DNA from: an uncultured Eubacteriales bacterium
GTDB taxonomy: Bacteria; Bacillota; Clostridia; Oscillospirales; Oscillospiraceae
Length of the DNA: 36,863 nt
Direction: 5' to 3'
Assembly: GCA_900316205.1 (NCBI GenBank)
Contig: ONBX01000020.1
Location: forward strand, 1 to 36,863
The translations under genes were made by a program, and so were the position numbers. The notes beneath the pieces are model-generated. The model saw nothing but the letters and a program-made list of their open reading frames with translations. It was not told the DNA's origin and ran no database searches. Below, one piece after another: positions 1 to 36,863 of this stretch; the stretch's first letter is position 1; each line of letters begins with the position of its first letter.

Positions 1-87
1 TCTACGCGGTAAAAACCGAACACCAATCCACAGCATCCTTTACAGTGTAGCACACCCCTGGAGAGGGGGAAATAAATACTACTCTTT

Positions 88-93
88 TATAAT
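88..93 (+). promoter_or_regulatory. Possible -10 box for the first small gene
   Basis: A perfect TATAAT lies 36 bases before the ATG at 130, in a short AT-rich stretch (75-95). No convincing -35 box is present at the usual distance, so this is only a candidate. Confidence 0.4.
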
Positions 94-129
94 ACGAGGG
101 AAAGGTGCCTGAATTTGGAGAGGTGCAGC

Positions 130-345
130 ATGAACGAGAACAAAAAGAAGGATAAGAAGAAAAACGCATACGGTCTGCCGCTCGGCATGTGTATGGGAAT
201 CGCGGTCGGGACAGCGATCGGAGCGGCAACGGACAATATTGGCCTGTGGATGCCGATCGGACTTTCCATCGGTTTGTGTCTGGGCCTGACATTGGGTCAC
301 AGCGGCGAAGAGGATAACGGGGAGCACACGGACGATAAGCAGTAG
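130..345 (+). CDS. Small glycine-rich membrane protein
   Basis: A 71-residue protein of unknown role. A lysine-rich N-terminus (MNENKKKDKKK) precedes a hydrophobic stretch with repeated small residues (PLGMCMGIAVGTAIGAA, then PIGLSIGLCLGLTLG), like glycine-zipper membrane proteins. Two membrane passes joined by a short DNIGLW loop are likely, followed by an acidic tail. The ATG at 130 is preferred over a TTG at 115 because GGAGAGG at 117-123 is correctly spaced from it. It is probably transcribed alone from the TATAAT at 88. The family is not recognised beyond this architecture. Confidence 0.75.
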   Translation: MNENKKKDKKKNAYGLPLGMCMGIAVGTAIGAATDNIGLWMPIGLSIGLCLGLTLGHSGEEDNGEHTDDKQ

Positions 346-403
346 TCATAGTAATGCCGGAGCCATACATCCAAGACGTTCGAGCAAAGGGGAGGCGGCG
401 GAG

Positions 404-1111
404 ATGAGCGGCACGAAGCGATATCAGGTCCTGGACGGGACCATGCTGAAGATCCTCGCCATGATCAGCATGGTGCTGGATCATGTGGGCGATCTGTTTT
501 TCCCCGGGGTGACATGGCTGAGAGCGGCGGGAAGGCTCGCGATGCCCATTTTTGCCTTCTGCATCGCGGAGGGCTATGCCCACACCCGGGACAGAAAGAA
601 ATACCTCCTCCGCATGGGCCTTTTCGCTCTCATCAGCGAGATCCCCTTTGATCTGGCCTTTGAGAGCAGGATCGGTCTGAGCCACCAGAACATCATGCTG
701 AGCTTCTTCCTCTCGATCCTGGCCTTGATGCTGTATGATCGGATCCGGGGCGGGAAGGAGGCGGAAGGAGCGCAGATCCCTGCCTGGAAAACGGTGCTGG
801 GCGTGCTTGCCGTCGGCGCTGTAGCCGCCCTGGCGCTGCTGCTGAAGGCGGATTATACCATTTTCGCCGTGATCTCCGTGTTCCTGTTTTACGTGCTGCG
901 GCAGAAGCACCCGCTGCTGCGAAGCGGCGTGGGCGTAGCCTTTCTGGCGCTCACCAGAACGGTGGGCTACTACAGCGCCACGGGACTGAGCTTTCTTCCC
1001 CTGGCCCTGTATAACGGGAAGAAGGGCAAAGGGCTCAAGTGGCTGTTTTACCTTTTCTATCCGGGCCACCTTCTGCTGCTGGCCGGGCTCAAGCTCCTTT
1101 TGCGAGCTTGA
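404..1111 (+). CDS. TraX family membrane protein
   Basis: A 235-residue polytopic membrane protein resembling the TraX family. The founding member N-acetylates F-pilin, but chromosomal Firmicute members have no proven substrate. The N-terminal block LDGTMLKILAMISMVLDHVG is characteristic, followed by RLAMPIFAFCIAEGYAHTRD and a basic patch before FALISEIPFDLAFE. About seven or eight hydrophobic segments are visible, with a charged cytoplasmic loop near residues 110-120 (RIRGGKEAEGAQ). The start follows GGGGAGG. No pilus or conjugation genes are nearby, so a pilin-related role is unlikely here and acyl transfer to another molecule is only a possibility. Confidence 0.85.
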   Translation: MSGTKRYQVLDGTMLKILAMISMVLDHVGDLFFPGVTWLRAAGRLAMPIFAFCIAEGYAHTRDRKKYLLRMGLFALISEIPFDLAFESRIGLSHQNIMLSFFLSILALMLYDRIRGGKEAEGAQIPAWKTVLGVLAVGAVAALALLLKADYTIFAVISVFLFYVLRQKHPLLRSGVGVAFLALTRTVGYYSATGLSFLPLALYNGKKGKGLKWLFYLFYPGHLLLLAGLKLLLRA

Positions 1112-1126
1112 TAAGCTCCGCAAAAA
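1098..1126 (+). terminator. Weak hairpin overlapping the TraX stop codon
   Basis: TTTTGCGAGCTT pairs with AAGCTCCGCAAAA around a GAT loop, with one bulge. The stop codon of the TraX-like gene lies in the loop. No long U-tract follows, so termination efficiency is uncertain. Confidence 0.35.
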
Positions 1127-1181
1127 GACGCCCCTTCCGCTGCGCTGCGATCGGCCCAATGTGAAGGGCAGTCTTTCTGAT

Positions 1182-1202
1182 GGCCCGGAGCGCTTCCGGG
1201 CC
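1182..1202 (+). terminator. GC-rich hairpin after the TraX-like gene
   Basis: GGCCCGGA (1182-1189) pairs with TCCGGGCC (1195-1202) around a five-base loop. No U-tract follows, so it may be an RNA-stabilising hairpin rather than a terminator. Confidence 0.3.
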
Positions 1203-1217
1203 GAAGGAAAACGACTC

Positions 1218-1276
1218 ATACGAATACCTAATAGACACATGACAATCTTTGCCTACTTACTATCAGGTATTCGTAT
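1218..1276. promoter_or_regulatory. 12-bp inverted repeat upstream of the reductase gene
   Basis: ATACGAATACCT (1218-1229) and its exact reverse complement AGGTATTCGTAT (1265-1276) are separated by 35 bases and end 24 bases before the reductase ATG. Widely spaced perfect arms in front of a flavin-dependent reductase suggest two operator half-sites for a regulator encoded elsewhere. The sequence shows the repeat; the operator role is inference. Confidence 0.45.
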
Positions 1277-1300
1277 CAGAAGCATTTTGGAGGTTTCAGG

Positions 1301-1813
1301 ATGAAGATCCTCATATTGAACGGCAGTCCCAGACCCGGCGGAGACACCGCCGCCATGGTGAAAACCTTTCAGGAGGAGGCGGAGCGGCGGGGCCACCAGG
1401 TGGTGGTGTTCCCCGTCTGCCGCATGAACATCCGCGGCTGCCTGGCCTGCGAGTACTGCCACGGAAAGGGACAGGGCGCCTGCGTCCAGAAGGACGACAT
1501 GCAGCAGATCTACGCAGAGCTCCGTGATACGGAGATGCTGGTGCTGGCGGCGCCCATCTACTACCACGGCATCTCCGGCCAGCTCAAATGCGCCATCGAC
1601 CGCTTCTATGCGCTCCTCTACCCCAAGGCGCCGGCGAGCCTCAAAAAGGCGGCCATGTTCCTCAGCTCCGGGGATCCGGACATGTATGTGGGGGCGAAGT
1701 TTTCCTACGACGGGGATTTCCTGGGCTATCTGGGTCTGGAGGACGGAGGCATCTACACCAATCACGACCCGGATGTGACGGAAAGACTCCGGGAGCTGGC
1801 GGCCTCGCTGTAA
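1301..1813 (+). CDS. Flavodoxin-fold NAD(P)H-dependent oxidoreductase
   Basis: A 170-residue protein of the flavodoxin-like / NADPH-dependent FMN reductase group. The N-terminal strand and phosphate-binding loop MKILILNGSPRPGGDTAAMV is typical for FMN binding, and AAPIYYHGISGQLKCAIDR (about 83-101) is the second FMN-contacting loop. Cysteines at 47, 50, 53 and 61 (CLACEYC then C) are common in the clostridial iron-sulfur-flavoprotein-like subgroup and could hold a cluster or disulfide, although members with this spacing are often annotated only as flavodoxin-family proteins. It probably transfers electrons to small molecules in the cytoplasm. A 12-bp inverted repeat just upstream suggests specific regulation. 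Confidence 0.85.
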   Translation: MKILILNGSPRPGGDTAAMVKTFQEEAERRGHQVVVFPVCRMNIRGCLACEYCHGKGQGACVQKDDMQQIYAELRDTEMLVLAAPIYYHGISGQLKCAIDRFYALLYPKAPASLKKAAMFLSSGDPDMYVGAKFSYDGDFLGYLGLEDGGIYTNHDPDVTERLRELAASL

Positions 1814-1831
1814 ATTTCGATACGAAAACCT

Positions 1832-1869
1832 GCCCCGGGCTTGCAGTGCCCGGGGCCTTGTGTTAACAT
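1832..1869 (+). promoter_or_regulatory. Promoter with its -35 box in a hairpin loop
   Basis: GCCCCGGGC (1832-1840) and GCCCGGGGC (1848-1856) form a 9-bp stem. Its TTGCAGT loop contains a -35 box TTGCAG (1841-1846); 17 bases later comes TAACAT (1864-1869). The downstream gene starts at 1904. The hairpin may also help end the reductase transcript, although it lacks a U-tract. Confidence 0.5.
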
Positions 1870-1903
1870 GGCAGCGTGAGAAAGTGAAAGGGAGGGCAGA
1901 ACC

Positions 1904-2536
1904 GTGGCCTTTGACTTCAAGAAGGAATACAAAGAATTCTACCAGCCGAAAAACAGGCCGGAGATCGTGACCGTTCCCCGGGCCAATTACATCGCCGTCC
2001 GGGGGCAGGGCGACCCCAATGAGGAGGGCGGCGCCTATCAGCAGGCCATCGGGGTGCTGTACGCGGTGGCCTATACCCTGAAAATGAGCTATAAGACCGA
2101 CTATAGGATTGAAGGCTTTTATGATTACGTGGTGCCGCCCCTGGAGGGCTTCTGGCGGCAGGAGGGCGCGGAAAGCATCGACTACGGTAACAAGGCCGCC
2201 TTTCGGTGGATCTCGGTGATCCGGCTGCCGGATTTCGTGACGGAAAAGGACTTTGCCTGGGCGGTGGAGACGGCGGCGAAAAAGAAAAAGCTGGACTGCT
2301 CGGCGGCGGAGTTTCTCACGGTGGACGAGGGACTCTGCGTCCAGATTCTGCATGAGGGTCCCTTTGACGAAGAGCCCGCCACGGTGGCGCTCATGGACGC
2401 GTATATCCGGGAAAAGGGATACGTCAACGACCTGGACGAGGAGCGGCAGCACCACGAGATCTACCTCTCGGACGCGCGGAAGGTCGCGCCGGAAAAGTGG
2501 AGGACCGTGATCCGCCATCCCATCCGGAAGGAGTGA
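1904..2536 (+). CDS. GyrI-like domain protein
   Basis: A 210-residue protein resembling the GyrI-like small-molecule-binding family (the effector-binding half of BmrR/Rob-type regulators, here without a DNA-binding domain). Recognisable blocks are VPRANYIAVRGQGDPNEEG near residue 25, YKTDYRIEGFYDYVVPPLEG, the FRWISVIRLPDFVT strand and QILHEGPFDEEPATVALMD. It starts at a GTG preceded by GGGAGG (1890-1895). A TfoX-N-like gene follows four bases after its stop, so the two are probably translated from one message. Such stand-alone proteins are thought to bind or hydrolyse hydrophobic or xenobiotic compounds; the ligand is unknown. Confidence 0.8.
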   Translation: MAFDFKKEYKEFYQPKNRPEIVTVPRANYIAVRGQGDPNEEGGAYQQAIGVLYAVAYTLKMSYKTDYRIEGFYDYVVPPLEGFWRQEGAESIDYGNKAAFRWISVIRLPDFVTEKDFAWAVETAAKKKKLDCSAAEFLTVDEGLCVQILHEGPFDEEPATVALMDAYIREKGYVNDLDEERQHHEIYLSDARKVAPEKWRTVIRHPIRKE

Positions 2537-2540
2537 GAGC

Positions 2541-2867
2541 ATGGCTTCGACAAAAGCTTATCTGGACTATGTGCTGGAGCAGCTGGATGCGGCGGAGGAG
2601 ATCGCCTTTCGCCCCATGATGGGGGAGTATGTGCTCTACTGCCGGGGCAAGGTGGTGGGCGGCGTGTATGACGACCGTCTGCTGCTGAAACCCACCCCGG
2701 GTGCCCTTCGTCTTCTGGCGGAGGCAGGGCTTGCCGCGGAGACGGAGCTTCCCTACGAGGGGGCGAAGGAGCTGCTGCTGGCGGATGTGGACCGGCGGGA
2801 ACTGCTGTGCCGGATGGTGGAGACCATCGCGGCGGAGCTGCCCGCGCCCAAGAGAAAGCGGACATAA
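2541..2867 (+). CDS. TfoX/Sxy N-terminal domain protein
   Basis: A 108-residue protein matching the TfoX N-terminal domain. The core is FRPMMGEYVLYCRGKVVGGVYDDRLLLKPT-like, followed by an ELPYEGAKE helix region, and it ends in a basic tail (PKRKRT). It lacks the C-terminal helical domain of enterobacterial competence regulator TfoX. In Firmicutes such short forms are common and have no shown competence role. The Shine-Dalgarno GGAAGGAG lies within the last codons of the upstream GyrI-like gene, implying translational coupling. Confidence 0.8.
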   Translation: MASTKAYLDYVLEQLDAAEEIAFRPMMGEYVLYCRGKVVGGVYDDRLLLKPTPGALRLLAEAGLAAETELPYEGAKELLLADVDRRELLCRMVETIAAELPAPKRKRT

Positions 2868-2897
2868 GGGACAGCGCGTGGAAGGGAGAGACAAAAC

Positions 2898-3164
2898 ATG
2901 CAGAAAAGAACCATGGGAACCATCGTCTCGGCCAGGAAGCAGTGGTGGCTGAAGATTAACACCAAGGCCTTTCGGACAGGCCCGCTGGACGGGGCGATCT
3001 TCCCCTATGTGGTCCGGGTGCAGTATGAAGTGGACGGGATCGGCTACTGCAAGAGAAAGTGGATCGCCGCGGGCCTCCCGGTGCCGAAGGTAGGGGAACA
3101 GGTGGAGCTGGTCTACGACGAGGAAAAGCCCGGGAAGGTGAAGATCGTATACGGAAAGGACTGA
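2898..3164 (+). CDS. Uncharacterised 88-residue beta-rich protein
   Basis: A small soluble protein with no recognised domain. It has a basic start (MQKRTMGTIVSARKQWWLKINTK), a central block IFPYVVRVQYEVDGIGYCKRKWI and an ending VGEQVELVYDEEKPGKVKIV that looks like consecutive beta strands, reminiscent of small OB/SH3-like barrels. Similar short proteins occur widely in Clostridia and are often mislabelled as transporter permeases; no transmembrane segment is visible here. A GGAAGGGAG site precedes the ATG. It is probably the last gene of the 1904-3164 message. Confidence 0.7.
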   Translation: MQKRTMGTIVSARKQWWLKINTKAFRTGPLDGAIFPYVVRVQYEVDGIGYCKRKWIAAGLPVPKVGEQVELVYDEEKPGKVKIVYGKD

Positions 3165-3218
3165 CTCGGGGGAGGGACATTCGGCCTTCTGTCCAGGCTT
3201 CCCACTGCAAACGAAAAA

Positions 3219-3262
3219 CACAGCGCCCCGGGCTTGAAAGGCCCGGGGCGCTGTGCTACAAT
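3219..3262 (+). promoter_or_regulatory. Perfect 15-bp hairpin enclosing a promoter
   Basis: CACAGCGCCCCGGGC (3219-3233) pairs perfectly with 3241-3255 around the loop TTGAAAG. The loop holds the -35 box TTGAAA (3234-3239), the right arm fills the 17-base spacer, and TACAAT (3257-3262) is the -10 box. The next gene starts at 3300. No U-tract follows, so this is best read as a promoter with an overlapping palindrome. Confidence 0.6.
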
Positions 3263-3299
3263 CGCCGTGAATAATGCTTAAAAACAGGAGGAGAGCGGT

Positions 3300-3755
3300 A
3301 TGAAACTGGCAGAGGCTTTACAGGAGCGGGCGGATCTGAACCGAAAGATCGAGGAGCTGCGCCGCCGTCTGGGAAACTGCATCCTGACCCAGGAGGGGGA
3401 AGAGCCCGCCGAGGACCCGGCAAAGCTCCTGGAGGAGCTGGACGGGGCGGTGAAGCGCCTGGAAGTGCTGATGGCGCAGATCAATCTCACCAACAGCAAA
3501 ACAAAGGTGGAGGGGGAGACCCTCACCCAGCTCATCGCGAAGAAGGACGCCCTGCTGCTGAAGCTCTCGGCCTACCGGGACCTGGTCTACACCGCAGGGC
3601 AGAGCACCAGCCGGGCCAGAGGCACGGAGATCAAGGTCAAAGCGGTGCTGAAGGCGGCGGACCTGCAGAAGGAAGTGGACCGGATGGCGAAGGAGGCCAG
3701 ACAGATCGACAACCTCCTCCAGGAGACCAACTGGAAGACCAGTTTGAAGGAGTAA
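3300..3755 (+). CDS. DIP1984 family coiled-coil protein
   Basis: A 151-residue, highly charged helical protein similar to the DIP1984/septicolysin-like family. Diagnostic blocks are MKLAEALQERADLNRKIEEL at the start, INLTNSKTK near residue 62, LIAKKDALLLKLSAYRDLV, and a C-terminal helix ending in IDNLLQETNWKTSLKE. Most of the chain is predicted coiled coil. The family has a structure but no agreed function. It has its own promoter (TTGAAA-17-TACAAT at 3234-3262) and an AGGAGGAG ribosome binding site, and is followed by an intergenic repeat, so it is probably monocistronic. Confidence 0.85.
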   Translation: MKLAEALQERADLNRKIEELRRRLGNCILTQEGEEPAEDPAKLLEELDGAVKRLEVLMAQINLTNSKTKVEGETLTQLIAKKDALLLKLSAYRDLVYTAGQSTSRARGTEIKVKAVLKAADLQKEVDRMAKEARQIDNLLQETNWKTSLKE

Positions 3756-3804
3756 AACGAAATCCGGTTTGCCTTGACGCAGCTTCGGCCCGATAAGTGA
3801 AAGC

Positions 3805-3920
3805 GTAGGGGTGCTTCAGGAAGCGCCCGACAGAGGACGGTTGCTGTTTTACATTTCGCCTGGGCGAATTTGCATGTAAAGGACCGTTCCGCACGGGCTG
3901 TCGAGGGCGCCAGCCCCTAC
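3805..3920. repeat. Double-hairpin intergenic repeat, copy 1
   Basis: The element is bounded by GTAGGGG (3805-3811) and CCCCTAC (3914-3920). Its outer arms are related but imperfect and both contain GACAG. The centre carries a second imperfect inverted repeat, TTTACATTTCG...CGAATTTGCATGTAAA. It has the same outer-arm/inner-arm plan as the copies at 8495, 14635, 15464 and 32193. Confidence 0.6.
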
Positions 3921-4233
3921 GACGCAGAGGCGCGGCAATACCGTAACGGCGCGATCCCCTGATCGCGCCCTACGCGGGGACGGGAGTCCTTGGGGACAGG
4001 CAGACAGGCACGCATATATCTTGTTGGTAGCTTTTCCGGGCGCATATCAGGCGGCAGCTGCCCAAGCTGCACAGCGGATGTGCCGTGAGCGGGCACGGGG
4101 TTCGAATCCCCCAGGATCGTCAGGCTCCGATGGCGCATGACCGCAGGCTTATCGCGTATGACGCATCACCGGATATGGACGGAAGAGCGAGGGTGGGTTA
4201 GGGGAAACAGCTTTTGTGGGCAAGGAGAGAAAA
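3921..4233. other. Non-coding stretch with hairpin and orphan T-arm-like motif
   Basis: No credible gene is seen. A 9-bp hairpin GGCGCGATC/GATCGCGCC lies at 3948-3969. At about 4098-4115 a GGGGTTCGAATCCCC block looks exactly like a tRNA T-arm, but no matching acceptor, D-arm or anticodon stem could be assembled around it. It may be a decayed tRNA end. Confidence 0.4.
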
Positions 4234-5253
4234 ATGCTGCGGAAAATCACCCGCTATGAAGACCTGGACACCAGAGCGCTGATGGACGTGTATGCCGAGA
4301 GCAATTTTGAGAACACGGACTGGTTCTATCCGGACGACACGGACAAGGTCGGGGCGCTGCGGAAGGTGGAAGCTGGCTTCCTGGACTTTCTGAGGTCGGA
4401 GTTCTTCTCCCGGGAGGGTGGCGTGTACTGGATCCTGGAAGAAAACGCCCTTTGGGTCAGCGCCTGCCGGATCTCGATTATCCGGCCCGGCCTCTTTTAT
4501 CTGGAGGCTCTGGAGACCCGTCCGGACTGCCGAAAGCAGGGCTGCGCTGCCCGCCTCCTCACCGGCGTGCTGGAGGAGATGAAGCGGGAAGGGCCCTTCC
4601 GGCTCTGTGACTGCGTGGGCAAGGGGAACCGGGCCTCCCTGAAAACCCACGAAGCATGCGGCTTTCGCATCGTGTCGGAGGCGGGCTTCGATTATCTGCG
4701 GGAAGAGGCGGACGACTGGGACTACGGCCTGGAGTACCGCTATGAGGGCAGCGGGGCAAAGGGGACGGAAGCAGTGAGCTTTTCTCCCATCACCGCGGAA
4801 GATGATGCGGCCCTTGCCCAAATCGTGCGGCACAACCTGGAAACGCACGACCTGGCCCTGCCGGGGACGGCCTACTATGACGAGCAGCTGGATCATCTGA
4901 GCGGCTATTATCTTTCCGACCCTGCCAAGCGCTTTTATCTTGTCCTGCGGGACGGGGAGGGGCGGACCCTGGGCGGCGTGGGAGTCGCGGAGCTTCCGTT
5001 TTTTGAAGACTGCGGGGAGCTGCAGAAGCTGTATCTGGCAGACGAGGCCAAGGGCGCGGGCCTGGGCTATGCCCTCATCGCCCGGATCGAGGACAAGGCC
5101 CGGGAACTGGGCTACAGGCGCACTTACCTGGAGACCCACAGCAATCTCCGGGCGGCAATCCACGTTTATGAAAAGAGCGGCTACCGTCAGATCCCCAGGC
5201 CAGCGGAGGCCGTCCACGGGACCATGGACCGCTTTTACATCAAGGAATTATAA
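4234..5253 (+). CDS. Tandem GNAT acetyltransferase (two domains)
   Basis: A 339-residue protein with two GNAT folds. The first has the acetyl-CoA pyrophosphate loop region LEALETRPDCRKQGCAARLL near residues 90-108. The second, better preserved, has LQKLYLADEAKGAGLGYALI near 263-282 followed by THSNLRAAIHVYEKSGY. The second copy is probably the active one, since its Q/RxxGxG/A loop reads KGAGLG while the first reads CRKQGCA. The ATG at 4234 is chosen over a GTG at 4216 because AAGGAG (4222-4227) is correctly placed. Substrate unknown; amines, peptides or antibiotics are all possible. Confidence 0.85.
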   Translation: MLRKITRYEDLDTRALMDVYAESNFENTDWFYPDDTDKVGALRKVEAGFLDFLRSEFFSREGGVYWILEENALWVSACRISIIRPGLFYLEALETRPDCRKQGCAARLLTGVLEEMKREGPFRLCDCVGKGNRASLKTHEACGFRIVSEAGFDYLREEADDWDYGLEYRYEGSGAKGTEAVSFSPITAEDDAALAQIVRHNLETHDLALPGTAYYDEQLDHLSGYYLSDPAKRFYLVLRDGEGRTLGGVGVAELPFFEDCGELQKLYLADEAKGAGLGYALIARIEDKARELGYRRTYLETHSNLRAAIHVYEKSGYRQIPRPAEAVHGTMDRFYIKEL

Positions 5254-5305
5254 TGTCCCCGCGTGTGGGCGGGAACCTTTGCAGAGAAAAGAGAGGAAAG
5301 AGAGC

Positions 5306-5929
5306 ATGCGTATCATCACCGTGAGCCGCCAGTTCGGCAGCGGCGGCCGGGAACTGGGAAAGCGCTTGGCCGACAAGCTGGGCTGGGACTACTATGACAA
5401 GGAGATCATCGACACCCTGGCCCAGGACCAGGGCCTTGACCCGGACTATGTCAGAAGGGTGCTGGGAAACCACGGCTGGCAGAACGTGCAGCTGACCTTC
5501 CGCAACAGCTTTGACCGGGTGGTGCTGGACCCGGGCATGCGGACCCAGCTGCTGGTGAAGGAGCGGGAGATCCTCCTGGAGATCGCCGAGGCGGGCAACG
5601 ACTGCATCATCGTGGGCCGGGACGCGGACGTGATTTTGCAGGACTACCACCCCTTCCGCATCTACGTCTGCGCGGACCTGGAGGCCCGGCTCCGCCGCTG
5701 CCAGGGCCACGAGCAGAAAAAGCCCCGTGCCCAGCGCCTCACCGAAAAGGAGATCCTGCGGAATATCCGCCGCATCGACAAAAACCGCATCCGCACCCGG
5801 GAGGTGCTCACCGGCAAGCACCACGGGGACGCCAGCGCCTTCGACCTGACGGTGAACACCGCCGGCTGGGAGATCAAGCGGCTGACCGAGGCGGTGGGCG
5901 ATTTCGCCCTGCGCTGGTTTGAGGGCTGA
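5306..5929 (+). CDS. Cytidylate kinase-like family protein
   Basis: A 207-residue P-loop protein of the cytidylate-kinase-like family (AAA_26 type), distinct from true Cmk. The nucleotide-binding loop is the glycine-rich SRQFGSGGRELGKRLA at residues 7-22, followed by YYDKEIID and the core strand GNDCIIVGRDADVIL. The lid region is arginine-rich (RNIRRIDKNRIRTREVLTGK). The start follows GAGGAAAG. The MATE exporter begins four bases after its stop, and in Clostridia this kinase family is often found next to MATE transporters, so co-translation is likely. Its physiological substrate is unknown. Confidence 0.85.
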   Translation: MRIITVSRQFGSGGRELGKRLADKLGWDYYDKEIIDTLAQDQGLDPDYVRRVLGNHGWQNVQLTFRNSFDRVVLDPGMRTQLLVKEREILLEIAEAGNDCIIVGRDADVILQDYHPFRIYVCADLEARLRRCQGHEQKKPRAQRLTEKEILRNIRRIDKNRIRTREVLTGKHHGDASAFDLTVNTAGWEIKRLTEAVGDFALRWFEG

Positions 5930-5932
5930 GCC

Positions 5933-7297
5933 ATGGAACAGAGACTTGACCGGAAAGACCTGACCCAGGGGGTCGTGTGGAAAAAGCTGCTGGTCTTTTT
6001 CCTGCCCATTGCGGCGGGCACCTGCATCCAGCAGCTCTATAACGCGGTGGACGGGCTCATCGTGGGCCGCTATGTGGGCACCATCGCCCTGGCCGCCGTG
6101 GGCGGCAGTTCTGCCCAGATCATCAACCTGCTCATCGGCTTCTTCGTGGCCACCACGGCGGGGGCCTCGGTGGTCATCGCCCAGGTCTACGGCGCCGGGC
6201 GGGACGAGGACGTGCGTCTCGCTGCGGGGAACGCTCTCGCGGTGTTTGCCCTGCTGGGCCTGGTGCTGATGGCCTTCGGCCTGATTGCCACGCCTGCCAT
6301 GCTGCGCCTGCTGCGGACGCCGGAGGATACCATGGAGGCCTCCATCCTCTATCTGCGCATCTATTTTCTGGGCGTGCCCTTTGTGCTGGTTTTGAATATG
6401 GAGTCCAACATGCTCCGCTCCGTGGGGGATTCCTTCAGCCCCTTCCTGTACATGGTGGCGGGCTGCATCAGCAACATCGTGCTGGACGCGGTGTTTGTGC
6501 TGGTCTTCCACTGGGGCGTGGCGGGGGTCGCCATCGCCACGGTGCTGGCCCAGGTGCTGAACATGGGGCTTCTCACATGGAAGCTCCTGTGCACCAAAGA
6601 GAGCTACCGCCTGAGCCTGAAGGAGCTGAAGCTCAAGGGCGTCTATCTGCGGAACATGCTGCGCCTGGGCATCCCCTCGGGGCTGCAGTCCTCCATGTAT
6701 GCCGTCTCCAACATGATCATCCAGGTGGGCGTCAATTCCCTGGGCACTGTTGTGGTGGCCTCCTGGGCCATGAGCGGCAAGACCGACGGCATCTTCTGGG
6801 CGGTGAGCAACGCCCTGGGCGCCGCCATCACCAGCTTCATCGGCCAGAACCTGGGCGCCGGGCGGCAGGATCGGGTGAAGCTCTGCGTGAAGCAGGGCCT
6901 AATCCTGTCCTTCAGCATCACGGTCACCCTCAGCGCGCTCATCATGCTGCTGGGAAAGCCGATGCTGCACATCCTCACCGAGGACCAGGCGGTCATCGAC
7001 ACCACCTACCAGATCATGACCTACTTTGTGCCCTATTACTTCACTTGGACCTTGATCGAGGTGCTCTCCGCCGTGCTGCGCGGCGCGGGAGACGCGGTGC
7101 GCCCGGTGATCATCATCGGCCTCGGCATCTGCCTGCTGCGCATCGTCTGGATCCTGACCCTGTTCCAGTGGGTCCACACCCTGATGGTGCTGAGCCTGTG
7201 CTATGTGGTGTCCTGGGTGGTCACCAGCATCGCCATGACTGTCTACTACCGCCATGGCCGCTGGATGCAGCGGAGCAGCGTGATCCTGGAGCGGTAA
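5933..7297 (+). CDS. MATE family efflux transporter
   Basis: A 454-residue, twelve-helix membrane protein of the multidrug and toxin extrusion family. The hallmark first-half signature is AGTCIQQLYNAVDGLIVGRY (about 28-47), followed by SAQIINLLIGFFVATTAGAS. The second half shows the internal repeat (GIPSGLQSSMYAVSNMIIQV, then GAAITSFIGQNLGAGRQDRV). Members export cationic drugs or metabolites using Na+ or H+ gradients. The gene follows the cytidylate-kinase-like gene by three bases and a membrane-linked HTH regulator gene follows 151 bases later. Confidence 0.93.
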   Translation: MEQRLDRKDLTQGVVWKKLLVFFLPIAAGTCIQQLYNAVDGLIVGRYVGTIALAAVGGSSAQIINLLIGFFVATTAGASVVIAQVYGAGRDEDVRLAAGNALAVFALLGLVLMAFGLIATPAMLRLLRTPEDTMEASILYLRIYFLGVPFVLVLNMESNMLRSVGDSFSPFLYMVAGCISNIVLDAVFVLVFHWGVAGVAIATVLAQVLNMGLLTWKLLCTKESYRLSLKELKLKGVYLRNMLRLGIPSGLQSSMYAVSNMIIQVGVNSLGTVVVASWAMSGKTDGIFWAVSNALGAAITSFIGQNLGAGRQDRVKLCVKQGLILSFSITVTLSALIMLLGKPMLHILTEDQAVIDTTYQIMTYFVPYYFTWTLIEVLSAVLRGAGDAVRPVIIIGLGICLLRIVWILTLFQWVHTLMVLSLCYVVSWVVTSIAMTVYYRHGRWMQRSSVILER

Positions 7298-7448
7298 AGA
7301 GGCTCCAAAAGCCCGGTGCAAGCGGAAAACAGGGCTATTGCAACCGCCGGTTGCGGAAGTTCCAGCCCCGCTTTCTGGCAGGAAACCCGGATTTCGGCTA
7401 TCCTGAAGCTGCCCGGTGAGGACACCGGACAGGAAAGGAGCGAGAAGC

Positions 7449-8432
7449 ATGATCCTTGCGGACAAGATCATCGACCTGAGAAAGAAGAACGGCTGGTCCC
7501 AGGAGGAGCTGGCCGAAAAGCTGGGCGTGAGCCGGCAGGCGGTATCCAAATGGGAGGGCGCCCAGTCGGTGCCCGATATGGCCCGGGTGCTGCAGATGAG
7601 CGAACTCTTCGGCGTGAGCACGGATTATTTATTGAAAGACAGTCTGGAGATGGCGGAGCCCGCGGAGGACGCGCCGTCGGATTCGCTGCCCATCCGCACC
7701 GTCGGCATGGAGGAGGCCAACGCCTTCCTGGCGGCCCGGGAGGTCAACGCCCGGCACATTGCCCTGGGCGTGCTGCTGTGCATCCTCTCGCCCGTCTGCC
7801 TGATCCTGCTCTGCGGCGCCCAGGAGTTTGACTATGTGCCGCTGAGCGAAGCCGGGGCCGCGGGCATCGGCGTGGCGGTGCTGCTGCTGATGGTGGGCGG
7901 CGCGGTGGCGCTTTTCGTCACAAGCGGCCTTCGCACCGGGCGCTATGAATACCTGGACGCCCTGCCCATCGACACGCTCTACGGCGTGGACGGCATGGCC
8001 CGGGAGCGGCGGGAGCAGTTCCGCCCCACCCGGGACCGGCAGCTCACCCTGGGGATCGTCCTCTGCGTGCTGGCGGTGATCCCGGTGTTCCTGAGCCTGG
8101 TGCTCTACGGCGAGGGGGACCACTTCGGCCACCTGGTCGCCGTGGCGCTGCTGCTGGTGCTGGCGGGCATCGGCGTGTTGCTGATCGTCCGCTCCTCCAT
8201 CCTCTGGGGCAGCTACCAGCGCCTGCTGGAGGAGGGGGACTACAGCCGGGCGGGCAAAGAGGCTTCCCGCGTGGCGGCGCCCTTCAACAGCATCTATTGG
8301 GGCCTTGTGACGGCGGGCTTTCTGGCCTGGGGCTTCCTGGGCAATGCCTGGGACCGCTGCTGGATGGTCTGGCCCGTGGCCGCCGTGGCCTACGGTGCGA
8401 TCTACGGCATCGTGCGTGCCCTGCGGCACTGA
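7449..8432 (+). CDS. XRE-type HTH regulator with membrane domain
   Basis: A 327-residue protein. Residues 1-60 are a Cro/C1-type helix-turn-helix (KIIDLRKKNGWSQEELAEKL, GVSRQAVSKWEGAQSVPDMA, FGVSTDYLL). The rest is mostly membrane: hydrophobic segments follow HIALGVLLCILSPVCLILL, GIGVAVLLLMVGGAVALFV, LGIVLCVLAVIPVFLSLVL, LVAVALLLVLAGIGVLLIV and two more near the end. This architecture is common in Clostridia; the membrane part may sense the envelope or sequester the DNA-binding domain. The ATG at 7449 has GGAAAGGAG upstream and removes a non-conserved extension. It may regulate the MATE gene upstream, which is inference from position. Confidence 0.85.
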   Translation: MILADKIIDLRKKNGWSQEELAEKLGVSRQAVSKWEGAQSVPDMARVLQMSELFGVSTDYLLKDSLEMAEPAEDAPSDSLPIRTVGMEEANAFLAAREVNARHIALGVLLCILSPVCLILLCGAQEFDYVPLSEAGAAGIGVAVLLLMVGGAVALFVTSGLRTGRYEYLDALPIDTLYGVDGMARERREQFRPTRDRQLTLGIVLCVLAVIPVFLSLVLYGEGDHFGHLVAVALLLVLAGIGVLLIVRSSILWGSYQRLLEEGDYSRAGKEASRVAAPFNSIYWGLVTAGFLAWGFLGNAWDRCWMVWPVAAVAYGAIYGIVRALRH

Positions 8433-8494
8433 TATGAAAAGCAGCAAAAGTACGCCGCGAAAAGAGAATCATGAGGGAAAGCCCGGTCAATGTG

Positions 8495-8638
8495 GTAGGG
8501 GAGGGGCTTGCCCCTCCCGGCAGAGTGTAGTACACCATGGAAAACGGACTCGGCGAATTCGTACATGCATCGAATTCGCCGAGCCTTTCCTTGATATCCT
8601 GGAGTGATGCCGCCGGGAGGGCCAAGGCCCTCCCCTAC
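8495..8638. repeat. Double-hairpin intergenic repeat, copy 2
   Basis: The outer arms run from GTAGGGGAGGGGCTTGCCC (8495 onward) to the matching GCCCTCCCCTAC end at 8638. The centre is a perfect 13-bp inverted repeat, CTCGGCGAATTCG (8549-8561) and CGAATTCGCCGAG (8571-8583). Each outer arm is itself palindromic (GGGGAGGGGCTTGCCCCTCCC), so the whole can fold as a cruciform with three hairpins. Confidence 0.75.
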
Positions 8639-8753
8639 GCCAATTCCCATGCCTTTCGTATTTTGCGGCAAGTCTTTCGGCGAACAGATCACTGCGCCAG
8701 TGTGGGCGATGACGAGGGATGGTAGTACTCAGTTTTGCCTATATTCACAAAAC

Positions 8754-8788
8754 GCCCTGCGGGGGAACCCGCAGGGCGAAGTTTTTTT
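8754..8788. terminator. Strong terminator between convergent units
   Basis: GCCCTGCGGG (8754-8763) pairs perfectly with CCCGCAGGGC (8768-8777) around GGAA and is followed by GAAG and seven T on the + strand. On the minus strand it is followed by GTTTTG, so it can also end the DUF11 gene at 8811. Confidence 0.85.
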
Positions 8789-8810
8789 GCGTCGGTCTCT
8801 GTAAATAAGC

Positions 8811-9668
8811 TCAGCTCTGGAGCGTGCCGGTGATCGTGAGGGTCACGCTGCCGGGGGTCAGGGTCCAGCTGCCGTCCGGGTTCTGGGTGTAGCTGGCCGC
8901 GGGGACGGCCAGCTGCCCGGGCAGGGTGGCGAATTCCCCGGTGGCCTGGGCGTAGCTGTAGTTCACGCCGGCGGTCCAGGGCGTGCCGTCCAGGGCAACG
9001 GAGATCCCGGACAGGATGGGGTCGAAGGTGTCCTGTAAAACTGCGTTTTCCGAAGTGAGCATCGGGCTGTTGCCGCTGTTTTCCAGGGTGAAGCTGTAGC
9101 TCAGCTCCCCGCCGGGCAGGACCTCCGCCGGGCTCAGGGCCTTGCGCACCGAGAGCGCCGCCTCCTGAGCCGCGGGGACCTCCGCCGAGGCGGTGACGGG
9201 CACCGCGAGCCCCGGACCGGTGACGGTGGCGGTGTTGCGGATGCTTCCGTCCGCCGTGGGCGGCGCGAAGGCCGTGGGCAGGGCCTCATAGACCAGCATC
9301 AGATTCCCGCCGGCGGGCACCGTGAGCCCGGTGACGGTCATGGGGGGTCCTGCGGTGACGGCGGGGGCCGCCTGGAGCACGCCGTTTACGAAGAGGCGGA
9401 GGGAGCCCTCCACCAGCTGCAGGGGCGTGACCGTGGTCCCCTCGTATTCATAGGCGCCCAGATCGTCGGTGACGGTGAGACCGCTGAGCGCGGTGTCGCC
9501 GCTGTTGAGGAGACTGAGCACATAGCTCAGATCCTCCCCGGGACGGTAGCTCTCCGCCGCAGCGGTCTTGGCGGCGGAGAGGGTCTCCAGAATCTCGCCG
9601 GTGACGGTGTTGGAATGGACGCTGCGCCCCTGGTATTGCAGCGTCGCAAAGTTTGTGAACGATGCCAT
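8811..9668 (-). CDS. DUF11-repeat protein without a signal peptide
   Basis: A 285-residue protein containing DUF11-like (CARDB/isopeptide-like beta-sandwich) repeats. The pattern RPGEDLSYVLSLLNSGDTALSGLTVTDDLG near 42-71 recurs as LPGGELSYSFTLENSGNSPM near 185-204, and the second half of the first unit includes LRLFVNGVLQ and an IRNTATVTG strand. DUF11 proteins are usually secreted or wall-bound, but this one starts directly with MASFTNFATLQYQGRSVHSN and has no signal peptide, membrane segment or LPxTG motif, so it may be intracellular or use another route. A GGAGG site precedes the ATG. Repeat-rich intergenic DNA flanks it on both sides. Confidence 0.8.
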   Translation of the reverse strand: MASFTNFATLQYQGRSVHSNTVTGEILETLSAAKTAAAESYRPGEDLSYVLSLLNSGDTALSGLTVTDDLGAYEYEGTTVTPLQLVEGSLRLFVNGVLQAAPAVTAGPPMTVTGLTVPAGGNLMLVYEALPTAFAPPTADGSIRNTATVTGPGLAVPVTASAEVPAAQEAALSVRKALSPAEVLPGGELSYSFTLENSGNSPMLTSENAVLQDTFDPILSGISVALDGTPWTAGVNYSYAQATGEFATLPGQLAVPAASYTQNPDGSWTLTPGSVTLTITGTLQS

Positions 9669-9779
9669 AATGATCCTCCCTTGTTTTCGGGAGACTGCGG
9701 CGGGGCCGCTGTGCCCTTTGCCGCAGCCCCATCCATCCTATGCGGAAAGACGGGAGAAGGGAATGAAAAAGGAATACTG

Positions 9780-10060
9780 AAAACTGAAGAATGAAGAACT
9801 GTGGTGTCCGCTTCGCGGACGGATGGAAAACGCCGTCCGCCTGGCTCGCCCCGCCGACAGGCAGGGGAGAGCTGGCGCTTGCGCCTGAGAGGGGACCACT
9901 GAGCTTCCCCCAGCGGGGGAAGCTCCCGCGATGCGGGTGATGAGGGAGAACGCCAGATTACTGCAGGCAGATAGAAATGGCTGGCAATTTCTCCCTCACC
10001 TGTCAGCTGCGCTGACATCCTCTCCCGCTGGGGGAGGAACAAAGTGCTTTCACACTGATA
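9780..10060. repeat. Palindrome-rich intergenic repeat region
   Basis: No gene is credible in 9669-10149. The stretch holds short inverted repeats such as GTCCGC/GCGGAC, CTTCCCCC...GGGGGAAG and TGTCAGCTGCGCTGACA (about 10000-10016). The same GTCAGCTGCGCTGACA core recurs at about 23435 beside other CTTCCCC blocks, showing a dispersed extragenic repeat family. Confidence 0.6.
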
Positions 10061-10091
10061 GCCGATCTGTTTTCCATGGTTCACTCTCTTC

Positions 10092-10121
10092 TTGCCATTC
10101 TCCTGCTTTCTGTGGTAGAGT
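10092..10121 (+). promoter_or_regulatory. Promoter for the YunG-like/macro-domain pair
   Basis: TTGCCA (10092-10097), an 18-base spacer and TAGAGT (10116-10121) lie about 30 bases before the gene at 10150. The spacing is one base longer than most promoters in this window. An almost identical TTGCCC-18-TAGAGT promoter precedes the metallophosphoesterase gene. Confidence 0.5.
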
Positions 10122-10149
10122 AAAGAAAAAAGCAAACGAGGTGACCGCT

Positions 10150-10551
10150 ATGGCACGTTTTTACGGAGAAGAGAGCGCTGCGCCGGAGGTGCTGCGGCTC
10201 TATGAGGAGCTCTGGCCCCTTTGGAAGATCGACACCTGCGCGCCCCGGCTGCGGCCGGATTGGTCCGAGGAAAACCGCACCCTGGGCCAGTGCAGCATCA
10301 CGGCCTTCCTGGTGCAGGATCTGCTTGGCGGCAAGGTCTACGGCGTGCCGCTCCCGGACGGCAGCGTCCACTGCTTCAACGAGGCCGCGGGCTCTGTCTT
10401 CGATCTCACCAGCGCCCAGTTCGGCGATACGGTGCTGGACTATGAAAACCGGCCCGAGCAAAGCCGGGAGGAGCACTTTGCCGACGCGGGCAAGCGGCAG
10501 CGCTATGAGCTTTTGAAGGCCCGGCTGCTGGCATCCCGGGAGGTGCGCTGA
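10150..10551 (+). CDS. YunG-like protein
   Basis: A 133-residue soluble protein resembling the poorly characterised YunG family: the blocks LGQCSITAFLVQDLLGGKVY and VHCFNEAAGSVFDLTSAQFG carry a conserved Cys and aromatic/Asp residues. The Cys in GQCS followed by HCFN and FDLT is reminiscent of a papain-like catalytic arrangement, but this has not been shown. The ATG at 10150 follows GAGGTGA, which excludes a long upstream in-frame extension through repeat DNA. The stop overlaps the next start (TGATG), so translation is coupled to the macro-domain protein. Confidence 0.65.
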   Translation: MARFYGEESAAPEVLRLYEELWPLWKIDTCAPRLRPDWSEENRTLGQCSITAFLVQDLLGGKVYGVPLPDGSVHCFNEAAGSVFDLTSAQFGDTVLDYENRPEQSREEHFADAGKRQRYELLKARLLASREVR

Positions 10552-11258
10552 TGGCCTATACCGTGACCTTGGAGGATATCCTGTCGCTCCAAGTCGAGGC
10601 TGCGGTGCTGCCCCTGGAGATGTCCTGCCGACCCGCCGAGGGCAGGGCCGCCCAGGCTTTGACGGCGGCCTGCGGCGAAGGATTGCGCCCCGCTATCCGG
10701 GAGGCGGGCTTTCTGGCAGTGGGCAGCGCGGAGAGCCTGGACTGCGCCGGACGGCCCTTTCCCCGGCTGATTGCCACCGCCGTGCCCCGCTGGCTCACCG
10801 GCAAGGCCAATGAGCTGCTGGCCCTGCACCGCTGCTATGAGAGCGTGTTCCGACTGGCGTCGGAGCTGGGCTGCAAAAGCATTGCCATGCCCTTCCTCTC
10901 CAGCTGCTACTTTCACTTTCCGCTGGAGGACGCGGTGCATATCGCCCTCCGCGCCGCGGAAAAATGGGAGGGGGAGACGATCTTTGCCGCCGATACCCGG
11001 GAGCTTTTGACCATCAGCAAAACGCCCTGGCGCAAGCCACGGATCCTCTCCTACATCGGCTATTACCGGGACCACGCCCTCTTCGAACTGGACAACGGTC
11101 TTTTTGCCCGGGTGGACATCCGCCCGGAAAAACGGGAGGCGGATGTGATCCCCTATTTCGAGGCCTGCTACCGGCAGGACAACAACCCCCTGCAGGAACC
11201 GCTGCCGGAAGAGGAGATCCAAAGGCTGCGGCAGATCTGGGAAGAGTATGAACGATAA
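10551..11258 (+). CDS. Macro-domain protein with C-terminal extension
   Basis: A 235-residue protein whose first ~145 residues form a divergent macro domain (ADP-ribose or related nucleotide binding). LASELGCKSIAMPFLSSCYF followed by FPLEDAVHIALRAAEKW (about 100-140) matches the macro signature that follows the substrate loop. The N-terminal Asn-Ala-Ala motif of active hydrolases is replaced (AAVLPLEMSCRPAEG), so catalysis is doubtful. The C-terminal ~90 residues (YIGYYRDHALFELDNGLFAR onward) are unassigned. The start overlaps the YunG-like stop by one base. A purine nucleoside phosphorylase lies 38 bases downstream, which fits nucleoside metabolism but does not prove it. Confidence 0.8.
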   Translation: MAYTVTLEDILSLQVEAAVLPLEMSCRPAEGRAAQALTAACGEGLRPAIREAGFLAVGSAESLDCAGRPFPRLIATAVPRWLTGKANELLALHRCYESVFRLASELGCKSIAMPFLSSCYFHFPLEDAVHIALRAAEKWEGETIFAADTRELLTISKTPWRKPRILSYIGYYRDHALFELDNGLFARVDIRPEKREADVIPYFEACYRQDNNPLQEPLPEEEIQRLRQIWEEYER

Positions 11259-11296
11259 ACAGGCAAGATCCGGAACGAAGGGAAAGGAGGAGCCCC

Positions 11297-12124
11297 ATGA
11301 CATTTTATGAGCAGGTCCGGCAGGCGGCCGATTATATCCGGGAAGGTACCGATCTGCGGCCGAAAACCGCCATCATCCTGGGCAGCGGCCTGGGAGAACT
11401 GGCCGAACACATCCAGGACGCGGAAATCATCCCCTATCGGGAGATCCCGGGCTTCCCCGCCTCCTCTGTGGCGGGCCACGCCGCCCGGCTGGTCTTTGGC
11501 CGCATCGGAGAAAACGAGGTGGTGGCCATGCAGGGCCGCTTCCACTATTACGAGGGCTATTCCATGAAGGAGCTGTGCCTGCCCCTCTATGTACTGCGGC
11601 AGCTGGGGGCGGAGGATCTGGTGGTAACCAATGCCTGCGGCGCGGTGAACGCCGCTTTCGCCCCCGGAGACCTGATGCTCATCACCGATCACATCAATTT
11701 CAGCGGCCGCAACCCCCTCATGGGACCCAACGACGAGCGCTTCGGACCCCGCTTCCCGGATATGTCCGAGGCCTATGACAAGAACCTCTGCGCCTTCGCC
11801 CGGGAGACGGCGGCGAGTCTGGAAATCCCGCTGCAGGAGGGCGTGTACGCCTTCTACTCCGGCCCCAGCTTTGAGACCGCCGCGGAGATCCGGGCCTACA
11901 AGGCCCTGGGGGCTGACACCGTGGGCATGTCCACCGTGCCGGAGACCATCACGGCGGTGTATCTGGGGATGCGGGTACTGGGACTCAGCTGCATCACCAA
12001 CATGGCCACCGGCATCGCAGAAAAAAAGCACTCCCACGAGGAAGTGCTGCTCACCGCCTCCAAAAGCGCCGAGCGCTTCTGCGCGTTGGCGGAGGCCCTG
12101 CTCCGGGACTGGCCGGCGGAGTAA
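11297..12124 (+). CDS. punA: Purine-nucleoside phosphorylase
   Basis: A 275-residue trimeric (class II type) purine nucleoside phosphorylase, splitting inosine, guanosine and deoxy forms into base and (deoxy)ribose-1-phosphate. Signatures in order are LGSGLGELA (phosphate loop), VAGHAARLVFG, MQGRFHYYEGYSMKELCLP, TNACGAVN, SGPSFETAAEIRAYKALGAD with the base-binding Glu, VGMSTVPET and TNMATGIAEKKHSHEEVL with the Asn typical of 6-oxopurine specificity. Length is normal. A GGAAAGGAGGAG site precedes the ATG. It may share the message of the YunG-like and macro-domain genes (38-base gap, no terminator). Confidence 0.95.
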   Translation: MTFYEQVRQAADYIREGTDLRPKTAIILGSGLGELAEHIQDAEIIPYREIPGFPASSVAGHAARLVFGRIGENEVVAMQGRFHYYEGYSMKELCLPLYVLRQLGAEDLVVTNACGAVNAAFAPGDLMLITDHINFSGRNPLMGPNDERFGPRFPDMSEAYDKNLCAFARETAASLEIPLQEGVYAFYSGPSFETAAEIRAYKALGADTVGMSTVPETITAVYLGMRVLGLSCITNMATGIAEKKHSHEEVLLTASKSAERFCALAEALLRDWPAE

Positions 12125-12180
12125 ATCGTTTTGAGTTTTGAGTTTTGAGGAGGGGGAGACTGCGCCGCGTCCGTCCTTTC

Positions 12181-12246
12181 GTAGGGGCGGCCTTTGGCCG
12201 CCTCCTTTTGGCCTCCGTTTATCAGGCGACCACAGGTCGCCCCTAC
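12181..12246. repeat. Short GTAGGGG...CCCCTAC palindromic repeat
   Basis: GTAGGGGCGGCCTTTGGCC at 12181 and a matching, diverged CAGGTCGCCCCTAC end at 12246 bound 66 bases. It shares the outer ends of the double-hairpin repeats but lacks their GAATTCG centre, so it appears to be a short variant. Confidence 0.6.
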
Positions 12247-12255
12247 CGGAAACGA

Positions 12256-12300
12256 AAAAGCCGAATGGGATGTGCTTTATGCTCATCCCATTCAGCTTTT
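12256..12300. terminator. Bidirectional terminator between convergent genes
   Basis: GAATGGGATG (12263-12272) pairs with CATCCCATTC (12284-12293), flanked by AAAAAGC on the left and GCTTTTCTT on the right, so it works in both directions. The right arm contains the stop codon of the minus-strand gene at 12292. Confidence 0.85.
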
Positions 12301-12534
12301 CTTGATAGGCAGCCACCAGGTGAAGCCGAAGGCCAGGCACTGGAAAAAGCCCTCCGGCTTTGTCAGACCCGCTTCCTCCGCCACTTTGCGGCCCACGAGG
12401 AAATACTCGCTCAGGTGCATGCCCAGCAGGATCAGCAGGGGCAGGGGCTTTTTCTTCCCCGCGAGATAGCCGAAGACGCCGTAGAGCAGCACGCAGATGG
12501 GCTTGCCGAATTGCTTGGTGAGTTTGAGGAACAT
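12292..12534 (-). CDS. Small uncharacterised membrane protein
   Basis: An 80-residue protein with two or three hydrophobic segments: PICVLLYGVFGYLAG, PLPLLILLGMHLSEYFLVG and FFQCLAFGFTWWLPI, separated by basic loops (KKK, GRK). The family is not recognised. The ATG at 12534 follows GAGGAGG with an eight-base gap; the reading frame extends further upstream but that part overlaps the promoter. Its promoter lies at 12569-12596 and its stop codon is inside the terminator stem, so the unit is very compact. Confidence 0.7.
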   Translation of the reverse strand: MFLKLTKQFGKPICVLLYGVFGYLAGKKKPLPLLILLGMHLSEYFLVGRKVAEEAGLTKPEGFFQCLAFGFTWWLPIKKS

Positions 12535-12568
12535 CCTCTTCGCCTCCTCTTGTTGATTTGTCAAATTC

Positions 12569-12596
12569 AGTATAACACATTTTCGAAAAAAACCAA
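12569..12596 (-). promoter_or_regulatory. Promoter of the 80-residue membrane protein
   Basis: Reading the minus strand, TTGGTT (12596-12591), a 16-base spacer and TATACT (12574-12569) precede the gene by about 35 bases. It is back-to-back with the + promoter at 12604-12633. Confidence 0.55.
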
Positions 12597-12603
12597 GTCT
12601 GTC

Positions 12604-12633
12604 TTGCCCCGGATGCCTCGTCTGTGATAGAGT
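12604..12633 (+). promoter_or_regulatory. Promoter of the metallophosphoesterase gene
   Basis: TTGCCC (12604-12609), an 18-base spacer and TAGAGT (12628-12633) lie about 25 bases upstream of the ATG. It resembles the promoter at 10092-10121 in both boxes and spacing. Confidence 0.5.
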
Positions 12634-12657
12634 AACAATGAAAAGGAGAGGATGGGC

Positions 12658-13404
12658 ATGGCGCTTTATGCCATCGGCGATCTGCATCTGCATTACCAGT
12701 CACCCCTGAAGGCCCGGGCGCAGATGACCGAGCGGGTCTGGAAAAACCACGAGGAGAAGCTGCGCCGGGCCTGTGAGAGCCTGCTCACGCCGGAGGACAC
12801 CCTGGTGCTGGTGGGGGACCACAGCTGGGGACGGAAGCTTTCCGAGTGCGGGGAGGACTTCCGCTATATCATGGATCTCCCCGGACGGAAGATCCTGACC
12901 CGGGGCAACCACGACATGTTCTGGGACGTGGGCAAGACCGGGGAGCTGAACCGGCTTTTCGCGGGAGAGCTGGAATTTCTCCAGGGCGGCTATGCCTGTT
13001 ACGGGGACTATGCCCTGGTGGCTACCAAGGGCGCCTGCTTTGAGGGCCCCTTTTACCTGGACCGGCGGGGCAGGATCCTGGGCTGGGACGAGGAGAACGC
13101 GGAAAAGGCCAAAAAGCTGGTGGCCCGGGAGGCGGAACGGCTCCGTGCCGGGCTGGAGGAGGCGAAAGCCGCGGGCTATCGGAAGCTCGTGATCTTTCTT
13201 CACTACCCGCCCACCAACATCCTGGAGGAAGAGAGCCCCTTTACCCGCCTGGCGGAGGAATACGGGGCGGAGCAGCTCATCTATGCCCACATCCACGGGG
13301 AGAGCCGCTTTGGCGACAGTATCCGGGGCGAGTTCCACGGCCTGCGCTACAGCCTGGTTTCCGGCGATTATCTGAAATGGCAGCCTTTGAAGCTGCTGGA
13401 TTGA
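12658..13404 (+). CDS. Calcineurin-like metallophosphoesterase
   Basis: A 248-residue cytoplasmic metallophosphoesterase. The two-metal ligand motifs appear in order: YAIGDLHLH at the start (Asp and His), LVGDHSWG (Asp), TRGNHDMFWD (Asn-His-Asp), LVIFLHYPP (His) and LIYAHIHGES (His-x-His). It may cleave cyclic dinucleotides, phosphodiesters or phosphoproteins; the substrate cannot be read from sequence. The ATG at 12658 is better placed behind GGAGAGG than the in-frame ATG at 12652. The following lipoprotein gene begins ten bases after the stop and probably shares the message. Confidence 0.88.
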   Translation: MALYAIGDLHLHYQSPLKARAQMTERVWKNHEEKLRRACESLLTPEDTLVLVGDHSWGRKLSECGEDFRYIMDLPGRKILTRGNHDMFWDVGKTGELNRLFAGELEFLQGGYACYGDYALVATKGACFEGPFYLDRRGRILGWDEENAEKAKKLVAREAERLRAGLEEAKAAGYRKLVIFLHYPPTNILEEESPFTRLAEEYGAEQLIYAHIHGESRFGDSIRGEFHGLRYSLVSGDYLKWQPLKLLD

Positions 13405-13414
13405 GAGGAAGAGA

Positions 13415-14602
13415 ATGAAGAGAACCGTTTCCCTGCTGCTGGCGGCCCTGCTGATGCTGAGCCTTGCCGCCTGTTCTCCCGCGCCGGCGGATACGCCTGC
13501 TGACGCCGTCACGCCCGCGCCTGTCGCGGAACCAAGCCCGGAACCGAGCCTTGAACCGACTCCCGAGCCCACGCCCGAACCCACCCCGGAGCCCACCCCC
13601 GTGCCCATGCGCACCCGCTATGTGATCGAGGAGGACGCCCTCAGCGCCCCTGCCCCGGACGAGAGCTGCTATGGCGTCATCAGCCTGGACGAGCCGGAAA
13701 AGGCCCTGGAGCTCATCGACCGGGCCAGAGAGCTGGGCCTTCTCAAAGAGGACGAGGCCGTGGTCTTTGATCCCACGGTGGAATTCTACCGGGGCGCCGA
13801 CCGGGAGGAGATCGAGTACTACCTGGACGAGACCATCCTGGTGATCTGCTGGAAGGAAGTGGTGGACGGCTGCTGCTGTTCCTATGCGGAGGTGAAGATC
13901 GCAGATCCCTCCCAGTTCCGCCGGAAGCTGGCCGGGGACGCCTTCGACCCGCCCCAGCGTGCCCTCTCCACCGAGATGCACGCCGAGACCAACGCGGTGC
14001 TCAGCCTGAACGCGGACTTTTACCAGAACCGGGACGTGGGCCTCATGGTCTATGACCGGACGCTCTACCGCTTCCCGGAATATACCTATCTGGGGGACTA
14101 CACCTATACCAGCTGCCTGGAAAACTGCTTTGTGAACAGCAGGGGAGAGTTCCTCTTTACCGAGCTGGGACAGAACTTTACCCGGGAGGAGATGGAGCAG
14201 TACATTGCCGACAACGACATCCTCTTTTCCCTGGCCTTCGGACCGGTGCTGATCCGGGACGGGGAAGCCCAGACCTGCGACTGGTACCCGGTGGGGGAGG
14301 CCACCCAGATCTATTCCCGGGCGGGCATCGGCTGGGTGGATGATCTGCACTATCTCTACATGTCCCTGAACCACTGCCCCGAAAAGGCCGGCAGCTGGAC
14401 CGTGACGCAGTTTGCCCGGCACTTCGCGGAGAAAGACGCCGTGCGCTGGGCCTACTGCCTGGACGGCGGCCAGACCGGGGAGATGGTGTTCCGGGGCCGG
14501 GCCTATAATCACATCGACTTCGGCTGGGAGCGCACTGTCAGCGACAACATCTATTTCGGCACTGCCATCGGCGCCACCGAGATCCTGGAACCGGTGGAAT
14601 AA
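13415..14602 (+). CDS. Phosphodiester glycosidase (NAGPA-type) lipoprotein
   Basis: A 395-residue exported lipoprotein. The signal peptide MKRTVSLLLAALLMLSLAAC ends in a lipobox Cys at residue 20, followed by a Pro-rich linker (EPTPEPTPEPTPEP, about 46-64) that lifts the domain from the membrane. The C-terminal half matches the NAGPA-type phosphodiester glycosidase fold: LSLNADFYQNRDVG, then FGPVLIRDGEA, and WAYCLDGGQTGEMVFRGR, the usual D-G-G-x-S/T motif. The human relative removes GlcNAc from phosphodiesters; bacterial members probably act on cell-wall or exopolysaccharide phosphodiesters. It is probably co-transcribed with the metallophosphoesterase. Confidence 0.85.
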   Translation: MKRTVSLLLAALLMLSLAACSPAPADTPADAVTPAPVAEPSPEPSLEPTPEPTPEPTPEPTPVPMRTRYVIEEDALSAPAPDESCYGVISLDEPEKALELIDRARELGLLKEDEAVVFDPTVEFYRGADREEIEYYLDETILVICWKEVVDGCCCSYAEVKIADPSQFRRKLAGDAFDPPQRALSTEMHAETNAVLSLNADFYQNRDVGLMVYDRTLYRFPEYTYLGDYTYTSCLENCFVNSRGEFLFTELGQNFTREEMEQYIADNDILFSLAFGPVLIRDGEAQTCDWYPVGEATQIYSRAGIGWVDDLHYLYMSLNHCPEKAGSWTVTQFARHFAEKDAVRWAYCLDGGQTGEMVFRGRAYNHIDFGWERTVSDNIYFGTAIGATEILEPVE

Positions 14603-14634
14603 AATCATCGGCAGGGAAAACTCCGTTTCCCGCT

Positions 14635-14766
14635 GTAGGGGCGGCTATCAGCCGCCCGTCAAAAGAGTAGAAAAAAGGTTTGGCAAATTCGTGTGCTGTA
14701 CGAATTCGCCAAACCTTTTTCAGTATGTTTCCTGCCACCGCACGGGCGGCTGATAGCCGCCCCTAC
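14635..14766. repeat. Double-hairpin intergenic repeat, copy 3
   Basis: Outer arms GTAGGGGCGGCTATCAGCC... (from 14635) and ...GGCTGATAGCCGCCCCTAC (to 14766) are perfect complements over about 23 bases. Inside, AGGTTTGGCAAATTCGT (14676-14692) pairs with ACGAATTCGCCAAACCT (14700-14716) with one mismatch. It sits between convergent genes and could also act as a terminator, since TTTTT follows the inner arm. Confidence 0.8.
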
Positions 14767-14800
14767 GACAAGAGCTTGCTTCGAGACGGCCCTTTTTCAA

Positions 14801-15214
14801 TTAAATCTGATATTTGAGCACGCTGGCGGGGAGGGCGGCGGCGTCCACGGAGAGGCTGATGACAAAGCTGATCTTCTCCTGGGCGGAGAATTTGTCCAGC
14901 CAGGTCAGGAAGGCCTCCAGCGCTTCTGTGGACTTGTCGTTCACCAGCTTGTAGAAATTGTCGATAAAGAAATGGGTGATGTCGTAATTGCCGGCGTGAA
15001 CGCCGCAGATGAGGCCGCGCAGGAACTCATAGCTGCCGATGTCGTATACGCCCGCGTCGATGAGACGGGCCTGATAGGGGATATCAAAGGTGAGCTTGCG
15101 CTCCTTCTCGATGCATACCACGTCGCCGGTCTCTTCATTCACCGCGTCGCGGACCATGTCCACCAGCTTCTTCGTTTTGCCGGAGCCCTTCAGGCCGATA
15201 ATGAGCTGAACCAT
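14801..15214 (-). CDS. Small P-loop ATP-binding protein
   Basis: A 137-residue protein with a Walker A motif GLKGSGKT at residues 7-14. A Walker B-like strand is present around ITHFFIDNF (about 79-87), then a hydrophobic strand FVISLSVD. It is much shorter than typical AAA or kinase domains. Related clostridial proteins are often labelled as PilT-like, but the AIRALS and His-box motifs of PilT are absent, so that name is not supported. GGAG lies 11 bases upstream of the ATG. It is convergent with the lipoprotein gene and separated from it by a double-hairpin repeat. Confidence 0.75.
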   Translation of the reverse strand: MVQLIIGLKGSGKTKKLVDMVRDAVNEETGDVVCIEKERKLTFDIPYQARLIDAGVYDIGSYEFLRGLICGVHAGNYDITHFFIDNFYKLVNDKSTEALEAFLTWLDKFSAQEKISFVISLSVDAAALPASVLKYQI

Positions 15215-15463
15215 AGGGGATCACTCTCCTTAACATATATTTCGTTTGTTGGCAATAGCTTACCATGAATCCGGAAAACTGGCAAGCGAAAAGAAGTGAA
15301 TCTTCGGTAAATTTTCCGACGCGCCGGATGGGAGGAAACGGATAGATTGCACAAAAACGCCGGGAGAAAAGCGAAAAACGCAGCCAAACAGAGACGCGCT
15401 GCAGAAAGCGAACCGGGATACAAGGTCCGGTCGATGCAGCAAGGGAGGAGGGCTGTGTGCCAT

Positions 15464-15599
15464 GTGGGTATGCCTCCCCGGCAGTGCAGAGGACAAATCG
15501 GAAGAAAGCTTTGGCGGATCCGCACAAGCATCGAATTCGCCGAAGTGTTCCCGGTTTTCCCGCATGGATGCCGCCGGGAGGGCCAAGGCCCTCCCCTAC
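15464..15599. repeat. Double-hairpin intergenic repeat, copy 4 (decayed)
   Basis: The right outer arm GGGAGGGCCAAGGCCCTCCC to 15599 matches copy 2 exactly. The left outer arm is degraded (GTGGGTATGCCTCCCCGGCAG). The inner repeat CTTTGGCGGATCCG / CGAATTCGCCGAAG (15509-15522, 15532-15545) is also partly mutated. The rest of 15215-15765 shows no credible gene. Confidence 0.65.
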
Positions 15600-15765
15600 A
15601 CCGATTCCAGCCTATGTCCATCCCTTTTGCATTGCTACGTTCAAAGGTTTTCCGCAACTGTACACAGAGCAAGAATCTGTCATGACGAACCGGGAGGACA
15701 ACTCGGCGAACTGAACAAAAGACCCGGGGTGATTTCTGTGATTTCACTAAAAATTGAAGCCAAAC

Positions 15766-15794
15766 TTGAATTTCCATGGGCAAATTGTTACAAT
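15766..15794 (+). promoter_or_regulatory. Promoter of the 2-hydroxyacyl-CoA dehydratase operon
   Basis: TTGAAT (15766-15771), exactly 17 bases, then TACAAT (15789-15794) in an AT-rich island. The first gene starts 52 bases after the -10 box. Confidence 0.65.
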
Positions 15795-15846
15795 TATAAG
15801 GCCTAAGTATGCTCAGCGCACCGAAACTTGTGAAAAGAGGGATTTG

Positions 15847-17049
15847 ATGAGAGACTTAAAGCATCTGCTCTATTTCGAGAACCTTCTGCAGGAGGCCAAC
15901 AACGAGCTGATCGCCCAGGCCAAGGCCGAGGGCAAGGTCTGCGTGGCCTACACCTGCGAAAACGTGCCCGAACCCCTGCTGAATCTGGACGGGGCCTTCT
16001 CCATCCGCCTCCACGCGCCCCACACCGGCTCCATGGACATCGCCACCTATTACATGACCAACCTCCTCTGCGAGCCCAGTCGGGCCCTGCTGGAGCGGGC
16101 CATCGAGGGCGGCTTCAACTTTGCTGACTGCGTCATCACCCCCGACGGCTGCACCATGATGAACCGCTGCGTGGAGAACATGGAGCTGCTGAAGACCATG
16201 GGCGAAGGGAACCCCAATTTCTTCCACGAGTACATGGAGATCGCTTTCAAAAACAGCGAGACCGACGTGAAGCTCTCCGTGCTGCAGTGCACCAATCACG
16301 TGCTCAAGCCGCTCCACGAGAAATACGGCATCGACGTCTCCGACGCCGCCATCCGCAAGGCTGTGGCCGAGCACAACAAGCTCTGCCGCCTGATCCGGGC
16401 CATCGGCGAGTTCCGCAAGGGAGACAAGCCCCGCATCACCGGCTACGAATTCCATGTGCTGACCCTGGCAACCTACGTCTGCCCCTCCTATCTCGTCATC
16501 GAGAAGCTGGAGGAGACCCTGGAGGAGCTCAAGACCCGCGAGCCAGACGACAAGCCCTGGCGCGCCCGGGTGCTGCTGGTGGGCAGCGAGGTGGACGACT
16601 CCGGCTTTGTGAAGCTCATCGAGGAGTGCGGCGCCTTCGTCTGCTGCGACCGCTTCTGCTTCGGCTCCTACCCCGGCCGCTTGGAGATCGCTCTCAACGA
16701 CGAGGAGGATGCCCTCACCCAGGTCTGCCGCCACTACATCCACAACTGCCACTGCCCGCGCATGATGAGCATGGACAAGGTCTACGGCCGCAAGCAGTAT
16801 GTGGCGGATCTGGCCAAGGAATACGGCGCCGAGGGCATCATCTACCAGCAGGTCAAGTTCTGCGACCCCTGGGCCTACGAGCGGACCCTGGGCTCCGCCA
16901 TGCTGCAGCATGACTTCGGCTACCCCGTGCTGAGCGTTGACCGGCCCTACAACATCGCGTCCGCCGGCGGCCAGATGCGCACCCGCGTCCAGGCCTTCGT
17001 GGAGAGCATCGAGATCAAGAAGATCCAGAAAGAAGGTGGCAAAGCATGA
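15847..17049 (+). CDS. 2-hydroxyacyl-CoA dehydratase family subunit (HgdB-like)
   Basis: A 400-residue subunit of the 2-hydroxyacyl-CoA dehydratase / benzoyl-CoA reductase family. Landmarks: YTCENVPEPLLNLDGAFSIR, CVITPDGCTMMNRC (Cys 95, 102, 108), the GYEFHVLTLATY region, VLLVGSEVDDSGFVKLIEEC, CCDRFCFGSYPGR (266-275), QQVKFCDPWAYER (Cys 339) and GGQMRTRVQAFVESI. The cysteines can ligate the family's [4Fe-4S] cluster. Such enzymes dehydrate (R)-2-hydroxyacyl-CoA by radical chemistry in anaerobes; the substrate here is unknown. The stop overlaps the next start by four bases (ATGA), fitting a heterodimer. GAGGGAT lies close before the ATG. Confidence 0.85.
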   Translation: MRDLKHLLYFENLLQEANNELIAQAKAEGKVCVAYTCENVPEPLLNLDGAFSIRLHAPHTGSMDIATYYMTNLLCEPSRALLERAIEGGFNFADCVITPDGCTMMNRCVENMELLKTMGEGNPNFFHEYMEIAFKNSETDVKLSVLQCTNHVLKPLHEKYGIDVSDAAIRKAVAEHNKLCRLIRAIGEFRKGDKPRITGYEFHVLTLATYVCPSYLVIEKLEETLEELKTREPDDKPWRARVLLVGSEVDDSGFVKLIEECGAFVCCDRFCFGSYPGRLEIALNDEEDALTQVCRHYIHNCHCPRMMSMDKVYGRKQYVADLAKEYGAEGIIYQQVKFCDPWAYERTLGSAMLQHDFGYPVLSVDRPYNIASAGGQMRTRVQAFVESIEIKKIQKEGGKA

Positions 17050-18644
17050 AGACCGTTGAAAAGATCGTCAATCCCGTCAAGCGCGCCGGCGAGCAGTCTC
17101 CCGGCAAGATCTACAGCGACAAGCTGAAGGTTCGCGCCCGCCGTGAGTGGCGCGGCGTGAAGGACACCTTTTATGACTACACCCGCTGGCTCTACCTCCT
17201 CAGCGTGCTGGGCCGCTTCATCATCGTGCCCCGGAACGTGAAGGGCTTCTTCCGCTACCGCTGGATGATGAGCTATCTCTTCGTTCCCCACGGCATGGAC
17301 AAGTTCACCATCGGCCTCAGGGACGAGGCGCTGCGCATCGCCCACACCAGCTTCAACTTCGTCATTGCCGACGTGACCCAGGCCATCGCCAACTGCTTCC
17401 GCGGCGACCGCCGTGTGGGCAACGACAAGGCCTATTCCGACAAGTGCGTCATCACCGACGAGAACTCCATGGTCACCTTCATGATGGGCTTTGACAAGGA
17501 GAAGGTCCACACCATCCTGCGCGAAGTGCCCACCATGTTCGCCTCCAACATCTTCCACCAGTTCAACGTCATGCACTATCTGGACGTGGCCCAGCTCAAC
17601 GGCATCCCCGGCGACGTCTGCCCCATGCCCGAGGCCGAGGCCGGCATCTCCATCGACGACGACTTCTGCGTGCTGGGCTGCTGCGCCGTGCAGAACAACA
17701 CCACCTGCGACGGCTCCCTCATGGGCAACGGCATCATCGCCAAGCGCCTGGAGCGGCAGTACGGCATCCCCACCTTCCAGCTGGCCACCCCGCTGCGCCA
17801 CAAGGAGCCGGACGTGCTGGAGTACGCTGCCGACCAGATCAAGCAGGCCATCGCCTTTGTGGAAGAGCACACCGGCGAGCACTGGGATTGGGACAAGTAT
17901 TTTGCCGCCGCCAAGCGGGTGAACTACGCCACCAAGTGCCGCATCGCCCAGATGGAGATCAACTCCACGCCTTACCCCCAGTTCTTCGGCGCCGCCTTCT
18001 CCCTGTATAACGACACCAACTATATGGGCAACTCCGGCCGCGATCCCAACTTTGTCCCCATCGACCGCAAGCTCCTGGAGTTGGCGGAGAAGGGCTACAA
18101 GGCCAAGAGAATGTACGCCAAGGAGTACCGCCACCGGACCATCGTCTGGGGCGTGCAGCCCCAGTACGTCATCGACATGCTCTACTGGATGGTCCAGTGC
18201 TGGGGCGTGGTACCGCTGACCGATATGCTCTCCGTCATCAACACCGACATGATCGCCGAGGAGGACACCCCGGAGAATCGGGAGCAGGCCTACCGCGACA
18301 TGGCCATGCTGAACATGGAGATGATCATGCGCAACCACACCCACGGCGGCTACAAGGTCCTGGTGGACGAGCTGTGGGAGCTGTGCGAGAAGATGAACGC
18401 CGACATCGTCATGATGTGGGAGCATATGAGCTGCAAGGCCCTCACCGGTATGCACGGCATGTTTGAAGAGCAGGCCAGGGAGCGGGGCATCCACATCATG
18501 TGGGTCAGCCACGACCTCTGCGATCCCCGTGTGTTCACCCGCAACGCCATCCGCGACCAGGTGAGCAACTACATGCGCACCGTCATGCGGGAGGAGCCGC
18601 TGGATCCGTCTCTGGAGCATATTCCCGATGACGAGGCTTACTAA
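17046..18644 (+). CDS. 2-hydroxyacyl-CoA dehydratase family subunit, long and divergent
   Basis: A 532-residue second subunit of the same family, longer than the usual ~400-430. The N-terminal ~130 residues (KIVNPVKRAGEQSPGKIYSD onward) are basic and not typical. The family core starts near IFHQFNVMHYLDVAQLNGIP and includes CVLGCCAVQNNTTCDG, RHRTIVWGVQPQYVIDMLYW, CWGVVPLTDML and the C-terminal MWEHMSCKALTGMHGMFEEQ with SHDLCDPRVF, which match the cluster and nucleotide-proximal regions. It overlaps the upstream gene by four bases. No activator ATPase (HgdC type, with its GSxxS and two Cys) is present in the window, so activation must come from elsewhere. Confidence 0.8.
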   Translation: MKTVEKIVNPVKRAGEQSPGKIYSDKLKVRARREWRGVKDTFYDYTRWLYLLSVLGRFIIVPRNVKGFFRYRWMMSYLFVPHGMDKFTIGLRDEALRIAHTSFNFVIADVTQAIANCFRGDRRVGNDKAYSDKCVITDENSMVTFMMGFDKEKVHTILREVPTMFASNIFHQFNVMHYLDVAQLNGIPGDVCPMPEAEAGISIDDDFCVLGCCAVQNNTTCDGSLMGNGIIAKRLERQYGIPTFQLATPLRHKEPDVLEYAADQIKQAIAFVEEHTGEHWDWDKYFAAAKRVNYATKCRIAQMEINSTPYPQFFGAAFSLYNDTNYMGNSGRDPNFVPIDRKLLELAEKGYKAKRMYAKEYRHRTIVWGVQPQYVIDMLYWMVQCWGVVPLTDMLSVINTDMIAEEDTPENREQAYRDMAMLNMEMIMRNHTHGGYKVLVDELWELCEKMNADIVMMWEHMSCKALTGMHGMFEEQARERGIHIMWVSHDLCDPRVFTRNAIRDQVSNYMRTVMREEPLDPSLEHIPDDEAY

Positions 18645-18663
18645 GGAAAAGGAGCAGCGAACG

Positions 18664-18831
18664 ATGAAGAAACTGTTGAAACTCCCCCTGATCCTGCTGG
18701 GGATCGCGCTGGGCTTCTTTGTGGTCACCTTTACCATCTATTTCTTTAACCTGGATATGAAGGCCACCGCCCTGCTGGCCCCTCTGCTGGAGAAATGGTA
18801 CGACAGCAGAGAGCACGACCAGTATATCTGA
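18664..18831 (+). CDS. 55-residue single-pass membrane protein
   Basis: A very small protein directly after the dehydratase genes (19-base gap, AAGGAG before the ATG). Its basic start MKKLLKLPL leads into one membrane helix (ILLGIALGFFVVTFTIYFF) and a C-terminal tail ending in SREHDQYI. No known domain. Its place between the dehydratase subunits and the operon terminator suggests the same message, possibly as a membrane tether or unrelated passenger. Confidence 0.7.
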   Translation: MKKLLKLPLILLGIALGFFVVTFTIYFFNLDMKATALLAPLLEKWYDSREHDQYI

Positions 18832-18842
18832 CACGAGAAGAA

Positions 18843-18876
18843 GGGGATGCGGAACCAAGGTTTCGCATCCCTTTTT
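18843..18876 (+). terminator. Terminator of the dehydratase operon
   Basis: GGGATGCGGAACC pairs with GGTTTCGCATCCC (one G-U pair) around AA and is followed by five T (18872-18876). Confidence 0.88.
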
Positions 18877-18922
18877 CGCAGTTTTGAGATTTGAGGAAAA
18901 GCGAAGGAAAGAGAGAAAAACC

Positions 18923-19234
18923 ATGGATCAGGATGAACGGATCCGGCGGATCGCCGGGATGGAGGAGAAGATGGACGCGGCCCTCGCCGCCGCGGCGGAG
19001 CTGGAGCGGGCGCTGGAACACTGGGAGCGGGTCCAGCCCGCGCTATCGGCGCTTGCCGCCTATTACGACGGGGGCGACTGGCTCTCCGATTATACCGAGG
19101 ACGAGGCGGGCCTGCTGCCGGAGGATCTGAAACGGGGCGTCCTCTCGGAGGACGGGCTCTTCGACCTGCTGGAGCGGGCGAGGGAGCTGCAGAGCCGGCT
19201 CGCGGAAGAGACGGATGGGGTAGAGACAGAGTGA
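18923..19234 (+). CDS. DUF4298 protein
   Basis: A 103-residue acidic helical protein matching DUF4298. A first long helix (RIAGMEEKMDAALAAAAELE) precedes LAAYYDGGDWLSDYTEDEAG, then the signature LPEDLKRGVLSEDGLFDLLE. No function is known for the family, and no membrane or export signal is present. GAAGGAAAGAGAG lies upstream of the ATG at 18923. It follows the dehydratase operon terminator, so it probably has its own weak promoter or is expressed by readthrough. Confidence 0.85.
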   Translation: MDQDERIRRIAGMEEKMDAALAAAAELERALEHWERVQPALSALAAYYDGGDWLSDYTEDEAGLLPEDLKRGVLSEDGLFDLLERARELQSRLAEETDGVETE

Positions 19235-19411
19235 GCTTGCTCGATACTGTATGGGAAAACCGAGGCGAATCCACCGGCTCACATAGCTGGCGGTTCAGCT
19301 TGTCGACATCTTAACACGGCGCTCAGCGGATAGCGGCTCCCGCATCTCCGGGCTTTCCGCTCCGCCGCGCAGAGCTTTCCACGCACTGCAAGGCGAACAG
19401 GAGCCCCGTAG

Positions 19412-19430
19412 CGCCGAGCATTGCTCGGCG
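19412..19430. other. Short GC hairpin in the intergenic stretch
   Basis: CGCCGAGC (19412-19419) pairs with GCTCGGCG (19423-19430) around ATT. There is no U-tract. The rest of 19235-19466 holds no gene that I can support. Confidence 0.35.
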
Positions 19431-19466
19431 TCATACTGCGGCGGATGAGATCCCCACGCTCCCGCA

Positions 19467-19495
19467 TTGACTTGCCTGCTTTAGGGTGCTAAAAT
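19467..19495 (+). promoter_or_regulatory. Promoter of the aconitase-X operon
   Basis: TTGACT (19467-19472), a 17-base spacer and TAAAAT (19490-19495) lie 32 bases upstream of the ATG at 19528. Confidence 0.7.
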
Positions 19496-19527
19496 AGAAA
19501 TATCAACAAAGAAGGAAGTGGTTTCCC

Positions 19528-20802
19528 ATGATCCTCACCCCCGAGCAGCAGGCCCTGCTGGACGGCAAGGAAGGCGAGATCATGGCCAAGATCGTGAAGA
19601 CCCTGGTCATGTACGGCGAAGCCTTCGGCGCGGAGCGCATGGTGCCTGTCACAAGCAAGTACGGCCACACGGTGATCTCCTTCGGTCTGGAGGTCATGAA
19701 GCCGGTATACGATCTCTATGACAAGCTCATTGAGGCGGGCCTTCCCGAGGGGCAGAAGTTCACCGCCGACCCCAAGCCCCTGGATCCCAAGGTCCCTTCT
19801 TCCCTGCTGGACGATCTGGTATTCAAAAAGATCATGTACACCCAGCAAAAGCGCTATGAGGAGCAGATGCGCAAGCTCGGCATCACCGACGACGACGATT
19901 ACACCTGCGCCTGCTACCTGGACCAGGTGGGCAATGTCCCCCAGAAGGGCGATATCCTCTCCTGGGCGGAATCCTCCGCCGTGGTCTACGCAAACTCCGT
20001 CCTGGGCGCCCGCTGCAACCGCAACTCCGGCATGCTGGAGCTGATGGGCAGCATCGCGGGCTTCGTGCCGGAGTTTGGCCTGCTCACCGACGAGGGCCGC
20101 AAGGCCACCTGGATCATCGAGCTCAAATGCGAGAAGCGACCCGAGGCCCAGCTGCTGGGCTCCGCCATCGGCATGAAGGTGATGGAGGAGGTCCCCTATG
20201 TCCGGGGTCTGGACAAGTGGCTGGGAACGGAGCTGAACGACGAGGCCAAGGCCTATCTCAAGGACTTCGGCGCGGCCACCGCCTCCAACGGCGCGGTAGG
20301 CCTCTACCACATCGAGAACCTGACCCCCGAGGCCAAAGAGCTGGGCAAGGGCCTGATCGCGGAGAACGCCCAGGTCTATGTGATCGATGACGCCGAACTC
20401 CAGCGGGTGAAGGACAACTATCCCGTCATCTGGAAAAAGCCCGACGCCAAGCCCGAGCTCTGCTTCGTGGGCTGCCCCCACATGAGCCTGCAGCAGCTGA
20501 AAGACTGGTCCAGGGCCGTACAGGAAGGGCTGGAGAAAAACGGCCGCAAGAAGGTCACGGTGCCAACGGTGTTCACCGCGCCCATGCCGGTCATCAAGGA
20601 GTTTGAGCAGACCATGGACGCCTACTACCTCAAGCAGAGCGGCGTGGTGCTCTCTTACATCTGCCCCCTCATGTACATGAACAATCCTCTCTGCAAGAAG
20701 AAGGCGGTCATCACCTCCTCCAACAAGCTCCGCACCTACACCAGCGCCCGCTATTATACCGAGGCGGAGATCCTTCAGATCATCACGGGAGGTGCCAAAT
20801 GA
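19528..20802 (+). CDS. Aconitase X large (catalytic) subunit
   Basis: A 424-residue protein of the aconitase-X (AcnX, DUF521) family. Landmarks: a start MILTPEQQALLDGKEGEI, MVPVTSKYGHTVISFG, SWAESSAVVYANSVLGARCN, RNSGMLELMGSIAGFVPEFG (about 164-183), CFVGCPHMSLQQL and VVLSYICPLMYMNNPLC, the last three carrying cysteines able to ligate an iron-sulfur cluster. Known AcnX enzymes dehydrate cis-3-hydroxy-L-proline in bacteria or phosphomevalonate in archaea; neither pathway's partners are visible here. The 3' end overlaps the small-subunit start by four bases (ATGA). Whether it acts on one of those substrates or another hydroxy acid is unknown. Confidence 0.9.
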   Translation: MILTPEQQALLDGKEGEIMAKIVKTLVMYGEAFGAERMVPVTSKYGHTVISFGLEVMKPVYDLYDKLIEAGLPEGQKFTADPKPLDPKVPSSLLDDLVFKKIMYTQQKRYEEQMRKLGITDDDDYTCACYLDQVGNVPQKGDILSWAESSAVVYANSVLGARCNRNSGMLELMGSIAGFVPEFGLLTDEGRKATWIIELKCEKRPEAQLLGSAIGMKVMEEVPYVRGLDKWLGTELNDEAKAYLKDFGAATASNGAVGLYHIENLTPEAKELGKGLIAENAQVYVIDDAELQRVKDNYPVIWKKPDAKPELCFVGCPHMSLQQLKDWSRAVQEGLEKNGRKKVTVPTVFTAPMPVIKEFEQTMDAYYLKQSGVVLSYICPLMYMNNPLCKKKAVITSSNKLRTYTSARYYTEAEILQIITGGAK

Positions 20803-21239
20803 GACAGTTTCAAGGACGCGTCGTGGTCCCCGGCGCCTGTAAGGCCGAGGCCCTGGTAAGTCACGGCGGCTTCAACACCCTGGCCAGCTATCAGATGGCC
20901 CTGATGTTCGGGGATAAACAGGTCAAATGCGGCGACCAGAACAACCCCGACCTCTACAAGAAATCCATGCTGGGCAAGGCCCTGTGCCTGCCCCAGACCA
21001 TCGGCTCCACCACCGGCGGCATGGTGCTCTTCACCGTCTGCTCCTACAACAAGCAGCCCGCCTGCATGCTCTTTTCCAAGCCCATCGACTCTCTGGCCGC
21101 CTCCGGCGCCATCCTGGCCGACGTGTGGACCGAATCGAAGATGCCCGTGGTGGACAACCTGGGAGAAGAATTCCTCGCCTATGTGCAGGACGGCATGAGC
21201 ATCACCGTGGAGGAAAACGGCCTTGTCACCGTGGAATAA
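20799..21239 (+). CDS. Aconitase X small (swivelling) subunit
   Basis: A 146-residue DUF126/aconitase-swivel-type subunit that partners the large AcnX protein. It shows GRVVVPGACKAEALVSHGGF at the start, a middle block LCLPQTIGSTTGGMVLFTVC, and KPIDSLAASGAILADVWTES, typical of the split AcnX type in which the swivelling domain is a separate chain. GGGAGGTG at 20788-20795 lies just before the ATG, inside the upstream gene, so translation is coupled. The tRNA-Leu promoter begins 38 bases after the stop. Confidence 0.9.
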   Translation: MRQFQGRVVVPGACKAEALVSHGGFNTLASYQMALMFGDKQVKCGDQNNPDLYKKSMLGKALCLPQTIGSTTGGMVLFTVCSYNKQPACMLFSKPIDSLAASGAILADVWTESKMPVVDNLGEEFLAYVQDGMSITVEENGLVTVE

Positions 21240-21276
21240 GCACAGCCCAATCTCTGGAAAACACATCCCCGATCCC

Positions 21277-21305
21277 TTGACACCGCCCGCCGCGCGTGAT
21301 ACAGT
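21277..21305 (+). promoter_or_regulatory. Promoter of tRNA-Leu
   Basis: A consensus TTGACA (21277-21282), 17-base spacer and TACAGT (21300-21305). The mature tRNA starts 12 bases after the -10 box, so the 5' leader is very short. Confidence 0.8.
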
Positions 21306-21316
21306 ATTTGCGCCGC

Positions 21317-21402
21317 GCCGGTGTGGTGGAATGGTAGACACCAGGGACTTAAAATCCCTTGCGGGCAACCGCGTACCGGTTCGAGTCCGGTCACCGGCAC
21401 CA
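21317..21402 (+). tRNA. tRNA-Leu, anticodon UAA
   Basis: Acceptor GCCGGTG (21317-21323) pairs with CACCGGC (21392-21398), then discriminator A and an encoded CCA. The anticodon loop CTTAAAA between AGGGA and TCCCT gives UAA, reading UUA leucine codons. The variable arm is long (TGCGGGCAACCGCG), as expected for leucine tRNA, and the T-arm is CCGGTTCGAGTCCGG. Its CCA end lies inside the following terminator stem. Confidence 0.97.
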
Positions 21403-21438
21403 AAAGAAGCACCCCCATCCGGGGGTGCTTCTTTTGGT
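21399..21438 (+). terminator. Terminator that includes the tRNA CCA end
   Basis: An 18-bp perfect stem: 21399-21416 (starting at the tRNA discriminator base, ACCAAAAGAAGCACCCCC) with 21421-21438, and loop ATCC. The U-rich side CTTCTTTT pairs with AAAAGAAG. Weaker pairing continues back through the acceptor and T-arm (21376-21398) with 21439-21464. Confidence 0.85.
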
Positions 21439-21870
21439 ACCGATGACCCCGACCTCGAATCCGGCTCCGGCGACGGCACAGCCTGAAGGGCTGGGCCTAG
21501 TCCCCGAAGGGGATTCGAGTCCGGTCACCATCCGGGGGTGCTTCTTTTGGTACCGATGATCCCGACCTCGAATCCGGCCCCGGCGACGGCACAGCCCAAA
21601 GGGCTGGGCCTAGTGCCCGAAGGGGATTCGAGTCCGGTCACCTTCCTTTTGGGATGCCTCTTTTTGCTATCAGTGATCCCGACCTCGAATCCGGCCCCGG
21701 CGACGGCACAGCCCGAAGGGCTGCGCCCAGTCCCCGAAGGGGATTCGAGTCCGGTCACCATCCGGGGGTGCTTCTTTTGGTACCGATGATCCCGACCTCG
21801 GATCCGGCCCCGGCGAAGGCACAGCCCGAAGGGCTGGGCCTGGTCCCCGTAGGGGATTCGAGTCCTTTCC
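21420..21870. repeat. Tandem array of tRNA-3'-end-like units (~115 bp, 4 copies)
   Basis: Four units with spacing 113, 117 and 113 bases, judged by GGATTCGAG at 21511, 21624, 21741 and 21854. Each unit contains a half-terminator (GGGGGTGCTTCTTTTGGTAC, changed in unit 3), CTCGAATCCGGCCCCGG, hairpin CAGCCCGAAGGGCTG, and an end ATTCGAGTCCGGTCACC. The last matches 16 bases of the tRNA-Leu T-arm and acceptor. The final unit is truncated after GAGTCC. Reading frames through it are not genes. Confidence 0.85.
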
Positions 21871-21924
21871 TCTTGCCTACTTTTCTTCATTTCCGAAGAC
21901 CATCAAATCTTTTTCTTCCACGCG

Positions 21925-21952
21925 TGAACCTTTTTGCCTTTTTTCGCGACTA
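21925..21952 (+). promoter_or_regulatory. Candidate ECF autoregulatory promoter
   Basis: TGAACC (21925-21930), 16 bases, CGACTA (21947-21952), 48 bases before the sigma gene ATG. The -35 side (TGAACCTTTTTGCC) resembles the stronger sites at 23964 and 33609 (TGAAACCTTTTGGCC). The match is imperfect. Confidence 0.4.
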
Positions 21953-22000
21953 AGTAGGTGAAACCGGTTTTATGACAGAAACAGACAGGAGGTGATGTCC

Positions 22001-23278
22001 ATGCCGGAATTTGAAGAACTGCTGCAGGCGGAGCTGCCCGCTCTGGAGCGCTTTGTGAAGTTTCGCATCGGCAGCGCCCGGGACGCGGAGGACGTGCTGC
22101 AGGAGATCTGCCTCGCCGCCTGGCGGAATTACGGGAGTCTGCGGGATCAAAGCTCCTTCAAGCCCTGGCTGCTGGGCATCGCCCGGAATAAGTGCAAGGA
22201 CTATTTCCGGGAGCAGGCCAGACGCATGGAGCTCCCCCTGGAGGAGCTGAACGAGGCGGTGCTTGCCGTGGGGCTCCGGGGCCGCACGATCAAAAGCGCC
22301 GTGCGGGACACCCTGGAGCAGCTGGGAAATACGGATCAGCAGATCCTGTACCTCGCCTATTTCCGGGACCTGCCCCAGGCGGAGATCGCAGAGCGGCTGC
22401 ACCTCCCCCTTGGCACGGTGAAGAGCCGTCTGCACAAGGCCCGCTCCCGTTTCAAGGAGCGCTGGCCCTATCGGGAGAAAGGAGAAACGAACATGAAAAC
22501 CTTGCCGGAATATCTGCCGGAATACACGATCACAGAGTCTGAGCTGCCCCTCTTCCCGGTCCGCTGGGAGGAGACGATGGGCTGGTTTGTGGTGCCGAAG
22601 CCGGGAGAAACGTGCTCCTGGGCCATGTACGACTTCCCGGAGCGCCGGCGCACCGAGCAGTGCGACATGGAAGTTCTGGGCCGGGCGGAGGTCCACGGCA
22701 TCCAGGGGGTGGAGATCCGCGCCGTGGAGTATGCGCCCTCAGACTGCAGCCGTATCGGAGATGCGGACAAGACCGAGCGCCGCTTCGTCGCCCAGCTCAC
22801 CGAGACCCATTGCCGCATCCTTGCCGAAAGCCATGTGGAGGACGGCGTCCGCAAGCTCTATACCTTCCTGGACGGCGGCGACTTTCTGGACAACTGGGGC
22901 TTCGGGGAGGACAATTGCGGCAACGAGGTCCGGATCGCGCCACGGGGCGATATCCGCCGGGAGGGCAGCGCGGTGACCGCCGCGGACAAGCCCTTCCTGC
23001 TGGACGTGGTAGGCCGTTACACCGTGGAGATCGGCGGCAGGCGCTATGACACCATCTGCGTCATGGATATCGAGACTTACGACGGCGGCGTGGCCACCGA
23101 GCAGTTTCTGGACAAGGAGGGCCGCACCGTCCTCTGGCGCCGCTTCAACCGGGACAACTGGGCCATGGATCGCTACGGCCGCCCCTGGAGCGAGCTTCTG
23201 CCGGAAAACGAGCGCATCACCATAAACGGAGCGACTTACGTCCACTGGTACGACTGCATCACCGACCATATTTTGTGA
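22001..23278 (+). CDS. ECF-type sigma factor fused to a C-terminal domain
   Basis: A 425-residue protein. Residues ~10-75 are sigma region 2 (ARDAEDVLQEICLAAWRNYG, FKPWLLGIARNKCKDYFREQ) and ~105-155 are sigma region 4 (FRDLPQAEIAERLHLPLGTV, KSRLHKARSRF), so it should direct RNA polymerase to alternative promoters. Residues ~165-425 form an uncharacterised, mainly beta-rich domain starting MKTLPEYLPEY, with FPVRWEETMGWFVVPKPGE, YDTICVMDIETYDGG and EQFLDKEGRTVLWRRFNRD. No membrane segment or anti-sigma gene follows, so the C-domain may be the controller. Start at 22001 behind AGGAGGTGA; an in-frame GTG at 21992 overlaps that site. A strong internal start is described separately. Confidence 0.9.
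   Translation: MPEFEELLQAELPALERFVKFRIGSARDAEDVLQEICLAAWRNYGSLRDQSSFKPWLLGIARNKCKDYFREQARRMELPLEELNEAVLAVGLRGRTIKSAVRDTLEQLGNTDQQILYLAYFRDLPQAEIAERLHLPLGTVKSRLHKARSRFKERWPYREKGETNMKTLPEYLPEYTITESELPLFPVRWEETMGWFVVPKPGETCSWAMYDFPERRRTEQCDMEVLGRAEVHGIQGVEIRAVEYAPSDCSRIGDADKTERRFVAQLTETHCRILAESHVEDGVRKLYTFLDGGDFLDNWGFGEDNCGNEVRIAPRGDIRREGSAVTAADKPFLLDVVGRYTVEIGGRRYDTICVMDIETYDGGVATEQFLDKEGRTVLWRRFNRDNWAMDRYGRPWSELLPENERITINGATYVHWYDCITDHIL
22478..22495 (+). promoter_or_regulatory. Strong internal ribosome binding site and ATG
   Basis: AAAGGAG (22478-22484) is followed eight bases later by an in-frame ATG (22493) at the exact junction of the sigma part and the C-domain. Translation here would give a separate C-domain of about 261 residues. 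This looks like a fusion of two once-separate genes that kept the second gene's start site. Confidence 0.65.
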
Positions 23279-23290
23279 GCTGTCCGGCTG

Positions 23291-23875
23291 TAGGGGCGGT
23301 TGCTCGTCCGTGAACGGAGCTGAGCCACAAAGCCTTCCCCGCGCACGGGGAAGGTGCCCCAGTGCGCACACTGGGGCGGATGAGGTCCTTTTGCCGGACC
23401 ACGGGGAGACCTCGCTGCGCTCGGGGACCTCATCAGTCAGCTGCGCTGACAGCTTCCCCTTGCGAGGGGAAGCCAGAGCCGCGTATCAAAGCTTTCCCCG
23501 CGCCTCCCCGCAGCGGACGACGGATGAGGTGTTGCCCTGTCTTCCCGAGCAGAGCGAAGCCATGGCAGTGCGGAACGCTGTGGGGCGGAACGACCCCTCC
23601 GTCATCCGGCGGGCGTAACACGCTGGATGACACCTCCCCTTGCGCAGGGGAGGTGTTCGGGCTGTCGATGGCGCCAGCCCCTATGGCGAAGACGGGAGCG
23701 CCGGCGCTTGATGCCGTTCCTGCTCTCGTCTCGCAGGGGCCGCCCCTCTCGCGCCGCCCGTAGAGATCACCGCCCCGGCGGCTCTTGGCTCCCCCTCCGG
23801 GGGAGCTGTCAAGCGGCGTGTCACGCTCCGCCGCTTGACTGAGGGGGGTCCCGTCGTAGGGGCGATCTGCGGTCA
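23291..23875. repeat. Mosaic of dispersed palindromic repeats
   Basis: About 680 bases (23279-23963) without a supportable gene. Pieces of at least three repeat types are visible: GTAGGGGCG at 23291 and 23856, CTTCCCC/GGGGAAG blocks with GTCAGCTGCGCTGACA (about 23435), CACCTCCCC...GGGGAGGTG (23629-23654), and AAGCGGCGTGTCACGCTCCGCCGCTT (23810-23837). Candidate open frames here are repeat-derived. Confidence 0.65.
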
Positions 23876-23963
23876 CCTTCTTCTCTTCTTCGCGCAGGGC
23901 AATGCTCCCCTCGCGCCGTCCCATGCCGCCCTTTTGCCGTCCTCGGGACGGCTTTTCCTTTTT

Positions 23964-23992
23964 TGAAACCTTTTGGCCCTCTCAAACGTTAT
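23964..23992 (+). promoter_or_regulatory. ECF sigma promoter, operon of unknowns
   Basis: TGAAAC (23964-23969), 17 bases, CGTTAT (23987-23992), the form used by many Firmicute ECF factors (TGAAAC with CGT). It shares 21 identical bases with 33609-33629. The first gene starts 126 bases downstream. Confidence 0.65.
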
Positions 23993-24041
23993 TCTGTCGG
24001 AGAGAATGGCCGGAAAGCTCCCGTTAATGCCCGGGTTTTTC

Positions 24042-24070
24042 TTTACGGACAAAAGCACTCATGTTATACT
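24042..24070 (+). promoter_or_regulatory. Second promoter of the six-gene operon
   Basis: TTTACG (24042-24047), 17 bases, TATACT (24065-24070), 48 bases before the ATG. It is a housekeeping-type promoter placed downstream of the ECF-type one. Confidence 0.55.
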
Positions 24071-24118
24071 GAACAGGAAAGAGAATCACATCATATATCC
24101 GCCGCGAAAGGACACACC

Positions 24119-25519
24119 ATGACAAAAACGCAATTTCGTCACGATCTGCGCCGGGGCCTGGGCAGCTGTCCGCTGGAGCTGGAGCGCTGCACCGATGTGG
24201 AGGACTACCGGGAGGATCTGCTCTGGGGCCTGGAGCACGCTCTGGCCTATGACGCCCAGTGCGAGGGCACGCGGGCGATCTACTATTATGACATGCTCTG
24301 GCTCTTTGACGACTGGACGGACTTTCACGCTCTCATCGCCGCCGGCGCGAAACGCAATCTCAAGGATCGGGGCTGGCGCTTTTTCCACTTTGCGGAGCTG
24401 CTGGCCCTGATGGCCGGGGACGCTTACGCCCCCGCCCGGGAGACGCTGGAGGAGCTTTACGCCTTGCTGCTGGGCGCCATTTTCCGCGGTCACCCCTCCC
24501 AAAACGGCATCTGGCCCGCGATGGACAATTTCAGCCGCGTGTGCGTGTCTCTGCTCACAAACGCCCTGCAGGCCCAGGCGGAGCGGGAGGCCTTTTATCT
24601 GCGCGTTCTCGCTGACTACGGCAGGATCCTGGCGCGAAAGCCGGATCTGGGCGGACATGCGGAGGACGAGTGGTTTGACTCTGTGGCGGAGGACACCCTC
24701 GGTGCCGACCGGGTGCGGGAGCTGCTGCGGGAGGCCGGGGACGATCCCGATATCGCCCGGTATCTGGAAAACCGCCGCCGTCTGCAGGCGAGCCGGGAGG
24801 CCTATCAGGCCCAGGCGCGGCAGCAGGCGGAGGCGGAGAGCGCCCAGAGCATCTACCGCAAGCTCCGGGATGGAGCCGTCCCCGGGAAAGACCTTCCCCT
24901 CTTCCTGCTGCGCCGTATGGAGCAGCAGGGCCTTGAAGAGGTCTCGCGCCTTGCGCGGCTCTACGCGGCAGAGGAAAAGGAGGATCTGCGCCATGCGATC
25001 CTGCGCCTCTTCCGAACGGAAGTCTGCATTTCCACCTTTGACGACGCCGGGATCTCTCGCCTGCTTTTGGACGCGGAGAGCGAAAACCGCCCCCTTCGGG
25101 AGGAGGCGCTGCGGGTGCTGCCGGAGCTGCGGGCCCCGCAGGTGCGGGACTATGCCCTCTCCCGCCTCGAGCGCCGGAAGAAGGATGTGGACGCGCTCTA
25201 TATGCTGCTCACCAATTTCCGCCCCGGGGACGGTGAACGCCTGATCCCGCTGGTAAAAGCCGTCTCTCTCGATGAAAACCGCGGCGCCTGGCACGGCGTT
25301 TTCAGTGCGGTGCGGGAGCTGATCCACCGGGATCCGGCGGCGGACCGGGAGCTCTCCGGGACGCTGCTGCCCTATATGCTGCGGGAGGGCTATTGCTCCT
25401 GCTGCCGGCTCTATCTGCTGGAGCTGATGGAGCCCCGCGGTCTGCTGATGCCTGAGCTGCGGGAGGAATGCCGCCGGGACTGCTATCTGGAGATCCGGGA
25501 ATTTGCAGAGGGACTGTAA
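24119..25519 (+). CDS. Uncharacterised alpha-helical repeat protein
   Basis: A 466-residue soluble protein, first gene of the six-gene unit. It is nearly all helix. Aromatic-rich N-terminal helices (AIYYYDMLWLFDDWTDFHAL) lead to a charged helix around residues 215-245 (RRRLQASREAYQAQARQQAE) and a C-terminal half of paired helices ending in leucines (LREEALRVLPELRAPQVRDY, ALSRLERRKKDVDALYML), like HEAT/ARM-type repeats. No catalytic motif, signal peptide or membrane span is seen. The ATG at 24119 follows GAAAGGACAC; longer frames run through the promoters. Such scaffolds usually bind proteins; no function can be assigned. Confidence 0.75.
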   Translation: MTKTQFRHDLRRGLGSCPLELERCTDVEDYREDLLWGLEHALAYDAQCEGTRAIYYYDMLWLFDDWTDFHALIAAGAKRNLKDRGWRFFHFAELLALMAGDAYAPARETLEELYALLLGAIFRGHPSQNGIWPAMDNFSRVCVSLLTNALQAQAEREAFYLRVLADYGRILARKPDLGGHAEDEWFDSVAEDTLGADRVRELLREAGDDPDIARYLENRRRLQASREAYQAQARQQAEAESAQSIYRKLRDGAVPGKDLPLFLLRRMEQQGLEEVSRLARLYAAEEKEDLRHAILRLFRTEVCISTFDDAGISRLLLDAESENRPLREEALRVLPELRAPQVRDYALSRLERRKKDVDALYMLLTNFRPGDGERLIPLVKAVSLDENRGAWHGVFSAVRELIHRDPAADRELSGTLLPYMLREGYCSCCRLYLLELMEPRGLLMPELREECRRDCYLEIREFAEGL

Positions 25520-25543
25520 GGAGAAAAAAAGGAGGTCGTTTCC

Positions 25544-25924
25544 ATGAATCTCATTCAGACGCAAAGGGATATTCGGCGCTTCCTGGATCAGGTCAATTCG
25601 CTGCACGACGGGTATCTGCTCTCTGCGCAGTTTGAAAAATCAGGCATTTCACGAGGAAACGGCCTGACCCTTGACCCGAGCAAAACCGTGCTCCGTCTTC
25701 GTTATCTTGTCACAAGCATCTGCGATGCAGAAGTAGAGATCGAATTCGTAGGCGTGCGGGAGTGGCAGATCCGGGAAACTCAATGGAATGAGATCCTTGA
25801 CTCCGCGGTCTCTTTCTTGGATGACGGTTTCGTTGTCTGGACGGACGATGAATCCACTGACCCGAAAATCCGTTCCGGGTGTTCCTATGTGATCGCCAGA
25901 ACGATGAAGTGGAGAATTCTCTGA
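25544..25924 (+). CDS. Small uncharacterised protein (FHD...MKWR family)
   Basis: A 126-residue protein that begins 24 bases after the previous stop behind a perfect AGGAGG. It has the layout of a common unnamed Firmicute family: an early SLHDGYLLSAQFE motif, a central paired strand VLRLRYLVTS and VEIEFVGVREWQI, then FVVWTDDES and a final YVIARTMKWRIL. The fold is likely a compact beta sandwich. Similar genes are often scattered among immunity-like clusters, which is a recollection of genomic style rather than proof. Base composition is lower in GC than its neighbours, suggesting separate acquisition. Confidence 0.7.
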   Translation: MNLIQTQRDIRRFLDQVNSLHDGYLLSAQFEKSGISRGNGLTLDPSKTVLRLRYLVTSICDAEVEIEFVGVREWQIRETQWNEILDSAVSFLDDGFVVWTDDESTDPKIRSGCSYVIARTMKWRIL

Positions 25925-25946
25925 GTAAGGAGAAGAGGGGCTTTCT

Positions 25947-26471
25947 ATGGATTTCAAAGTTTTCAGCCTGCTCTTTGGCGCGTTCAGCAGCCTGATTGCC
26001 TGGGTCTTTCTGCACCTTAGCTTTCCAGAGGATGCGTGGCTGGCTCTTCCGGTGGGGATCAGCATCACGATTGTGCTGAGTGCGATCCTGCAGATCCTCC
26101 TGCATTTTGAGGAAAAGCGCTATCGGCAGGCAGAGGCACGCTTTACCCAAGCGCCTGTTTTCAAGTGTGAAGGAGCAGTTTATTCAGGCGCAGAAACGCG
26201 CGGAGCACGGCTCTATCTGTTTGAGGACGGTCTTACCATATTGGGCCTGGACAAAAAGCCCGTGCTGGAATATTCGATACCGATGTCCGGGCTCCGGGAG
26301 ATCACCTGCGAAAATACACGCAACGGCGCCATTCTCCATCTCTACGGTTTTGAAGAGGGCGAGGAGATCCACTTTTTCAGCCGTGAGGGGGATCAAGCCG
26401 CAGGCAGGATCATGGATGCCATGGAACATGCAGAAGATACGTCTTTTTCGCTGGATGAGGTGGGACCATGA
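25947..26471 (+). CDS. Membrane protein with PH-like cytoplasmic domain
   Basis: A 174-residue protein. Two membrane helices (VFSLLFGAFSSLIAWVFLHL; WLALPVGISITIVLSAILQI) form a hairpin, followed by a basic junction (EEKRYRQAEARF) and a ~115-residue cytoplasmic domain of strands and one C-terminal helix: GARLYLFEDGLTILGLDKKP, YSIPMSGLREITC, AILHLYGFEEGEEIHFFSRE, RIMDAMEHA. This resembles bacterial PH/YcxB-like domains. The stop overlaps the next start (ATGA), implying coupled translation. GAGGGG precedes the ATG. Role unknown; it would place the operon's product at the membrane. Confidence 0.7.
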   Translation: MDFKVFSLLFGAFSSLIAWVFLHLSFPEDAWLALPVGISITIVLSAILQILLHFEEKRYRQAEARFTQAPVFKCEGAVYSGAETRGARLYLFEDGLTILGLDKKPVLEYSIPMSGLREITCENTRNGAILHLYGFEEGEEIHFFSREGDQAAGRIMDAMEHAEDTSFSLDEVGP

Positions 26472-27424
26472 CGGTTGAGCGAGCCTATTATCACAAGCTG
26501 ATGCTGGAGGTCGGGCTGACCGAGAGCTTTGATGCGGAGCTGGACGAGCTTCTGGAGCAGGAAGACCCGCTGAGCGAGCTGACCCTGGCCCTCTCCACCT
26601 GCGGCGGGGATCGAAATGAACAGATCCATATTTTGAACGACTATATCCTCTCCGTCCCGAAGGAGCAGATCGACTCCGATGCCGTGTTTTCCCTGGTGGC
26701 GGAGGATTTCCGGGCTCGCTATGAGCAAAGCCCGGAGGCTTTGGAGCAGCTCACACGCAAAATGGGCTCGGTGGCCTGGCTCTCCGGCTGGTGGATGGAG
26801 GATCCCTGGAACGCCATGTATCTGATGAGCGACTGGTATGACGATATTGAAGCTCGCCTTCTTACACGGGAAGCCTTTCTGGAAAGCTTCCGAAAGCTGC
26901 TTTCATCCGGAGAGGTATTCGACCCCCTGGATGCGCAGCGCCGAAAGCTGCAGCAAAACACGCTTCCCGCGCAGATCCGGTCCTTCTTTTTCAAAAGGAG
27001 AAGGCGGAAGATCCGCCGTGAGCCCGGAGACGGTCTCGCCAATGCCCGTCCCAATGCGCTTTTTCTCCCCTGCCGGGTCCGCTGGGGCACGGCCTGGTTT
27101 GAGTTTCAGTACTGCAAAACCAAAGGGCCCCTCAAAAAGCTCCTGGATCACCCGCAGCAGCATTGGATGTCGGATTCCCTGATCGTATATCTGGACGATC
27201 AGGAGCGGCTGCTGGACGCCTACCTTCCCTATCTGGAGCATCCGGAATCGCCGGACGGCAGCAGCAGATTCTGCTATTATGGGATCAACTATTACACCAA
27301 GGAGCGCACGGCACAAATGCTGGGACAGATCCGGGCCGACCGGCCGGAGGAATGGGAGGTCCTGCTCCCCTGGCTGGAAAAGGCCGCGTCCAAATACAAC
27401 GGATTCTATTTTCTGGGGATCTGA
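26468..27424 (+). CDS. Uncharacterised 318-residue protein
   Basis: A soluble, mostly helical protein with no family recognised. The N-terminal half is acidic (FDAELDELLEQEDPLSELTL, LNDYILSVPKEQIDSDAVF). A strongly basic patch FFFKRRRRKIRREPGD sits near residue 180, then a beta-containing stretch LFLPCRVRWGTAWFEFQYCK. The C-terminus is tryptophan-rich (PEEWEVLLPWLEKAASKYNG). The basic cluster could bind nucleic acid or acidic partners. Start overlaps the membrane protein gene by four bases. A GAAAGGAGG site for the next gene begins only a few bases after its stop. Confidence 0.7.
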   Translation: MTVERAYYHKLMLEVGLTESFDAELDELLEQEDPLSELTLALSTCGGDRNEQIHILNDYILSVPKEQIDSDAVFSLVAEDFRARYEQSPEALEQLTRKMGSVAWLSGWWMEDPWNAMYLMSDWYDDIEARLLTREAFLESFRKLLSSGEVFDPLDAQRRKLQQNTLPAQIRSFFFKRRRRKIRREPGDGLANARPNALFLPCRVRWGTAWFEFQYCKTKGPLKKLLDHPQQHWMSDSLIVYLDDQERLLDAYLPYLEHPESPDGSSRFCYYGINYYTKERTAQMLGQIRADRPEEWEVLLPWLEKAASKYNGFYFLGI

Positions 27425-27441
27425 CGAAAGGAGGTATCATC

Positions 27442-28728
27442 ATGGGCTGCTGGGGCATGGGGCTCACCTGTAGCGACGATTATTGCGAGGTCTATGAGGA
27501 CTTCATGGAGCGCTACGACGAAGGAGAGGAAGTTTCCGCCATTCGGGAGGCGATCCTTGCCGAGCATACCGCAGAGTTTGATCCGGAGAATCCCATCCTC
27601 CACGATATGTATTTCGCGCTGGCCAAGGCGGGCTGGATCTGCTGCGAGCAGTCGCCGGAGATCCTGGAGCGGGTGCGCAGCATCATCGAAAGCGGGGCGA
27701 ACCTGGATTTCTACCGGAAGCTGGGCGCCAATGAGCGGGACCTTGCCGAGAGGAAAAAGAAGCTGGCTGCGTTTTGGACTTCGCTGCAGCGTCCAAGAGC
27801 GAAGCCCCGAAAGCGGCACCCCGCGCCGAAGGAGCGGGAGCTGCCCGATCTGGACCCGGGGAGTGTTCTGGCCTATAAGGCGCCGGAGGGACAGCGGGTG
27901 CTGATCGTGCTGGACCGCATCGGCTGGCCCGGATTCTTTCAAGATCAGGTCTTTTGCTGCGTGCTGCAAAGAAGCTTTGAGAAAAAGGAGCTCTCCACCC
28001 TGGATCCGCTCCCGGAAAAGCTGGGGCTGATCAGCTCCTTCTACGCAAAGGAATTTCTTGCTCCTTCCGCCTTCCGGAACATCGGGACTGTCCCGGTTCC
28101 CGAGGGGCTCTACGCCAAGCTCTACCCTGCCGGCTGGAACGGCTGGAGGCTGCTTTTGGAGGGATACAAAAAAGACTTTCAGAAAGATTTCACCCCGGCG
28201 GAGGCCCTGGATTTGAGGCAGCTCCTGGCCGGAGAGACGCCGAAGGGGATGAGCCTGTACTGTAGAGTGAGCAAGGTCAGGTTTGGTAACGTGGGCGTGG
28301 GGCAGGTCTATATCAAGGATGAGACACCGGAAAAGAAGGACACCGCTCCGGTCAACGGCTTTGATACCGAGAAGATCGACCGGCTGCTCGCCCGGGTAGG
28401 CGTGGACGAGGACGAGGCCTTCTACCGGGAGCTGGATGCTGTGATCTACAGCCTCGGCCGGGACGCGGAAAATCCCAGGGAGCTGCGCTATGCCTATGGA
28501 CTTTTGATGGAGCTTTCCCAGCACCCGAAGTCCTCCGTGCGGATGGCGGTGCTCCAGGCTTTGGGCGTCATGGGGGTGCTGCACAAGAAGGCGCCCCTCC
28601 TCGAATCGGAGGTCAAGGATCGCTTCTATGCCCAGTGGCGGCAGGGAGATCCGGTGGAGCGGGCCATTTTGAAGGACGTGATGGAGGATCTGCGGCGGGG
28701 CCGGGGCTGGCAATTCGTTTTGCCGTAG
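27442..28728 (+). CDS. MGCWGMG-type protein with helical C-terminal region
   Basis: A 428-residue protein behind a very strong AAAGGAGG. The start MGCWGMGLTCSDDYCEVYED resembles DUF4259-like and related families that open with MGxWGxG and an acidic helix (seen in small Firmicute proteins of unknown use). After a basic linker (RPRAKPRKRHPAPKER, about 118-133) comes a beta-rich middle region with GSVLAYKAPEGQRVLIVLDR, then from about residue 320 helices resembling HEAT units (YAYGLLMELSQHPKSSVRMA, VLQALGVMGVLHKKAPLL). It is thus a likely three-part protein. No catalytic motif is recognised. Confidence 0.7.
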   Translation: MGCWGMGLTCSDDYCEVYEDFMERYDEGEEVSAIREAILAEHTAEFDPENPILHDMYFALAKAGWICCEQSPEILERVRSIIESGANLDFYRKLGANERDLAERKKKLAAFWTSLQRPRAKPRKRHPAPKERELPDLDPGSVLAYKAPEGQRVLIVLDRIGWPGFFQDQVFCCVLQRSFEKKELSTLDPLPEKLGLISSFYAKEFLAPSAFRNIGTVPVPEGLYAKLYPAGWNGWRLLLEGYKKDFQKDFTPAEALDLRQLLAGETPKGMSLYCRVSKVRFGNVGVGQVYIKDETPEKKDTAPVNGFDTEKIDRLLARVGVDEDEAFYRELDAVIYSLGRDAENPRELRYAYGLLMELSQHPKSSVRMAVLQALGVMGVLHKKAPLLESEVKDRFYAQWRQGDPVERAILKDVMEDLRRGRGWQFVLP

Positions 28729-28736
28729 GATGAGCT

Positions 28737-29396
28737 ATGGAGAGAAAACAACTTGTAAATCGGGAGCCGATCCCCTATGACGCGCCTCTGCCAGAGCTGG
28801 AAGAGCTGCTGCGGGACAAGGAGATGCAGCGCTATTGCCTCGCCTGTGAGGCCCTGTCCTGGCGAACCGATGAAGAATCCTTTCGTCTTCTCGCCGCGCA
28901 GCTGGATGTGGCGGACCGCTGGCGCCGGCTGTATGCTTTCCGTGTGATTTTTCGCAGCCCCTATTCAGTGAGTCTTTCGTCCTATGCGGTGCAGCAGCTT
29001 CTGTCCGACGATCCTTCCTTTGTGTTGGCTGCGCTGGAGATCATTGAGGAACACAGGCTCCCCTGCCCGGAGCAGGCCATAAAAGCGGCGGTTGCGGAGC
29101 ACTACGAGCTGCTTCACGATCAAGGGAAGCTGCTGTTTCGTCTGGAGGCCAGCGGGGAGAACTATCGCTATCTGACGGACTTGTTTCATCGGGAAGGGCC
29201 CTGTATTCGGCAAGAGATCGTGGCGGATATCCTCCTGGACCACTACGAGGATTCCCGCCCCGCGGAGCTCTATACGCTGCTGGCCGGTTCCCGCCATGCC
29301 AGGCAGCGGGTGAAGGCCGCGCTGCTTGCCAAAAGGCGGGGGCTGGATCCCTCCGCCCTGCGGGAAGACCCGGACGGCCATGTGCGCAAAGCCTGA
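28737..29396 (+). CDS. HEAT-repeat-like protein
   Basis: A 219-residue helical protein that ends the operon, eight bases after the previous stop. Repeated helix pairs are visible: YCLACEALSWRTDEESFRLL, AAQLDVADRWRRLYAFRVIF, VQQLLSDDPSFVLAALEIIE, LYTLLAGSRHARQRVKAALL, ending LREDPDGHVRKA, a pattern typical of HEAT/PBS-lyase-like repeats. No enzyme motif is present. The ribosome site (AGGATGAG) is weak, so translation is probably coupled to the upstream gene. It shares its helical-repeat style with the first and fifth genes of this unit. Confidence 0.7.
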   Translation: MERKQLVNREPIPYDAPLPELEELLRDKEMQRYCLACEALSWRTDEESFRLLAAQLDVADRWRRLYAFRVIFRSPYSVSLSSYAVQQLLSDDPSFVLAALEIIEEHRLPCPEQAIKAAVAEHYELLHDQGKLLFRLEASGENYRYLTDLFHREGPCIRQEIVADILLDHYEDSRPAELYTLLAGSRHARQRVKAALLAKRRGLDPSALREDPDGHVRKA

Positions 29397-29437
29397 CGCT
29401 GATGTGGGGATCAAGCAAAAAAAGCCCCGCTTCCCCC

Positions 29438-29466
29438 TTCAAATGCGCCGATCCATATGCTATAAT
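29438..29466 (+). promoter_or_regulatory. Promoter of the 64-residue membrane protein
   Basis: TTCAAA (29438-29443), 17-base spacer, perfect TATAAT (29461-29466), 32 bases before the ATG. Confidence 0.75.
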
Positions 29467-29498
29467 AGCTTTATCAAATCATTCGGGAGGACTGAACC

Positions 29499-29693
29499 AT
29501 GAAAGAAAAGCTGAAAAACGCCTGGCTGAAGGTTGGCAAGTTCCTGCTCTGGGCCCTGCTCGCCGCCCTCTGCTGCTTTTTGACCTATATGGTCTTTGTC
29601 CACCGCAAGCTCATCATCGCCGCCATCAAGGGCGAAAAACTGCCCGAGCCCAAGGACGGCAGCCGCTGCCCCTGGTACCGCAAAAAGAAATAA
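29499..29693 (+). CDS. 64-residue single-pass membrane protein
   Basis: A small basic protein: MKEKLKNAWLKVGKFLL leads into one membrane helix (WALLAALCCFLTYMVFV), followed by a cationic tail ending in RCPWYRKKK. No domain is known. It has its own promoter and a GGGAGG site, and a strong terminator follows directly, so it forms a one-gene unit. Confidence 0.7.
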   Translation: MKEKLKNAWLKVGKFLLWALLAALCCFLTYMVFVHRKLIIAAIKGEKLPEPKDGSRCPWYRKKK

Positions 29694-29705
29694 GCGCCAT
29701 GCAAG

Positions 29706-29755
29706 ACCCGCCCGAAGCCGCAAGCCTCGGGCGGGTTTTCCTGTTTTTTTCTCGT
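29706..29755 (+). terminator. Terminator after the 64-residue gene
   Basis: ACCCGCCCGA (29706-29715) pairs with TCGGGCGGGT (29727-29736), followed by TTTCC and a run of seven T. Confidence 0.88.
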
Positions 29756-29768
29756 TTTTTGTCCGCAC

Positions 29769-29797
29769 TTGGCAGAACGGACGAGCCGTGCTATAAT
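29769..29797 (+). promoter_or_regulatory. Promoter of first beta-lactamase-fold gene
   Basis: TTGGCA (29769-29774), 17-base spacer ending GCC..GTGC, perfect TATAAT (29792-29797). It is nearly the same as the promoter of the paralogue at 30966. Confidence 0.8.
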
Positions 29798-29825
29798 GGA
29801 CAAAATTCGACCAAACGAGGACGCC

Positions 29826-30956
29826 ATGATGAAAGCTGCGCTGCGCCGGATGCTGCTTCTGCTGCTGATCCTGCTGCTTCTGCCCCACCCCGCCGCTCTG
29901 GCGGAGGAGCCGGACGAACAGGAGAGCATCCTGGACGAGGACTATCTGAACCAATGGACCGAGACCTATCTGCGGGAAAACGGCCTGGACAACAGCTGGC
30001 AGGACTTCTCCGTGGGCTTCTGCTACACCGCCACCGGGGACTGCTGGTACTATAACCCCGACCAGTTCATGTACTCGGCCAGTCTCTACAAGGTCCCGGT
30101 ATCCATGCTGGCGGAGGAGAAAGTGGCCGCGGGAGAGCTCAGCAAGGACGACACCAGCATGGGCTCCCCCCTCTCTTACCTGATATTCAGCGCCCTGGTA
30201 TATTCCAGCAATGAAGCCGGCCACGCGCTGGTGCGCTTGTTGGGCGGCACCGACTGGGGCAAGTGCAGCGATCAGGCCACCCGCTACACCGATCTGGACG
30301 AGAGCTATTTTACCCCGGATTTTTACGGCAGCAGCTTCTATACCGCCCGTTTCATGACCCAGGTGATGCGCACCCTCTGCCAGGGGCGGGAGGACCGCTT
30401 CCCCTATGTGATCGAATGTATGCTCCAGGCCCAGCCTGATGGCTATATGAACCTGACCTTGAAGGACCGCTACCCCATCGCCCAGAAATACGGAGCCTAT
30501 CAGGAGGACAACGGACCGAACAACAATCATGCCGCCGCCATCATCTTTACCCCCAACCCCATCGTGGTGGTGGTGATGACCCGCAACGTCGGCATGTTCC
30601 AGGATCACATCGCCGCTTTCGGCGGCTTCCTGGCCGACTATGCCCTGGAGCTGGACGAAAAGCTGGCAGAGCGGGAGGCGACCGCCGCGACGCCGGAGCC
30701 CAGCCCGGAGCCCACGCCGGAACCCACGGCGGAGCCCACAGCCGAGCCCACAGCCGAGCCAAGTCCCGAGCCCACGCCCCTGCCCACCCCGGAGGCAAGC
30801 GAAGCGCCCGCTCCCGAGCCCAGCCCCCTGGTCGAACAGCAGGCGGCCTCGCCCCTGGCGCTCTACGGCATCCCCGTGCTGCTGGCTCTGGCGGCGCTTT
30901 CCCTTCTGATCCACGGCGTCCGCCGGCCCCGAAAGAAAGTCCGCAGCCGCCGCTGA
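29826..30956 (+). CDS. Membrane-anchored beta-lactamase-fold serine hydrolase, copy 1
   Basis: A 376-residue exported protein of the class A beta-lactamase-like (serine hydrolase) fold. A signal peptide (RRMLLLLLILLLLPHPAALA) precedes the domain. The catalytic SxxK is SLYK (Ser86-Lys89 counting from 29826), an SxN-like motif is SSNEAGH (127-133), and the KTG position reads KYG (221-223). A (T/S)PEP-rich linker (about 291-340) leads to one C-terminal helix (LYGIPVLLALAALSLLI) and a basic stop-transfer tail, so the catalytic domain faces outward. More likely a cell-wall or peptide hydrolase than a resistance enzyme. Two adjacent ATGs (29826, 29829) are possible starts. Confidence 0.82.
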   Translation: MMKAALRRMLLLLLILLLLPHPAALAEEPDEQESILDEDYLNQWTETYLRENGLDNSWQDFSVGFCYTATGDCWYYNPDQFMYSASLYKVPVSMLAEEKVAAGELSKDDTSMGSPLSYLIFSALVYSSNEAGHALVRLLGGTDWGKCSDQATRYTDLDESYFTPDFYGSSFYTARFMTQVMRTLCQGREDRFPYVIECMLQAQPDGYMNLTLKDRYPIAQKYGAYQEDNGPNNNHAAAIIFTPNPIVVVVMTRNVGMFQDHIAAFGGFLADYALELDEKLAEREATAATPEPSPEPTPEPTAEPTAEPTAEPSPEPTPLPTPEASEAPAPEPSPLVEQQAASPLALYGIPVLLALAALSLLIHGVRRPRKKVRSRR

Positions 30957-30965
30957 AAAGACCTG

Positions 30966-30994
30966 TTGGCAAAGACGGCAAAAGCTGCTATAAT
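30966..30994 (+). promoter_or_regulatory. Promoter of second beta-lactamase-fold gene
   Basis: TTGGCA (30966-30971), 17-base spacer, TATAAT (30989-30994); same boxes and spacing as at 29769-29797, evidence that promoter and gene were duplicated together. Confidence 0.8.
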
Positions 30995-31034
30995 GCAACG
31001 CAAAGCAAGAAAAAACGACAGCGAGGACACTCCC

Positions 31035-32144
31035 ATGAAACATACTCTGCACAAGCTCTTCTCCCTGCTGCTGTGCCTGGTTTTGCTGCTCTCCCTGGCC
31101 CCCATGGCCCTGGCGGAGGAGGAAAGCCTCCTGGACGAGGCGGCTCTGGACCGATGGATCCAGGACTATCTGCAGCAGCACGGCATCGGCGGCGGCAACC
31201 AGCTCTTCTCCGTGGGCTTCTGCTACACCGCCACCGGGGACGCCTGGTACTATAACGGCGACACCTTTATGTATTCGGCCAGCATGTACAAGGTCCCGGT
31301 GGCCATGCTGCTGGCGGAAAAGGAGGCCTCCGGCCTCATCAACCAGGACACGGACCTGGGCGGCGGCACCCTGCGCTACCTGGAATCCACAGCGCTGACC
31401 TTCTCCAACAACGACAGCGGCCACGCCATGCTGAACTACCTGGGAGAGGACAACGGCGGCAAGGCCAGCAGGATGTGCATGAAGTACGCCTCTCTGGACC
31501 AGGCCTATTACGACCAGGACTTCTTTGATTACAGCTATTACTCCGCCCGCTTCATCACCCAGGTGATGCAGACCCTCTGCGCCGGCGGCGAGGAGCGCTT
31601 CCCCCATGTGATCGAGAATCTGCTGATCGCCCAGCCGGACAGCTACCTGAATCTGAGCCTCATGGGCAAATATCAGGTGGCCCAGAAATACGGCGCCTTC
31701 CAGGAGCGAAACGGCAACTCCAACAACCACATCACCGCCATCGTCTACACACCGAACCCCATCATCGTCACGGTGATGACCCGGAACGTGGACGATTTCC
31801 AGCAGCGCATGGCGGACATCGGCGAATATCTGGCCAATTACGCCCTGGAGCTGGACGGCAAGCTCCAGCAGCGGCAGCAGGCCCAGGCCCAGGCGGAAGC
31901 CCAGGCTGCAGCCGAGGCCCAGGCCCAGGCGGAGCAGGAGGCCCAGTCCTCCTCCCGGATCACCTTCACCGGCGGCGCGCAGATCGGGGGCGGAAGAGCC
32001 CGGCTCATGCCCGCCTTCTACATCCTCTGGGCTGCCATTGCAGCCTTCGGCGTTCTGGTCCTGCTCCACGCGGTTCAGTATCGCAAAGGCAAGGCCAAAG
32101 TGACAAGCACCAGGAGCAGGCCCGGGCGGCGCAGGCGGCACTAA
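31035..32144 (+). CDS. Membrane-anchored beta-lactamase-fold serine hydrolase, copy 2
   Basis: A 369-residue paralogue of the preceding gene, clearly alike through FSVGFCYTATGD...WYYN and MYSAS(L/M)YKVPV. Catalytic motifs are SMYK (Ser83-Lys86), SNNDSGH (124-130) and KYG (218-220). The signal peptide is MKHTLHKLFSLLLCLVLLLS and the C-terminal helix is FYILWAAIAAFGVLVLLHAV. The linker differs completely: instead of PEP repeats it is a Gln/Ala-rich coiled-coil-like stretch (QRQQAQAQAEAQAAAEAQAQ). This implies linker replacement after duplication. Start follows GCGAGGACAC. Ends just before a split terminator. Confidence 0.82.
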   Translation: MKHTLHKLFSLLLCLVLLLSLAPMALAEEESLLDEAALDRWIQDYLQQHGIGGGNQLFSVGFCYTATGDAWYYNGDTFMYSASMYKVPVAMLLAEKEASGLINQDTDLGGGTLRYLESTALTFSNNDSGHAMLNYLGEDNGGKASRMCMKYASLDQAYYDQDFFDYSYYSARFITQVMQTLCAGGEERFPHVIENLLIAQPDSYLNLSLMGKYQVAQKYGAFQERNGNSNNHITAIVYTPNPIIVTVMTRNVDDFQQRMADIGEYLANYALELDGKLQQRQQAQAQAEAQAAAEAQAQAEQEAQSSSRITFTGGAQIGGGRARLMPAFYILWAAIAAFGVLVLLHAVQYRKGKAKVTSTRSRPGRRRRH

Positions 32145-32156
32145 GCACGCAAAAGG

Positions 32157-32370
32157 GGCTGTCTCAAAACGCGATAAGGCGGAAATAGCGCCGTAGGGGC
32201 GGCTATCAGCCGTCCGGCAGAGCCGGGTTGAAACAGCACAAAAATGTGAGGCGAATTCGTACTTTCCTGCGAATTCGCCTCACATTTCTTGCTTTTAGGC
32301 ATATTACCGCGCGGGCGGCTGATAGCCGCCCCTACGTTCCTTTACGGGTCTTTTGAGACAGCCGCTTTTT
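32157..32370. terminator. Terminator split by a repeat element
   Basis: GGCTGTCTCAAAA (32157-32169) pairs perfectly with TTTTGAGACAGCC (32351-32363), then GC and five T (32366-32370). On the other strand AAAAGG gives a U-tract, so it serves both the + hydrolase and the minus ilvE gene. The arms are 181 bases apart because a repeat occupies the loop. Confidence 0.75.
32193..32335. repeat. Double-hairpin intergenic repeat, copy 5, inside a terminator loop
   Basis: Outer arms GTAGGGGCGGCTATCAGCC (32193 on) and GGCTGATAGCCGCCCCTAC (to 32335); inner perfect 18-bp repeat AAATGTGAGGCGAATTCG (32242-32259) with 32270-32287. It lies between the two arms of the terminator at 32157-32363. Confidence 0.85.
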
Positions 32371-32385
32371 GTTGGATCGGAAGGC

Positions 32386-33453
32386 TCAGCAGACGGGCAC
32401 GATCCAGCCGAAGGGATCCTCCGCCTTGCCCCACTGGATGGCGGTGATGGTGTCGTAGAGCTTCTGGGTCAGCTCGCCGATCTTGAAACCGCCGATCACA
32501 TGGACCTTGTCCTCAAAGGAGATCTCGCCGATGGGGGAGATGACGGCGGCGGTGCCGGTGCCCCAGGCCTCCTCCAGGGTGCCGTTGTCGGCAGCCTCGA
32601 TGAGCTCGTCGATGGAGATGTCCCGCTCCTCCACCTCATAGCCCCAGTGGCGCAGGATCTGCAGGGCGGTGCGGCGGGTGACGCCGGGCAGCACGGTGCC
32701 CTTTTCCAGGGACGGAGTGATGATCTTGCCGTTGATCTTGAACATGACGTTCATGGCGCCCACTTCTTCGATGTACTTCTGCTCCACACCGTCCAGCCAC
32801 AGCACCTGGCTGAAGCCCTTCTTGCCCGCCTCATGGCTGGCATGGAGGGAAGCAGCGTAGTTGCCGCCGCACTTGGTAAAGCCGGTGCCGCCGCGGACCG
32901 CGCGGACTTCCCGGGCCTCCACCGCGATCTTCACGGGGTTCAGGCCTTCGGGATAATAAGCGCCGACGGGGCAGGTCAGGATGCAGAAGAGATAGTTCTT
33001 GGCCACGTGCACGCCCAGCTGGGGATCGATCGCGATGGCGAAGGGGCGGATATAGAGACTGGTGTTGGGCTCGGCAGGCACCCAGTCCTTGTCCACTTCC
33101 ACCAGCGCCTTCAGGGCCTGCAGGAAATCCTCCTCCGGGACATGGGGGACGCAGAGCTTGACGCCGGAATTGTTGAAGCGGATGATGTTGTCCATGGGGC
33201 GGAAGAGCTGAATGCTGCCCTTCTCGGTGCGGTAGGCCTTCATGCCCTCAAAGATCTCCTGGGCATAGTGGAAGACCATGGCGGAGGGCTCTATCTCGAT
33301 GGTGCCGTAGGGCACGATGCGGGGATCATACCAGCCCTTGCCCTCGGTGTAGTTCATCATGAACATATGGTCGGAAAAATAGGTGCCGAAGGGAATGCCC
33401 TTCATGTCAGGCTTCTTCCGGGGATTCGTCGTACGGGTGATTGCAATATTCAT
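32386..33453 (-). CDS. ilvE: Branched-chain amino acid aminotransferase
   Basis: A 355-residue class IV PLP aminotransferase that interconverts branched-chain amino acids and their 2-oxo acids with glutamate/2-oxoglutarate. Landmarks: GTYFSDHMFMMNYTEGKGWY, FHYAQEIFEGMKAYRTEKGS, the PLP-lysine region GGTGFTKCGGNYAASLHASH, WLDGVEQKYIEEVGAMNVMF and VLPGVTRRTALQILR, GTGTAAVISPIGEI. The length is typical of the long (type 2) bacterial form. GGAGG lies ten bases upstream of the ATG, with a TTGCAT-17-TATAAT promoter. No leader peptide, T-box or attenuator is visible in the ~45-base leader. Confidence 0.95.
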   Translation of the reverse strand: MNIAITRTTNPRKKPDMKGIPFGTYFSDHMFMMNYTEGKGWYDPRIVPYGTIEIEPSAMVFHYAQEIFEGMKAYRTEKGSIQLFRPMDNIIRFNNSGVKLCVPHVPEEDFLQALKALVEVDKDWVPAEPNTSLYIRPFAIAIDPQLGVHVAKNYLFCILTCPVGAYYPEGLNPVKIAVEAREVRAVRGGTGFTKCGGNYAASLHASHEAGKKGFSQVLWLDGVEQKYIEEVGAMNVMFKINGKIITPSLEKGTVLPGVTRRTALQILRHWGYEVEERDISIDELIEAADNGTLEEAWGTGTAAVISPIGEISFEDKVHVIGGFKIGELTQKLYDTITAIQWGKAEDPFGWIVPVC

Positions 33454-33503
33454 AGAGCCTTAACCTCCATTGTTTTTGTCGGGCCGGGGTCATTTGTATG
33501 TTC

Positions 33504-33532
33504 ATTATACGTTTGTTCTGAAATAAATGCAA
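33504..33532 (-). promoter_or_regulatory. Promoter of ilvE
   Basis: On the minus strand TTGCAT (33532-33527), 17 bases, perfect TATAAT (33509-33504). Confidence 0.75.
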
Positions 33533-33608
33533 GCCCTCCCGCCTGAATTTGTTGGCAGCTTCCAATGTCTTCCAATCAGGTATTTTTTTTACAAAAACGC
33601 GGGAGCGC

Positions 33609-33637
33609 TGAAACCTTTTGGCCCTCTCATCCGTTAT
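33609..33637 (+). promoter_or_regulatory. ECF sigma promoter upstream of the TraB-like gene
   Basis: TGAAAC (33609-33614), 17 bases, CGTTAT (33632-33637). The first 21 bases are identical to the site at 23964 before the six-gene operon. The gene starts 170 bases downstream. Confidence 0.65.
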
Positions 33638-33676
33638 AGAGAATAGAGAAAAGCGCAGCAGCTTTCCTTCTCTGTA

Positions 33677-33705
33677 TAGACAGATCTTGAAAATAATGCT
33701 AAAAT
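33677..33705 (+). promoter_or_regulatory. Second promoter of the TraB-like gene
   Basis: TAGACA (33677-33682), 17 bases, TAAAAT (33700-33705), a housekeeping-type site downstream of the ECF-type site, the same tandem arrangement as at 23964/24042. Confidence 0.55.
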
Positions 33706-33806
33706 AGCAGCAGGGAGCCGGAGCGCTCCGGCCCCGCAGATCTGACGCCGCACACTTTCCCGCCTTATACGATCCTTAATGCGAGAATAAAAAGGAGGCA
33801 TCCGCA

Positions 33807-36221
33807 ATGAAACGATCCGCCCGCACCCTGGCTCTGCTGCTCTGCCTTTGCCTGACCGTGAGTCTGCTGGCCGGCTGCAGTTCCACCCAGACGCAGGCTC
33901 CCGCCGCCGCGCCGGAGCAGGCCCCCGAACAGACGCCGGAGCCGACACCCGAGCCCACGCCGGAGCCTATCGACTACCTTGCTCTCTATCAGGAGGCCGC
34001 GGAGGCCCTTTCCCGGCAGGAAAACCTGGTGGCCGAATATCGGATCAGTCAGGACATCACTCTGCCCGATTATACGGCAGAGGAGCCCGGCAAGGTCACC
34101 ACGCTCTCCGAAACCACCACCCGCAGCGTCTCCCTCCAGGGCCTGCAGGGGGACGCCCTTCTGGCAAAGGTGGAGGATGTGATCATCATCGGCCAGAACC
34201 CCAGAAGCGAGCAAACGCTCCTTTATGCCGACGGGGTGGAATATGTGGAGCTGAACGGCAGCCGCTTCTGCTCGGAAACGGATCGGGACAGCTTCCTGGA
34301 CGCCCTTCCTCCCCTGCTTCTGCTGGACAGTGCGCTTTGCGGCCCAGTCACCGGGGAGGAGACGGACAAGGGCAGCTCCCTGCGCTTCGATGCGCCGGAA
34401 GAAGCCGCGTCCTGGGCTCTGCCGGAGGAAGCCGAGCTGCTGGAGGCGGAGGGCACTGCGCTTCTCGCCGCCGACCACAGTCTCACCGGGCAGAGTCTGC
34501 TGGTCCGCTTCCGCTTTGGCGGGCTGGAGGTCCAAACCCGCTATGAGCTCAGCTATCAAAGCCCGGAGGGGCTGGATCTGGCTTCTGACATGCCCGCCAA
34601 CGCCAAGGGCTGGGAGACCCTGGACGATCCCGGCGCACCGCTGGCCGTGCTGCGGGCCGGTCTTCTCCTGGCGGACGCCAAGACCGTCAATGCTGAGTTC
34701 GTCTTCAACTACTATTCCGAGGCCGCCGGCGTCTCCGCCCGCTACTATCAGGACGAAAGCCTGCTGGATCGGGGCAGCACCGCGCTCTATCACGGAAATA
34801 CCTCCGTCTCCGGGGTGGACTACACCAGCTCCCAGAGCTATGCCTATTCCTATGAGGAGACCTTCGACAAGGGCAATCTGAACACCAGCTACAGCGACGG
34901 CACGGAGGAGCACACCGCCATGTCCTCCCGGGATCTCTGCGGGCTTTTCTCCTATGACATGCTCCAGTATTTCCCTGTCCCCGCCTATCTGAAGGACGCC
35001 GAGAGCAAGGACGTGGGCGCCTACCGGCTCATTACCTTTGCCGGCACCGATGACTACGGCGAGGCCGTCAAAACCGAGGTCGGGGTGGACCTTTTCCCCG
35101 GCCAGCCCACGATCCTGGACGACTATGCCAGCGCCTATCTGACCAAGAGTCTGACGGGCTTTCTGGCGGTGGAAAAGGTCTCCGGCATCCCCACCGCGCT
35201 GAACCTGGACTATGCCGGCATCCACACCATCGAGGAGAAGCCCTATTCCCTGGTGATGCAGATGAATGTGGGTCTGAAGCTCTATACCGAGGACGCCGGA
35301 CGCGACATCCAGGAAGACCCGACAGACGGCCCGGAGCCGGAGACGCGGCCCAGCCCCGTGTTCTACGAGGTCAGCGACGACGAGGGCCACAGCATGTACC
35401 TCTTCGGCACCATCCACATCGGTGACGACCGCACCGCCTACCTGCCCCAGGTGATCTATGACGCGCTGGAGGAGGCCGACGCCCTGGCCGTGGAATTTGA
35501 CGACAAGAGCTTTGAAGAGAGCATCGATGAGGACGACGAGCTGCGCCAGACCCTGATGCGCGCCTATTACTACACCGACGGCACCACCATCCAGAATCAC
35601 CTGGACTCCGATGTGTACAAGGAGGCGCTGGATTACATCAAGGTCATCGGCAATTACACCGACGGCGCAGAATCCATGAAGCCCTATCTCTGGGAAAACG
35701 GCATTGAGCTGTTCTATCTGTCCCAGGGGCGGAAGCTCAGCGGCGCCAAGGGCGTGGACGCCCGGCTCATGCGTCTGGCCCGGGAGAGCGGCAAGGAGAT
35801 CCTGAACGTGGAGTCCGGCGAATTTCAGGTCAGCATGCTCACCGGCTATTCCGACCCGGTGCAGGAGATGATGCTGTCGGAGGCGATCACCGCCACCCGG
35901 CAGGAGTACCTGAACGGAAGCTATGAACTGTACGAGGCCTGGTGCGAAGGGGACGAGGAGGCTCTGATCCAAAGGCTCGCCGCCATGGACGAAGAGGAAC
36001 GGGCCGAGCTGGACGAGGACGAGCTTGCCATCTATGACGAGTACCATCAGAAGATGGAGGTGGAACGCAACGCCGCCATGGTGGAGGTGGCCAAAGGCTA
36101 CCTGGCCGAAGGGCGAAAGGTGTTCTTCGCCGTGGGGCTGGCCCATCTGCTGGGCGAGGGCGGCCTGGTCCACGCCCTGCGGGACGCGGGCTTCACCGTG
36201 ACGCTCATCGACACCCATTGA
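33807..36221 (+). CDS. Large lipoprotein with TraB/GumN (TIKI-like) domain
   Basis: An 804-residue exported lipoprotein. The signal peptide ends in a lipobox (SLLAGCSS, Cys ~24), then a PEP linker (EQTPEPTPEPTPEP). Residues ~55-510 are an uncharacterised, mostly beta-strand extracellular region with no catalytic motif. The C-terminal ~280 residues are a TraB/GumN (TIKI-type) domain: SMYLFGTIHIGDD (His-containing, G534 on), KGVDARLM (649 on), an ERN motif (753-755) and FFAVGLAHLLG (His 780). TIKI homologues are metalloproteases, but for bacterial members the activity is mostly unproven. The long N-terminal addition is unusual. An ECF-type promoter lies upstream. Confidence 0.85.
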   Translation: MKRSARTLALLLCLCLTVSLLAGCSSTQTQAPAAAPEQAPEQTPEPTPEPTPEPIDYLALYQEAAEALSRQENLVAEYRISQDITLPDYTAEEPGKVTTLSETTTRSVSLQGLQGDALLAKVEDVIIIGQNPRSEQTLLYADGVEYVELNGSRFCSETDRDSFLDALPPLLLLDSALCGPVTGEETDKGSSLRFDAPEEAASWALPEEAELLEAEGTALLAADHSLTGQSLLVRFRFGGLEVQTRYELSYQSPEGLDLASDMPANAKGWETLDDPGAPLAVLRAGLLLADAKTVNAEFVFNYYSEAAGVSARYYQDESLLDRGSTALYHGNTSVSGVDYTSSQSYAYSYEETFDKGNLNTSYSDGTEEHTAMSSRDLCGLFSYDMLQYFPVPAYLKDAESKDVGAYRLITFAGTDDYGEAVKTEVGVDLFPGQPTILDDYASAYLTKSLTGFLAVEKVSGIPTALNLDYAGIHTIEEKPYSLVMQMNVGLKLYTEDAGRDIQEDPTDGPEPETRPSPVFYEVSDDEGHSMYLFGTIHIGDDRTAYLPQVIYDALEEADALAVEFDDKSFEESIDEDDELRQTLMRAYYYTDGTTIQNHLDSDVYKEALDYIKVIGNYTDGAESMKPYLWENGIELFYLSQGRKLSGAKGVDARLMRLARESGKEILNVESGEFQVSMLTGYSDPVQEMMLSEAITATRQEYLNGSYELYEAWCEGDEEALIQRLAAMDEEERAELDEDELAIYDEYHQKMEVERNAAMVEVAKGYLAEGRKVFFAVGLAHLLGEGGLVHALRDAGFTVTLIDTH

Positions 36222-36228
36222 CACTGCT

Positions 36229-36264
36229 GCGCCCTGTGCTTCTTCTTTCCTCGGCACAGGGCGC
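36229..36264 (+). terminator. First hairpin after the TraB-like gene
   Basis: GCGCCCTGTGC (36229-36239) pairs with GCACAGGGCGC (36254-36264). No U-tract follows, but a second hairpin with U-tract comes 13 bases later. Confidence 0.6.
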
Positions 36265-36276
36265 ATTCTCTCCACT

Positions 36277-36312
36277 GGGCTGGGAAGGCAGTGCTTCCCA
36301 GCCCGCTTTTTT
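36277..36312 (+). terminator. Main terminator after the TraB-like gene
   Basis: GGGCTGGGAAG (36277-36287) pairs with CTTCCCAGCCC (36294-36304) around GCAGTG, followed by GC and six T. Confidence 0.88.
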
Positions 36313-36343
36313 CTGTCAGTCTTTCGGAAAGGAACTGCTCACC

Positions 36344-36625
36344 ATGAAAAAGCGCACCTGGGACTGGCTTTTGGTCCTCCACATCCTGCTCATCCTCTGG
36401 GCCCTTCTCTATTACCTCACTCTGTTCCCCGATTTCCTTTCCTGGGGGATTCCAGCTGGGCTGTTCCTCTGTATCCCTCTTTCTATCGCAAGCCTAATCG
36501 GAAGGGCCAAGGGGCGCTTCAGCCAAAAAGCCTCCATCCTTGTCGTTCCCCTCTCAATCCTGACCTTTCTTGCAGGCGCCGTGACCTGGGCCTTTCTCTT
36601 TATGGCCCATATCTTTTTTTCTTAG
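36344..36625 (+). CDS. Small multi-pass membrane protein
   Basis: A 93-residue protein with three likely membrane helices (WLLVLHILLILWALLYYLTL, WGIPAGLFLCIPLSIASLIG, ILVVPLSILTFLAGAVTWAF). A basic loop (RAKGRFSQK) separates the last two. The family is not recognised. GGAAAGGA lies upstream of the ATG at 36344; the reading frame opens earlier but that part crosses the terminator hairpins of the TraB-like gene. Confidence 0.7.
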   Translation: MKKRTWDWLLVLHILLILWALLYYLTLFPDFLSWGIPAGLFLCIPLSIASLIGRAKGRFSQKASILVVPLSILTFLAGAVTWAFLFMAHIFFS

Positions 36626-36669
36626 CCGTCTACCCACCACGTGTGTATTTGTATCTATCGCAACCCCTC

Positions 36670-36863
36670 AGTCACCGCCGTTCACGGCGGCGACAGCTCC
36701 CCTTTCAGGGGAGCCCTGTTTCCCCACTTTATCGACAGTCTAAAAAAACTCCGATCCTCACGGACAATGTCATTAAGATAGTGACATTGGCCGAGGACAG
36801 GAAACCTGAAGAAAAGAGCACATCGGAAACGGTGTGCTCTTTTTCATGAAAAATAGCATGACG
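36670..36863. other. Non-coding hairpins at the window end
   Basis: CACCGCCGTTCACGGCGG-type and CTCCCC...GGGGAG repeat pieces lie at 36672-36712, and AATGTCA/TGACATT pair near 36765-36787. A terminator AGAGCACA (36815-36822) with TGTGCTCT (36833-36840) plus Ts implies that a transcript ends here, but no convincing gene accounts for it. Confidence 0.5.

Follow-up and report, generated by a model that had tools for sequence, protein, structure and literature searches.

The window, i.e. the whole stretch of 36,863 nucleotides that was analysed, carries the gene of an ECF sigma factor fused to a large C-terminal domain, followed by an operon and a lipoprotein gene. SigC40, which appears below, is our own name for an unlinked SigW-like ECF sigma gene of the same genome (contig C40:66451-66945). 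The features are as follows.

21925..21952, + strand: predicted private promoter of the fused sigma gene, TGAACCTTT-N13-CGACTA, conserved 5' of fused-sigma orthologues
21959..21972, no strand: operator-like palindrome TGAAACCGGTTTTA over the predicted transcription start, its register mostly fixed and its centre changing symmetrically
22001..23278, + strand: gene of the fused ECF sigma factor (425 aa), which comprises sigma domains 2 and 4 (approximately aa 1-155) and the C-terminal domain (Pfam, NCBIfam)
22478..22484, + strand: internal Shine-Dalgarno (SD) sequence AAAGGAG, 8 nt before an in-frame ATG; an SD-like string lies at this junction in 77 of 84 loci
22493..23278, + strand: predicted free C-terminal domain, 261 aa, from the internal ATG at 22493 (start-codon conservation, SD pairing energy)
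23936..23952, + strand: terminator-like hairpin separating the fused sigma gene from the operon promoter (pattern scan), kept in genomes G021 and G044
23964..23992, + strand: predicted SigC40-type ECF promoter before the operon, TGAAAC-N17-CGTTAT, conserved in G021 and G044
24042..24070, + strand: housekeeping-type promoter TTTACG-17-TATACT, 9/12 hexamer positions, hexamer pair kept in G021 and G044
24119..25519, + strand: operon gene 1, 466 aa, no Pfam family, 39 homologues found
25544..25924, + strand: operon gene 2, recurring in the locus of one of the two nearest relatives
25947..26471, + strand: operon gene 3, N-terminal hydrophobic stretch by eye, in both nearest relatives' loci
26468..27424, + strand: operon gene 4, in both nearest relatives' loci
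27442..28728, + strand: operon gene 5, HEAT-repeat match below threshold, no counterpart found in the relatives' loci
28737..29396, + strand: operon gene 6, not found in the relatives' loci
33609..33637, + strand: predicted SigC40-type ECF promoter before the TraB lipoprotein gene, conserved in G021 and G044
33677..33705, + strand: housekeeping-type promoter TAGACA-17-TAAAAT, 10/12 hexamer positions, hexamer pair kept in G021 and G044
33807..36221, + strand: lipoprotein, 804 aa, with a lipobox-like motif and a C-terminal TraB/PrgY/GumN domain (PF01963, E 1.9e-53)

The product of the 22001 gene matched PF04542 and PF08281/PF04545 over their cut-offs and gave no domain 3 match, which corresponds to the ECF (group IV) layout. 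Its C-terminal domain matched no Pfam family at E 0.1 and no PADLOC entry at E 0.01, and among the 25 of 92 NCBIfam families listed there was no match beyond the sigma part. TIM21 was considered as its identity and rejected, the two PDB entries concerned being the best found at E 0.21-0.23 and taken as chance. Database searches returned 3816 matches to this part of the protein; among the best 120 of them were six stand-alone entries of 261-266 aa, which are possibly truncated because their contigs are all 863-1560 bases long. No neighbour was conserved within up to 6 kb around the fused sigma gene (the commonest family occurred in 11 of 80 loci, some of them cut by contig ends), and no anti-sigma gene was conserved beside it in these loci.

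Downstream, the initial annotation had described a six-gene operon, a loose description: genes 1, 3 and 4 are also present at the loci of both nearest relatives and gene 2 at one, whereas genes 5 and 6 were found at neither. A defence role of the operon was rejected, as PADLOC gave no match. The lipoprotein resembles the TraB/PrgY/GumN family in its C-terminal domain (PF01963, 182 bits against a cut-off of 26.8) and differs from it by an N-terminal half of approximately 500 aa with no convincing family match.

The two sites at 23964 and 33609, hereafter the strong sites, match as first described, with 21 identical bases, two differing ones (AA / TC) and six further identical bases (27/29), and each is followed by a housekeeping-type promoter. 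Allowing up to three mismatches, the 27-base pattern was found twice in the window and in none of 100 shuffles; the hexamers alone (TGAAAC-N17-CGTTAT, up to three mismatches) were not above chance, with 15 matches against 11.0 expected. Over the whole genome (2.78 Mb), TGAAACCTTTT-N{11,14}-CGT occurred at 11 sites, all with identical spacing, and at none in the reversed-pattern controls. The form TGAAACCTTTT-N12-CGTTAT with up to three mismatches gave 16 matches (10 exact, three with one mismatch, two with two and one with three) versus four in the controls, the latter being a count pooled over all mismatch levels. As had been suggested, the strong sites thus look like ECF-type promoters belonging to a single regulon, with the operon and the TraB lipoprotein gene among its members.

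The same genome-wide search, which had been put forward as a check on control by the fused sigma factor, also pointed away from it. The motif stood above its controls, but among its 15 places in the genome (up to two mismatches) an exact copy ends 40 nt before the start codon of SigC40. An autoregulatory-type TGAAAC...CGT site precedes SigC40 in all six genomes that have the gene, with 0, 0, 0, 2, 1 and 1 mismatches. The exact motif and a SigC40 orthologue were present in the same 6 of 80 genomes, our own included, with no control match, in a count uncorrected for relatedness in which the six motif genomes represent one genus. SigC40 orthologues showed 72-100% identity, the next matches 52% or less. 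The best solved relative of SigC40 by PDB search was Bacillus subtilis SigW (5wuq, E 1.8e-19, top of 22 PDB sequences). The gene after SigC40 overlaps it by 4 nt and encodes one transmembrane segment in all four genomes read (G006 and G036 left out); this anti-sigma-like partner had no Pfam or PDB match. Gene starts 3' of the sites were set by a simple rule on length and SD sequence, which gave the wrong SigC40 frame in G006 and G036, where the position of the sigma gene was taken from the orthologue search. Most likely, then, on the evidence of motif and gene distribution, the strong sites answer to this distant, ordinary stress sigma factor.

The fused sigma factor had initially been assigned to both strong sites as well as to its own promoter. 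Its gene ends 0.7 kb from the operon site, an arrangement kept in G021 and G044, and TGAA(A)CCTTT and CG are common to both motifs. Against this, the distributions conflict in both directions: the fused sigma factor was found at full length, at 49% identity or more, in 8 of 80 genomes, of which only three are among the six motif genomes; the exact motif is absent from the other five and present in three genomes where the fused sigma factor was not found (G006, G036 and G040, whose assemblies are 74, 83 and 87% complete, so that incompleteness could contribute). The conserved motif before the fused sigma gene also differs in -35, spacer and -10, and a terminator-like hairpin separates the gene from the operon site, in a scan whose count was not above shuffles (two found, 1.9 expected). 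We consider such a circuit very improbable. Since ECF factors often overlap in specificity, SigC40 might be the main factor at the strong sites with the fused sigma factor or the 52% paralogue using some of them too; the closeness of the -35 elements and the 28 Sigma70_r2 matches in the genome would fit. We regard this as unlikely, given the five genomes that have the fused sigma factor and lack both SigC40 and any exact strong site, and given that the paralogue has a motif of its own, TGCAACC..CGTTTAT, upstream of its gene in G000, G021, G044, G036 and G040. As the cognate factor itself the paralogue was rejected on the same motif and because relatives of it were also found in G007, G034 and G047, genomes without an exact strong site. 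Among the targets, the counterpart of the 33609 site in G036 is kept one gene further upstream.

The weaker site reported before the sigma gene, TGAACC-N16-CGACTA, was found at 21925-21952, upstream of the start codon ATG at 22001. In the form TGAACCTTT-N13-CGACTA it has a single exact match in the genome, and with up to two mismatches eight matches in all versus 15 in controls. Across 394 genomes, the strict pattern TGAACCTTT-N13-CG(T/A)CTA lies 53-105 bp upstream of 37 of 46 fused-sigma genes; eight of the remaining nine have variants of the site and the ninth gene is cut off. The window copy has CGA rather than CGT in its -10 (family form TGAACC-N16-CG(T/A)CTA). Away from fused-sigma genes there were 21 strict sites versus 21 in reversed controls (the latter added up by eye from a table), only three of them in the 44 genomes having the gene; a search in this strict form would miss degenerate targets. 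Two of the 21 (L297, L299) are located upstream of or next to further ECF-like genes that are distantly related (24-30% identity), so the motif is perhaps not wholly private to the family. Of 410 named relatives, 80 were analysed, 59 with the strict pattern upstream, 13 with a looser one and eight with neither; among these eight, L227, L229, L260, L279 and L287 show a one-base variant by eye, L250 a strict site approximately 270 bp upstream, L240 none that was recognised, and L254 has no upstream DNA. Because the site precedes 45 of 46 fused-sigma genes and is elsewhere at control level, these data suggest a private autoregulatory loop, in agreement with the autoregulation first proposed, in which the fused sigma factor seems to activate no gene but its own.

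Over the predicted transcription start lies the palindrome, centred 13 nt after the -10 in 74 of 83 upstream regions (of 87; L240, L241, L250 and L287 were unmatched) and absent in L256, L282 and L337. The pair at ±2 is Watson-Crick in 39 of 43 distinct 14-mers versus 11.8 expected, with all four pair types, a count inflated because for each sequence the centre giving the best symmetry was picked, although this mostly led to the same register anyway; the regions include five G-handle copies of named loci, which the 43 distinct 14-mers remove. On independent branches (77 of 84 proteins), the left C and right G change jointly in approximately 7 of 7 supported pairs (median p 0.016), the T/A and A/T versions of pair 2 point in the same direction but in too few pairs to reach significance, and the third pair, counted outward, has no support. 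An RNA hairpin was rejected, as the two innermost pairs, which are fixed or covary, would be too close to pair within one strand. A decoding residue for the centre was sought in the fused protein in the same 77 proteins and rejected: normalised mutual information (MI) reached at most 0.49 (pair 2) and 0.58 (pair 3), and since the best columns scatter over the whole protein the signal looks like shared ancestry.

The form across copies is TGAANNCGNNTTCA, from which the window copy departs at one outer position (TTTTA). This form fits the LacI-family operator consensus, and the palindrome could be a cre or LacI-family operator that places the fused sigma factor under carbon control by a global regulator, e.g. 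CcpA. The closely similar copies of L220 and L227, from one assembly, which differ by one base only, and the identical centres of the two sites of G160 agree with this, but the centre covaries symmetrically, the two paralogues of G325 have different centres (AACGTT and ATCGAT), and in a search with up to one mismatch the genome holds one exact copy, the sole one-mismatch match being non-palindromic with no TGAACC in the preceding 120 bases. We regard control by a global regulator as less likely than not.

Since a ribosome-binding site and an in-frame start codon are conserved at the junction of the sigma part and the C-terminal domain, two products from the fused gene are suggested. The internal start codon is ATG in 79 of 83 sequences (of 84; one identical sequence dropped), the others being GTG, TTG, ACG and one mis-mapped codon, the latter probably caused by an internal stop in L260 and L286, which gave one such codon per column. 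SD pairing energy at the junction is well above that of random codons. SD-like strings alone are weak evidence, because they also occur at the conserved Met M193 in 38 of 70 sequences, where they are probably spelled by W-E-E codons. Synonymous-codon bias is stronger evidence than these strings: the junction Gly is GGA in 79 of 80 sequences compared with 4-37% at 18 further conserved Gly columns. Two coupled genes that became fused would leave traces of this kind and KGE is conserved at the protein level, so the SD and ATG might be left over from an earlier arrangement as two genes, or result from a K-G-E linker in the protein, without a second product. With the bias to GGA, and with two of the three replacements of the Met (GTG, TTG) being start codons too, we find this improbable; the gene probably yields both the sigma fusion and a free C-terminal protein.

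Overall, with reasonable confidence, we propose two separate ECF sigma circuits in this region. From motifs, their distributions, covariation and codon-level conservation we infer binding, transcription, the two proteins and the signals as follows. In circuit A, the strong sites would be part of an envelope-type regulon of approximately 15 promoters driven by the unlinked SigC40, which would autoregulate and be held by the single-transmembrane anti-sigma-like product of the overlapping next gene; an envelope signal would release SigC40, so that the operon and the TraB lipoprotein gene, with their basal housekeeping transcription, would be transcribed from the ECF promoters as well. In circuit B, the fused sigma gene would be a self-contained loop, its sigma part reading the private promoter before its own gene only, with the start-site palindrome, in most copies, as a likely brake bound by a dimer, and with the internal ribosome-binding site giving full sigma fusion and free C-terminal domain from the same mRNA. 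More speculatively, and rather doubtfully, the gene might be a one-gene circuit in which sigma is joined to its only regulon product and the C-terminal domain, fused and free, reads its own palindrome. Promoter, operator, activator, brake and output would then all lie within one gene, and the ribosome-binding site of a formerly separate gene would be under strong synonymous selection across many Clostridia.

Genome-wide and cross-genome comparison thus corrects a natural but wrong inference, that the nearest sigma factor is the cognate one. It also exposes a sigma family common in gut and rumen Clostridia with a fused domain, whose only recognisable target is its own gene; the operator-like site of this gene is symmetric and lineage-specific, and its internal start is conserved. 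If confirmed, the fused sigma factor would be a compact natural self-contained switch, and the function of its widespread C-terminal domain would become directly testable.

Among known systems, circuit A is closest to SigW/RsiW of B. subtilis, where a membrane anti-sigma factor is encoded beside the sigma factor. SigC40, whose best solved relative is SigW, likewise has a membrane protein adjoining it in the anti-sigma position; both have an autoregulatory-type site, and many targets carry N-terminal hydrophobic segments. The -35 string TGAAACCTTT is also the same, the oligonucleotide in the solved SigW complex being ATTGAAACCTTT in the part of PMC6713349 available. Circuit A differs in its -10, CGTTAT(A), in a partner with no Pfam or PDB match and in the occurrence of SigC40, at 72% identity or more, in 6 of 80 genomes only. 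For circuit B, the available text of PMC8999054 describes groups such as ECF42, ECF56 and ECF238, in which a C-terminal extension is thought to replace the anti-sigma factor, and some accepted ECF groups that also have no adjacent anti-sigma gene. Those extensions are described there as SnoaL-like, TPR or Cys-rich, and these descriptions set apart the C-terminal part of the fused sigma factor, which gave no Pfam, PDB-chain or listed NCBIfam (25) match. As for ECF41, according to the sections available of PMC3426412, it resembles circuit B in that a large C-terminal domain is fused to the sigma factor, an anti-sigma gene is missing, one private motif is conserved and a single target could be detected. 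In the same sections the ECF41 motif is TGTCACA-N16-CGTC and its target the neighbouring COE enzyme gene, whereas circuit B has no conserved neighbour, no match to a SnoaL-like extension (Pfam at E 0.1; 25 of 92 NCBIfam families listed), TGAACC as its -35 and the sigma gene itself as its target, together with a palindrome and an internal start.

The initial annotation described two matching intergenic sites in the window (23964-23992 and 33609-33637, TGAAAC-N17-CGTTAT), and these proved to be real, as 27 of their 29 bases agree and shuffles of the window gave no such match. The bare hexamers were uninformative as a statistic in the window, so that the argument depends on the long stretch that the two sites have in common and on genome-wide evidence. 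The window corresponds to contig C58 in a genome of 2.78 Mb and 88 contigs (G000), whose closest named relatives are MAGs of Clostridia (L215 and L216); the isolate name RUG180 suggests a rumen origin. Over this whole genome, TGAAACCTTTT-N{11,14}-CGT gave 11 matches, all with a single spacing, and none with the reversed control; TGAAACCTTTT-N12-CGTTAT with up to 3 mismatches gave 16 matches versus 4 in controls. The 15 sites with at most 2 mismatches each end 25-173 nt 5' of a plausible gene start. A housekeeping-type promoter, also proposed in the initial annotation, is present at both window targets, the 24119-29396 operon and the TraB lipoprotein gene (33807-36221), and is kept in two relatives (G021 and G044). 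The natural reading is that both have basal housekeeping expression plus an ECF boost. Directly 5' of the operon's strong site lies a terminator-like hairpin (23936-23952), kept in two relatives.

An exact strong site (C40:66382-66410) was also found on another contig of the same genome, upstream of an ECF sigma gene (C40:66451-66945), here named SigC40. Of the 80 genomes searched, six have a SigC40 orthologue (72-100% identity): G000, G006, G021, G036, G040 and G044. The exact strong motif is shared by all six and absent from the 74 others, with no control match, a co-occurrence that rests on related genomes. In all six, SigC40 is itself preceded by a strong-type site with 0-2 mismatches. The fused sigma factor encoded at 22001-23278, which had been proposed to drive the strong sites, has full-length matches of at least 49% identity in eight of the 80 genomes (G000, G021, G044, G023, G047, G076, G077 and G078), while G059 has pieces of it at contig ends and one 30% match. 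It is thus not found in three motif genomes (G006, G036 and G040, the absence being read from genomes 74-87% complete) and is present in five motif-free ones, a distribution that argues against this proposal.

The best solved relative of SigC40 is Bacillus subtilis SigW, for which PMC6713349 gives the -35 DNA of the solved complex as ATTGAAACCTTT. The nearest paralogue of SigC40 (52%) is preceded by another motif, TGCAACC...CGTTTAT or CGTTAT (loci L317-L321), a third ECF specificity within the same genome. Immediately 5' of the SigC40 promoter is a short region-2-only sigma ORF (G000:C40:65960-66220; 4461-4721 of locus L050) with 46% identity to the N-terminal part of SigC40, and a similar match is found near SigC40 in G044.

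Taken together, 48 sites from the six genomes have the extended consensus TGAAACCTTTTGGCCC-CTCA-CGTTATACAGACAGA, and the first genes behind them include several recurrent ones.

Recurrent first genes downstream of SigC40-type sites
Membrane protein: 5 genomes; the one in G000 has a solute-binding domain
CHAP/dockerin protein: 3 genomes; domains taken from G000
Gene 1 of the window's operon: 3 genomes
TraB lipoprotein: 3 genomes as first gene; in G036 further downstream of a site
Small lipoprotein-like protein: 3 genomes

An MBOAT acyltransferase is one SigC40-type target in G040, and a PIG-L-like gene follows the SigC40 genes in G000. Excluding SigC40 itself, 11 of the 14 G000 first genes encode a protein with a hydrophobic segment in roughly its first 40 residues. 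Each of the four genomes examined for this has, with its start overlapping the SigC40 stop, a gene for a single-TM protein of 420-441 aa, for which a search for a family match gave none; this protein occupies the anti-sigma position and is a putative anti-sigma factor. The whole has the layout of an ordinary ECF envelope-stress system, the stress itself being presumed. The content of the 24119-29396 operon differs among relatives, where genes 1, 3 and 4 recur, gene 2 is found in one, and genes 5 and 6 in none; in G021 about 2 kb separates genes 1 and 3.

The autoregulation-type site proposed before the fused sigma gene was borne out as a conserved motif of its own. The aligned upstream regions of eight orthologues contain TGAACCTTT-N13-CG(T/A)CTA followed by a palindrome, and the strict site precedes 59 of the 80 named fused-sigma loci, with a looser form in 13. 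A cultured relative, Acetatifactor muris DSM 23669 (L268), shares both this promoter and the palindrome. Among 394 genomes of the order, 44 carry 46 fused-sigma genes, 37 of them with the strict site 53-105 bp upstream; eight of the other nine have a variant of the site and the ninth is cut off. Elsewhere in the 394 genomes the strict site occurs 21 times, the same number as in reversed controls, and only three of these lie within genomes having the fused sigma. Two of the 21 (L298 and L314) are upstream of fused-sigma fragments, L311, as judged by eye, is upstream of no more than a fused-sigma-like start, a contig end truncates L295, and the genes near L297 and L299 are different, distant ECF-like ones (24-30% identity). 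Because the exact site is unique in the window genome, where matches with up to 2 mismatches do not exceed controls, and the other sites are at control level, the only recognisable target of the fused sigma would be its own gene. In G327, two TGAACCTTT-N12-CGTCT sites (L300 and L301) share a downstream AGAGGGG and possibly belong to another ECF regulon.

In 74 of 83 upstream regions the palindrome, TGAANNCGNNTTCA, is centred 13 nt past the -10 hexamer, over the expected transcription start; its form resembles LacI-family operators. In the window genome it has a single exact copy, plus one 1-mismatch match that is non-palindromic. Of 43 distinct 14-mers, 39 have a Watson-Crick ±2 pair versus 11.8 expected from column make-up, and all four types occur; the centre was chosen per sequence for best symmetry, which favours pairing, with a mostly constant register. 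On a tree of 77 fused sigmas this pair changed at least 18 times, and left C and right G changed jointly in on average 6.9 of 7 independent, well-supported pairs (median p 0.016); the next pair outward had no such support on this tree. Where G325 has two fused-sigma copies, the centre is AACGTT at one and ATCGAT at the other. This and the symmetric drift favour a dedicated over a global binder. Neutral in this respect are two loci of one assembly that differ by one base (L220 and L227), the same centre at both G160 sites, and the missing palindrome at the second G082 copy; it is also missing in L256 and L282. Since no residue tracking the centre was found across the fused protein, binding by this protein itself is only a possibility.

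Within the fused gene, an internal start lies at the junction of the sigma and C-terminal parts.

22478-22484, + strand: internal SD AAAGGAG, 8 nt before an in-frame ATG at 22493, at the end of sigma domain 4

In 77 of 84 loci the junction has a start accompanied by an SD-like string, and among 83 sequences the start codon is ATG in 79, GTG, TTG and ACG in one each, and mis-mapped in one more. Mean pairing with the 16S rRNA end is -12.1 kcal/mol at the junction (n=81), -16.5 at the full-length start (n=81) and -3.8 at random codons (n=243). SD-like strings also precede the conserved Met M193 (38 of 70), where they are probably spelled by the preceding W-E-E codons, and the main evidence is therefore codon bias: GGA encodes the glycine within the junction SD in 79 of 80 sequences (the other one is mis-mapped), versus 4-37% at 18 other conserved glycines. 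The junction start likely stems from a fusion of two coupled genes in which the start of the second was retained, and the gene now likely gives two proteins.

The 261-aa C-terminal domain had no match in Pfam or PADLOC, none among the NCBIfam families listed, and in the PDB nothing below E 0.21. Its 120 best-matching database relatives comprise 114 sigma-fused proteins and 6 short entries, the latter located on short contigs. H232, C306, D291, D335, D350, D356 and D418 are invariant in 77 sequences, and H270, C353, H415 and C419 are each different or missing in one; as a guess, such a set could serve in metal binding or catalysis.

Other features of the window are a tRNA-Leu (taa) gene (21317-21402) with four 113-bp units in tandem behind it (21415-21865), which repeat tRNA 3'-end-like sequence, and a repeat-like stretch (CCTTCCCCGCGCACGGGGAAGGTGCCC), seen by eye, in the intergenic region between the fused sigma gene and the operon (23279-23900). 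The adjacent paralogues 29823-30956 and 31035-32144 (52-56% identity), with repetitive C-terminal tails, belong to the Beta-lactamase2 fold family PF13354 and are perhaps secreted or anchored serine hydrolases.

Among the papers listed by searches of an open-access library, outside which most subscription journals lie, none dealt with the fused-sigma family, with operator covariation at ECF promoters or with internal starts within ECF genes; the family may already be known to specialists under an ECF group number. Reviews list 26 or more ECF groups that carry extensions, 15 of them unstudied (PMC8999054), and put the autoregulated share of ECFs at about 55% (PMC8103513); in Clostridioides difficile, ECF consensus sequences were yet to be identified in 2020 (PMC7438776). 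The closest precedent to the fused sigma is ECF41, of which a fused domain, a private motif and a single target are features (PMC3426412).
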